A stretch of 64,000 nt of DNA from Pristionchus mayeri (taxonomy: Eukaryota; Nematoda; Chromadorea; Rhabditida; Neodiplogasteridae): the NCBI GenBank assembly GCA_036245805.1, contig BTRK01000004.1, positions 47,060,690 through 47,124,689 of the forward strand. Direction: 5' to 3'. The position numbers were made by a program, and so were the translations under genes. This document shows positions 1 through 64,000 of the stretch, in pieces. The notes beneath the pieces are model-generated. The model searched no databases. It worked only from the letters and a program-made list of their open reading frames with translations, and was not told the DNA's origin. Each line of letters starts with the position of its first letter. The stretch's first letter is position 1.

Positions 1-9
1 TGAGGAGGG

Positions 10-101
10 CACTACCATGGATGAGAACGATGACGCCACGTCAAATATATCAAAGGTATATCGAAGACGGCATGACGTCACAGTTCTCATCCGACCTAGT
101 G
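10..101. repeat. Short palindromic MITE-like element (family M1)
   Basis: The two ends are inverted copies built on CACTA...GGATGAGAAC and GTTCTCATCCGACCTAGTG, with GACGTCA-like motifs just inside and a short AT-rich loop. A second member with the same arms lies at about 54,894-54,977, which supports a dispersed non-autonomous DNA element rather than a chance hairpin. No coding capacity. The superfamily cannot be assigned from the sequence. Confidence 0.7.
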
Positions 102-137
102 ATGTGAGGGGAGGGAGAGTGGGGGAGTCTCGGATAT

Positions 138-300
138 AACCGCAAGTTTAGAACAAGTTTGTTTATAAGCCCCCGATACGCTAAACTTGATTTACAACTT
201 ATAACTAGTCAATCAAACTTGTTTACGAGGTGTAAATCGACTGGAGCGTAGGGGGAGGTACACAACTTATTATATAAACATACTTGTTCTGAACTTGTGT
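138..300. repeat. Imperfect inverted repeat, possible MITE
   Basis: The left arm (AGTTTAGAACAAGTTTGTTT near 148-167) pairs imperfectly with the right arm near 270-299 (AAACATACTTGTTCTGAACT). Further matches around TACGCT and GATTTACA extend the pairing inward. Seen directly. The element identity and exact ends are inference. Confidence 0.45.
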
Positions 301-898
301 GACTATACCCTAGGTAGTCTGGGGATAGAAGATGGAAACTGTGTTGAGAAGAGATCGGAATATACAAGCAACGTAGTGATGTCAGTTGGTCAGAGAATGG
401 GTATAAGAATACGTGTATATTACAGGATCTACCAAAGGAGGTCGAGAAATTCGCCATTTAAAAAATGAATTGTCATACGCCGATGGAAACTCGAATATTT
501 CCTTCTCATATAAAGATTTAAAAAATCATTCAGTTGCCATATATCGCCCAGTTTGCCTCTTGATGTTGCATTCGATTGCCATAGCCATGTTGAAGATTCG
601 TCTTTCCATTCCAGAAATCACGATATTATAGCCATTCCTGGGAATGGAGCTGAAATCGTGAAATGGGTTCTAACCGGTTTTGGGCACCCTGAGGCATGTC
701 TGAGTGACCCCCGAAATCTTTTTGTACATACTTCATTTTGCAGCTCCTTATGTAGGGTCGGATATCGGGATCACCCACTTTGAGGACACTTTTCCTGGAT
801 ACGGTGTAAGATAGAGCAAAATTAACCTTTGAGTGACCCCCAATCATTGTTTGAGCTCTATCGATCTATACAAACCAATTTCTCTAAAACCCATTTTT
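301..898. other. No gene recognised
   Basis: Short open frames occur on both strands, but none shows a domain, signal peptide or convincing splice pattern. Nothing supported here. Confidence 0.5.
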
Positions 899-3800
899 AG
901 CAAGTCGTATTCTTTGAAATAGAGCTTCATTCTCAACGGAGAAATGATCAACAGAGCCTGTTTATCCTCTTCTTTTTAATGGGTCCCAGTCAGCGAACTT
1001 CGGTTGTCGACAAAATTTTGGAAAGTGTTGTCTACTGCTCGTTCTAGACAAAGTGATCGACTTTCTCGATGGTAGCAAGCCGTATTCTTTGAAATAGAGC
1101 TTCATTCTCAACGGAGAAATGATCAACAGAGCCTGTTTATCCTCTTCTTTTTAATGGGTCCGAGCCAACGAAAATCAGTCGTTGACAAATTTTGGAAAGT
1201 GTTGTCTACTGCTCGTTCTAGACAAAGTGATCGACTTTCTCGATGGTAGCAAGCCGTATTCTTTGAAATAGAGCTTCATTCTCTACGGGGAAATGATCAG
1301 CAGAGCCTGTTTATCCTCTTCTTTTTACTGGGTCCCAGTCAACGAAAATCGGTCGTTGACAAATTTTGGAAAGTGTTGTCTACTGCTCGTTCTAGACAAA
1401 GTGATCGACTTTCTCGATGGTAGCAAGCCGTATTCTTTGAAATAAAGATTCATTCTCTACGGGGAAATGATCAGCACAGCCTGTGTATCATCTCTTCTTT
1501 TTACTGGGTCCTAGTCAGCGAACTTCGGTCGTCGACAAAATTTTGAATGTGTTGTCTACTACTCGTTCTTCACAAAATGATCAAATTTATCGATGCCAGA
1601 AAGCCGTATGTTTGAAATAAAGCTTCATTCTCTACGGGGAAATGATCAGCAGAGCCTGTTAATCCCCTTCTTTTTACTGGGTCCCAGTCAACGAAAATCG
1701 GTCGTTGACAAATTGTGGAAAGTGTTGTCTACTGCTCGTTCTAGACAAAGTGATCGACTTTCTCGATGCTAGCAAGCCGTATTCTTTGAAATAGAGCTTC
1801 ATTCTCTACGGGGAAATGATCAACAGAGCCTGTTTATCCTCTTCTTTTTACTGGGTCCGAGTCAACGAAAATCAGTCGGTGACAAATTTTTGAAAGTGTT
1901 GTATACTGCTCGTTCTTCACAAAGTGATCGACTTTCTCGATGCTAGCAAGCCGTATTCTTTGAAATAGAGCTGTATTATATACGGGGAAATGATCAGCAC
2001 AGCCTGTTTATCATCTCTTCTTTTTAATGAGTCCCAGTCAGCGAACTTCGGTCGTCGACAAAATTTTGAAAGTGTTGTCTACTACTCGTTCTTCACAAAA
2101 TGATCAAATTTATCGATGCCAGAAAGCCGTATTCTTTGAAATAAAGCTTCATTCTCTACGGGGAAATGATCAGCAGAGCCTGTTTATTTTCTTCTTTTTA
2201 CTGGGTCCCAGTCAGCGAAATTCGGTCGTTGACAAATTTTTGAAAGTGTTGTATACTGCTCGTTCTTCACAAAGTGATCGACTTTCTCGATGGTAGCAAG
2301 CCGTATTCTTTGAAATAGAGCTTCATTCTCTACGGGGAAATGATCAGCAGAGCCTGTTTATCCTCTTCTTTTTACTGGGTCCCAGTCAACGAAAATCGGT
2401 CGTTGACAAATTTTGGAAAGTGTTGTCTACTGCTCGTTCTAGACAAAGTGATCGACTTTCTCGATGGTAGCAAGCCGTATTCTTTGAAATAGAGATTCAT
2501 TCTCTACGGGGAAATGATCAGCACAGCCTGTTTATTTTCTTCTTTTTACTGGGTCCCAGTCAGCGAAATTCGGTCGTTGACAAATTTTTGAAAGTGTTGT
2601 ATACTGCTCGTTCTTCACAAAGTGATCGACTTTCTCGATGGTAGCAAGCCGTATTCTTTGAAATAGAGCTTCATTCTCTACGGGGAAATGATCAGCAGAG
2701 CCTGTTTATCCTCTTCTTTTTACTGGGTCCCAGTCAACGAAAATCGGTCGTTGACAAATTTTGGAAAGTGTTGTCTACTGCTCGTTCTAGACAAAGTGAT
2801 CGACTTTCTCGATGGTAGCAAGCCGTATTCTTTGAAATAGAGCTTCATTCTCAACGGAGAAATGATCAACAGAGCCTGTTTATCCTCTTCTTTTTAATGG
2901 GTCCGAGCCAACGAAAATCAGTCGTTGACAAATTTTGGAAAGTGTTGTCTACTGCTCGTTCTAGACAAAGTGATCGACTTTCTCGATGGTAGCAAGCCGT
3001 ATTCTTTGAAATAGAGCTTCATTCTCTACGGGGAAATGATCAGCAGAGCCTGTTTATCCTCTTCTTTTTACTGGGTCCCAGTCAACGAAAATCGGTCGTT
3101 GACAAATTTTGGAAAGTGTTGTCTACTGCTCGTTCTAGACAAAGTGATCGACTTTCTCGATGGTAGCAAGCCGTATTCTTTGAAATAGAGATTCATTCTC
3201 TACGGGGAAATGATCAGCACAGCCTGTGTATCATCTCTTCTTTTTACTGGGTCCTAGTCAGCGAACTTCGGTCGTCGACAAAATTTTGAATGTGTTGTCT
3301 ACTACTCGTTCTTCACAAAATGATCAAATTTATCGATGCCAGAAAGCCGTATGTTTGAAATAAAGCTTCATTCTCTACGGGGAAATGATCAGCAGAGCCT
3401 GTTAATCCCCTTCTTTTTACTGGGTCCCAGTCAACGAAAATCGGTCGTTGACAAATTTTGGAAAGTGTTGTCTACTGCTCGTTCTAGACAAAGTGATCGA
3501 CTTTCTCGATGCTAGCAAGCCGTATTCTTTGAAATAGAGCTTCATTCTCTACGGGGAAATGATCAACAGAGCCTGTTTATCCTCTTCTTTTTACTGGGTC
3601 CGAGTCAACGAAAATCAGTCGGTGACAAATTTTTGAAAGTGTTGTATACTGCTCGTTCTTCACAAAGTGATCGACTTTCTCGATGCTAGCAAGCCGTATT
3701 CTTTGAAATAGAGCTGTATTATATACGGGGAAATGATCAGCACAGCCTGTTTATCATCTCTTCTTTTTAATGAGTCCCAGTCAGCGAACTTCGGTCGTCG

Positions 3801-5876
3801 ACAAAATTTTGAAAGTGTTGTCTACTACTCGTTCTTCACAAAATGATCAAATTTATCGATGCCAGAAAGCCGTATTCTTTGAAATAAAGCTTCATTCTCT
3901 ACGGGGAAATGATCAGCAGAGCCTGTTTATTTTCTTCTTTTTACTGGGTCCCAGTCAGCGAAATTCGGTCGTTGACAAATTTTTGAAAGTGTTGTATACT
4001 GCTCGTTCTTCACAAAGTGATCGACTTTCTCGATGGTAGCAAGCCGTATTCTTTGAAATAGAGCTGTATTATATACGGGGAAATGATCAGCACAGCCTGT
4101 TTATCATCTCTTCTTTTTAATGGGTCCCAGTCAGCGAACTTCGGTCGTTGACAAATTTTTGAAAGTGTTGTATACTGCTCGTTCTTCACAAAGTGATCGA
4201 CTTTCTCGATGCTAGCAAGCCGTATTCTTTGAAATAGAGCTTCATTCTCTACGGGGAAATGATCAGCAGAGCCTGTTTATTTTCTTCTTTTTACTGGGTC
4301 CCAGTCAGCGAAATTCGGTCGTTGACAAATTTTTGAAAGTGTTGTATACTGCTCGTTCTTCACAAAGTGATCGACTTTCTCGATGGTAGCAAGCCGTATT
4401 CTTTGAAATAGAGCTGTATTATATACGGGGAAATGATCAGCACAGCCTGTTTATCATCTCTTCTTTTTAATGGGTCCCAGTCAGCGAACTTCGGTCGTTG
4501 ACAAATTTTTGAAAGTGTTGTTTACTGCTCGTTCTTCACAAAGTGATCGACTTTCTCGATGGTAGCAAGCCGTATTCTTTGAAATAGAGCTTCATTCTCT
4601 ACGGGGAAATGATCAGCAGAGCCTGTTTATCCTCTTCTTTTTACTGGGTCCCAGTCAACGAACTTCGGTCGTTGACAAATTTTTGAAAGTGTTGTTTACT
4701 GCTCGTTCTTCACAAAGTGATCGACTTTCTCGATGGTAGCAAGCCGTATTCTTTGAAATAGAGCTTCATTCTCTACGGGGAAATGATCAGCACAGCCTGT
4801 TTATCATCTCTTCTTTTTACTGGGTCCTAGTCAGCGAACTTCGGTCGTCGACAAAATTTTGAAAGTGTTGTCTACTACTCGTTCTTCACAAAATGATCAA
4901 ATTTATCGATGCCAGAAAGCCGTATTCTTTGAAATAAAGCTTCATTCTCTACGGGGAAATGATCAACAGAGCCTGTTTATCCTCTTCTTTTTACTGGGTC
5001 CGAGTCAACGAAAATCAGTCGGTGACAAATTTTTGAAAGTGTTGTCTACTACTCGTTCTTCACAAAATGATCAAATTTATCTATGCCAGAAAGCCGTATT
5101 CTTTGAAATAAAGCTTCATTCTCTACGGGGAAATGATCAGCAGAGCCTGTTTATCCTCTTCTTTTTACTGGGTCCCAGTCAACGAAAATCGGTCGTTGAC
5201 AAATTTTGGAAAGTGTTGTATACTGCTCGTTCTTCACAAAGTGATCGACTTTCTCGATGCTAGCAAGCCGTATTCTTTGAAATAGAGCTGTATTATATAC
5301 GGGGAAATGATCAGTACAGCCTGTTTATCATCTCTTCTTTTTAATGGGTCCCAGTCAGCGAAAATCGGTCGTTGACAAATTTTGGAAAGTGTTGTCTACT
5401 GCTCGTTCTAGACAAAGTGATCGACTTTCTCGATGCTAGCAAGCCGTATTCTTTGAAATAGAGCTTCATTCTCTACGGGGAAATGATCAACAGAGCCTGT
5501 TTATCCTCTTCTTTTTACTGAGTCCGAGTCAACGAAAATCAGTCGGTGACAAATTTTTGAAAGTGTTGTATACTGCTCGTTCTTCACAAAGTGATCGACT
5601 TTCTCGATGGTAGCAAGCCGTATTCTTTGAAATAGAGCTGTATTATATACGGGGAAATGATCAGTACAGCCTGTTTATCATCTCTTCTTTTTAATGGGTC
5701 CCAGTCAGCGAACTTCGGTCGTTGACAAATTTTTGAAAGTGTTGTATACTGCTCGTTCTTCACAAAGTGATCGACTTTCTCGATGCTAGCAAGCCGTATT
5801 CTTTGAAATAAAGCTTCATTCTCTACGGGGAAATGATCAGCAGAGCCTGTTTATCCTCTTCTTTTTACTGGGTCCC
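899..5876. repeat. 174-bp satellite array, left block
   Basis: About 28-29 head-to-tail copies. Successive AGCAAGCCGTATTCTTTG motifs fall at 1,074, 1,248 and 1,422, giving a 174-bp period. Some units are a few bases longer because they carry TCATCTCTTC in place of TCCTCTTC. At least two monomer types alternate (a TTCATTCTCTACGG type and a TGTATTATATACGG type). A block of ten units is repeated 1,743 bp apart: the rare variant missing a T (CCGTATGTTTGAAA) occurs near 1,609 and again near 3,352. The unit length is 3 x 58, so some reading frames stay open across units; I do not regard these as genes. Confidence 0.96.
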
Positions 5877-5997
5877 TTCATCATTCCTGGTCTCTGCGCG
5901 GGCGACGAGAGGCTGAGCTCGCCTTTCCTCCTCCGTCCCCTCCACCTGGAGGTCCTTCCCCAAGTGCCAGTGGTGCGGCAGGGGTCGTAACACCGCT

Positions 5998-6779
5998 ATG
6001 GGCTGCCGGCAACCATTCGTCATCGGCAACATCAATGCCCGCTCACTCTCTTCGAGACACGTCAAGAGGAGTTCGATCGAGCTCTGGCCAAACTCCGCTA
6101 CGACGTCGTCTGTGTCACCGAGGCAAGAATCGTGGGCGAAGGGACGGTATGCTTACCCCTCTCTTCTTCAACTCTGTACCATAGTGGTGGCACCCAGTCT
6201 CATAAAGGTGTCGCTTTCGTGGTCAGAGATAGACTGGCTAGTTCGATCAAGTTTACAGGTGTAAGTGACAGGGTGGCGCTGCTCACTCTGCCCACACTGA
6301 AACTGTATCTTGTCGTCGTTTATGCCCCCACTTCCGCTTCTACTGATGAGCAATACGACCAGATCATCGACCAAGTAGAAAACTCAATAAGAGCGTGCCC
6401 GCAAGGATTCCGTCCTTTCATCATCGGTGACCTCAACGCTCGTGTCAAGAGAGAAGCAGGAGTGGAGATGATCGTCGGACACTACACGTACGCAGAGATG
6501 AATGATAGAGGAAGGAGAATAGTCGAATTATGTATACGGAATCGAATGAAAGTTTGGAACTCGTGGTTCAAATCGAGAAAGGCGAGAAGGTGGAGCTGGC
6601 GCAGTCCGAACGGATCAACCAAACATCAAATAGACTTTATACTAGGACCACAATCAGCTCCTGTCTCAAACTGCCAAATTGTCAACAAGTTCGAATTTGA
6701 TAGCGACCATCGAATGATACGGATTCAATTGGATCTCGGAGGGATGCGGAGGTGGCAGAAAGACAGAAAGAAGAAATAG
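5998..6779 (+). pseudogene. RTE endonuclease domain (broken reading frame)
   Basis: This encodes the N-terminal apurinic/apyrimidinic-like endonuclease that nicks target DNA for target-primed reverse transcription. Motifs in order: IGNINARSL (Asn), VCVTEARIVGEG (Glu), LVVVYAPTS, FIIGDLNARV (Asp and Asn) and FDSDHRMIR (Asp-His). The first part is frameshifted: the frame opening at 5,998 is lost after the IGNINARSLSS stretch and continues in the frame that opens at 6,132. The frame stops at 6,777-6,779 (TAG), but recognisable linker protein continues beyond it, so the stop is a mutation rather than the natural end. Domain identity is firm; activity is very unlikely. Confidence 0.88.
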
Positions 6780-6977
6780 GAATTCGATAGGGAAGCATAC
6801 AGAAGGAATGCACATATCCTGAGCGATCTGAAAATATGCGAACCTCAAGACGCGGCTGCAGCTTACAATTCAATTATAGCACTCACGGAGACTACATCAA
6901 TTGATTGCTGAAAAGAGAAAACAAATCGACACAAGATATCAAAAGGCACACGAAGTTTACTGGAAAAGCGGCACTTA

Positions 6978-8741
6978 TTGAAAGGCGATCCAAAATTAGC
7001 AGTGGATTACGTACAATGTTGTAAAGCTGCCAGGGCAATGTTAATAGAGGACATTCGGAGTAGAAAAGAAACGCAATTGTTAGAGGCGATCAGAAGTGGG
7101 AGGAGTATTGTAAGATTGACGAAAGAGAATGAACTAACAAGGAAACGAATGTTCTTCAAAGACCCAAATACAGGCACAGCTTCTCAAGAATACACTGAAC
7201 GTACGGTCACACAATTCTTCGAGAGTCTATATACTCCAAAAGTGCCTCTTCCATTCGCTATCACGCCGTCAACAGAGCCTATCCTGCCTTTCTTGAGAGA
7301 AGAAATCTCGTATGCGATACAAAGTCTCCGAATCGGGCACGCTGCTGGTGATGATAAAGTGAAGCCTGACATGCTCATTCTGTCTGAAGCCGCAGTTACT
7401 CCATTGATCACGCGGATGCTCAATGGGATTCTCTCAGGAGAAGAAATTCCTCCGAAATTCCTGACTTCGAGAGTAACCCTCTTGCACAAAGGCGGAGACT
7501 CATCAGATATCAGCAACTATCGTCCGATCAGCCTACTGAGTGTTATATGCAAAGTCGCGACAAAAGCTATTCTCAATCGAATCCTCCCACTGCTAGAACA
7601 GGCAGAAGATACCAGCCAAGCAGGGTTCAGACCTGGATACTCGACTGTTGATCACATTCACTCCATCAATCAACTTATCGAGAGAACCACCGAGTACAAA
7701 ATACCCATTCACCTGGCACTGATAGATTTCAAGAAAGCGTTTGATAGCGTTGAATGGCCAGCCGTTTGGCAAGCTCTCCAAATTCAAGGAATCCATTCAC
7801 GTTTGATCGGTGTGCTTCGAAGATTCTATGAAGGAACAAATACCCGAATTCAAGTAAACGAACGTGCGGTCGAAGTGAGAGTGAAGAGAGGAGTGAAACA
7901 GGGCGACACAATATCTCCGAAACTTTTCAACTGCGTCTTACGTATGGCTCTCGACAGCGTTGATTGGGATGGAGATGGGATGACTATTGATGGAAAGCAG
8001 CTGACCACCTTATCATACGCAGACGATGTCATTATTGTAGCGAAAAACAGAGTTGAACTGAGGAGAATGTTGACAAAAGTTATTCATGCGGCTGGAAGAG
8101 TTGGACTCGAAGTTTACCCACGAAAATCCATCTTGCTGACTTCGAGTGCAACAAATAGAGAACAGATCGAAGTCGATGGAGGAATCTTTGAGTACAAAGA
8201 TGGTGCAAAATATCTAGGAAGTTGGATCTCCCTCCCTTTGGACCCCTCAATTGAAGTCAAACGCCGGATCCAGTGTGCTTGGCTCGCTTGGAGAAACATT
8301 GGCCATTTACTCAAACACGCGACTGTCAACAGAGAGATAAGGAAACGCGCCTTCAACGCTTGTCTCATGTCGACCGTGCTTTATGGCTGCGAAGCTTGGA
8401 CAATGAGAGAGTCAGACAAACAAGTGCTGCGAGTTGCGCAGAGAAAAATGGAGAGGCGCATGATTGGAGTAACATGGATGGATCGATGGAGTAACGAACG
8501 AGTGCGAATGGAAACAGGAGTCGTTGACTGGGTAGAGGAAGCAACTAGACGAAAGATGAACTGGGCAAATAAGATCCGAAGAATGGACGAACGGTGGACA
8601 AGGAGGTTAACAACATGGATCCCTTACACCACAGCTAACAGCAGAGGACAGGGAAGACCTCGGGAGAGATGGAGAAACGAGATAGCAAGAGGGAAGGGCA
8701 GGAAATGGTGGAGCTTAACTGATGAAGAATGGACCACCTAA
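6978..8741 (+). CDS. RTE reverse transcriptase and C-terminal domain
   Basis: An open frame of 587 residues, longer than the catalytic core alone. RT motifs in order: SNYRPISLLSV, SQAGFRPGYSTVDHIH, LALIDFKKAFDSVEW (first catalytic Asp), GVKQGDTISPKLFN, SYADDVIIVA (the YADD catalytic pair, about 8,011-8,030), KSILLTSS and GAKYLGSWISLP. The C-terminal third is rich in Arg and Trp, as in this clade. It was originally fused in frame to the upstream endonuclease; the linker (about 6,780-6,980) now holds a stop and frame changes, so the ATG at 6,978 is only the first available Met. The RT part is intact, but the element as a whole is dead in cis. Confidence 0.9.
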   Translation: MKGDPKLAVDYVQCCKAARAMLIEDIRSRKETQLLEAIRSGRSIVRLTKENELTRKRMFFKDPNTGTASQEYTERTVTQFFESLYTPKVPLPFAITPSTEPILPFLREEISYAIQSLRIGHAAGDDKVKPDMLILSEAAVTPLITRMLNGILSGEEIPPKFLTSRVTLLHKGGDSSDISNYRPISLLSVICKVATKAILNRILPLLEQAEDTSQAGFRPGYSTVDHIHSINQLIERTTEYKIPIHLALIDFKKAFDSVEWPAVWQALQIQGIHSRLIGVLRRFYEGTNTRIQVNERAVEVRVKRGVKQGDTISPKLFNCVLRMALDSVDWDGDGMTIDGKQLTTLSYADDVIIVAKNRVELRRMLTKVIHAAGRVGLEVYPRKSILLTSSATNREQIEVDGGIFEYKDGAKYLGSWISLPLDPSIEVKRRIQCAWLAWRNIGHLLKHATVNREIRKRAFNACLMSTVLYGCEAWTMRESDKQVLRVAQRKMERRMIGVTWMDRWSNERVRMETGVVDWVEEATRRKMNWANKIRRMDERWTRRLTTWIPYTTANSRGQGRPRERWRNEIARGKGRKWWSLTDEEWTT

Positions 8742-8802
8742 AGCCTGATCAGCGCAACTTTGCGACTCCTGATAAATATTCTGTATTCTGTATTCTGTAT
8801 TC

Positions 8803-11800
8803 CAGTCAGCGAAATTCGGTCGTTGACAAATTTTTGAAAGTGTTGTATACTGCTCGTTCTTCACAAAGTGATCGACTTTCTCGATGGTAGCAAGCCGTAT
8901 TCTTTGAAATAGAGCTGTATTATATACGGGGAAATGATCAGCACAGCCTGTTTATCATCTCTTCTTTTTACTGGGTCCCAGTCAGCGAAATTCGGTCGTT
9001 GACAAATTTTTGAAAGTGTTGTATACTGCTCGTTCTTCACAAAGTGATCGACTTTCTCGATGCTAGCAAGCCGTATTCTTTGAAATAGAGCTGTATTATA
9101 TACGGGGAAATGATCAGTACAGCCTGTTTATCATCTCTTCTTTTTAATGGGTCCCAGTCAGCGAACTTCGGTCGTTGACAAATTTTTGAAAGTGTTGTAT
9201 ACTGCTCGTTCTTCACAAAGTGATCGACTTTCTCGATGCTACCAAGCCGTATTCTTTGAAATAGAGCTGTATTATATACGGGGAAATGATCAGTACAGCC
9301 TGTTTATCATCTCTTCTTTTTAATGGGTCCCAGTCAGCGAACTTCGGTCGTTGACAAATTTTTGAAAGTGTTGTATACTGCTCATTCTTCACAAAGTGAT
9401 CGACTTTCTCGATGCTAGCAAGCCGTATTCTTTGAAATAGAGCTTCATTCTCTACGGGGAAATGATCAGCAGAGCCTGTTTATCCTCTTCTTTTTACTGG
9501 GTCCCAGTCAGCGAAATTCGGTCGTTGACAAATTTTGGAAAGTGTTGTCTACTGCTCGTTCTAGACAAAGTGATCGACTCTCTCGATGGTAGCAAGCCGT
9601 ATTCTTTGAAATAGAGCTTAATGCTCTACGGGGAAATGATCAGCAGAGCATGTTTATCCTCTTCTTTTTACTGGGTCCCAGTCAGCGAAATTCGGTCGTT
9701 GACAAATTTTTGAAAGTGTTGTATACTGCTCGTTCTTCACAAAGTGATCGACTTTCTCGATGCTAGCAAGCCGTATTCTTTGAAATAGAGCTTCATTCTC
9801 TACGGGGAAATGATCAGCAGAGCCTGTTTATCCTCTTCTTTTTACTGGGTCCCAGTCAACGAAAATCGGTCGTTGACAAATTTTGGAAAGTGTTGTCTAC
9901 TGCTCGTTCTAGACAAAGTGATCGACTTTCTCGATGGTAGCAAGCCGTATTCTTTGAAATAGAGCTTCATTCTCAACGGAGAAATGATCAACAGAGCCTG
10001 TTTATCCTCTTCTTTTTAATGGGTCCGAGCCAACGAAAATCAGTCGTTGACAAATTTTGGAAAGTGTTGTCTACTGCTCGTTCTAGACAAAGTGATCGAC
10101 TTTCTCGATGGTAGCAAGCCGTATTCTTTGAAATAGAGCTTCATTCTCTACGGGGAAATGATCAGCAGAGCCTGTTTATCCTCTTCTTTTTACTGGGTCC
10201 CAGTCAACGAAAATCGGTCGTTGACAAATTTTTGAAAGTGTTGTCTACTGCTCGTTCTAGACAAAGTGATCGACTTTCTCGATGGTAGCAAGCCGTATTC
10301 TTTGAAATAGAGCTTAATTCTCTACGGGGAAATGATCAGCAGAGCATGTTTATCCTCTTCTTTTTACTGGGTCCCAGTCAACGAAAATCGGTCGTTGACA
10401 AATTTTGGAAAGTGTTGTCTACTGCTCGTTCTAGACAAAGTGATCGACTTTCTCGATGGTAGCAAGCCGTATTCTTTGAAATAGAGCTTCATTCTCAACG
10501 GAGAAATGATCAACAGAGCCTGTTTATCCTCTTCTTTTTAATGGGTCCGAGCCAACGAAAATCAGTCGTTGACAAATTTTGGAAAGTGTTGTCTACTGCT
10601 CGTTCTAGACAAAGTGATCGACTTTCTCGATGGTAGCAAGCCGTATTCTTTGAAATAGAGCTGTATTATATACGGGGAAATGATCAGTACAGCCTGTTTA
10701 TCATCTCTTCTTTTTAATGGGTCCCAGTCGCCGAACTTCGGTCGTTGACAAATTTTTGAAAGTGTTGTATACTGCTCGTTCTTCACAAAGTGATCGACTT
10801 TCTCGATGCTAGCAAGCCGTATTCTTTGAAATAGAGCTGTATTATATACGGGGAAATGATCAGCACAGCCTGTTTATCATCTCTTCTTTTTAATGGGTCC
10901 CAGTCAGCGAATTTCGGTCGTTGACAAATTTTTGAAAGTGTTGTCTACTGCTCGTTCTAGACAAAGTGATCGACTTTCTCGATGGTAGCAAGCCGTATTC
11001 TTTGAAATAGAGCTTAATTCTCTACGGGGAAATGATCAGCAGAGCATGTTTATCCTCTTCTTTTTACTGGGTCCCAGTCAACGAAAATCGGTCGTTGACA
11101 AATTTTGGAAAGTGTTGTCTACTGCTCGTTCTAGACAAAGTGATCGACTTTCTCGATGGTAGCAAGCCGTATTCTTTGAAATAGAGCTGTATTATATACG
11201 GGGAAATGATCAGTACAGCCTGTTTATCATCTCTTCTTTTTAATGGGTCCCAGTCGCCGAACTTCGGTCGTTGACAAATTTTTGAAAGTGTTGTATACTG
11301 CTCGTTCTTCACAAAGTGATCGACTTTCTCGATGCTAGCAAGCCGTATTCTTTGAAATAGAGCTGTATTATATACGGGGAAATGATCAGCACAGCCTGTT
11401 TATCATCTCTTCTTTTTAATGGGTCCCAGTCAGCGAATTTCGGTCGTTGACAAATTTTTGAAAGTGTTGTCTACTGCTCGTTCTAGACAAAGTGATCGAC
11501 TTTCTCGATGGTAGCAAGCCGTATTCTTTGAAATAGAGCTTAATTCTCTACGGGGAAATGATCAGCAGAGCATGTTTATCCTCTTCTTTTTACTGGGTCC
11601 CAGTCAACGAAAATCGGTCGTTGACAAATTTTGGAAAGTGTTGTCTACTGCTCGTTCTAGACAAAGTGATCGACTTTCTCGATGGTAGCAAGCCGTATTC
11701 TTTGAAATAGAGCTTAATTCTCTACGGGGAAATGATCAGCAGAGCATGTTTATCCTCTTCTTTTTACTGGGTCCCAGTCAGCGAACTTCGGTCGTTGACA

Positions 11801-12039
11801 AATTTTTGAAAGTGTTGTATACTGCTCGTTCTTCACAAAGTGATCGACTTTCTCGATGCTAGCAAGCCGTATTCTTTGAAATAGAGCTGTATTATATACG
11901 GGGAAATGATCAGCACAGCCTGTTTATCATCTCTTCTTTTTAATGGGTCCCAGTCAGCGAACTTCGGTCGTCGACAAAATTTTGAAAGTGTTGTCTACTA
12001 CTCGTTCTTCACAAAATGATCAAGTTTATCGATGCCGGT
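8803..12039. repeat. 174-bp satellite array, right block
   Basis: A continuation of the same array in the same phase after the retrotransposon, about 18-19 copies, ending at a partial unit near 12,039. Local higher-order copies are visible: the rare CAGTCGCCGAACTTCGG variant occurs near 10,725 and 11,251, about three units apart. The TGTATTATATACGG monomer type is more frequent here than in the left block. Confidence 0.95.
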
Positions 12040-12661
12040 CCAATCTTAATCGAGACACAGTTGAAACATATTTTCTAAAAGGGTATACGTGATACTTCCC
12101 AGACATCAGTATGGGCAGGTTTCGTGAATTTTGCCGTTAAATATCCAGTAAGATACATTTAATGTAAAATTTTGAGAATCAATGGCAATTGTGTTCATCA
12201 TAATTTATCGCGTTGATCGCGATATCGGATTGATTGAAATGTATGCATGTAAAGTAAAGCATACCTCTAAACACTGCTATGTTTGTTAGTCATTGTGATT
12301 TGTGACAAAAGAATTATGATAGTTCAAAGTACGGACACAAAAAACTGCAAGACTTTTGCAACAACCTAATATGAATGTTGTTTTGGAAGCATTTGAACAA
12401 TTTCGAGCCCAAAGGAGGCCAATTGAAGATAAGGAATTACTCATGTCCAGAACTCATTTTCGGGACGCGGCACTAAAGTCGGCCCTTTTTTGGACTGTAC
12501 TCAGATTTTCCTGGCGAGTGGCGAGAAATGAAGCACATGCAGGTACTACAACAGGTACTAAAACTTAAGCGTGAAAACCCAGATAGTTTTTCCGATTTGC
12601 AAAGTTGTGTAACTTTTGGTCCACTCGACCGCCCCGCACGAGGATGAAGAACATGAATGAT
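12040..12661. other. Unique sequence, no gene supported
   Basis: One 70-codon open frame (12,356-12,568) lacks recognisable features. No splice pattern or RNA gene seen. Confidence 0.5.
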
Positions 12662-12677
12662 GAAGTCAACATAAAAG

Positions 12678-13560
12678 GTTTAGCCCATGATGGTAGCTTT
12701 CATTGTATGAAAAGAACGGCCTTCTATCTTTATTTTAAACGGAGATATGATCATTTTAATGGGCGCGATTTTACAGTTGAAAAGTGATAGTACCAGTGAT
12801 AGCCTTCTGAATCTCGACGATACGACAGTTTGATGAGGAAGGAAGATAGATGGAGAGTGAGAGATATAAAGGTGATCCCTTCTGAAGACAAGTGGCCCCA
12901 GCACAAACCGGTGATGTGATGTGCGTTTGAAAGGGAAGGTGGAGAAGTTGAATAGAGGAATGACAAATGGAACGTAAGGTGCAATGGTGGAAACTGAAAG
13001 ATAGAGAGATCAGAGATCAGCTCGAGAGAGAGATTATTGTCACGGGAGCACTGGGGCTAATGAATCACGAGATGAGCGTTGACGAAGTATGGGGAGAGAC
13101 GAAGTAATGTGTTATAAAATGTGCAGAGATACTTGGTTCCACAAAAGGGATAAGAAGAGAGAACCATAAATCGTGGTTTTGGAAAGATGAAAATGCGCGA
13201 GTGGCGAAGAAAAGAACGAAGCATTCAAGAAGTGGTTCAGAAGGAAGAGTGCAGAAAGTAAGAATGTGTATATGAGACGAATCGCGAGAGAATCGACCAT
13301 TTTAGGGGTTGAGCGGCAGTGAAATTAAAGATCAACCTATCCTACTGAGATTTTGGCACAAAGTAATTCAAATGATGCTCTTTCAAACCGCGTCGTCAGA
13401 ATTTTGATAGCTATCCTCATCTTCGATATTCAGAAGGCCAAATTTGGTACTGTCACATTTCAACAGTCAAATCGCGCTCACTTAAATGATCATAAATCAC
13501 TTTAAAATAAAGATAGAAGGTCGCACTTTTTTACATCGAAGGCTACCATCATGTACTACA
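12678..13560. repeat. Diverged inverted repeat flanking a LINE remnant
   Basis: The left arm at about 12,678-12,816 and the right arm at about 13,419-13,560 are reverse complements at roughly three-quarters identity. Shared landmarks are CTACCATCATG, AAATAAAGATAGAAGG, TCAAATCGCGC and ATTCAGAAGG. The roughly 600 bp between them is the decayed retrotransposon remnant. This looks like an older foldback element invaded by a LINE, but ends and target duplications are not resolved. Confidence 0.6.
12820..13325 (+). pseudogene. Decayed LINE remnant: end of endonuclease and linker
   Basis: Pieces of protein in shifting frames match the order seen in RTE/jockey-like polyproteins: YDSLMRKEDRWRVRDIKV, then VIPSEDKWPQHKPVM (near 12,865-12,920, the conserved end of the endonuclease), VWGETK, CAEILGSTKGIRRE (near 13,110-13,155), KSWFWKDENARVAKK and EAFKKWFRRKSAESK (near 13,215-13,260). 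Several stops and at least two frame changes lie between them. This family differs from the RTE copy at 5,877 (different linker text). The identification rests on recalled family pattern, not on an alignment. Confidence 0.7.
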
Positions 13561-13570
13561 ACTTTTATGT

Positions 13571-14081
13571 TAATATTTTATGTTTGCGATTTCTGGATCA
13601 TGAAATCACACTTTGGAAGACCAGTTCAATTGGGTCACCTATTGTTCCGTGGGTCATTCTGTGTGAATAGTTTAGCAAATGTTAAGAATATGGGAGTGAA
13701 GAAAACGCATGTTCAGAGGGTGAGCGGTCGATTCTTAAAATCCATTCATATCTTCAATGTTTTGTTTAATTCCAATACGATGAGCATCCATGACGGGGCG
13801 AAGGGGGGAAACGAAGTTAAAGAAATGATGTGAGAAATGAAGTGAAGAGTTGGCAGCAGGGAAGAAGCGATAGGAAATACCATAGCTTGTCAAATTTTTA
13901 AATCGATTTCTATAGAAACACTATCCCATATTTACACACGAGACTGTGCATCGAAGCACTATCGATTGATCCGAAAAGTGAATATCTCAGAGTCGAAGCA
14001 AAGGCGTGGTAATTATTGTGTTTGATGACGTAATTAATAAACAGAACGAAATGAGATGTATGATATTTATCCATCAGCTGC
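13571..14081. other. Spacer, no gene supported
   Basis: Low-complexity purine-rich stretch followed by AT-rich sequence up to the 3' end of the neighbouring minus-strand gene. Nothing else recognised. Confidence 0.45.
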
Positions 14082-17078
14082 TCAATAGACAACAATCATA
14101 GTCGAAGCAATCACAGCAAGTGCCATAATGAAGGAGACTGCACCAACTGCATCGGGTTTGGTGGTAGTGGAATGCGCTGGTGCACTCCGGGTTGGTGTCT
14201 CCGTGACTGTATTGGAAGCTTTAGGGACTGTCTTCCCATTCGAGGCATCAGGGACTGTCACCCCTTTGGAGGTCTCAGTAACTGTATCTCCGTGGGAATG
14301 CTCAGTCATTTCCCTACTAGCAGGCGACGCAGTAGTAGTGGAAAGAGGTGTATCCTCGGTACTACGATGTTCAGTTGCTGTAGTGGGCTCAGCACGCTGT
14401 TCCTCGGTTGTTGTCGAAGTGGACGGAGCTGTAGTCGCTGGAAAAATTTCATTGATCTGGTTCGTTTCAGATTTCGAGAAACGACAGTGTCATTTGTATT
14501 ATATGTATTCTATCGACTGTTCTACCGGCAGGAGATTGTATAGAGTTAAAAGGAGGTTACACCATTTTTCTAATAATTGATCAGATTATTACCACTGAGA
14601 CGCGCTTCAGGATCGTCGTTGCATAGCTGTGAAAAGCAGCAGCATTTATCACCCCATTCCACCAAAAGGCATCCAACCCCGAGCTAAAAGATTATAAATT
14701 TACTCTTCCCATTAGATATTGCTTCCCACATATATATGAGGCTGGTTGCCTAAGAATCAGAAAATGTCTGGCACACTGAAATTTTGAAAACTTGTGGAGA
14801 GGGGTTATCGAGGATGCTGATCATGATGGTACACTTCATTTTGCACCAATTCGACCGGTGCAGCCGGGCTGCATGTCGGCTGTTTTTCACAGAATGTCAT
14901 ATCTCAAGAAGTAAACAAGCTATTGACACGCAATTTTTATACTACGTTAATTTGATGACGCTGATTCTGCAAATGTAAAAATGTTAATCAATTTCCATGT
15001 TCGAGAAAAATAAAGGGTATGTTCTCGAATACCAGCCGAATGCGGCACTAGCTTTTTATACCACTAGATGCGCCGTGCTCGTACGATAATTTTTCGTATG
15101 CTATGTGTGAAGTTCTGAGGTGACTATTTTTTGCCACATGTCGTTTTCCATCTTCGTTTCGTTCTCCTCTTCCTCTCAACACCGTACAGCCGCACACGAT
15201 GAACGCAACCAATTGAGTTTCACTTTGTTCTCAAAAAGGATAAATGTGATACAATGTAAATCTTTCTTATTTTCGAATTGAAACTCAACTGGTCATTTCA
15301 TTTGCCATTCATTGCGTGCGGCTGCGTGATGTTGAGAGGAAGAGGAGAACGAAACGAAGATGGAAAACGACATGTAGCAAAAAATAGTCACCTCAGAACT
15401 TCAAACATAGCATACGAAAAATTATCGTACGAGCACGGAGCATCTAGTGGTATAAAAAGCTAGTGCCGCATTCGCCTTTTATTCGAGAACATAACATTTA
15501 TTTTTCTAGAACATGGAAATTGATTAGCATTTTTACATTTTCAGATGTCGTGTCAATAGCTTGTTTACTTTTTGAGATATGACATTTCTGTGAAAAACAG
15601 CCGACATGCAGCCCGGCTGCACCGGTCGAATTGGTGCAAAATGAAGTGTACCATAATGATCAGCATCCTCGATAACCTCTCTCCACAAGTTTTGAAATTT
15701 TCACTGTGCCAAGCCTAACACATGATTGTTCGATTCTTAGGCAACCAGCCTCATATTAGGTTGATTCATAAATTTCGCTCCAAGGCTTTTATAGTTTACT
15801 TGCTTGTGGTTCACTTGTGTTCAGAACCAGTTTGTTTATCTAATTATATGAATAAATTCCACTTCATTCCGCAGTAAGAAAAAAATGTTTCGAAAAAAGT
15901 GATAATTTGACCGGTTTTTGAGTGGTGTGTTCAATCAGCTTCTTAAACAAAACGAATGCGATACAACTGCTGTATTTTTGTGAAGTATTTTAATGAGAGT
16001 CATGGTTTTAAACACTTACAAACGGAATTTCAGACTCTCTCCAAGAGCTTGCGTAGTCAAAATGAGCGAAACCTGCCATCAAATTTAGAATTTTCGATTC
16101 TTCCAAATGTGGTTTTGACTTGCATGCTGAATCTCTACAATTATTCAATGGTATCATCATCATGATCATCCACTTCTGATAAATTAGAGACCATTAGCTC
16201 GTTCATCAGAAATGCGCAGTTCAGAGAAACAAATTCAACAAGATTCATGTACTCTTAACTATGAAAATTAAGTTCGAGCGAAACTTATGAATCAACCTAA
16301 TATTTTCTTTGAAATTATTTTGTAATTGTGTTAATTTTCTTTTTCTGCTACACACTTTCCAAAGAAATGACAAATTGTTTGTCCAAAATCCATTTCACAC
16401 AATTTCGGCCATCGAATTATTCGACTGCATAAATTTGATTAATGACGCATTTTAACTCACATCACACTCCATAGGGTGTGGGCATCTTAGCGTTCTGGAT
16501 TTATTAGTGAGGACATCTGTGATACAGAATTCAGAGTCTCCGGGATCAGTACTATTACCGGACCACGAATAGGAGCAATCGACCACCGTCTGTAAATTAG
16601 AGTTAATTATTTTGTTTGATGACGTAATTTAAAAAAAGCAAATTATTTGTTTGACTATGCAGGTACAGGTACTTTGTTGGATTTGCAGTAGAGTTCTCAA
16701 TATGAGATACTCGTCTCTTCATTTCGCACACTCTCTAGACCGGTCGAGCGGTGAGAGAGTGCACGAAATGAAGAGACGACCATCTCATATCGAACTCTAC
16801 TGCAAATCCAACAATGTACCTGTATAATCTGCTAGAATTGAGCTAGGAAAGGATTAAACAAATTCAAATAAACAAATTTAAATGGACAAATACTATCTGT
16901 GACTAACCATTGATGTGTGTTAGTCAAAAAAATTTATAAAGATATATCAAAACGAATGTTTCCTAACCTTAGTAAACTTTGGATCGCCTGGTCCAGAACT
17001 GAATCCCGAATAGCACTTGTGTGCGAAAGAGATGGAGATGAGTGTGAGAGTTAGGAGAGCACCTTGACTCACTCCCAT
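14082..17078 (-). CDS. Secreted, probably GPI-anchored cysteine-rich protein (ET/Ly6-like)
   Basis: Four exons splice perfectly in frame: 17,078-16,968, 16,589-16,461, 14,683-14,593 and 14,437-14,082, giving 228 residues. Residues 1-20 form a signal peptide (LLTLTLISISFA). The mature part opens CYSGFSSGPG and carries spaced cysteines (VVDCSYSW, EFCITD, RCPHPMEC, VGC) ending in GDKCCCFSQLCND, the CCC-x4-C(N) ending known from nematode ET modules and resembling Ly6 folds. A Thr/Ser-rich stalk of about 95 residues follows, then a hydrophobic C-terminus (VSFIMALAVIASTMIVVY) suited to a GPI signal. Intron 1 contains a palindrome and intron 2 (1.8 kb) a foldback plus a mariner-type element, yet the coding frame is untouched. 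Family assignment is from the cysteine pattern only. Confidence 0.85.
14735..15755. mobile_element. 1-kb foldback element (family F), copy 1
   Basis: An almost complete palindrome with arms of about 480 bp that are reverse complements over nearly their whole length, with a short unpaired centre near 15,225-15,270. The ends read TGAGGCTGGTTGCCTAAGAATC and its complement, flanked by TA on both sides, as expected for Tc1/mariner-type integration. No open frame of interest. It lies in intron 2 of the cysteine-rich gene. A relative with the same ends lies at 43,064-44,076. Confidence 0.87.
15756..16300. mobile_element. 545-bp mariner-type non-autonomous element
   Basis: The ends are TTAGGTTGATTCATAAATTT and the inverted partner ending TTATGAATCAACCTAA; both sides are flanked by TA. 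It abuts the foldback element so closely that the two share the same TA dinucleotide at 15,754-15,755, so one jumped into the target duplication of the other. The short internal frame shows no clear transposase motif. Confidence 0.82.
16662..16822. repeat. Palindromic MITE in intron 1
   Basis: Arms of about 75 bp: AGGTACAGGTAC...TTGGATTTGCAGTAGAG on the left and CTCTACTGCAAATCCAA...GTACCT on the right. The centre is ACCGGTCGAGCGGT. Lies in the first intron of the cysteine-rich secreted gene. Confidence 0.82.
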
Positions 17079-17295
17079 TCTTTTCGACTCAGTGAACGGG
17101 AGTACGACTAAAAGAATTGCGATTAATTAGGGCTCATTTCAATGATCGAAATTAAATGTCTTAATTGAAGGAGGCCTACTCAAAATATTTGCTCGAGGTT
17201 GTCTGTGAGGTGTAGCTTCCCCCCATTTATAGGCCATTACTATGGCATGATGTGCCCCGGAAGATGCTCATAGCGGGGAAAGGAATATTGTAACC

Positions 17296-17390
17296 ATAGG
17301 TGTCCACGCCGGCGGCGTGCGCACCGCCTCACATGTGAGGCGGTGCGCAGCACCCCCTCGCCGCCATTTCTGGACACCTATGATTGTAAC
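17296..17390. repeat. GC-rich palindromic element
   Basis: CATAGGTGTCCA at one end pairs with TGGACACCTATG at the other. The centre GCGCACCGCCTCACATGTGA is an almost perfect palindrome (CACCGCCTCACATGTGAGGCGGTG). It sits about 220 bp upstream of the start codon of the minus-strand secreted gene, so it could affect its promoter; that effect is inference. Confidence 0.8.
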
Positions 17391-17403
17391 GCACTGTTTG
17401 TCG

Positions 17404-17592
17404 AATCATAAGGTAGCGGTGCAGGAAACTTTCGAACCCTAGTGACCTACTCCTCCCTCCATTCTAGTTGAACTTCGATCTTTCGCTATCCGACGTCACT
17501 TGGTACGTCGGATAGCGAAAGATCGAAGTTCAACTAGAATGGAGGGAGGAGTAGGTCACTAGGTTTCGAAAGTTTCCTGCACCGCTACCGTA
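17404..17592. repeat. Head-to-head palindrome that seeds the 125-bp satellite
   Basis: One inverted unit (AATCATAAGGTAGCGGTGC through CTATCCGACGTCACT) faces one direct unit (ACGTCGGATAGCG through CACCGCTACCGTATGATT), separated by about four bases near 17,502. The direct unit runs straight into the tandem array, and only this first unit has an inverted partner. The structure matches a palindromic transposable element whose right arm was amplified. Confidence 0.85.
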
Positions 17593-20500
17593 TGATTAGA
17601 AAAAGCGTGCGTTGGCTCAGTGCCAAATGATGTCGGAAAGCGAAAGGTCAAAGTTCAACTAGAATGGAGGGAGGAGTGGGTCACTAGGGTTCGAAAGTTT
17701 CCTGCACCGCTACCGTATGATTAGAAAAAGCGTGCGTTGGCTCAGTGCCAAATGATGTTGGAAAGCGAAAGATCGAAGTTCAACTAGAATGGAGGGAGGA
17801 GTAGGTCACTAGGGTTCGAAAGTTTCCTGCACCGCTACCGTATGATTAGAAAAAGCGTGCGTTGGCTCAGTGCCAAATGATGTCGGAAAGCGAAAGATCA
17901 AAGTTCAACTAGAATGGAGGGAGGAGTAGGTCACTAGTGTTCGAAAGTTTCCTGCACCGCTACCGTATGATTAAAAAAAGCGTGCGTTGGCTCAGTGCCA
18001 AATGATGTCGGAAAGCGAAAGATCAAAGTTCAACTAGAATGGAGGGAGGAGTAGGTCACCAGGGTTCGAAAGTTTCCTGCACCGCTACCGTATGATTAGA
18101 AAAAGCGTGCGTTGGCTCAGTGCCAAATGATGTCGGAAAGCGAAAGATCAAAGTTCAACTAGAATGGAGGGAGGAGTAGGTCACTAGGGTTCGAAAGTTT
18201 CCTGCACCGCTACCGTATGATTAGAAAAAGCGTGCGTTGGCTCAGTGCCAAATGATGTCGGAAAGCGAAAGATCAAAGTTCAACTAGAATGGAGGGAGGA
18301 GTAGGTCACTAGGGTTCGAAAGTTTCCTGCACCGCTACCGTATGATCCGAAAAAGAGTGCGTTGGCTCCGTAAAAAGTGACGTCGGGTAGCGAAAGATCA
18401 AAGTTCAACTAGAATGGAGGGAGGAGTAGGTCACTAGGGTTCGAAAGTTTCCTGCACCGCTACCGTATGATTAGAAAAAGCGTGCGTTGGCTCAGTGCCA
18501 AATGATGTCGGAAAGCGAAAGATCAAAGTTCAACTAGAATGGAGGGAGGAGTAGGTCACTAGGGTTCGAAAGTTTCCTGCACCGCTACCGTATGATTAGA
18601 AAAAGAGTGCGTTGGCTCCGTAAAAAGTGACGTCGGGTAGCGAAAGATCAAAGTTCAACTAGAATGGAGGGAGGAGTAGGTCACTAGGGTTCGAAAGTTT
18701 CCTGCACCGCTACCGTATGATTAGAAAAAGAGTGCGTTGGCTCAGTGCCAAATGATGTTGGAAAGCGAAAGATCAAAGTTCAACTAGAATGGAGGGAGGA
18801 GTGGGTCACTAGGGTTCGAAAGTTTCCTGCACCGCTACCGTATGATTAGAAAAAGCGTGCGTTGGCTCAGTGCCAAATGATGTCGGAAAGCGAAAGATCA
18901 AAGTTCAACTAGAATGGAGGGAGGAGTAGGTCACTAGGGTTCGAAAGTTTCCTGCACCGCTACCGTATGATTAGAAAAAGAGTGCGTTGGCTCAGTGCCA
19001 AATGATGTCGGAAAGCGAAAGATCAAAGTTCAACTAGAATGGAGGGAGGAGTGGGTCACTAGGGTTCGAAAGTTTCCTGCACCGCTACCGTATGATTCGA
19101 AAAAGCGTGCGTTGGCTCAGTGCCAAATGATGTTGGAAAGCGAAAGATCAAAGTTCAACTAGAATGGAGGGAGGAGTGGGTCACTAGGGTTCGAAAGTTT
19201 CCTGCACCGCTACCGTATGATCCGAAAAAGAGTGCGTTGGCTCCGTAAAAAGTGACGTCGGGTAGCGAAAGATCAAAGTTCAACTAGAATGGAGGGAGGA
19301 GTAGGTCACTATGGTTCGAAAGTTTCCTGCACCGCTACCGTATGATTAGAAAAAGAGTGCGTTGGCTCAGTGCCAAATGATGTTGGAAAGCGAAAGATCG
19401 AAGTTCAACTAGAATGGAGGGAGGAGTAGGTCACTAGGGTTCGAAAGTTTCCTGCACCGCTACCGTATGATTAGAAAAAGAGTGCGTTGGCTCAGTGCCA
19501 AATGATGTCGGAAAGCGAAAGATCAAAGTTCAACTAGAATGGAGGGAGGAGTAGGTCACTAGGGTTCGAAAGTTTCCTGCACCGCTACCGTATGATTAGA
19601 AAAAGAGTGCGTTGGCTCAGTGTCAAATGATGTCGGAAAGCGAAAGATCAAAGTTCAACTAGAATGGAGGGAGGAGTAGGTCACTAGGATTCGAAAGTTT
19701 CCTGCACCGCTACCGTATGATTAGAAAAAGCGTGCGTTGGTTCAGTGCCAAATGATGTCGGAAAGCGAAAGATCAAAGTTCAACTAGAATGGAGGGAGGA
19801 GTAGGTCACTAGTGTTCGAAAGTTTCCTGCACCGCTACCGTATGATTAAAAAAAGCGTGCGTTGGCTCAGTGCCAAATGATGTCGGAAAGCGAAAGATCA
19901 AAGTTCAACTAGAATGGAGGGAGGAGTAGGTCACTAGGGTTCGAAAGTTTCCTGCACCGCTACCGTATGATTAGAAAAAGCGTGCGTTGGCTCCGTAAAA
20001 AGTGACGTCGGGTAGCGAAAGATCAAAGTTCAACTAGAATAGAGGGAGGAGTAGGTCACTAGGGTTCGAAAGTTTCCTGCACCGCTACCGTATGATTAGA
20101 AAAGGCGTGCGTTGGCTCAGTACCAAATGATGTCGGAAAGCGAAAGATCAAAGTTCAACTAGAATGGAGGGAGGAGTAGGTCACTAGGGTTCGAAAGTTT
20201 CCTGCACCGCTACCGTATGATTAGAAAAAGAGTGCGTTGGCTCAGTGCCAAATGATGTCGGAAAGCGAAAGACCAAAGTTCAACTAGAATGGAGGGAGGA
20301 GTAGGTCACTAGGGTTCGAAAGTTTCCTGCACCGCTACCGTATGATTAGAAAAAGAGTGCGTTGGCTCAGTGTCAAATGATGTCGGAAAGCGAAAGATCA
20401 AAGTTCAACTAGAATGGAGGGAGGAGTAGGTCACTAGGATTCGAAAGTTTCCTGCACCGCTACCGTATGATTAGAAAAAGCGTGCGTTGGCTCAGTGCCA

Positions 20501-23500
20501 AATGATGTCGGAAAGCGAAAGATCAAAGTTCAACTAGAATGGAGGGAGGAGTAGGTCACTAGTGTTCGAAAGTTTCCTGCACCGCTACCGTATGATTAAA
20601 AAAAGCGTGCGTTGGCTCCGTAAAAAGTGACGTCGGGTAGCGAAAGATCAAAGTTCAACTAGAATGGAGGGAGGAGTAGGTCACTAGGGTTCGAAAGTTT
20701 CCTGCACCGCTACCGTATGATTAGAAAAAGCGTGCGTTGGCTCAGTGCCAAATGATGTCGGAAAGCGAAAGATCAAAGTTCAACTAGAATGGAGGGAGGA
20801 GTAGGTCACTAGGGTTCGAAAGTTTCCTGCACCGCTACCGTATGATTAGAAAAAGCGTGCGTTGGCTCCGTAAAAAGTGACGTCGGGTAGCGAAAGATCA
20901 AAGTTCAACTAGAATGGAGGGAGGAGTAGGTCACTAGGGTTCGAAAGTTTCCTGCACCGCTACCGTATGATTAGAAAAAGAGTGCGTTGGCTCAGTGCCA
21001 AATGATGTCGGAAAGCGAAAGATCAAAGTTCAACTAGAATGGAGGGAGGAGTAGGTCACTAGGGTTCGAAAGTTTCCTGCACCGCTACCGTATGATTAGA
21101 AAAAGCGTGCGTTGGCTCCGTAAAAAGTGACGTCGGGTAGCGAAAGATCAAAGTTCAACTAGAATGGAGGGAGGAGTAGGTCACTAGGGTTCGAAAGTTT
21201 CCTGCACCGCTACCGTATGATTAGAAAAAGAGTGCGTTGGCTCAGTGTCAAATGATGTCGGAAAGCGAAAGATCAAAGTTCAACTAGAATGGAGGGAGGA
21301 GTAGGTCACTAGGATTCGAAAGTTTCCTGCACCGCTACCGTATGATTAGAAAAAGCGTGCGTTGGTTCAGTGCCAAATGATGTCGGAAAGCGAAAGATCA
21401 AAGTTCAACTAGAATGGAGGGAGGAGTAGGTCACTAGTGTTCGAAAGTTTCCTGCACCGCTACCGTATGATTAAAAAAAGCGTGCGTTGGCTCAGTGCCA
21501 AATGATGTCGGAAAGCGAAAGATCAAAGTTCAACTAGAATGGAGGGAGGAGTAGGTCACTAGGGTTCGAAAGTTTCCTGCACCGCTACCGTATGATTAGA
21601 AAAAGCGTGCGTTGGCTCCGTAAAAAGTGACGTCGGGTAGCGAAAGATCAAAGTTCAACTAGAATGGAGGGAGGAGTAGGTCACTAGGGTTCGAAAGTTT
21701 CCTGCACCGCTACCGTATGATTAGAAAAGGCGTGCGTTGGCTCAGTGCCAAATGATGTCGGAAAGCGTAAGATCAAAGTTCAACTAGAATGGAGGGAGGA
21801 GTAGGTCACTAGGGTTCGAAAGTTTCCTGCACCGCTACCGTATGATTAGAAAAAGAGTGCGTTGGCTCAGTGCCAAATGATGTCGGAAAGCGAAAGACCA
21901 AAGTTCAACTAGAATGGAGGGAGGAGTAGGTCACTAGGGTTCGAAAGTTTCCTGCACCGCTACCGTATGATTAGAAAAAGAGTGCGTTGGCTCAGTGTCA
22001 AATGATGTCGGAAAGCGAAAGATCAAAGTTCAACTAGAATGGAGGGAGGAGTAGGTCACTAGGATTCGAAAGTTTCCTGCACCGCTACCGTATGATTAGA
22101 AAAAGCGTGCGTTGGCTCAGTGCCAAATGATGTCGGAAAGCGAAAGATCAAAGTTCAACTAGAATGGAGGGAGGAGTAGGTCACTAGTGTTCGAAAGTTT
22201 CCTGCACCGCTACCGTATGATTAAAAAAAGCGTGCGTTGGCTCCGTAAAAAGTGACGTCGGGTAGCGAAAGATCAAAGTTCAACTAGAATGGAGGGAGGA
22301 GTAGGTCACTAGGGTTCGAAAGTTTCCTGCACCGCTACCGTATGATTAGAAAAAGCGTGCGTTGGCTCAGTGCCAAATGATGTCGGAAAGCGAAAGATCA
22401 AAGTTCAACTAGAATGGAGGGAGGAGTAGGTCACTAGGGTTCGAAAGTTTCCTGCACCGCTACCGTATGATTAGAAAAAGCGTGCGTTGGCTCCGTAAAA
22501 AGTGACGTCGGGTAGCGAAAGATCAAAGTTCAACTAGAATGGAGGGAGGAGTAGGTCACTAGGGTTCGAAAGTTTCCTGCACCGCTACCGTATGATTAGA
22601 AAAAGAGTGCGTTGGCTCAGTGCCAAATGATGTCGGAAAGCGAAAGATCAAAGTTCAACTAGAATGGAGGGAGGAGTAGGTCACTAGGGTTCGAAAGTTT
22701 CCTGCACCGCTACCGTATGATTAGAAAAAGCGTGCGTTGGCTCCGTAAAAAGTGACGTCGGGTAGCGAAAGATCAAAGTTCAACTAGAATGGAGGGAGGA
22801 GTAGGTCACTAGGGTTCGAAAGTTTCCTGCACCGCTACCGTATGATTAGAAAAAGAGTGCGTTGGCTCAGTGCCAAATGATGTCGGAAAGCGAAAGATCA
22901 AAGTTCAACTAGAATGGAGGGAGGAGTAGGTCACTAGGGTTCGAAAGTTTCCTGCACCGCTACCGTATGATTAGAAAAAGCGTGCGTTGGCTCAGTGCCA
23001 AATGATGTCGGAAAGCGAAAGATCAAAGTTCAACTAGAATGGAGGGAGGAGTAGGTCACTAGGGTTCGAAAGTTTCCTACACCGCTACCGTATGATCCGA
23101 AAAAGAGTGCGTTGGCTCCGTAAAAAGTGACGTCGGGTAGCGAAAGATCAAAGTTCAACTAGAATGGAGGGAGGAGTGGGTCACTAGGGTTCGAAAGTTT
23201 CCTGCACCGCTACCGTATGATTAGAAAAGAGTGCGTTGGCTCAGTGCCAAATGATGTTGGAAAGCGAAAGATCAAAGTTCAACTAGAATGGAGGGAGGAG
23301 TGGGTCACTAGGGTTCGAAAGTTTCCTGCACCGCTACCGTATGATTCGAAAAAGCGTGCGTTGGCTCAGTGCCAAATGATGTTGGAAAGCGAAAGATCAA
23401 AGTTCAACTAGAATGGAGGGAGGAGTGGGTCACTAGGGTTCGAAAGTTTCCTGCACCGCTACCGTATGATCCGAAAAAGAGTGCGTTGGCTCAGTGTCAA

Positions 23501-26500
23501 ATGATGTCGGAAAGCGAAAGATCGAAGTTCAACTAGAATGGAGGGAGGAGTAGGTCACTAGGGTTCGAAAGTTTCCTGCACCGCTACCGTATGATTAGAA
23601 AAGAGTGCGTTGGCTCAGTGCCAAATGATGTTGGAAAGCGAAAGATCAAAGTTCAACTAGAATGGAGGGAGGAGTGGGTCACTAGGGTTCGAAAGTTTCC
23701 TGCACCGCTACCGTATGATTCGAAAAAGCGTGCGTTGGCTCAGTGCCAAATGATGTTGGAAAGCGAAAGATCAAAGTTCAACTAGAATGGAGGGAGGAGT
23801 GGGTCACTAGGGTTCGAAAGTTTCCTGCACCGCTACCGTATGATCCGAAAAAGAGTGCGTTGGCTCCGTAAAAAGTGACGTCGGGTAGCGAAAGATCAAA
23901 GTTCAACTAGAATGGAGGGAGGAGTAGGTCACTAGGGTTCGAAAGTTTCCTGCACCGCTACCGTATGATTAGAAAAAGAGTGCGTTGGCTCAGTGCCAAA
24001 TGATGTTGGAAAGCGAAAGATCGAAGTTCAACTAGAATGGAGGGAGGAGTAGGTCACTAGGGTTCGAAAGTTTCCTGCACCGCTACCGTATGATTAGAAA
24101 AAGAGTGCGTTGGCTCAGTGCCAAATGATGTCGGAAAGCGAAAGATCAAAGTTCAACTAGAATGGAGGGAGGAGTAGGTCACTAGGGTTCGAAAGTTTCC
24201 TGCACCGCTACCGTATGATTAGAAAAAGAGTGCGTTGGCTCAGTGTCAAATGATGTCGGAAAGCGAAAGATCAAAGTTCAACTAGAATGGAGGGAGGAGT
24301 AGGTCACTAGGATTCGAAAGTTTCCTGCACCGCTACCGTATGATTAGAAAAAGCGTGCGTTGGTTCAGTGCCAAATGATGTCGGAAAGCGAAAGATCAAA
24401 GTTCAACTAGAATGGAGGGAGGAGTAGGTCACTAGTGTTCGAAAGTTTCCTGCACCGCTACCGTATGATTAAAAAAAGCGTGCGTTGGCTCAGTGCCAAA
24501 TGATGTCGGAAAGCGAAAGATCAAAGTTCAACTAGAATGGAGGGAGGAGTAGGTCACTAGGGTTCGAAAGTTTCCTGCACCGCTACCGTATGATTAGAAA
24601 AAGCGTGCGTTGGCTCCGTAAAAAGTGACGTCGGGTAGCGAAAGATCAAAGTTCAACTAGAATGGAGGGAGGAGTAGGTCACTAGGGTTCGAAAGTTTCC
24701 TGCACCGCTACCGTATGATTAGAAAAAGAGTGCGTTGGCTCAGTGCCAAATGATGTCGGAAAGCGAAAGATCAAAGTTCAACTAGAATGGAGGGAGGAGT
24801 AGGTCACTAGGGTTCGAAAGTTTCCTGCACCGCTACCGTATGATTAGAAAAAGCGTGCGTTGGCTCAGTGCCAAATGATGTCGGAAAGCGAAAGATCAAA
24901 GTTCAACTAGAATGGAGGGAGGAGTAGGTCACTAGGGTTCGAAAGTTTCCTACACCGCTACCGTATGATCCGAAAAAGAGTGCGTTGGCTCCGTAAAAAG
25001 TGACGTCGGGTAGCGAAAGATCAAAGTTCAACTAGAATGGAGGGAGGAGTGGGTCACTAGGGTTCGAAAGTTTCCTGCACCGCTACCGTATGATTAGAAA
25101 AGAGTGCGTTGGCTCAGTGCCAAATGATGTTGGAAAGCGAAAGATCAAAGTTCAACTAGAATGGAGGGAGGAGTGGGTCACTAGGGTTCGAAAGTTTCCT
25201 GCACCGCTACCGTATGATTCGAAAAAGCGTGCGTTGGCTCAGTGCCAAATGATGTTGGAAAGCGAAAGATCAAAGTTCAACTAGAATGGAGGGAGGAGTG
25301 GGTCACTAGGGTTCGAAAGTTTCCTGCACCGCTACCGTATGATCCGAAAAAGAGTGCGTTGGCTCCGTAAAAAGTGACGTCGGGTAGCGAAAGATCAAAG
25401 TTCAACTAGAATGGAGGGAGGAGTAGGTCACTAGGGTTCGAAAGTTTCCTGCACCGCTACCGTATGATTAGAAAAAGAGTGCGTTGGCTCAGTGCCAAAT
25501 GATGTTGGAAAGCGAAAGATCGAAGTTCAACTAGAATGGAGGGAGGAGTAGGTCACTAGGGTTCGAAAGTTTCCTGCACCGCTACCGTATGATTAGAAAA
25601 AGAGTGCGTTGGCACAGTGCCAAATGATGTCGGAAAGCGAAAGATCAAAGTTCAACTAGAATGGAGGGAGGAGTAGGTCACTAGGGTTCGAAAGTTTCCT
25701 GCACCGCTACCGTATGATTAGAAAAAGCGTGCGTTGGCTCAGTGCCAAATGATGTCGGAAAGCGAAAGATCAAAGTTCAACTAGAATGGAGGGAGGAGTA
25801 GGTCACTAGGGTTCGAAAGTTTCCTGCACCGCTACCGTATGATTAGAAAAAGAGTGCGTTGGCTCAGTGCCAAATGATGTCGGAAAGCGGAAGATCAAAG
25901 TTCAACTAGAATGGAGGAAGGAGTAGGTCACTAGGGTTCGAAAGTTTCCTGCACCGCTACCGTATGATCCGAAAAAGAGTGCGTTGGCTCCGTAAAAAGT
26001 GACGTCGGGTAGCGAAAGATCAAAGTTCAACTAGAATGGAGGGAGGAGTAGGTCACTAGGGTTCGAAAGTTTCCTGCACCGCTACCGTATGATTAGAAAA
26101 AGCGTGCGTTGGCTCAGTGCCAAATGATGTCGGAAAGCGAAAGATCAAAGTTCAACTAGAATGGAGGGAGGAGTAGGTCACTAGAGTTCGAAAGTTTCCT
26201 GCACCGCTACCGTATGATCCGAAAAAGAGTGCGTTGGCTCCGTAAAAAGTGATGTCGGAAAGCGAAAGATCAAAGTTCAACTAGAATGGAGGGAGGAGTA
26301 GGTCACTAGGGTTCGAAAGTTTCCTGCACCGCTACCGTATGATCCGAAAAAGAGTGCGTTGGCTCCGTAAAAAGTGACGTCGGGTAGCGAAAGATCAAAG
26401 TTCAACTAGAATGGAGGGAGGAGTGGGTCACTAGGGTTCGAAAGTTTCCTGCACCGCTACCGTATGATCCGAAAAAGAGTGCGTTGGCTCCGTAAAAAGT

Positions 26501-29500
26501 GACGTCGGGTAGCGAAAGATCAAAGTTCAACTAGAATGGAGGGAGGAGTGGGTCACTAGGGTTCGAAAGTTTCCTGCACCGCTACCGTATGATTCGAAAA
26601 AGCGTGCGTTGGCTCAGTGCCAAATGATGTTGGAAAGCGAAAGATCGAAGTTCAACTAGAATGGAGGGAGGAGTAGGTCACTAGGGTTCGAAAGTTTCCT
26701 GCACCGCTACCGTATGATTAGAAAAAGAGTGCGTTGGCTCAGTGCCAAATGATGTTGGAAAGCGAAAGATCAAAGTTCAACTAGAATGGAGGGAGGAGTG
26801 GGTCACTAGGGTTCGAAAGTTTCCTGCACCGCTACCGTATGATTCGAAAAAGCGTGCGTTGGCTCAGTGCCAAATGATGTTGGAAAGCGAAAGATCGAAG
26901 TTCAACTAGAATGGAGGGAGGAGTGGGTCACTAGGGTTCGAAAGTTTCCTGCACCGCTACCGTATGATCCGAAAAAGAGTGCGTTGGCTCCGTAAAAGGT
27001 GACGTCGGGTAGCGAAAGATCAAAGTTCAACTAGAATGGAGGGAGGAGTAGGTCACTAGGGTTCGAAAGTTTCCTGCACCGCTACCGTATGATTAGAAAA
27101 AGCGTGCGTTGGCTCAGTGCCAAATGATGTCGGAAGCGAAAGATCAAAGTTCAACTAGAATGGAGGGAGGAGTAGGTCACTAGGGTTCGAAAGTTTCCTG
27201 CACCGCTACCGTATGATCCGAAAAAGAGTGCGTTGGCTCCGTAAAAAGTGACGTCGGGTAGCGAAAGATCAAAGTTCAACTAGAATGGAGGGAGGAGTAG
27301 GTCACTAGGGTTCGAAAGTTTCCTGCACCGCTACCGTATGATTAGAAAAAGAGTGCGTTGGCTCAGTGCCAAATGATGTTGGAAAGCGAAAGATCGAAGT
27401 TCAACTAGAATGGAGGGAGGAGTAGGTCACTAGGGTTCGAAAGTTTCCTGCACCGCTACCGTATGATTAGAAAAAGCGTGCGTTGGCTCAGTGCCAAAGG
27501 ATGTCGGAAAGCGAAAGATCAAAGTTCAACTAGAATGGAGGGAGGAGTAGGTCACTAGGGTTCGAAAGTTTCCTGCACCGCTACCGTATGATTAGAAAAA
27601 GAGTGCGTTGGCTCAGTGCCAAATGATGTCGGAAAGCGGAAGATCAAAGTTCAACTAGAATGGAGGAAGGAGTAGGTCACTAGGGTTCGAAAGTTTCCTG
27701 CACCGCTACCGTATGATCCGAAAAAGAGTGCGTTGGCTCCGTAAAAAGTGACGTCGGGTAGCGAAAGATCAAAGTTCAACTAGAATGGAGGGAGGAGTAG
27801 GTCACTAGGGTTCGAAAGTTTCCTGCACCGCTACCGTATGATTAGAAAAAGCGTGCGTTGGCTCAGTGCCAAATGATGTCGGAAAGCGAAAGATCAAAGT
27901 TCAACTAGAATGGAGGGAGGAGTAGGTCACTAGAGTTCGAAAGTTTCCTGCACCGCTACCGTATGATCCGAAAAAGAGTGCGTTGGCTCCGTAAAAAGTG
28001 ATGTCGGAAAGCGAAAGATCAAAGTTCAACTAGAATGGAGGGAGGAGTAGGTCACTAGGGTTCGAAAGTTTCCTGCACCGCTACCGTATGATCCGAAAAA
28101 GAGTGCGTTGGCTCCGTAAAAAGTGACGTCGGGTAGCGAAAGATCAAAGTTCAACTAGAATGGAGGGAGGAGTGGGTCACTAGGGTTCGAAAGTTTCCTG
28201 CACCGCTACCGTATGATCCGAAAAAGAGTGCGTTGGCTCCGTAAAAAGTGACGTCGGGTAGCGAAAGATCAAAGTTCAACTAGAATGGAGGGAGGAGTGG
28301 GTCACTAGGGTTCGAAAGTTTCCTGCACCGCTACCGTATGATTCGAAAAAGCGTGCGTTGGCTCAGTGCCAAATGATGTTGGAAAGCGAAAGATCGAAGT
28401 TCAACTAGAATGGAGGGAGGAGTAGGTCACTAGGGTTCGAAAGTTTCCTGCACCGCTACCGTATGATTAGAAAAAGAGTGCGTTGGCTCAGTGCCAAATG
28501 ATGTTGGAAAGCGAAAGATCAAAGTTCAACTAGAATGGAGGGAGGAGTGGGTCACTAGGGTTCGAAAGTTTCCTGCACCGCTACCGTATGATTCGAAAAA
28601 GCGTGCGTTGGCTCAGTGCCAAATGATGTTGGAAAGCGAAAGATCGAAGTTCAACTAGAATGGAGGGAGGAGTGGGTCACTAGGGTTCGAAAGTTTCCTG
28701 CACCGCTACCGTATGATCCGAAAAAGAGTGCGTTGGCTCCGTAAAAGGTGACGTCGGGTAGCGAAAGATCAAAGTTCAACTAGAATGGAGGGAGGAGTAG
28801 GTCACTAGGGTTCGAAAGTTTCCTGCACCGCTACCGTATGATTAGAAAAAGCGTGCGTTGGCTCAGTGCCAAATGATGTCGGAAGCGAAAGATCAAAGTT
28901 CAACTAGAATGGAGGGAGGAGTAGGTCACTAGGGTTCGAAAGTTTCCTGCACCGCTACCGTATGATCCGAAAAAGAGTGCGTTGGCTCCGTAAAAAGTGA
29001 CGTCGGGTAGCGAAAGATCAAAGTTCAACTAGAATGGAGGGAGGAGTAGGTCACTAGGGTTCGAAAGTTTCCTGCACCGCTACCGTATGATTAGAAAAAG
29101 CGTGCGTTGGCTCAGTGCCAAATGATGTCGGAAAGCGAAAGATCAAAGTTCAACTAGAATGGAGGGAGGAGTAGGTCACTAGGGTTCGAAAGTTTCCTGC
29201 ACCGCTACCGTATGATTAGAAAAAGAGTGCGTTGGCTCAGTGCCAAATGATGTCGGAAAGCGAAAGATCAAAGTTCAACTAGAATGGAGGGAGGAGTAGG
29301 TCACTAGGGTTCGAAAGTTTCCTGCACCGCTACCGTATGATTCGAAAAAGCGTGCGTTGGCTCAGTGCCAAATGATGTTGGAAAGCGAAAGATCGAAGTT
29401 CAACTAGAATGGAGGGAGGAGTAGGTCACTAGGGTTCGAAAGTTTCCTGCACCGCTACCGTATGATTAGAAAAAGCGTGCGTTGGCTCAGTGCCAAATGA

Positions 29501-32417
29501 TGTCGGAAAGCGAAAGATCAAAGTTCAACTAGAATGGAGGGAGGAATGGGTCACTAGGGTTCGAAAGTTTCCTGCACCGCTACCGTATGATTAGAAAAAG
29601 AGTGCGTTGGCTCAGTGCCAAATGATGTCGGAAAGCGAAAGATCAAAGTTCAACTAGAATGGAGGGAGGAGCAGGTCACTAGGGTTCGAAAGTTTCCTGC
29701 ACCGCTACCGTATGATCCGAAAAAGAGTGCGTTGGCTCAGTGCCAAATGATGTCGGAAAGCGAAAGATCAAAGTTCAACTAGAATGGAGGGAGGAGTAGG
29801 TCACTAGGGTTCGAAAGTTTCCTGCACCGCTACCGTATGATTAGAAAAAGAGTGCGTTGGCTCAGTGCCAAATGATGTCGGAAAGCGAAAGATCAAAGTT
29901 CAACTAGAATGGAGGGAGGAGTGGGTCACTAGGGTTCGAAAGTTTCCTGCACCGCTACCGTATGATTAGAAAAAGCGTGCGTTGGCTCAGTGCCAAATGA
30001 TGTCGGAAGCGAAAGATCAAAGTTCAACTAGAATGGAGGGAGGAGTAGGTCACTAGGGTTCGAAAGTTTCCTGCACCGCTACCGTATGATTAGAAAAAGC
30101 GTGCGTTGGCTCAGTGCCAAATGATGTCGGAAAGCGAAAGATCAAAGTTCAACTAGAATGGAGGGAGGAGTGGGTCACTAGGGTTCGAAAGTTTCCTGCA
30201 TCGCTACCGTATGGTTCGAAAAAGCGTGCGTTGGCTCAGTGTCAAATGATGTCGGAAAGCGAAAGATCGAAGTTCAACTAAAATGGAGGGAGGAGTGGGT
30301 CACTAGGGTTCGAAAGTTTCCTGCACCGCTACCGTATGATTAGAAAAAGAGTGCGTTGGCTCAGTGTCAAATGATGTCGGAAAGCGAAAGATCGAAGTTC
30401 AACTAGAATGGAGGGAGGAGTGGGTCACTAGGGTTCGAAAGTTTCCTGCACCGCTACCGTATGATTAGAAAAAGAGTGCGTTGGCTCAGTGCCAAATGAT
30501 GTCGGAAAGCGAAAGATCAAAGTTCAACTAGAATGGAGGGAGGAGTAGGTCACTAGGGTTCGAAAGTTTCCTGCACCGCTACCGTATGATTAGAAAAAGC
30601 GTGCGTTGGCTCAGTGCCAAATGATGTTGGAAAGCGAAAGATCGAAGTTCAACTAGAATGGAGGGAGGAGTAGGTCACTAGGGTTCGAAAGTTTCCTGCA
30701 CCGCTACCGTATGATTCGAAAAAGCGTGCGTTGGCTCAGTGTCAAATGATGTCGGAAAGCGAAAGATCGAAGTTCAACTAAAATGGAGGGAGGAGTGGGT
30801 CACTAGGGTTCGAAAGTTTCCTGCACCGCTACCGTATGATCCGAAAAAGAGTGCGTTGGCTCCGTAAAAAGTGACGTCGGGTAGCGAAAGATCAAAGTTC
30901 AACTAGAATGGAGGGAGGAGTGGGTCACTAGGGTTCGAAAGTTTCCTGCACCGCTACCGTATGATTAGAAAAAGAGTGCGTTGGCTCAGTGCCAAATGAT
31001 GTTGGAAAGCGAAAGATCGAAGTTCAACTAGAATGGAGGGAGGAGTAGGTCACTAGGGTTCGAAAGTTTCCTGCACCGCTACCGTATGATTAGAAAAAGA
31101 GTGCGTTGGCTCAGTGCCAAATGATGTCGGAAAGCGAAAGATCAAAGTTCAACTAGAATGGAGGGAGGAGCAGGTCACTAGGGTTCGAAAGTTTCCTGCA
31201 CCGCTACCGTATGATCTGAAAAAGAGTGCGTTGGCTCCGTAAAAAGTGACGTCGGGTAGCGAAAGATCAAAGTTCAACTAGAATGGAGGGAGGAGTAGGT
31301 CACTAGGGTTCGAAAGTTTCCTGCACCGCTACCGTATGATTAGAAAAAGAGTGCGTTGGCTCAGTGCCAAATGATGTCGGAAAGCGAAAGATCAAAGTTC
31401 AACTAGAATGGAGGGAGGAGTAGGTCACTAGGGTTCGAAAGTTTCCTGCACCGCTACCGTATGATCCGAAAAAGAGTGCGTTGGCTCCGTAAAAAGTGAC
31501 GTCGGGTAGCGAAAGATCAAAGTTCAACTAGAATGGAGGGAAGAGTAGGTCACTAGGGTTCGAAAGTTTCCTGCACCGCTACCGTATGATTAGAAAAAGC
31601 GTGCGTTGGCTCAGTGCCAAATGATGTCGGAAAGCGAAAGACCAAAGTTCAACTAGAATGGAGGGAGGAGTAGGTCACTAGGGTTCGAAAGTTTCCTGCA
31701 CCGCTACCGTATGATTCGAAAAAGCGTGCGTTGGCTCAGTGACAAATGATGTTGGAAAGCGAAAGATCGAAGTTCAACTAGAATGGAGGGAGGAGTAGGT
31801 CACTAGGGTTCGAAAGTTTCCTGCACCGCTACCGTATGATTAGAAAAAGAGTGCGTTGGCTCAGTGTCAAATGGTGTCGGAAAGCGAAAGATCGAAGTTC
31901 AACTAGAATGGAGGGAGGAGTGGGTCACTAGGGTTCGAAAGTTTCCTGCACCGCTACCGTATGATTAGAAAAAGAGGGCGTTGGCTCAGTGCCAAATGAT
32001 GTCGGAAAGCGAAAGACCAAAGTTCAACTAGAATGGAGGGAGGAGTAGGTCACTAGGGTTCGAAAGTTTCCTGCACCGCTACCGTATGATTCGAAAAAGC
32101 GTGCGTTGGCTCAGGGCCAAATGATGTTGGAAAGCGAAAGATCGAAGTTCAACTAGAATGGAGGGAGGAGTAGGTCACTAGGGTTCGAAAGTTTCCTGCA
32201 CCGCTACCGTATGATTGGAAAAAGAGTGCGTTGGCTCAGTGCCAAATGATGTCGGAAAGCGAAAGATCAAAGTTCAACTAGAATGGAGGGAGGAGCAGGT
32301 CACTAGGGTTCGAAAGTTTCCTGCACCGCTACCGTATGATCCGAAAAAGAGTGCGTTGGCTCCGTAAAAAGTGACGTCGGGTAGCGAAAGATCAAAGTTC
32401 AACTAGAATGGAGGGAG
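17503..32417. repeat. 125-bp satellite array with higher-order repeats
   Basis: About 119 head-to-tail copies at very high identity; CAACTAGAATGGAGGGAGG recurs every 125 bp (for example at 17,531, 17,656 and 17,781). Two monomer classes differ in a window of about 25 bp: one reads CAGTGCCAAATGATGTCGGA and the other CCGTAAAAAGTGACGTCGGG. Rare variants recur at fixed distances: 1,625 bp (13 units; 19,739 and 21,364), 1,749 bp (13 full units plus one 124-bp unit; 27,131 and 28,880) and about 1,873 bp (23,217 and 25,090). The array ends abruptly inside a unit at 32,417. No gene lies within it. Confidence 0.97.
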
Positions 32418-32468
32418 TTCGTTGATTGTCTGAATGAGATGGACGGGGTAGGTCAAAATGTCCGAACA

Positions 32469-32497
32469 TGAAAATAGTCAGAAACTTTCGCACCAAC
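32469..32497. mobile_element. Solitary mariner-type terminus
   Basis: GTCAGAAACTTTCGCACCAACCTAA followed by TA is the inverse of a TTAGGTTGGTGCGAAAG end, a form known for worm mariner elements. I see no matching opposite end nearby; the partner may have been lost when the satellite was truncated at 32,417. Confidence 0.55.
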
Positions 32498-32513
32498 CTA
32501 ATATTTTTGATTG

Positions 32514-32668
32514 TAGATATTGTTTACTGCCTCCAATTGCCTTCAAATTTGGCACAGAAGTATCTCTCTAGCATATAAACATGTCCAATTTCAAAATCTG
32601 CACAATTGCAAAATTTTTGAAATTTCGATTTTTTCAGCCATTTTTTTTTGACCAGTAAACAATATCTA
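32514..32668. repeat. Short inverted repeat
   Basis: TAGATATTGTTTACTG at the left pairs with CAGTAAACAATATCTA at the right, enclosing about 120 bp. It lies directly against the next mariner-type element. Possibly a MITE; a pair of arms this short is weak evidence. Confidence 0.5.
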
Positions 32669-33927
32669 TTAGGTTGATGCATAAGTTTTGTCGCATTTCG
32701 GAGGTCCGCAATATTTTCATAAAGGATACGTCTCAAATATTTCAGTTGCCTGCCCTTCTAGTATATGTTAGGGGTATGCATGCTCATTCAAACCATAGGG
32801 TACAGCTGATCTGTCAACGCCGGCTATGCGAAACATACTAAGATGAAGTGATTTGAATTTCTAGCAAATTGTATTAATTTGTTTGACCGGGTGCTAGTTC
32901 GCAGAGATGTAATGAACCCAGCTCCTGTAGCATGGTGATATACCCCGTGAATGCTCTTTCTAAATATATGTCAGATATGGTGCTATGTTGAGCGGAACCA
33001 AAGTTCACTGAATCTAAGGTTAGGCGCTGATTCACAGTCAACTTGACCAACTCTCCTGAATCTAGAATTATAACAACTGGGCCTACCATAAGTGCGTTCC
33101 AATTACCACTCATGGGGGGTCTACTTTAACATTTAACACGTGAGGTAGATAACACTCTTCTTTCGGGAAATTTGAATTTTGCATAAATTTAATTCCGGCA
33201 CAATTGTGCCAAAAATGCAAGTTTAGGTGTTTCGAATTCAAAATTGTCATTCAAAAGCTATTGATTTGTAAAATTATCATAAACAGATATTGGTAAGGGA
33301 AGGGTTGATGGTTCGAATGGTCACAATAAATGAGATATTGAACATGTGTGTGAGGTAGGAATTTGAACAAAGTGGAAATTTGAGCAGTTTGACTTACATT
33401 CCATCGTTCTGTATGAAGCCATTTATATCAACAGTACCCAATCGACTCCAAACTTTAACTGTATACTGAACACTTTTGGTGAATTATATTCCACAACTAT
33501 TTGGATCTCGATATCAATTGAGAAGAAAATTCGGATTACAAAACTTTTTCCGACCTTCCCTATCACAAACATTATTCAAACTCGTCTAAATTTCTAGAAC
33601 GCATTTCGTTTGCCATTTTCCATGAGTGGTTCAAAATGATTCCCATATATAGTATGTTACGCATTTCACAATAAATCGACACAATTCCTCTTTTTTCAAG
33701 AAACACTGGTGCATTAAATTGAGATGTAATCCTGATCTCACTACAACTTTGTATGCCTACTGTGCCTCGCAAACTGTCTTGACAGGAATGAAGCAAGGTG
33801 CGTAAGAAAAGGTATGAAGGCCCTCAATGAATAAGAATATCGAAATTTAGTTGGAACTAATTCAAAGAATTTCGGAGGTTAGAATGCATAAGAAATAGGA
33901 CGCGACAAAACTTATGCATCAACCTGA
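32669..33927. mobile_element. 1.26-kb mariner-type element, coding capacity decayed
   Basis: The left end TTAGGTTGATGCATAAGTTT (then TGTCGC) is matched by the inverted right end AAACTTATGCATCAACCTGA, with TA on both outer sides. The length is close to that of full-size mariner elements (about 1.3 kb), but I find no intact transposase frame or D,D(34)D signature on either strand. This is either an ancient inactive copy or a non-autonomous derivative. The ends are related to, but distinct from, those of the element at 15,756. Confidence 0.78.
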
Positions 33928-34470
33928 TACAATCAAAAATATCATAAAGATGTATCAAAAAACACGCGATCTGACATGAAAACAGGAAAATAGCAAAAAA
34001 AGCACGTTCTCAAATTTAACCAAAAAAGTTTTCCCGGGGTAAAAAAGGACGATGAATTCGAATCTGAAATAATCTCTCAGGTAAAAGAGATAATATTTTT
34101 CAGGACATGCATTTTTATGCATTTTTGCGAATTCAAATAAACAAATTTTTGAAAATTTCGGCATTTCATTGTTGTTCAATAGATTTATTGTAAACATCGA
34201 AATTATTCTACCCGACGAGGCGGTCATTTTGCTGTTTTGATCTACTTTTTTACACAACTTTGAAGGAATATATGATGCTTTGAAATTTCGAAATTACCAG
34301 GGCCGGATTTTAGGCAGTTTTGAATTTACGGCCCCACCGAGTTAACTGAAAGTTACTAGGCCTCAGGTACACTAACCACCAAAAGGGTATTCAGATTGAA
34401 GCACTTCGAACAGTTTGTCAAATAGGAGTCTCGATTTCATGCAATCAATCAGAAGACCTCTGATATATAT
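33928..34470. other. AT-rich spacer, no gene supported
   Basis: A 100-codon open frame on the minus strand (33,955-34,257) has no recognisable motif. Nothing else seen. Confidence 0.45.
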
Positions 34471-36721
34471 CGTGCACCGAGTCCACATTGAAGAAACATG
34501 TTCCATAATGTTCCATAGTGGAACATTTTTTTCCATGTTTTTCCATTTTCGAAATTCTATATTAAAATGGATGAACTGATGGCTGTATTTGTGTGCGGAG
34601 CTTCAATACTTTATTTTTAATCGATTTGTGTGAAAAAAGAAGAGAAAATATTCATTAATTTATTATTTGAGCTATTTCAGCAAAAAATCCTATAATTGGC
34701 ATTTTGCGATCGCTAAAAGTTTACTACAGAGCAGGTTACGGTACTCACTGGTCTTTCGTGAGTTGTTCTCTTTTATCTTTGCCTATTCCCGCATTCACTT
34801 TTTTCGGAGTTTCTAATCAATAATTCACTGCTTTCTATTGATTATTTGCTGCAATTCCATGTCCTCATATCACCACCAGAGTATCCGCCTCTGTTCAATG
34901 CCCTGTTCGCTTTCAAAAACCGCGTCATTTAGCTAACTTCATTGTTTAATTGCAATTGCTCTGTTTTTGTGTTCATATATTGGACGCCCATGCATGTTTC
35001 ACTGCCCACTACTCTTACTTAGCATGCGCCGTGTTCGTGTTTAGTCGATATTCAAACTTTGACTCTGGGAAAATCGATTTATAGTATGTTTTTTTGAGGC
35101 CACTTTTCACGCGTGGTTTGCTTGCTCTTCGCCAAGTTGTTTTCCCCTGTATTGTTCGATTTTCGTGCTGTTTAAATTTAAATATTCTAGTATGAACCGC
35201 ACTCTTGGATTCCGTCGCCTCGCTGTCCGCGCCACCCAGCAGACGCGCGCCTCCTCTGGCAGTTCACGCCCGCCGACAGCACCATGACCACCTGGAGAAA
35301 GGTACGCCTCCTTGACGTTACACTATTAGTCCATTCCATCCCTGGTCAATCAACGTATTTATTCATTTCGCTTGGTTATGTATAATAGCTTGATTAATTG
35401 ACTGGAACTGTAAAATTATCACTATTAGTAAGGGAACGCCGTCAAGAAGTCGCAGTTTTTAAATAAATGCTCGAATTTAATGGAATTCCGTTCCAGATCT
35501 TCTACGTCGCTTCTCTCCCGTGCCTCGCCCTCACCATGTACGCCGCCTTCACGGTATGCTTTATTTTATTTGATTTTTTATAAAAGTTGTTTTTATATTG
35601 GGTGAAACCACCTTTATGTTGTTGTTATCCTCAAATTTTTTAATGCCCTCTTGCACTTCTTACGGAGACAGCTTCAAAATAATGTTGTTACACTGCTGCA
35701 TTTTGCAATATAGGTGATTCTATCATATTCCTCTTTTCCAGGACCACGCGAAGCACGGGAGTCAGCTAGCCCTACCTCAACGTGCGCAACAAGGTTATTT
35801 TTCATTTATTTATTTAAATTTGTGCGGTTTGCTCACTTTCGAGAAACGATTATGCACGTTCGTAACCTTATTTTTATGAGAGAACTTGAAACGTCCTTGT
35901 TATTGTCCGTTGGTGTGCACAAGCTGTTGATAGAGAAATAAGTTGCAAGCAACCATAGTCATAGTTACTGCATTTTGTTTGAATCTTTATCTAATCTGCA
36001 TTAATCCTACTCCGTTTGAAGCATTTCCCTTGGGGCGACGGCAACCACTCCCTCGTCCACAACAAGAGCGAGCAGTGCGTGCCCGGAGTGGGCTTTGAGG
36101 AGGACCGCAAGCACCACTAGAGGAGCAACGAGTAGATGGAGGTGAGTTGCTTATCGTCTTCCAGTAACGCGTGACCCTACTCGCATTGCTGTTCTACTTT
36201 CTTTGGAGCATAAATCTAATTAGTGAAACATTAAAATTACTGGGACTTGACATCGTATTGTATTTAGTCCATTATTGAATCAAGAATCTTGATGCGATTA
36301 TATTTTCGATTGTAAAGGTGTGATAAGCTGAACACGATTGTGACTACTACCTAACAATTTCCCTCATTAGAAAAATTCATGCAATCCAAACAATATTTGT
36401 TCCAGGCAGTCTCGGATCACTCGACGAGGATAAAGGAATCCCCCCCCTCCCCTCCCCTCCCTCCAATTAGTGACCCCCCAATGTGATTAGGAGAACATCC
36501 GATTATTTTGGACTGATTTATTGCCCCCATTCCCTCTCTTGTTGTTTAGTATGATAACTAGGTTATTATATGTTATCAAATCACTGTTATTGCTTCGGCA
36601 ATTTCATTGTATTTGTAAATTAGTAAATTCTTTACGCTATTTTTTTAGTTTGAGCCCCGGGGACACAAGTACGGATTCCAGTTAGACTACACATTGTGCA
36701 ACTTAGGCGATCGTGTACATT
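34471..36721. repeat. Left 2.25-kb inverted arm
   Basis: Reverse complement of 40,362-42,617. The start codon of the COX6A copy lies 721 bp from this outer end and 722 bp from the other, showing the arms match almost base for base. The inner boundary is near GGCGATCGTGTACAT; just outside it the right arm has a short 7-bp insertion. A pyrimidine tract (CCCCTCCCCTCCC near 36,447) is shared by both arms. Confidence 0.93.
35192..36120 (+). pseudogene. COX6A (cytochrome c oxidase subunit VIa) pseudogene, left arm
   Basis: COX6A is a nuclear-encoded single-helix subunit of mitochondrial complex IV. Exons: 35,192-35,301 (MNRTLGFRRLAVRATQQTRA, a mitochondrial presequence, then FTPADSTMTTWRK), 35,497-35,553 (IFYVASLPCLALTMYAAFT, the membrane helix), 35,742-35,793 (DHAKHGS, then PYLNVRNK) and 36,022-36,120 (HFPWGDGNHSLVHNKSEQCV and a short tail). 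The FPWGDGNHSL block is diagnostic. Splice sites are all canonical. Two defects break the frame: one in exon 1 between the Ser-rich stretch and FTPADST, and one in exon 3, where PYLNVRNK is preceded by an in-frame TAG. A functional COX6A must exist elsewhere. Confidence 0.9.
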
Positions 36722-36845
36722 AGGTCACATCGTAGAAACATCTTTATTGCAATTTTTTGACACATCGGCGACAAACGATTACGATAGAGATTCGACGATA
36801 TAACAATTGATATATTCATCGTGAAAACAGTAGATAGAATGTAAA

Positions 36846-38250
36846 CTAGTCTTTAACGGGCTTTCCATCTACTTCAATGACTCTTCTCATTTGGGTGTGC
36901 ACATGTCGAATGTAATTTTGGCATTTATCGGCAGTGAGCACGTTCGTCCAGAACTCGTTGATTCCCTCTACTAGGTGGGGCACGTTAGTGGGCTTCCAAG
37001 TCGTCTTGAGATATCGCTTCATTTCTCCCCAGACCAACTCCACAGGATTGAGGTCTGGGGATTCTGCAGGCCAGTCCTCTGTCTTCAATGATTAGGGTTA
37101 TTTTTATATCTCTCAACTAGAATCACAATGTTTACTTTCTTCAAGTTCTCTACCGAGTGCCCTTTATCATGCAGATCAGAAATAGTACCTCGATCTCCTC
37201 CCTTTTGAGGAACTCCTTGGTTATGTTTGCTTTATGACAGGGCGCATTGTCCTGCACCAGCAATGACTTCCCTCCGAAGTTCTCCCTAAAACGTGAGTCT
37301 TTTCTTCGGATGTAGTTACATTTTGTTTTAGTATTTCCGATAATTCAGACTATTATGAGTATTTATACGATACTTACACACCTTTCCCACTCCACGTATC
37401 CGTCCCTGAGGATCTTGCAGTACTCGACTGCATCGACTCGGCATGAACCATCAAGGACAACCAGGTTGGTCGGGCCTTTCCAAGAGATCCCACCCCACAC
37501 AAGCACCTCAATCAGACACATTTAATTCACAATTGAGATATACTCCAACCTTCTGAGGGTGCTTGAAGGTACTTTTGATGCGTATATCCCTTGCCGTAGA
37601 CAACACCCAGACCTTCCTTGAGTTGGAATCGAGTTGAATCATCCGTGAAGATGTGCTTCCGGAAGGTACAGTTCTCCTCGATTCGTGCCTTGCACCAGTC
37701 GACTCGAGGTTGGCGATTCGCCAGACGGACTGAGTGACCATATCTCACGTCCAGATTGACATAGCCAATCTCCTTCCTGATCCTTTCCACTGGGTACTCG
37801 GATAGCTGAAATAGAAATAATTGGGAAAACAAGTGATTGTGTGTACCTGCAGGCCGAATTCTGTCTCGATGGATTGGAGAAGAGACGAGAGAGTAATCTC
37901 GTCGTCGTCCTCGTACATCTTCGCGATGTGAGACCGAACGGCAGGGTACAGATCGGGAGGGATGGTCTCAGGTCGAGGACAGTAGTCCTTCTCCAGCTTG
38001 GGTGGGAGGGCAAGAAGACGCTGAATGGTCGCGGGGAGACCACATGGCCCATGGCAAGAAGGCGCCTATAAGGGATTTCCGTATAAGGGATTCCTTGATC
38101 ATCCCATCCCACTAAGCAGTCCTTCCATGTCTTGTCCACGTTCTGTTCAAGTTATTAATGTTCACGTGTGAAAGGAGATGATAAAATATCGATGCTAAAT
38201 ACGCACAATGCTTGCCAGGGATTGCGCCATTGTAAGATGAACTCGTTTCC
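36846..38250 (-). pseudogene. Tc1/mariner/IS630-type DDE transposase, frame-broken
   Basis: Read on the minus strand. N-terminal helix-turn-helix-like region: GWDDQGIPYTEIPYRRLLAM, then TIQRLLALPPKLEKDYCPRP, then IETEFGLQLSEYPVERIRKE. Catalytic part: HIFTDDSTRFQL (first Asp), KHPQK joined over a 43-nt intron to VLVWGGISWKGPTNLVVLDG (exon ending 37,382), SLLVQDNAPCHKANITKEF (second Asp; exon 37,285-37,189) and DWPAESPDLNPVELVWGEMK (Glu; last exon from about 37,088). The DDE triad is thus visible. At least three small indels break the frame, for instance after AMGHVVSP, before SSLLQSIETEFG and before STFKHPQK, so the copy is probably inactive. Short introns lie between the exons. The start is uncertain; a possible first exon begins near 38,249. 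Confidence 0.85.
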
Positions 38251-38315
38251 AACGAAGAATGGAGAGTACCTGGAATGTGTACATAGAGATGAGTATGCAT
38301 TGCATTGTTTCATAG

Positions 38316-40221
38316 ATGTCGGTTATTATGCTTATCGATGGGGATTTCGAACTAGTCGACCGCAGTTCTCTCAAGAAAGGAAGTGTCGAGGGTCTGGGCG
38401 AGAAATGCTACTTCGAGTATCACGGTGTGAGAAAGGAGGGCATATTCTGCCAGGGAGGTTTCCATAAGGCAATGGAGAAGGAACTGGGAAACTGGAGAGA
38501 TGGGATAAAAACGATCGACAATCAACGGAAGAAGAAAGATCTGGTTAGCCAATTACAAAGTGATATTGAATGAACGGTTCGCAGAAGCGAACTGTCATCG
38601 TTCGGGGAAAGTCGGTGGAAGTGGCGGTGAGAGAGAAGAGGAAGAAGGGATCAGGTAGGTCGTTCCTTCCATCACAAATCGCACGTGAAATATCAGATGA
38701 TGATCTAGTAGCAGTGGAGAAGAAGGTCAAGGTTGTTAAAGGTAAGTTTTCACTCTCGTTTTGTGCTAGAACTGTGAATTCAGGGGGAGCAGGGACAATG
38801 AAAGGAGAGAATGTGAGGCCTTCCCGATCTGCAGGAGGTTAGATTTTCGAATATTGCACGGTTTCTGGAGAGGTAGTATTCAGGAGATGGAACTGGTGAT
38901 GATCTCAGTGGTCTTTCCCAGATGATGGTCAGATTGAATAGTGGGGAATCCACAGGAGATGGACGACCAGGTTAAATGAAATGATAATTTATCTCAATAC
39001 AAGACATAGATTCGTCCAAATCTCGGAAAGTGGGTCGGAGTGTGGAGAGGGCATCGAACCGGAGCCCGACCCCTGTGCTGGAGGACGATTCGGAGGAGGA
39101 GGAGGGAGCTGCACCCGATCTATCAGGACTGAGCGGGGATGGAGCAATCTGTAAGAATTCCTTTGTTTATGATATGGAGCGTTTCATTTATAAGTGATCT
39201 ACCTACATGCTGGGCAATAGCCGATTCAGGGAGAGAGATAAAGGGAGAAGTCAAACCTTTTCTTCAGTGCTCGCAGCAGTGCAGGCGATGGGGAGCACTT
39301 TCGGGAAGCAGATGAAGGCACTCGAGAAGAAATTCGACGACGGCATGAGAAAAGTCAATGCCAGAATCGACCGCCTGGAGGGTCAAGCTGATGAGATCGC
39401 CGATGCAGTTGAGGGACAGCGAGCTATGGTCAGTACTGTAGCACACACTGGAATCCAGAATAGCAGAGAATGCAAATGAATTCGTTATAATATCATTACT
39501 CTGTACATCTAGGTTCGCCAAGTGGCATCTGCTACTCCCTCCATAGTAGCAAATGCTCAGAAGGCCGCGCAAGGCACGGGGGACAATCAAGGATATGATG
39601 CCTGCCCCACCAAAAGGTTCTCTACTTAGTATTATTGTAAGTCAAAAGTATCCTACAGACTTTGTCTACAAGTACCTGTCGATGGAAGAGGTGGCTGTGA
39701 TGGATGAGAACAACAAAGAACTCTTGTCGTTTGCGAACGCGCTCGACAAGAGCTTGTTCACTCTCAAAGAGCGAAGACTCTCTATAAAAGACAGAGATCA
39801 AGTCAAATGGAACTGGCTGAAGAATGTAAGACGTTAAGTTATTTTTTTAAAAAAATGGCTCACCTTTTACATACCATTCTCCTTGCAGTGTCTTCTCCAC
39901 CTCCGTAGATTCGGAATTGGACTGAGGGGAAAGGACGGAGAGATGATCGCCATTGGAGCAGTGAGGAAGCGACTCAATTCATACGCTTCACTAAGAAGAA
40001 TACAGTTCGAAAAGAATGGGATTGGGATGGACGAAGTGGAGGGAGAGGGGATTGAGGAGATAGGAGGGGAGAATGGTATGGACGAGGATGAGGAAGAAGG
40101 TCCAGAAGGAGTGGACAATGTGGCTGACGAAGGAGATCACACGGGAGAGAACATGGGAGGATACCCGGTAGAGAATCCCCCTATCCAGAGAAAGGGTAGC
40201 AGAGAATATTTGCAACTCTAA
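38316..40221 (+). CDS. Second gene of the composite element: acidic coiled-coil protein
   Basis: A multi-exon gene divergent from the transposase, with starts under 100 bp apart. Likely exons: 38,316-38,543 (MSVIMLIDGDFELVDRSSLK), 38,585-38,741, 38,784-38,837, 38,884-38,970, 39,004-39,150 (acidic, EDDSEEEEGAAPD), 39,221-39,428 (coiled coil: KQMKALEKKFDDGMRKVNAR), about 39,514-39,827 and 39,890-40,221 (LRRFGIGLRGKDGEMIAIGA, then an acidic tail). The first five exons join in frame; exon 6 and the following exon each need a one-base shift, so the copy may be dead. The C-terminal stretch KYLSMEEVAVMDENNKELLS to LNSYASLRRIQF loosely recalls BEN-type DNA-binding domains, but I would not assign it. 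A DNA-binding or accessory role in transposition is inference. Confidence 0.6.
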
Positions 40222-40361
40222 GCCCTACTCTCCATTATAGATGTTCCCATAGTAAGGTCGTCGCTGTTAATTCTGTGAATTATGTTACTGTATCGTCTTT
40301 TTTTCCATCGTAATGATCCCAATGTCTTCCAAGGTTCTGAGAAACGTTAAATAGATGGGAT

Positions 40362-42617
40362 GTACACGATCGCCTAATTTGCCTATTGCACAATGTGTAG
40401 TCTAACTGGAATCCGTACTTGTGTCCCCGAGGCTCAAACTAAAAAAATAGCGTAAAGAATTTACTAATTTACAAATACAATGAAATTGCCGAAGCAATAA
40501 CAGTGATTTGATAACATATAATAACCTAGTTATCATACTAAACAACAAGAGAGGGAATGGGGGCAATAAATCAGTCCAAAATAATCGGATGTTCTCCTAA
40601 TCACATTGGGGGGTCACTAATTGGAGGGAGGGGAGGGGAGGGGGGGGATTCCTTTATCCTCGTCGAGTGATCCGAGACTGCCTGGAACAAATATTGTTTG
40701 GATTGCATGAATTTTTCTAATGAGGGAAATTGTTAGGTAGTAGTCACAATCGTGTTCAGCTTATCACACCTTTACAATCGAAAATATAATCGCATCAAGA
40801 TTCTTGATTCAATAATGGACTAAATACAATACGATGTCAAGTCCCAGTAATTTTAATGTTTCACTAATTAGATTTATGCTCCAAAGAAAGTAGAACAGCA
40901 ATGCGAGTAGGGTCACGCGTTACTGGAAGACGATAAGCAACTCACCTCCATCTACTCGTTGCTCCTCTAGTGGTGCTTGCGGTCCTCCTCAAAGCCCACT
41001 CCGGGCACGCACTGCTCGCTCTTGTTGTGGACGAGGGAGTGGTTGCCGTCGCCCCAAGGGAAATGCTTCAAACGGAGTAGGATTAATGCAGATTAGATAA
41101 AGATTCAAACAAAATGCAGTAACTATGACTATGGTTGCTTGCAACTTATTTCTCTATCAACAGCTTGTGCACACCAACGGACAATAACAAGGACGTTTCA
41201 AGTTCTCTCATAAAAATAAGGTTACGAACGTGCATAATCGTTTCTCGAAAGTGAGCAAACCGCACAAATTTAAATAAATAAATGAAAAATAACCTTGTTG
41301 CGCACGTTGAGGTAGGGCTAGCTGACTCCCGTGCTTCGCGTGGTCCTGGAAAAGAGGAATATGATAGAATCACCTATATTGCAAAATGCAGCAGTGTAAC
41401 AACATTATTTTGAAGCTGTCTCCGTAAGAAGTGCAAGAGGGCATTAAAAAATTTGAGGATAACAACAACATAAAGGTGGTTTCACCCAATATAAAAACAA
41501 CTTTTATAAAAAATCAAATAAAATAAAGCATACCGTGAAGGCGGCGTACATGGTGAGGGCGAGGCACGGGAGAGAAGCGACGTAGAAGATCTGGAACGGA
41601 ATTCCATTAAATTCGAGCATTTATTTAAAAACTGCGACTTCTTGACGGCGTTCCCTTACTAATAGTGATAATTTTACGGTTCCAGTCAATTAATCAAGCT
41701 ATTATACATAACCAAGCGAAATGAATAAATACGTTGATTGACCAGGGATGGAATGGACTAATAGTGTAACGTCAAGGAGGCGTACCTTTCTCCAGGTGGT
41801 CATGGTGCTGTCGGCGGGCGTGAACTGCCAGAGGAGGTGCGCGTCTGCTGGGTGGCGCGGACAGCGAGGCGACGGAATCCAAGAGTGCGGTTCATACTAG
41901 AATATTTAAATTTAAACAGCACGAAAATCGAACAATACAGGGGAAAACAACTTGGCGAAGAGCAAGCAAACCACGCGTGAAAAGTGGCCTCAAAAAAACA
42001 TACTATAAATCGATTTTCCCAGAGTCAAAGTTTGAATATCGACTAAACACGAACACGGCGCATGCTAAGTAAGAGTAGTGGGCAGTGAAACATGCATGGG
42101 CGTCCAATATATGAACACAAAAACAGAGCAATTGCAATTAAACAATGAAGTTAGCTAAATGACGCGGTTTTTGAAAGCGAACAGGGCATTGAACAGAGGC
42201 GGATACTCTGGTGGTGATATGAGGACATGGAATTGCAGCAAATAATCAATAGAAAGCAGTGAATTATTGATTAGAAACTCCGAAAAAAGTGAATGCGGGA
42301 ATAGGCAAAGATAAAAGAGAACAACTCACGAAAGACCAGTGAGTACCGTAACCTGCTCTGTAGTAAACTTTTAGCGATCGCAAAATGCCAATTATAGGAT
42401 TTTTTGCTGAAATAGCTCAAATAATAAATTAATGAATATTTTCTCTTCTTTTTTCACACAAATCGATTAAAAATAAAGTATTGAAGCTCCGCACACAAAT
42501 ACAGCCATCAGTTCATCCATTTTAATATAGATTTTCGAAAATGGAAAAACATGGAAAAAAATGTTCCACTATGGAACATTATGGAACATGTTTCTTCAAT
42601 GTGGACTCGGTGCACGA
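40362..42617. repeat. Right 2.25-kb inverted arm
   Basis: Reverse complement of the left arm. The differences seen are single bases or a few bases (for example TTTTACGG here against CTGTAAAA on the other arm, and GCGCACCTCC against GCGCGCCTCC in exon 1 of the COX6A copy) plus a 7-bp insertion near the inner end. Such similarity implies recent duplication or continuing gene conversion. Confidence 0.93.
40968..41895 (-). pseudogene. COX6A pseudogene, right arm
   Basis: Inverted copy of the pseudogene at 35,192-36,120, with the same four exons, the same introns and both of the same frame defects. Because the defects are shared, they arose before the arms were duplicated, or were spread by conversion. 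One silent-type base change lies in exon 1. Protein landmarks are identical (membrane-helix exon IFYVASLPCLALTMYAAFT and last exon with FPWGDGNHSL). Confidence 0.9.
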
Positions 42618-43063
42618 TAAAGCGCAGTGTCCGTCTGTCCGTTTGACCGGATTGCGAAACAGTTGCGAAACGATTACGAAATGGGAGGGAGAGAGATCGC
42701 GTCAACATGTTGCGAAACCTAGATACCCCGCTAGGACGGGGCCCCCGCCGAAGGCGGGGCAGCGGGACTAGTATGAAATAAGATATTCTAAAATTGTCAA
42801 CTGAAAACGGCGATTTGTCCTGATTCTTTCGTGAGAGGCCTGATGTGCACATTGAAGATAGTTATTTATTGTTAAGGCATCCCTTGACGTTATGAGGATT
42901 TACCTATCGTTAAAAAGTAAATGCAATCGTTCCAAACTCACAATAGTATATCCTGACCACTGCATGATTGTGTCTCGATATTGTCGTTTTGTTTCTTCGA
43001 TATGCGAATTCCTTCTGCTTTACAATCTGCAAAATATGGACACAACTTAGTAACAATATTATT
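42618..43063. other. Spacer with GC-rich hairpin
   Basis: At 42,728-42,770 the sequence CCCCGCTAGGACGGGG is followed by CCCCCGCCGAAGGCGGGG and CAGCGGGACTAG, giving nested GC-rich hairpins unlike the AT-rich surroundings. Probably the end of another dispersed repeat. No gene supported in the stretch. Confidence 0.5.
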
Positions 43064-44076
43064 ATGAGCCCAGTTGCCTAAGAGTCGGACAATGTCCGGC
43101 ACAGCAAAATTTCGAAAATTTGGGAAAAGGGGTTCTCGAGGGTGCTGATCATCGTGGTCAGCTTCATTTTGCACCATCTCGATCGGTTGAACCAGGCTGC
43201 AAGGGTGCACTACCTCCTTTTCAAGTCATATCTCGGGAACCGATAACTGAAAATACTTCAAAATTGCCCAGTCGCCAGATAATAGTAATATGAATCTGAA
43301 GCAAGATAAATTTCGAATTTTGAAATTTTATGCAAATCCAATTTTTTTCGATCTCGAATATAAGGTTCGGGGGAAAAAACGAACTATACCGGCAGATGCA
43401 CCTTGTTCTGGGGATCATTTTTTCGGATACATAGTGGGGTAAAATAACTAGGGTTGAATGCGCTACAATTTATTTGCTGATGCTATTGGTTGCTGATCTC
43501 TTTGAGTGGAAAATGGAAAATGAGATGAGTTTCAACAAGATTGATGACATAATTAAATATTTTGAGTTCCCTTCAAAATTTAATAGTATAGAATGAATGA
43601 AACTCACTTAAACTTCATGAAATTAACCAAGCTGAGGGGTAAAACGCAACATAAAATAAATTGTAGCGCATTCAACCCTATTTATTATACTCCACTATGT
43701 ACCCGAAAAATGATCCCCAGAACAAGGTGCATCTGCCGGTATAGTTCGCTTTTTTCTCCCTAACATTATATTCGAGATCGAAAAAAATTGGATTTGCATA
43801 AAATTTCACAATTGGAAATTTATCTTGCGTCAGATTCATATTACTATTATCTGGCGACTGGGCAATTTTGAAGTATTTTCAGTTATCGGTTCCCGAGATA
43901 TGACTTGAAAAGGAGGTAGTGCACCCTTGCAGCCTGGTTCAACCGATCGAGATGGTGCAAAATGAAGTAGACCACGATGATCAGCTTCCTCGAGAACCCT
44001 TTTCCCAAATTTTCGAAATTTTGCTGTTCCAGACTCTATTAAACATTGTCCGATTCTTACACAACCGGCCTCTTAT
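43064..44076. mobile_element. 1-kb foldback element (family F), copy 2
   Basis: Inverted arms of about 420 bp around a loop of about 180 bp. The left end reads TGAGCCCAGTTGCCTAAGAG and the right end is a diverged inverse (TTACACAACCGGCCTCT). The subterminal order matches copy 1 at 14,735: GTCCGGCAC, GGTGCTGATCAT, TTCATTTTGCACCA, TCTCGGGAACC. The inner halves differ from copy 1. It lies about 170 bp beyond the stop codon of the CCP-like gene, outside its coding exons. Confidence 0.85.
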
Positions 44077-44245
44077 GATGATGGCAGCAGAACTCTGATT
44101 CGCGCACGGGGAGAGGCAATATGAATGTGCCGAATTCCCAAGCCTTTCGAATTTATCGATTTCTTACATTCTATGCAGGGTGCAGCCAATTCCTTGGAGG
44201 CCCTCAGCAATTTCCTGATCACCAACGAACCAACCGAAATATGGA

Positions 44246-47200
44246 TCACACTGTATCGAATAGTATCGATTGGAGTTGACGCTGACCGTCAGTTAGTGAA
44301 GTTTTACTCTGGATAGCTAAATTAACAAACTTTATAGCCGTAAGTTTGTCATTGTGTTCAGTGCAAGTCAGCGTCCTACTAGCGCTGTCAAAGTTGTGCT
44401 AAATTTACTCGTATACTGTATTTAATATTAATGGAAAAATATTGGTCGATTCGTACCTCTCCAATTTTTGTCTTGTATTTGCATAAGTCTGCGGAAGCTG
44501 TAATAATGTTTTTAAATCATAATTATTCATGGCACTCACGTTTCTTGCACTCAAACTGCGCGTGATTCTTATAATCTGCCGCCTTCAACAAATTAGAACC
44601 ACTCCATCCGTTATCATGATTGCACGTTGCTTTGCTTCTCTTCACTGGTTTATTCGCATAACTGAAAAAAATACTGTTGTTTTTTCCTTTGGAATAGTTT
44701 TTTAACATTTAACATCGTTATGCATAGGATACTTACTGTAAATATAGTTCTGGATCATTACAAGTTACTTGAACCCCATTACTAATTGAGACGCGGCTGA
44801 CTGGACCATTTGATTCACAAACTGTAGGAAAGATTATCATGTTTATTTAAATGTGTTTAAGGGATGAATTCTGAAAATGAGAAAAATTTAGGGTACTTTT
44901 AATGCATTCAAATTGTATTCTCGTTTTCTTGTCGCCATTCTTAAGCAATTCAGAACCAATCCATCCATTGACTCCGCATACGGCTTTATCATTCGTTACA
45001 TGTTGATTCAAATAGCTGAAAATACATCATTTGGGCACATCTTCGGTTTCTGGCCACCCCCCCTCCTCTCCCTCATCTAGCCCACTCATTTCTAGGTATT
45101 CCTCCCTGATTTTCGGCCGCTCACCCCTCAATGATGGGATGGAATGGGAAATTGGGAGGGGGTGGCCAGAAACCGAAGAAGTGCCATCATTTGTTTATAT
45201 TTATTTAACATTTCATAAATGTGTAAATGGAAATTGATGAGCAAACTCACAACAAATTTTGTTCTGAATCAGCGCAGCTCACTTCCACAGCGTGGTCCTT
45301 CTTTGGAACACTAATTCTATCTCCATCAGCTTCACAAACTGCAAATCAAAAATGCAAATCAACTTTATCTTCTCACATTCAGTATCAATCTTTAATATAT
45401 ATGCACATATTATTAAAGCCACAAAATATTCTTCGAACAATGAACTATTTACACTCCGACTCCGAAATGCATAGATTCTTTTAAAACCTTGATATTTTGA
45501 GAAAGAAAATGTAATAAGCTCACTTTCAACACAAGACACCAATAGCCGCTCATATCCCTCAACGACTCTTACTTTATTTGATTTCCAGGTATGCGAGTGC
45601 CTATCCTCATCACACTTTAGGGAACCATAAAATTGTCCGTTGAATCTGTAAATATATAACTGAGGAATCGCGAGATAATCGAGCTCGACAGGGTGGTAAA
45701 AATAACATTTATCCTGTCTGAACAAAATTTCAATGTGATTGCTTTGAATGATGTTGGTGACACTTCCATATTCAAAATTCCAAATTTATTTGCCAAAATA
45801 AAGCTAATATCACGGCCTCTTTCATTGTTTTCTCCGGTCACAGCAGTACCCGAAATGACCGTGCAAATTTAAAATTTTAAAAAGTTCTCGAAACGTAATA
45901 TTTTAGTATATGCATGGTACCCATTCCTATTCGTTGCGTACGATAGTAACACGATGAAGATCAGCAATGACGGCCATAACAGGCGAACCCTAGATTTTTG
46001 CCGAACCAGATTCTTAATAACTCAAACAAATATTTCGCAAAACATACTCAATCGCATTCAGAGTTTTCTTTTTCAGATCGCTTGCACAGGTTAGTAGCAT
46101 CTTTCTCGTATATTTATGGCTAACTCTTTCGGCTTTAAGCTGAATTGATATTTTCTAGTTTGATTTGAAATTATATTGTTCACCCCTTTTGCATCGTGAT
46201 GCGTGCACCGAGCAGGGCCTGAGATAGTTTGATTTTATTTTTTTATAACATTATTAATACTACAGGTATCATGAGTCAGTGAGGAATGCATTGCCGCTCT
46301 GTCGAAAGTAGATCATTGCTTTCAGATGTGCTTAAGAGTGACTGTCTGAGATAACTATTCTTCAGCGATATAATAAAATGCAATTCAGCTTTGTTCGATC
46401 CATAGATTTTCTGGGAATTATACAGGGCCCGAAAAGTGAGGGTTTGCTATTGTTTTCTGGCACACCCTCACTGACTCTTGATATATAATATGTTATTAGT
46501 ATTAATTTAATGTATCACTTGGTTTGCACTCAAAAGGCACTCCTTCAAAAGCGGGCGCACTTTTAAAGCCATTCATTGCCACCGAATTCCACCCGTTCAT
46601 ATCACACACCGCCTCATGGTAGGGCACACGTACTCCAGCGGAACTGGAATATCGGTCATTTTAGGTGATATAGATAGTAATAATGTGCATTTACAAACAA
46701 TATTTTTCAGGTTCGACATGACCAATTTTAAAATATGAAAATCTCCGGAAAAAAATGGGTTCATGACCTAGTTTCGCAATTATTTGTCAACTTGAGGGAG
46801 TAAGAATTATTCAATTTTTTTTGTATTTTAGGAATATGAGAGGTGGATTCAAAAACAACTCACAAAAGGTCGTGGTTGAAATCTTTGCAGATTACATCTA
46901 TTCCTCCCACAAATTGTTTTATAGCAGTATCAGAGAAGAATGAATTAATTCCGATCCCTGTTACTTCACAGTCTGCACAAATATTAAAATTTAATGCATG
47001 TATACAACAAAATACATTTGTATTAGAGGAAATATTTTAAAAACATATAAAATAATTAGTATTTAAAAATTACACGTTTTAATTGTGACTGTTAGCTTCT
47101 CCTCTGTTCCAGCTAATTTTAATTCGACCGATGGAGCGGCTTTCGTTGGTTTCCAAGAGGATGCCAAGCGATTGTCCGGAGTGGTCATTTCCACTCCCGT

Positions 47201-47908
47201 CCTTCCGTTCTTCTCATCACATTTGATGCACGCGTACAGCTTCGAGTTGTACCTGAAATATCGATCTCTCAAAGAGTGAGCTGCAGACATCCGACATGGT
47301 GAGGGCCTCCCCAAAGTCTGAACAGCGGAACGAACTTAATGGAGTGTTTTAAGGAGTGCAAAACTAAACTATTTGCGTGATATGAAATCGTCAACATATT
47401 CTGCATAATGTCCATAATTCATAATTGCGACTCACACAATGCCGCATCGGCTGGTTCTATAGTAGTCAAACATTCCTTTGCATTGATAGGATCCCCCAGT
47501 CGTGATGCCTTGACGCTTTGATACAAAGCTCTGCAAGTCAATCATTTATATTGCAACACAAATCATAAATGCATTTGCTATTTCATACAAGTTCCAAACT
47601 GTTACTTCTAATTAATGTATTAATGCAATGCAACAGAGAAACCATAGATAACAGACTATCCGAGAAAACCAATGATTTTTATGGCCCCTTTGTAGATGCT
47701 GAGGTGTCAGTATTTTTTTGTGAATAAATGCATTGACTCACCCTTTCAAATTCCCCAAATTCCCCTGGCCCAGAGATAATCGGCTTCGGGCATGCTTCTG
47801 CATGCACGTATAATTCTGAAAATAACCTCAATCGTTGTTAGACATTAGTTCTCGATTACGGTAGTATTCTTGGACACACAGCAGCAGCATAATAGTGCAC
47901 AACCGCAT
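44246..47908 (-). CDS. Secreted multi-module protein with CCP/sushi-like repeats
   Basis: Exons (minus): 47,908-47,860 (signal peptide MRLCTIMLLLCVQEYY), 47,815-47,742, 47,530-47,436, 47,252-47,074, 46,972-46,864, 46,643-46,519, 45,645-45,536, 45,338-45,251, 45,015-44,897, 44,821-44,737, 44,661-44,540, 44,497-44,457 and 44,398-44,246. Splice phases agree within the first six and within the last seven exons. One linking exon, between 46,518 and 45,646, is missing from my model. A four-cysteine module repeats, split over two exons: CE.dG....V.V.C.D...L, then TCNHDNGWSGS or VCGVNGWIGS or VCDMNGWNS, ending F.C. This cysteine and Gly-Trp spacing resembles CCP/sushi domains of extracellular adhesion or complement-like proteins. 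No membrane helix; function unknown. Confidence 0.75.
45028..45192. repeat. Intronic palindromic MITE
   Basis: CTTCGGTTTCTGGCCACCCC on the left pairs with GGGTGGCCAGAAACCGAAG on the right, extended outward by CATTTGGGCAC and GTGCCATCATTTG. It lies in the intron between exons 45,338-45,251 and 45,015-44,897 of the CCP-like gene. Confidence 0.8.
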
Positions 47909-48752
47909 TTTGACAGGTGCCACTCTGAAAATCAATAATCATATTGTGCAATTTGCATCGGGAAGAATATCTTGGTGCCAATGTGGGATACATTTCCATA
48001 AGAGAGATGCATGCAGGATATCGAGAGGGAAAGAGGGTGGTGCTATATTTATTAGCGCACGACTATAAAACAATACCTCTGATTCGATGGGAGAGAAGCG
48101 GAGTGAACCACTCGCGACGAGTGGAAAGGAGAGAAATGAATGGAAAATGGGAGGAGAGAGATAATTGATTTGGCGAGATTGGAAATAATGGCTATTGTCT
48201 GAGAGGGGGAGAGAGAGAGGGATGTGTTTTCGAAGTGACATCGTCTGGAGCGAACGGTGGCTCTGGGGACAAATTGAATGTCATCACCGTTTCTAGCATC
48301 TGGAATAGAGCAGAATAAAGCAGAATAACGGAGAAATGAGATTTTCGGGGTGCAGCGGTTTGCTGGTCTCTTGCAAACGGGTTCATATTCGGACAAAGTC
48401 ATTTTCGCATAATATTTGAGTATTGTGGTAAATATGGCATTCAGGCAGTCTCAATCTTTCACAATTAGTATTTTGTGATTTATTGGCTTGAAAAAGTATT
48501 GGCCTTTCATTTTACATACTAATTCTACCCTTACAACGACATAAATATTGATTTAACCGATTATCAAGCCCATCTTCAGAATAATTAAATTGCTAATGAT
48601 AATAATAGTTAGTTACATGAATGAATTAAGAGTATGGAAAGATAATATAGTCAACCATTTCTGAGTCAATCACACATTAAGTATCTTTATCGTTTCGCCC
48701 GTGACTTCAGCTCCCCTAGTAACTTTGATGTTTGATCTTTCGTCTCTGATCA
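47909..48752. other. Upstream region of the CCP-like gene, no further gene
   Basis: Open frames on both strands in the purine/pyrimidine-biased stretch 48,050-48,420 lack any domain or splice support. The promoter of the minus-strand CCP-like gene should lie at its left edge, and the 3' end of the PPSY gene at its right edge. Confidence 0.45.
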
Positions 48753-50792
48753 CTACTCGGTCAGTGGAGTCGGCGGTGCGATCTCACTGCTGATCGGGGT
48801 CGCACAGCTGTGCATCTCTCTCAGACTGCTGCAGCTGGAGGAGACGAATGGTGCAGTAGGCAAGGACGTGGCCGTGCTGCAGAGCGACAGGCTGCTGCGA
48901 GTGCTGCAACATTATTCATGAGTTTCCCCGCTCATTTTCGTCTTGAATGATGATGAAAAAAGTGGAAATTTGAGTTAGTGCTACCCTACTGTCAGGAATT
49001 AAAAACATTGCATCATTATTATCTAATAGTTCAGGATAGTTCAAAGATTACGTACATCTGGACGCGGATCTGCTCGTGATGATGGTGATGATGATGATCC
49101 TCCTGCTGATGCTCATGATGATGCTCTCCTCCCTCCTCTCTCATCTTCATCACTTCCCCATAGGAGGGCGGCAGTTCGGAGTGACACGAGGTAGTGGATG
49201 GAGAGGGAAGGATCGAGCAGACGGCGTATCCCTGAATGAGCAGGGATTACGGTAGGCATACAATCATACGGTATGGCGGATCACGACCTGACTACGAAGA
49301 TTACTGTACCTCATAGCTGGGCGGAGGCACATGTGGAGGCGCCGCGCCGACAATCTCAACGTTGTCGAGAGCCGGAACGAAGTTTTCGGCCACCCAGTTA
49401 CGGTAGGCTCCCTGAAGGCAATCGAATAATGATTTTATTCCAATATATATCGTACATCCTGCCTCTCCCGGTTGATCAGACCGATCTCAACTATTGCGAA
49501 GTAGCCGACTGCGGCACAGTACAGAAAGAAGAAAAACTGAACCGAAAACTTTAATTTAATTAATTCTAATCGGCTTGAGTTGCAAGTGAACTGTTTCTTT
49601 GAAGAAACACTCTTGTGAGCAATATCTGGGTGATTTTGAATGCATAGATAATAATTTTTAGTCTCACACGCTTCTACCATGTTTATAACGATCATAAAAT
49701 CTGACTGAGCTTGAGAATCGAATAAAACCCAACCCAAACTGCTAATCGAACCTCGTCCGGAAGAAAGTTTTCGTGTGCCTGTGTCCGTTGACATCAGCAG
49801 AGAATCCCGCGTAGAAATCGTTGATGAACTTTATTGCTGAAATTTTAACTTTATTGCTGAAATCAAGAAATGGTTCAATTCTAACAGCTTGCACAAACTC
49901 ATAGCAAACTTTATCAATTTCTTCACCACGATACATCAAATAGTATAGGGCAACTGACTCGGATCGTTGGGGTCGAGTGGGCGGTGCTTGTTCTCGAGAA
50001 TGTCCAGGTAGTCGAGACACTGCCATGAGCACTTCGAAGGCCTGGAAAAATATGTTTTGTAAAGTTGTATTTGTGTATCACGCCTAACTAAACAAATAAT
50101 TAAAATGTGGAACACTTAACATGAAATTTAGATATGTGAAGCTGAATTTCACGCAATCGCGATTCAGTAGCGTTATTTATCAATTTTCCCATAATCATAT
50201 CATGAAATTAATTACGAGGACTTGATTGTAAAGCTCTAATGATGTTTTCAATGAGCCAAATTAGGGTATGTTAGGCTCACCAAGGACATGACCAGTGGCA
50301 GGAAAGCTCAAAATCTCACCTAATATATTTACTAATTACACAAACAAAGCACTTCTGGGGGTCTAATGCCCATTGAATTGGCTTATGAATTCGATGAATG
50401 CACAATTGTACATCAACCAGATCTTTGATCTCACCAAGGACATGAACAGCGGCAGGAACGCCCACTTCTCCCTGATCGCCACGCCCGTCCATCCGTAGAA
50501 GCCGACGACCAGCGGATAGAGCAGGATCCCCGGGTTCTCATTCTCGACTGCGAAATTTGAAATTTGAATTTCGCGCCGAAAATCCGAAAATCGAAAATTC
50601 GGACATTTCGTGTAGAGACTTTCAAACATGCAGAAATTTGAGCGGCATGTTGAAATTTTAAATTAGCATGCCTTTGTAGTTAATCACCATGCACATGATC
50701 ACGTAGCCGATTATGAGAAGCGAGAGGACTTTGATTCGCTAAAATCATGAAATTCGGGTATAACTGAGACAAAATAGAAGAAAACGAACCAT
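48753..50792 (-). CDS. Tetraspan membrane protein with two PPSY motifs, LAPTM-like
   Basis: Exons (minus): ATG at 50,792-50,790; 50,738-50,672 (RIKVLSLLIIGYVIMCMVIN, helix 1; ends at a rare GC donor, AAAG|GCATGC); 50,547-50,435 (PGILLYPLVVGFYGW, helix 2, then WAFLPLFMSL); 50,041-49,955 (continues helix 3 as AFEVLMAVS; frame break, then CLDYLDILENKHRPLDPNDP); about 49,860-49,770 (FINDFYAGFSADVNGHRHTK); 49,536-49,456 (FLYCAAVGYFAIVEIGLI, helix 4); 49,411-49,310 (ending VPPPSYE); 49,231-49,056 (SELPPSYGE and a His-rich run); 48,903-48,753. PPxY motifs bind WW domains of Nedd4-type ubiquitin ligases. Four helices plus C-terminal PPxY resembles LAPTM lysosomal proteins, but this is inference. The frame fails at two places in the middle, so it may be a pseudogene or hold assembly indels. 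Confidence 0.65.
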
Positions 50793-51033
50793 AGCGACCG
50801 CTTAGAGCGCGAGAAGAGAATGAGAATGAATGCAGAATGAGGAGGAGAGGAAAGACAGGCTTTTATTAATCAAACTATTGATTCGCTTTGTGTTTAAATT
50901 GGATTTTTTGACAACATTTGTTCTGACGTTTTTTACGATTATAAGATAAATCATGCCATACTTCAAAGCTCATCTGTACAAAACAGTATGCTGAATTAAA
51001 CGTCAAAACGACCTCAAAAAGGCAAAAAGAGTT

Positions 51034-51104
51034 GCCCATGGCTGGAATCGAACCAGCATCGCCACGGCCACAACGTGGAGTACTAACCACTATACTACAT
51101 GGGC
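51034..51104 (-). tRNA. tRNA-His (anticodon GTG)
   Basis: A 71-nt cloverleaf on the minus strand. The acceptor stem GCCCATG pairs with CATGGGC. The A box lies in TAGTATAGTGGTTAGTA. The anticodon arm is CCACG-TTGTGGC-CGTGG with anticodon GTG. The T arm GCTGG-TTCGATT-CCAGC holds the B box GGTTCGATTCC. No intron. An unrelated open frame running through it is spurious. Confidence 0.96.
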
Positions 51105-51737
51105 CGATAGCAAAAAGCAATTGTCATGCACGAGTACCACACGCTCTCTAATTGCAATGGGATGTACCATTGCTTATTCAGTTACATTTGTGATTCATTC
51201 GTGTTTTCACCGATAGATGCCAAGTTTTCTCTTCAATCCTGATAGTACCACTATTCAGTGAATAGTGCATCTTATCAATAGCCCTTTCGCTTTTTGGAGA
51301 ATGAGGGGTGAATACATTCCGATCGTACGGTAATTGTATGTCTCAGTGGTGCACTTGAAACTGTTCGATAAATAGTTCACCCTCAAATCGACACAACGTC
51401 ACGCTATATTTTTTGCAATACCACTTCTTATACTGAAAATCTGAAAATATTGAATTTATCGTACGGTTTTCTAATGAAAATTCAGGCGAATAAAATTTGT
51501 TAGTGAATTGGTTCAGCAGGAATTAGATGCACATATTCGACGATTTTAAGCGATAAAAAATCGCAGGATGGAAATATTAGTGTTCAATCACATTTGAATA
51601 CAATCATACATTCTATACGTACATGATAAACCTACCACATCAGTAAATCGGCATAATTCGAGCTTATTGAGAGTTATTAGATACGTTATTAATATCACGG
51701 TGGAAGCGGAGGATGTGGTGTTATTTGAACAACACAA
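51105..51737. other. AT-rich spacer, no gene supported
   Basis: No open frame with recognisable content and no repeat arms found. The 3' untranslated region of the secreted-protein gene on the minus strand lies at its right edge. Confidence 0.45.
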
Positions 51738-52715
51738 TTAGTGTCCCTGGAACAACGTACATTGTTTACCAAAAATGTAAATATTTTACCATATCAAATG
51801 GCTTGAAGAATTGAGTCCACCACTTCATAATTGGTTGTTCCATAACCTGCTTGCTCCATATTTTGAATTCCGGGTTCTCCATCAATTGAATCATCTGTAA
51901 ATGATTGTATGAATGCTCACTCACAGATCAGATGGATATATCACGCAGCGTGAATTTATTCATTTCTAGCTATTCAAAATACAGTACATGCAGATGCTTC
52001 AAGAATATCTAAGAAAGTATTCACCAGGTCGGTCATTTCTTCGTAAGCTTTCCCGAATGCTGCGAACACGGATTGGATAGTCGCGTTGTGCTTCCTATGC
52101 TTGCCGAGAAACTCGGACGCAAAGGAGTTCTGATTTTTTTGTTAAAAAAATGGGAATGAAACTGAAAAGAACCGGGAGCTTTGAATCGAGAACATCTCTC
52201 TTGTTTTCCACATTTTGTACGGAGACTCCGGCACCTAGAACACAAAGGTTTTTGAAATATTTTCATAAATCATTTACTTTCTGCCGAGTCGTGTGTAATT
52301 GAGGCATCGTTATTCTGTAAATGATCAATTCTTCATTGATTTTCACACCAATACAGTTATAAAATAATAACCCCTCATCAGTTATGGAGATTGATCTCAA
52401 GCTGATGTTTGAAGATAAAGGTGAAGGTACAGAAATATCTGGAGATTTTACAGTCGCCAAGATACGTTTTACGGAGATCATTTTAGAATTGATAATTTTA
52501 GAACTCCACAGAGGTTGAACAATATAGTGTTCCAAATTCATCAACGGGTTCAAAAATAATAAATAGATATTTCTAAAATTCCGCGTTCTAAAGTGATACA
52601 CGTCGACGCTTGCTTTTCGATGGGGAAGCTGACCAACATCTCGGTTAGGAGAGGCGATTACGAGAGTAGCGAGGATGACGATGAACACTAAGCGAGTGCG
52701 AACGATTGAAATCAT
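51738..52715 (-). CDS. Small secreted helical protein (120 aa), family unknown
   Basis: Five exons splice exactly in frame: 52,715-52,634, 52,234-52,173, 52,129-52,025, 51,894-51,790 and a 9-nt last exon at 51,746-51,738 (Gly-His-stop). Residues 1-22 are a signal peptide (MISIVRTRLVFIVILATLVI). The mature protein has no cysteine and is probably all helical: GAGVSVQNVENKRDVLDSKL, NSFASEFLGKHRKHNATIQS (one N-glycosylation site, NAT), VFAAFGKAYEEMTDL and ENPEFKIWSKQVMEQPIMKW. It resembles in style the small secreted helical proteins of nematodes (SXP/RAL-2 or DUF148-like), but I do not recognise a signature. A long read-through frame from the first exon (to 52,263) is intronic. The 3' end of a LINE insertion lies about 40 bp upstream of the ATG. 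Confidence 0.8.
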
Positions 52716-52756
52716 CCTGAATTTACAAATTCGAATCGGATGACCAACACGACATA

Positions 52757-53289
52757 ATAATCATAATCATAATCATTTATTCGAGCATCAAGGCAGAGGC
52801 CTGTCGAACAATGCCGTTCTTCCATTCGATCGCGTTTTCCCTGTATACTCGCTGCCATTGCACTCCGTGTTCTTTAATGAGTTCGTCTCTCCATCTGACT
52901 CTCGGGCGTCCAACAGGTCTTGTTCTATCCCACGGTGTCCACTCAAGAACTCTTTTGGACCACCTGTCGTCGGTGAACATAGATAGTCTCTCTGCCCATC
53001 TCCTCTTTCTTATCATGACTCTGACTCGGATATCAGTTAGAGGGATGCGATTGGCAAGGGAAACATTCGAAATTCGGTCCATTCTTGTAACTCCGATCAT
53101 CTTCAGCATCATGCTTCTTTGAGCAACAATAAGCCGTTTCCTGTCCTTTGATGTGGTACTCCACGTTTCGCTTCCATAGGTTAGCGACGGCTCGACGCAC
53201 ATTCGGAACAGCCTTACTTTTAAACCAATGGCGCATCTTCGATTCGTGAAAAAAGTGTAGAACTTGTTATAAGATCTCCATGCTCCATG
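52757..53289 (-). mobile_element. 5'-truncated LINE insertion with 9-bp target duplication
   Basis: CACGACATA occurs on both sides, at 52,748-52,756 and 53,290-53,298. Between them lies the 3' end of a non-LTR retrotransposon on the minus strand, ending in an ATGATT-type repeat tail (near 52,757-52,778). The truncated 5' end, repeat tail and target duplication are the hallmarks of target-primed integration. The insertion sits within about 50 bp of the start of the neighbouring secreted-protein gene. Confidence 0.9.
52777..53289 (-). pseudogene. C-terminal fragment of RTE-like reverse transcriptase
   Basis: An uninterrupted frame covering only the end of the polyprotein: LKVRLFRMCVEPSLTYGSET, then KRLIVAQRSMMLKMIGVTRM, DRTRPVGRPRVRWRDEL and a last Trp-rich stretch. 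The same block (for example LYGCEAWTM, MERRMIGVTWMDR and GRPRERWRNE) ends the RTE copy at 5,877-8,802, so the two are related but clearly different families. The catalytic RT motifs are absent because of 5' truncation. The frame is intact, which suggests a fairly recent insertion. Confidence 0.88.
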
Positions 53290-54363
53290 CACGACATACT
53301 GATCTAATATATTTTCAGAATACGTTCGCGCACTTCCAACAATGATTCAGCCAAAGTGATGAACACTTTTTTGGTTGTCATCTGGCCTAGTACCCAGGCA
53401 ACATTTGCAACGCGAACCGTTGTGAATTCTTGTTGATTTTATAGCCACCTATGTGCACGGAATTTCACCTTTGCACTTGATAACGAAGTAAAAACAAGAC
53501 TTGTTATTCAAATTTGCAGATTCGAGCAAATATTGTGTCGCAAATTCCGAACTCATACAAATAAAATTTATAGCAAGCTAAAGAGTAATTATATCAAAAC
53601 ACGCGGAATAATGAAGCGATTCTTTGTCTTCAATGGTTCTAAAATGCTGACAGATCTGCTGTTATCATTTATTGGTCAAGTGCCAATTCCGGTGCACGAT
53701 ATACATTCATCACCATTCTGCATATGATGACGCTGTGATCTGATGACAGGGGAACTAAACAGAGAAGCAATGGCATTGCGTGTGTCTTCCCCAAAGACAC
53801 ACATACAAAACCGGTAACACACCTTTCAACAATGAATGTTGAAACCCTAGTCGTTGCTCATAACCATGTCTTCCAAATTCAATGTTGTTTCTCTTGCATA
53901 CATTTTTATCGAGGCCGGGCACTAAGCGGGGACAAATAAGCAGATGTGAACTTTACTATCGATATCGCCGCTCAAAACAGGGAAAACATTATTTTATTAT
54001 GATTTTTTCAGTAAATCACTTCCCGCACTTTCTCAATTTGGATCCATATGATGAAAATAACTTTATCACATGTAGTGAGTGGATGAAAAATGAACCCCTC
54101 GTGAACATTTTCGAGAAATTTATGCCAAATCAAGGTCATTTTATAGTTGAATGGCAGCTGCACAGCTACACTGCCGAACACTCGACTAAGAGGACGATTG
54201 AGATAAATTAAGCGCTTACAATGGCACTTGCCACGTTTTGGTCAGTGATGTGTTTTATTGTGGAATAAGCTCGTGAAACGTTTTTATGCGGGACAGGAAA
54301 AAAATGCTTTGACATTTGCATTGCATGTATGAATCGAAATAAGCCAATAAAAAAACTCAACAA

Positions 54364-54432
54364 ATGATTGAATGTCAATTGAATTGTATCTTTCGTGATG
54401 ATTGAATGTCAATTGAATTGTATCTTTCGTGC
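54364..54432. repeat. Short tandem duplication
   Basis: GATTGAATGTCAATTGAATT and its continuation GTATCTTTCGTG occur twice in direct succession, about 33-34 bp apart. Confidence 0.85.
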
Positions 54433-54509
54433 GAGAGATCACTGAAGGTGTAAAAACCAAAATCCCTCAAAACGATTCATGCCAATCTAAGTTAATTTAT
54501 TTAAGAGGC

Positions 54510-54603
54510 GCAATGGCTCCGGCCCAGACTCCGACTGACCCCAACCAGCCCACCATGGTTGTCAAGGCAGAGAAGGACAAGAATAGAAAGATCAAGTTTT
54601 CCA
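54510..54603 (+). pseudogene. Exon fragment of the Gln-repeat membrane protein family
   Basis: The translation AMAPAQTPTDPNQPTMVVKA followed by EKDKNRKIK matches the fourth exon of the gene at 57,610-58,519 (AALAPQANPTGPNQPTMMAK) in order and length, but lies on the opposite strand without neighbouring exons. An isolated exon copy, therefore non-functional by itself. Its presence shows that pieces of this gene family have been scattered locally. Confidence 0.75.
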
Positions 54604-54893
54604 AAAAAATATTGTATCTATTGTCAATTGAATTGTATCTCTTTTGAGCAATATCTGAATCATTTCTATTGCACAGATACTAATTTTTACAGTCGAACAC
54701 TTATGTCATATTCAGAACGATCAGTACGGAATGTCCCCATTGCACTTGATAGCGAAATGAAAACAAGACTTTTAATTCTGCACATTCGAGCCGTTATTCA
54801 AAGATCAAGTTGCAAATTCCGAATTCATAGATTTCAATCGAAAACCAGTGTACAGGGTAATCGTTTGCCAGCAAGATGATTTGTGGAGCGGGG

Positions 54894-54977
54894 TCTATGT
54901 CGGATGAGAACTATGACGTCATGCCGCATTTCACATATCAAATGCGGTATAACGTCATAGTTATCATCCGACCTAGT
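54894..54977. repeat. Short palindromic MITE-like element (family M1), copy 2
   Basis: CGGATGAGAACTATGACGTC on the left and its near-complement ending CATAGTTATCATCCGACC on the right, around a short AT-rich loop (TTTCACATATCAAATG). Same family as 10-101. It interrupts the second of the two diverged segments. Confidence 0.82.
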
Positions 54978-55215
54978 GCCGACAGAAGCGACATAATTTC
55001 ATGCTGCTTCTTCATTTGCACAAGTAGCAAATATGGTTCAGGAAGCTAGTTGATGCATTGTTGCGTTCTCCATACAATGCTTTCCAAATGCAATTGTTGT
55101 TTCCTCTGCATAAATTTGTCATGACAACTAGGGTACAAATAAGCAGATTTGTAGTCTCCATCTTCGGCATTGTCGCTCAAAACACTGACAAATCTACTCT
55201 CATATTTCACTGATC

Positions 55216-57609
55216 AAATTTAGCTCTCAAACTGTATGTACACACATTGCTACTGCACCAATAATGAGACTTGAGCCAGACGTTCTTTTAAAAATATTGA
55301 ACTCGATCCTTTTCCCAATATGACACTATCGCGCACAAAAATACGATCTGACTCTTTTCATTTTTAGAATACAATATCGCCAGCAAGTATTGGACAGCTT
55401 TTTCGTTTAGTCATAGTTTCCGAGCCACTCCATGTATTAAGCTAAAAAATTTAAGTAGGAATAGCAAATCTAATGGGGAATAATCTGTTGGTATTGAGAA
55501 CTTTTTCATTCTTGCGTAGCGATGACGCAATCATACACCACTTTTTCGAAAAATTCTATTTCTTAGAAGAAAAATTCCTACAGCTCAAATTTCTTGGGTA
55601 TTGAGACATGTCGTAGGACTACCCAGAAAACAATTTTCAAGTTGCTGCGAAACCGCACCTCGTCGCTGCAGCTGATGTAAATTTGAGACGAAAAACTTAT
55701 AACTCCGCTTCTAGAGAACTTCGCTTCTCGTGCAAAGCAGATCCTAGATGATCCTGAAGGTTTGGTATTGATCGGTTTTCGTTTGCCTTCAGGGCACGAA
55801 AAAGTCACTTTTTCAAATGGCCGAACTTTAGACGCTTACCATTTCAAGGGTTCATTAGCTTAAAATGTGGACCCTGGACAGGAAGTTGCAAAAACCATCA
55901 AATAATGGATTCAAAACTTTTGGTGGTTCTATATTTGAGAAACACAACTGCATAAATCAGAAACATCGCAATTGGAGAGCAATCGTATCGAGCCAATTGT
56001 GAACACGACAGTATCCGCTACTCGCAGCTATCGCAACTACTCCGACAGAGAGATTCGGTAAACACATTAATGAAGTTAGAATATTTATTCATGTGATGAC
56101 AATCCCTTTCAAACCAAGCTGACAACATATTACCGGGTGTCGCAAAAGTATTGATCAACTTTTCAATTTGATCCCACTTCAAGCACACAGGTCCATTCAG
56201 CCCCATCTTTTAACAATTGGCAACTAAGTTACTAATCAAATGTTAGTTTAAACGTCACAGATTTATTCCCAATAGTTCATGAGTTTTAGCTCTTGAAAAC
56301 TTTATTGTGTGAGTTTGGCTAGTTTTTCACATGAAATGTGCCTTTATTATTCTCAGTCACATTCATACAAGAATAAGGATGTAATAGTCATCCGATTTAT
56401 GCTAGATAGAGCAAATATTAGTGTTCATAAATATGCTATTAATTTGATTCAGATGCTCGTATTTACGTCCATAATGAATTTTGAATGATTTTCGTAGGAA
56501 CGGCCCCCAATGTACGGTTTTAGATTCAATGATATGTAACTGCCTAACTAATAATTATCGCGATGCATGCAAGTAGAGTCGTGATACACTAACATTAAGG
56601 TTTGTAAATATATGATTTCTGCCCAGCTGTATACTCATCGTGGATCAGAATAATTGCCAAAATGATTCTAACTGCCGCTATGGGTGACTTTTTCCGCGTA
56701 TTTGGACTGCGTCTTTGGACTATTAAATCACCGTTTTCATTCATTTTTATTATTATAAAATTCATACTAAGACACTGTTAATAGCCATACAAATTTCCAG
56801 CCAGTTCTCGCCATTTTGAGCAAAAATCCAAAAATGCGAATTTTATCCCGCCAAAAGTACACCTTGTCAAATTGCTATTTCTCTGGCTCTAGAATCCACG
56901 GATCCATTTCGACAAAAGTACCTTAATGTAGAATGGTTACTCTCCATTAAAAGGTTGATTAAAAAGAGATTGCTTTACTGGTATTCTTTTACGACGAAGG
57001 TTTCGCGCAAATCAGTAGCGGGTCAAGGTGACTCACAACCGACATAAATTTGACTACGCATCAGCATTTAAAATCAATAGATTTGAACGCAAGGCAAGTA
57101 TTATGCAGGTATGGCATAGAGAAGTAGGCGTGCTTGAGCAGAGATACTGACTCTAAAATGCTAGGGAGATATTCGAGGTAACATGTGGGTCAATACTTTT
57201 GAGACACCCTGTAAACGAAGACTATCATAAATTTTAAAATATATATGCTGACAATAAGTTGAGATATGCGCGTTATGCGATTCGACAAATGCTCAGGAAA
57301 CTAGATTCACTAAAGGTACACATGGGCATGTATACGTTGACATGTAAAATAGGTCAAAGAGGACGAAGTTGGATGGGGCAGAAGGACGCATGATGAGAAC
57401 ACATATCAGGGTGTACATTTCTAATTTTTAAAACATAATTTTTATTTCTTTTTTCCGAGTAAGTGTTTCAGCACTTTGTCTGGTTACCAGGTGAAAGGAT
57501 TATGAATGACACGAAATATATATTATATTACTGAATACAACCGCTTTATCGGTTTAGTTTTCACTTTCGACATCTTCAGTTTTAATTTCTTCGTTTCACA
57601 CTCCTTGGA
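55216..57609. other. AT-rich intergenic region, no gene supported
   Basis: Several short open frames (for instance 55,578-55,808 and 56,018-56,206 on the minus strand) have no recognisable motif, signal peptide or exon pattern. No palindromes or tandem arrays stand out. Confidence 0.45.
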
Positions 57610-58519
57610 CTACCAGACTTGTTTGCTCGGCTGTTGATTGGCTGTCTGATTCATTACCGGAACCTGAAAATAATATTTTATTTTCTTCATTTTTTCGAAT
57701 AATTTGGAAAAATAGTGAAATCACTCACGAGCACATACTTGATCTTTCCATTCTTGTCCTTCTCTGCCTTGGCCATCATGGTGGGCTGGTTGGGGCCGGT
57801 CGGATTTGCTTGCGGAGCCAGTGCGGCTCTGGATTGTATTAGTACTATATAATTAGTATTTTATATTAATGTTGTCGTTATTGTTGAATCAATAATTAGA
57901 GTTCCCCATTTTTTTGGTTTCTTGCATGCTGAATATCCAAACCCTCTTCAGAAATTTAGCATGCTTGAAACCTAACCGAAAATCCAACGTCAATTTAAAT
58001 AATACAAACGGCGGGATGTCGTTGTTGTTGCCCTGACGGAACTGCTGCTGTTGCGCGACCATCGCGGCTCTGAAATAACCACTCGATAGCCACTCGAGAC
58101 AATATCCGGCTTAAATGAAAGAAAAACTAATCAATTTTAAACAAAGAGTGAAATAGAGCGACTGTGAGCTTAAACACATTTCCTAAGGTGAAAAAAATCA
58201 GCGGTCTGGAGAAAAAAATATCAGAATCACCTCGGTATGTCGTTCCCACCCTGCTGCTCTTGAAGCCGCTGTTCTTGTCGTTTTGATTGCCAATTATAGA
58301 CCAACTGGTTCCCTTTCTTGATGCACAAGACTAAGAATCCCATGAAGAGCAACAATAGTGCCATAATGCACACGACAAAGATGATTCTCTCCTGAATAAT
58401 ACGAATTTATTTGTACTTAATTCAAAACAGCGATCTACTTATTGTAGCTTCCTTACAGTGAAAACCCATTGTATATTCTAAAGTTTATCAATAAAATGTG
58501 AACTCACATGATCTTGCAT
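57610..58519 (-). pseudogene. Gln-repeat single-helix membrane protein, paralogue A (frame-broken)
   Basis: Exons (minus): 58,519-58,508 (MQDH), 58,392-58,231 (membrane helix VVCIMALLLLFMGFLVLCIK, then basic and Gln-rich, ending GGNDIP), 58,069-58,010 (60-nt cassette, AAMVAQQQQFRQGNNNDIP), 57,828-57,729 (ALAPQANPTGPNQPTMMAKA, then EKDKNGKIKYVL) and 57,663-57,610 (VPVMNQTANQQPSKQVW, stop). The exon order and phases match the intact paralogue B next to it. One extra base near the start of exon 2 (ATCATCC before TTTGTC) puts the helix out of frame with the ATG, so this copy is probably broken unless it is an assembly indel. Predicted topology: short outside N-terminus, one helix, Gln/Asn-rich cytoplasmic tail. 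Function unknown. Confidence 0.7.
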
Positions 58520-58702
58520 TGCGTAGTGGTGACCACTCGTTGAGAGGGAAATGAGAGGGAATGAATGGGGGGAGAGTGAAGGAAAAACGATTAATTAAAT
58601 TACAATTTCGAATAGGCACGTATCGTTCAATTTTATAAAAAAAGAAAGAATATTTCCAATGATTATAAAGATAGATTTGCATCCCACGCGGAGATTTTCA
58701 AC

Positions 58703-59277
58703 GGTGAAGGCACGTTTTGGAACCTCAATTTTGGAACTTTTGGAGAAGCCCATTTTGGAACCCTCCTTCAGAACAAGGTACCATTTTGGAACCCTTTTTT
58801 TGAAAATGAAGTACCGTTTTGGAACTCACCTGTCTTTCAAGAGGTACCATTTTGTAACCCACCTGCGATCGATCAGGTTCCATTTTGGAGCCTTCCAGGG
58901 GTTAATCAGGTACCATTTTGGAACCTTCCCGGGTTCGATGAGGTACCATTTTGGAACCTTGTTGGAATAGATAAGGTGCCATTTTGGAACCCTCCTGGAA
59001 TCGATCAAGTGCCATTTTAGAACCTTGTTGTATTACATATATTCTGTCCACGGAAGGCTCCAAAGTGGTGCCTGATTGATCCCAGGAAGGTTCCAAAATG
59101 GTACCTGAGTGCATACGGGAAGGTTCCAAAATGGTACCTCTTGAAATACAGGCGAGTTCCAAAACGGTACTTCACTTTCAAAAAAGGGTTCCAAAATGGT
59201 ACCTCGCTCTGAAGGAGGGTTCCAAAATGGGCTTCTCCAAAAGTTTCAAAATGGAGGTTCCAAAACGTGCCTTCACC
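58703..59277. mobile_element. 575-bp foldback made of GGTACCATTTTGGAACC units
   Basis: The ends GGTGAAGGCACGTTTTGGAA and their inverse are flanked by an 8-bp target duplication, TTTTCAAC (58,695-58,702 and 59,278-59,285). The arms mirror each other for about 160 bp. The interior repeats a motif of about 36 bp around GGTACCATTTTGGAACC in both orientations. The regular spacing makes open frames appear on both strands; these are by-products. It splits the upstream region of paralogue A. An 8-bp duplication fits a hAT-type mobiliser. Confidence 0.88.
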
Positions 59278-59398
59278 TTTTCAACGTAAATCGATTTAAT
59301 CATTTCTATGGAACGCGATGAAAGGTTTAAAACTGAAGTATGCTAAGTAGTAAAAGAAGTATCATTGGAAGTATGCCTCAACACATCCTGAAATTAAG

Positions 59399-61221
59399 CT
59401 AATGATATGAATCTACATCTACCGAATCATATTTTGAATATAACCGTTTTATCGGATTAGTTTTCACTTTCGATATCTTCAGTGTTAATTCTACTCTTCG
59501 TTTCACATTACTGGCTGGACTTCTTGTCGAGTTTGTTCGGCTTAGATTAGCTGACTGATTAATCACAGGAACCTGAAAGTAATATTTTATTTTATTTTCG
59601 AATAATTTTGAAAAAATAGTAAATTCTCTCACCATCGAGTTCTTGATCTTTTCATTCTCGTCCTTCTGTGCCTTGGCCATAATGGTGGGCTGGTTGGGAC
59701 CAGTCGGATTCGGAGGGACGGCGTTGTTGGCGCAATGACAGAACTGCTGCTGTTGCGCGGCAATCGCGGCTCTGAAATATGATATGCTTTAGGGATGCGG
59801 CCGCGACCGTGGTGTGTCGATTGGTTCAAATCATATTCAGGGCCGGAGGCATTGCGGCTCTGAATTTTGGTTAGCATGATTCATTGTGGGGCTTTAACAA
59901 GATTTCAACAATATGCTGGTATTTTTTTATTGTATTGAATTGTAACAATACTAATGGTGGATTCCTGGTACACGCTCGAAACCCCAATATTTTGACAAAT
60001 TAGAATTATTAGTATTGTTGTCGTTGTTTTTAAGGAACAATACAAACGGCGGGATGTCGTTGTTGTTGCCCCGACGGAACTGCTGCTGTTGCGCGGCAAT
60101 CGCGGCTCTGAATAGTGAGCATACAATAACAATCTTATCGGTGCCAAAAAATGTCACTATTTTTGGTATGTGCCCATGAGAAGATTCATAATTGCAGAAT
60201 TATTCAATAAATTTATTATTGGTATATTTAAAATAAATATTATTATTCTAAGGAAACAATACAAACGGCGGGATGTCGTTGTTGTTGCCCTGACGGAACT
60301 GCTGCTGTTGCGCGGCAATCGCGGCTCTAAAATATTAGTTATTTTGGACCTCTTAACGGTGGCAAAAAACTCATTATTTTGGGCATTTGTCCATCATACT
60401 ATTTTGTTCATAATTCCAAAATAATATGATAAATGCATTAGTACAATAATACTGTAAGGTTATGCAAACAAACGGCGGGATGTCGTTGTTGTTGCCCTGA
60501 TGAAACTGCTGCTGTTGTGCGGTCATCGCGACTCTGAAATATGACAGACAATCAGGCCAAAAAAAGTTGCAAAATTTTAGATTTGTTATGCGCTATGCAA
60601 TTTCAAATTCGCGTGATAGAGAAAGAAAAAAATAAAAAGCACATGGCTAAGCGTAACAGTGAGCCTTGTAGCAGTGGTCGCCCATCAGAAGGTTAATTGA
60701 AAAAAGGCACTTCTTTACTTCGCGGGATCATAATAATTGAGAATGATGGAACTATTACATTGAAAATTCTTACATAATTACACTAAACATAGTCGTTCCA
60801 TTCATCATTTTCGATTATTATGGACTCGTAACGTGAAATAAAGAAGTGCTAAAGAAATAGCCAGAATCACCTCGGGATGTCGTTGGCACACTGCTGTTCT
60901 TCTACTCGCCTTGCTTTCCTCCGATAGTACCACTTGTTAAATTGGGTACCGCAAATGTATATGCCTACGAGGAAGAGCCCAAAAATGATGAGGCTGCCCA
61001 CTATAGAGAGGATTTGGACCTGCAATCCGAAGATATTTTTAATAATTCCGTTCTATTTTGTTCTTTTTTTCGAAACAATGATCAAATTATAGTTTCCAGA
61101 ATTTGTGGTGAATAGCAGTATCATGTTCTACAATTCATCAAATTAAATCATCATTTACAATAAAATAAAATAAAACTTAATGATGATAAATGAGATGGAA
61201 ACTCACAGTGTCTTTATCCAT
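59399..61221 (-). CDS. Gln-repeat single-helix membrane protein, paralogue B
   Basis: Seven exons join exactly in frame to 218 residues: 61,221-61,207 (MDKDT), 61,019-60,871 (helix ILSIVGSLIIFGLFLVGIYI, then basic KWYYRRKARR), three 60-nt cassettes at 60,533-60,474, 60,326-60,267 and 60,107-60,048, then 59,771-59,633 (a fourth, altered cassette AAIAAQQQQFCHCANNAVPP fused to NPTGPNQPTIMAKAQKDENE) and 59,572-59,399 (basic Ser/Thr-rich tail). Each cassette encodes AAIAAQQQQFRQGNNNDIPP or a close variant, begins and ends in the same phase, and can therefore be gained, lost or skipped without breaking the frame. Paralogue A has only one free cassette. The architecture is a type I-like or tail-exposed one-helix membrane protein; no known family recognised. 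Confidence 0.82.
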
Positions 61222-62129
61222 TGCGGAGTGGGGACCACTCGGTGAGAGGGAAAGGAGCAGAAATGAATGGAGTGAGAGTGAAAGAAAATAGTAATTAAAT
61301 TTAAATTTCGAATAGTCACGTATCGTTCGATTATTTAAAATATACAAATCAGAACAATTCCAACGATTTTAACGAGGGATTTGCACTAGGGTTGGAAAAA
61401 TGAATCTTTCATTGAATCTCGAATCTTTCCTAATTGAATCTCCCGATCGAAAGATTCAATTGAATCGATTCGTTTGAATCGAGATTCAATTGAATCTTTG
61501 CTCTAGAATCTCTCTTAAAAATGTGATTTTCGCTCAATAAAAAAGTATTTTGCCAAGCTCTCTGCTGAAGTAAGCTCCTCAAATGTATTTTAATGTTTCT
61601 AATATTTTTAATATTAATAATGATGGTGTTGAACAAAAATAGTGTTATGTTTCAGCAGTCAATAAAACTTCGAATTGATATTTTTGATAAATTGGATCTT
61701 GAATTTAGAAATTCAACAATGTTTCAACAAAAAGATATGTGGAAATTGTATTTATTGATTTTCCTTTTTGAAATGCTGTTGACAGCGTTTCGTATCTAAT
61801 TGTAGGAGGAGTCTCAGCAACCGCGCGTAGTGAGTGGTGAGAGAAACGAGAGCGTTACTCTCTCACCTAGTGCGCTCTCTCGATTGTTCTCTGAGCTTTT
61901 TCCCCTGGTGTCCATGGCTGGCGCACATTCACGGGTGTGTTTGTTCAAAATGAGAATTGTAGTTCAACTTTCATATAGGTTGTCTCCTTGATGATTTGAA
62001 TACACCAGAAGTGCACGAACGATCTAAATCACGCGATGTTTGTTCTGTATATAATAAGGTGTAAACAAAAAAAACATAACAGGACGAGATCACACTTTAC
62101 AAGTCCCTACCCTACTCGAAAGATCCAGA

Positions 62130-62676
62130 GAAAATTCGCCGAATGGCCACTTGAAATTCTGGAAAAGACATGAAAAGGAACTCCCTTCCCTGTCTTCTAT
62201 CGCAAGAAAAGTTATGTATATCCCGGCTACATCTGTTATTTCTGATCGAATCTTCTCACGAGCTATAGCGATGAGCCGCAATATAATAGGAAACAAACTC
62301 AGTGTCGAATTGTGGGAGCTTAGCTTGATCTACCACATGAATGCCCTTTCAGAAAAAAAGGTATCGGTAATGCTAAATTTTGACAATAAATCGTTAAATA
62401 CATAATTACAGAGAATCGAGAGTAAAACCAGTCAAAGTTAAACTTCTCAAAATTCAACCGGAAAGTGATAATGAAGATGGGGACACTGATGAAGATGAGG
62501 AAGAAGAATTGGAAGAAATTGAACGAGAGATGAAGAAGATGTGGGCAGATAAGGAACTAGAAGAGAACCTTAGAATTGCTGACAAGACCACCACAACAAC
62601 AGCCAAATCTCATTCGAAGAGAAAGGTCAACATTGGATCCGAGGCACTGGATTCTAAGAAGAAAAAACTGAAATAA
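62130..62676 (+). pseudogene. hAT transposase C-terminal end with acidic tail
   Basis: The hAT dimerisation domain is visible: FWKRHEKELPSLSSIARKVM, YIPATSVISDRIFSRAIAMS (the IPATS..S-R-FS motif is diagnostic) and NKLSVELWELSLIYHMNAL. A 51-nt intron (62,361-62,411) has canonical ends; the next exon, to 62,676, encodes an acidic stretch (ESDNEDGDTDEDEEEELEEI) and ends in a basic KKKKLK, possibly a nuclear localisation signal. Joining the exons needs a one-base shift next to an A-run, so the copy is degenerate. The catalytic core upstream is missing. Confidence 0.82.
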
Positions 62677-62772
62677 GTGTTGGTCGTCAGTATTGACCAG
62701 ACTATGATCTCGATAAAATTCGATTGAACGTAATTCAAATATGTTTCACTTGGGGAAAAGCAAATTAATAAA

Positions 62773-62851
62773 GCGAGAGGCAATAACAGAGAGAGATTCA
62801 ATTGAATCTTTGAAAGATTCAATTGAATCTCTCTCTGTTATTGCCTCTCGC
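62773..62851. repeat. Perfect palindrome inside the hAT remnant
   Basis: GCGAGAGGCAATAACAGAGA (then GAGATTCAATTGAATC) is followed after a short centre by its exact complement ending TCTCTGTTATTGCCTCTCGC: about 79 bp with almost no loop. Such extruding palindromes are rare in stable DNA. It may be an inverted duplication created at an internal deletion breakpoint. Confidence 0.88.
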
Positions 62852-63021
62852 ACAAAGATTCATTTCACTCTATGTTTCACGGGAAAAATCGGTCGGCAAA
62901 GATTCATTTGGCCAATCCTAATTTGCACCCCAAGCGGAAACTTTCAATGTGATTCGATTGAATTGAAAATTCTTAAACTGAATTTTAAAAATAATAATTA
63001 TAATATTTATTAATCAGGTTG

Positions 63022-64000
63022 ATGTACGGCGCCTTTCTGCTCGCCACCATCGTATCCAACATCATTTTCGCGCTGATTCCGACGAGAGCTGTTAAGGTAT
63101 TCGTTCGTTTTTATTAGTAACTTTTCTGATATTTCTTTAAAAAAAGAAAGCCCGGGAGGTAAGCTGAGGACGTTTTTGAACGCAACATAGTGGTTTCGAA
63201 AGACGTTCAAATTCGAATATCCGAAAATAATACATAATCACCCAAAGAGGAAGCCCTTCTCATGATTCCATTGCAACACTCGAAGGCAGCAAGAACAGGA
63301 TTGGATTCGTGGAACATATAGTTCTTCATTGCCACAAAAATTCAGAAAAATGCTAAATTGTCGCCAAAATATAAAATTGAGTTCAATTTATCGGTATTTT
63401 CAGTCAGGTTCTTGATTTGTATCGCGTCTTTGTCAAATCGATATTTTGATATTTAATGCACCCGGAACTCAAAAAATGAAATGTCAAACGGGAAGCTTGA
63501 GAGTACATGTGTATAGTTTAGAGATAACCTTCTCCACAATGGGCGAGAAGTACATGATCCAGCTGGTTCCGCTCTACGTCTACATTGGACTGACTGCATG
63601 CAAGTGCATCAGTTCGTTCATATACTAGGTGATGAAAATCGAAGATTGCCATTTTTTGTTACTCTATTTTGTATTGCAGCTAGCGAGCTTTTCTCTACAT
63701 CGTATGTTTCATATTGAAAATATTGAGTTTCAGCCTAGGGACAAAACGTAAAAAAACTGAAATGTCGATCATGTTCGCACTTTCGTTTGATAACCTTTTT
63801 ATAGGAAAGTAATTGATTCAATATTTAGACGCCAGCTACATTTGATGTGAAAAGCTGAGAACTTGAGTCTCTCAGGGTTTGTGAATTCGAGTTATCTCAG
63901 GTCTCAGGTGCTCGGTGTTCCCTACGACGATACTGTTTACGAAGAAACTGTCCGCCAATGTCTACCTGCCTGCTTACTACTCGATTGTTTTCGGGTTGAG
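63022..64000 (+). CDS. UNC-93-like multi-pass transporter, partial
   Basis: Three exon-like stretches suggest a membrane protein running off the window: one from about 63,021 after an ATCAG acceptor (MYGAFLLATIVSNIIFALIP, then TRAVK and a GT donor); one near 63,535-63,605 (GEKYMIQLVPLYVYIGLT); and one from about 63,910 (VFPTTILFTKKLSANVYLPA, then YYSIVFGL) to the end. The helix-rich pattern with FPTT..FTK.LS....LPAYY resembles the UNC-93/MFS family of potassium-channel regulatory proteins. Exon borders between these are not firmly resolved, and the first exons may lie inside or before the hAT insertion. Could also be another MFS member. Confidence 0.5.

Follow-up and report, generated by a model that had tools for sequence, protein, structure and literature searches.

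Elements of the Tc1-like group usually measure about 1.3–2.4 kb, carry one gene and end in terminal inverted repeats whose length ranges from some tens to some hundreds of bases. Harbinger elements usually generate a 3-bp target duplication. Host gene pieces within terminal repeats are already known from Turmoil-1, a Harbinger element of C. elegans in which pieces of two unrelated host genes, rsp-2 (with an intron) and cpg-3, lie in both inverted terminal repeats (Sela et al., 2008, PMC2572040). According to its published description, Turmoil-1 is 5,024 bp long with 760-bp repeats and captures of 205 bp and 131 bp, and is present as one complete copy and eight fragments; its captures are not kept in frame, and one predicted gene derives from a copy (PMC2572040). 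In a survey of 100 animals, 370 cases of Pack-TIRs were reported, 115 of them TcMariner, with four multicopy cases in the reference genomes, short captures (median 224 bp) and mostly degenerate elements; for these and for the Drosophila Ssk-FB4, microhomology-guided template switching has been proposed (Tan et al., 2021, PMC8277862). In plants, Mutator-like elements and Pack-MULEs combine long repeats with captured gene fragments and show rearranged and duplicated repeats, but they belong to another superfamily and, in the cases described there, carry their cargo between the repeats (PMC3310237). Among the open-licence papers listed in literature searches, none was seen to describe a Tc1/mariner element whose terminal repeats contain host genes, the 115 TcMariner Pack-TIRs being considered collectively.

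Here we describe a transposon family of the nematode Pristionchus mayeri which resembles Turmoil-1, as far as the published account of that element allows the comparison, in that both of its inverted terminal repeats contain pieces of host genes, and differs from it in the kind of transposon: neither a Harbinger transposase nor a 3-bp duplication was found, the family having a Tc1-type transposase and a TA duplication. It is also larger: its arms measure about 1.8–3.6 kb, each capture spans about 1 kb, and 25 copies occupy 23 sites. Like the Pack-TIRs and Ssk-FB4 as reported, it is a cut-and-paste transposon carrying DNA-level host copies, but here the terminal repeats themselves hold the cargo, and the family has many copies, some of which keep the transposase frame open. 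With Tc1 and Sleeping Beauty it has in common a DD34E transposase, the TA duplication and terminal inverted repeats, while its mostly 8–11 kb length, two genes and kilobase arms set it apart from the usual members of that group. The unit from which the analysis started is very probably a defective member of this young, two-gene Tc1-like family, which captured its cargo in the arms and spread at TA sites.

Structure and coding capacity of the unit

The window, that is the whole stretch of 64,000 nucleotides analysed (contig BTRK01000004.1, positions 47,060,690 to 47,124,689), contains the unit at 34470–42617 (8,148 bp), abutted by a TA target-site duplication on the left (34468–34469) and on the right (42618–42619), so that its termini read 5'-TA-TCGTGCACCGAGTCC...GGACTCGGTGCACGA-TA-3'. 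The commonest form of the family is longer, at 10.15–10.17 kb (8 of the 19 copies measured). The left arm (34470–36720, plus strand, with the outer tip TCGTGCACCGAGTCC) and the right arm (40360–42617, minus strand) are terminal inverted repeats of the type here called S; aligned with the TA included (34468–36720 against the reversed 42619–40360), they are 99.5% identical over 2,260 columns, a likeness far beyond chance. The original prediction of TA-flanked ends, near-identical 2.25-kb arms and a core with a DDE transposase and a second gene was thus borne out.

Each arm contains a COX6A pseudogene. In the left arm its exons lie on the plus strand at 35192–35301 (exon 1), 35497–35553 (exon 2), 35742–35793 (exon 3) and 36022–36120 (exon 4, with the stop); the right arm mirrors them on the minus strand at 41786–41895, 41534–41590, 41294–41345 and 40967–41065, respectively. 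By manual count against the host gene G2, exon 1 has lost 51 bp and 1 bp and exon 3 has lost 20 bp, leaving it out of frame, in both arms. The claim that each arm holds a whole gene copy therefore stands for the exon–intron layout and fails for the coding sequence, while the same two frame defects were indeed recovered on both sides.

The core carries two divergent genes, a six-exon Tc1-type transposase gene on the minus strand (36846–38230) and, on the plus strand, a gene for a predicted coiled-coil protein, gene 2 (38316–40221). Deletions of 1 bp and 8 bp shift the transposase frame of the window copy, and gene 2 is frameshifted there as well; because of these lesions the copy is defective and non-autonomous. 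Elsewhere the 346-aa transposase frame is open in 13 of the 19 copies examined, 8 of the 19 having canonical splice sites throughout. The product matches the Pfam profile DDE_3 (PF13358; 5.4e-19), PF01498 (6e-5, which is below the cut-off of that profile) and Sleeping Beauty (PDB 5cr4; 6.9e-20), and a manual count gives 34 residues between the D of QDNAPCH and the E of NPVE, the spacing of DD34E; both the transposase and the TA duplication are those of the Tc1-like group. Between core lineages the transposase dN/dS is 0.28–0.57, calculated from 3–7 synonymous changes, a divergence too small for a clear selection signal.

Gene 2 encodes in other copies a coiled-coil protein of 479–494 aa, whose structure model is of low confidence (mean pLDDT 45). 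Its dN/dS of 0.16–0.18, for which copy C2_2.94 defined the alignment columns and insertions relative to that copy went uncounted, indicates purifying selection. Among its 41 weak relatives, 21 adjoin related Tc1-type transposases, which suggests that the two-gene plan preceded the capture of COX6A. A paralogous element of 5,854 bp, whose transposase matches that of the COX6A-carrying family at 50% over 57 residues, has the same TATCGT start and arms of 1.28 kb, and gave no COX6A match; since related Tc1-like elements that lack COX6A also have long arms and a second gene, both features are probably older than the capture.

Captured host genes and mosaic arms

COX6A sequence was present in all 40 arms of the 20 copies read, and exon 4 was detected in the remaining five copies by pattern search, a method used in place of the family profile search, which gave no match in the genome nor in 14 control genomes, probably on account of the short exons. 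The arm copies retain their introns; a retrocopy is thereby rejected and the proposed capture at DNA level is supported. Longer sister arms hold a piece of a second host gene, striatin, likewise with introns, 1.0–1.2 kb in length and lying between two copies of the COX6A exon-4 segment. The same capture recurs in copies at different sites, and for both cargoes parent-like genes exist elsewhere in the genome: two host COX6A genes at C3:2.317–2.324 Mb, and a striatin gene at C6:21.163 Mb to which the captured piece aligns, introns included. Arm and host striatin differ by about 27% in the introns (with the first striatin exon masked roughly) and at 8 of 237 positions in three exon stretches, a fourth, poorly aligned exon being left out; for COX6A, the host introns fail to align with those of the element. 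Neither host gene as it stands is therefore the direct donor, and the genome yielded no direct donor allele for either cargo and no capture intermediates. Since both cargoes pair host-like exons with foreign introns, an active, autonomous two-gene element may have gathered host gene stretches in its arms, doubled them from arm to arm and brought in genes from another Pristionchus lineage, a possibility that we regard as tentative and rather unlikely.

The arms of the family fall into two types, S and B, and 14 of the 25 copies have one arm of each (12 read; C1_39.37 and C30 typed from search matches). This raises the question of whether COX6A was captured twice, once per arm type, or once with subsequent divergence and exchange. 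In copy C11 the two arms differ at 3–11 positions per 100 bp between 500 and 1000 and at 24 and 14 per 100 bp between 1400 and 1600, and host G2 is resembled more closely by S in exon 1 but by B in exon 4, as two captures might leave them. However, S and B share their introns and lack the same parts of exons 1 and 3 when compared with host G2, and the 24% divergence near intron 3 was dropped as evidence once an inner exon-4 copy had been found in the B arm, because S there matches the inner and not the outer copy; two independent captures are accordingly improbable. The S arms of S/B copies differ from one another by 1.2% on average (10 of the 12 read), so that more than one arm exchange is possible, and from the sequences compared arms and cores have been swapped and partly homogenised between copies.

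A role for the cargo maintained by selection, the arm COX6A supplying a promoter, an antisense transcript or a mitochondrial peptide, could be argued from the B arms, in which the exon 1 frame is open, exon 4 retains host residues, and divergence from host G2 over exons 1, 2 and 4 amounts to a dS of 0.17 and a dN of 0.036; that comparison omits exon 3 as well as the stretch missing from exon 1, and uses for B a string combining the commonest exon variants rather than one copy, and for S the window left arm. The P. mayeri gene model P0087 also matches a B-arm copy, as judged by eye. Such a role is nonetheless doubtful, as constraint before capture can account for the low dN, exon 3 is off the host frame in 39 of the 39 arms that keep it (52, 55 or 58 bp against 72, by manual count), exon 1 of the S arms is frameshifted, and exon 2 has gone from both arms of both B/B copies read.

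Copies, insertion sites and a proposed history

The whole genome was searched with three separate probes, namely the outermost 130 bp, part of an arm and the core; together with tip and exon-4 patterns these searches returned 25 assembled copies with arms and core, all 25 flanked by TA at both ends, at 23 distinct sites. The original reading of one mobile unit is supported. All 49 tip matches of the pattern search fall inside the 25 elements (the reversed control gave 0), as do all 27 core matches, and neither a solo core nor a solo tip was found in the genome by a DNA search that passes over very common words. Two assembled copies repeat the flanks of others (C11 those of C2_34.71, C30 those of C2_34.63). 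Some copies are near-identical: C5_8.45 and C11 differ by 0.08% in the core, the 1.7 kb of S arm compared shows 2 substitutions and 7 gap columns, and their B arms differ by 1 gap, with no substitution.

None of the sequences already extracted contained an empty site; one was subsequently found, with a single TA, in which 274 and 262 bp matched at 100%. Its flanks are now located at two elements 132 kb apart, at C3:32.20 and 32.33 Mb, a split that could reflect an assembly misjoin. The window left flank, used as a probe, proved repetitive, with 40 scored out of 1,046 first-look candidates, and gave no empty site; in the four relatives that were read, the repeat itself stops at the insertion point. 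Taken with the distribution of copies, these data suggest that the unit has moved.

Given how long the arms are by Tc1/mariner standards, and given that gene 2 and the transposase might together make up an independent unit, a nested structure could be proposed, in which a separate Tc1-like element jumped into the middle of a long-armed foldback-type element whose arms, and not the transposase, define the mobile unit. This arrangement was rejected as very unlikely, given that every core and tip match lies within the 25 elements, that the related 5,854-bp element has long arms of its own with the same start, and that the arms are the only inverted pair of at least 30 bp found inside the unit. 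A palindromic host duplication or assembly artefact around a smaller element, though long palindromes with near-identical halves pose difficulties for assembly and the repeated flanks and the split empty site would fit it, is scarcely credible against 23 distinct TA-flanked sites, unlike S and B arms kept apart in 14 copies and an assembly reported to be built from HiFi reads (PMC11544036).

The history that we propose for the Tc1-like family is as follows. Large two-gene DNA transposons moving by cut and paste at TA would descend from a long-armed ancestor that carried a divergent pair of genes, the transposase and the coiled-coil gene 2. A genomic COX6A copy with introns would have entered one arm, most likely via template switching while the broken or gapped element was under repair, and an event of the same kind would have placed the striatin piece between the exon-4 copies in the arm of one lineage. 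One arm may then have been copied onto the other, which would have doubled the cargo and would explain its presence on both sides after a single capture. Finally, arms would have been exchanged between lineages and mosaic S/B elements would have spread to many sites, the cargo travelling as a passive passenger.

Significance for transposon biology and annotation

The family offers a multicopy example from animals: capture, doubling onto both arms, arm exchange between lineages and recent spread can be read from its near-identical copies, and because these steps are readable the mechanism of capture becomes testable. A Tc1-like clade with a second gene apparently under purifying selection also bears on what such elements require for movement. 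For P. mayeri itself, cargo misannotation would affect at least one predicted gene, PMAYCL1PPCAC_33383, which appears to be transposon cargo and not a host gene.

Structure and inferred mobility of the element

The element in the window spans 8,148 bp (34470-42617) and has a TA dinucleotide on each side. Its arms are 99.5% identical over 2,260 aligned columns and each contains an inward-pointing copy of COX6A with four exons, and the core carries two divergent genes, one for a Tc1-type transposase (minus strand) and the other called gene 2 (plus strand). The TA-flanked ends, near-identical arms and two-gene core with a DDE transposase of the original prediction are thereby borne out. As for the surroundings, the left flank (34269-34468) is a repeat that stops where the element inserted (best 40 of 1,046 first-look candidates scored), and a 0.94-kb inverted repeat, foldback or MITE-like, lies 0.5 kb beyond the unit's right end, at 43094-44034 (95% over 383 bp). 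A satellite array of 14.9 kb (17507-32417), made up of about 119 units of 125 bp with 94% matches, is situated about 2 kb upstream of the element, and a 174-bp satellite forms two further arrays (898-5876 and 8802-12034), the first of which also has a 350-bp period.

The genome searched (290.8 Mb, 73 contigs) was queried separately with the outer 130 bp and the COX6A stretch (best 40 scored for each) and with the core; the published P. mayeri assembly is also of 290.8 Mb, from PacBio HiFi and Hi-C (PMC11544036). Two patterns were added: a 30-base tip pattern (up to 3 mismatches), with 49 genomic matches and none for its reversed control, and an exon-4 pattern (up to 2 mismatches), with 72 matches, 70 within elements and 2 outside. 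Taken together, the searches gave 25 assembled copies, all with TA at both ends; since flanks are identical between C11 and C2_34.71, and between C30 and C2_34.63, the copies occupy 23 distinct sites. These copies support one mobile unit, as had been proposed. Twenty copies, including the one in the window, were read and the other five were seen at their ends alone; the 19 measured are 6.6-10.8 kb long (10.15-10.17 kb in eight). Part of one tip region is missing in C2_34.63 and in its second assembly copy, C30, and the left tip of C1_39.37 (C1:39375662-39375739) has a 48-bp tandem duplication. An empty site is found at C3:32136701-32137250, where a single TA lies between the left flank of C3_32.20 (274 bp, 100%) and the reversed left flank of C3_32.33 (262 bp, 100%). 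The two halves of this site are today found next to separate elements, with 132 kb between them, which suggests an inversion through recombination between copies, or a misjoin.

The transposase of C11, encoded by six exons, is 346 aa long; its catalytic residues show DD34E spacing, and it matches DDE_3 (5.4e-19) and Sleeping Beauty (6.9e-20). Its frame is open in 13 of 19 copies, eight with all splice sites canonical and five with one altered donor site, and is broken or truncated in six, among them the window copy (1-bp and 8-bp deletions); C4_12.45, which lacks most of the core, was left out of this count. Between core lineages the dN/dS of 0.28-0.57 comes from 3-7 synonymous changes alone and says little.

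Captured host genes and their donor

In the 20 copies read, each of the 40 arms has a COX6A match, partial in some cases. The host has a tandem pair of COX6A genes, G1 and G2, at C3:2.317-2.324 Mb (within C3:2316001-2326000); identity to P. pacificus cox-6A is 87% for G2, and the more diverged gene is G1 (P0083; 74% to G2). The element copies are closest to G2 (B arm dS 0.17, dN 0.036 over exons 1, 2 and 4; window S arm dS 0.11, dN 0.047), with a dS of 0.44 between the B-arm copy and G1. The shorter S and longer B arm types have the same introns and the same exon-1 and exon-3 losses, which favours a single capture. Every arm that retains exon 3 (39 of 39) has it out of frame, so that these copies are pseudogenes, and both the introns and the pseudogene status predicted for each arm hold. 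The predicted gene P0087 (PMAYCL1PPCAC_33383) has a match in a B-arm copy.

B arms are 1.4 kb longer than S arms, and their extra piece matches striatin (PF08232, 5.2e-9; striatin-3, 1.8e-18). It is flanked by two 211-bp direct repeats (92%), each holding COX6A exon 4, and about 1.0 kb of it aligns, exons and introns included, with a host gene at C6:21.163 Mb (78.6% over 650 columns, 75.1% over 410 columns), with a short TAG in common at the right junction by eye. Of the 25 elements, 19 carry the piece, at 24 places in all (assigned to elements by hand), and the window copy lacks it. In both cargoes the exons are far closer to the host genes than the introns are; much of the divergence thus probably arose before capture, in a donor gene still under selection, whose lineage was not that of the host alleles seen today. 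Striatin exon synonymous sites are unexpectedly conserved (dS 0.057 vs about 27% in introns). The donor could have been another species or an old P. mayeri allele.

Exchange among arms and cores

Six copies are S/S, 14 S/B and five B/B, with arm types taken from read sequence in 20 copies and inferred from search matches in five. In all 12 of the 12 S/B copies read, which represent 11 distinct insertions, it is the S arm that adjoins the transposase end of the core, a pattern that a single exchange with subsequent spread would produce. The S arms of these mixed copies (10 of the 12 used) differ by 1.5% from those of S/S copies and by 1.2% among themselves, and because of this mutual difference repeated exchange is possible. 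Core sequences, compared for 19 copies, form two lineages that differ by 4.7-5.9% from each other and by at most 1.2% internally; the difference between them is 0-1.3% in the transposase part (to about 37900) and up to 26% in gene 2, an unevenness again ascribed to exchange.

Arms within one S/S element differ by 0-8 substitutions per 1,331 bp (19 in C4_43.05), and left arms between elements by 5-19. Private changes common to both arms occur in four of the six S/S elements (2, 3, 4 and 3) and in neither of the other two, yet there are also single-arm changes (window copy 3, C4_12.45 0, C3_38.03 0, C3_38.05 5, C2_4.59 4, C4_43.05 13), so that homogenisation of the arms within an element is likely, though incomplete.

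Gene 2, the two-gene plan and known systems

Pfam gives no meaningful match for gene 2, and its relatives are in P. mayeri and P. fissidentatus only (E up to 1e-3, best 7,998 candidates scored); a structure predicted for a P. fissidentatus relative is of low confidence and has a long coiled coil. It is open to its end in nine of 19 copies (insertions not counted), and also in C4_43.05 once a 41-nt intron is taken out. Between the two core lineages its dS is 0.25 and its dN 0.04, and the ratio of 0.16-0.18 points to purifying selection.

A 56-aa gene 2 probe found 41 more places, all of them weak, with 31-36% identity and individual E-values of 0.03-0.94. When set against the 75 transposase-paralogue places listed in the genome, 21 of them lie 1.5-3.1 kb from such a place, all 21 in divergent orientation (chance expectation 0.08), and the remaining 20 have no such neighbour. 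A related Tc1-like element at C5:31656382-31662235 (5,854 bp) has TA on both sides, the start TATCGT as in the COX6A elements, and arms of 1.28 kb that are 85% alike. It contains no COX6A by tblastn (E up to 1), and it has a divergent open frame whose likeness to gene 2 is by eye only, tblastn of gene 2 giving no match at E 0.01. From these pairings and this element without COX6A, the two-gene plan, together with long arms in at least this one relative, is probably older than the capture. The joined left flank of C3_38.03 contains a stretch that resembles, by eye, the reversed tip of the related long-armed family (TATCGTACATGTC...), and an element of that family thus probably stands side by side with C3_38.03.

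The principle is already known, because the C. elegans transposon Turmoil-1 has fragments of two host genes inside its terminal repeats, like the element described here; in contrast to this Tc1-like element, Turmoil-1 is a Harbinger with one complete copy (PMC2572040). In a survey of animal Pack-TIRs, TcMariner accounts for 115 cases, and four cases are multicopy in reference genomes (PMC8277862). Within the literature searched, the aspects that seem new are membership of the Tc1-like superfamily, the size of the arm captures and their number, and a set of copies that records arm exchanges.
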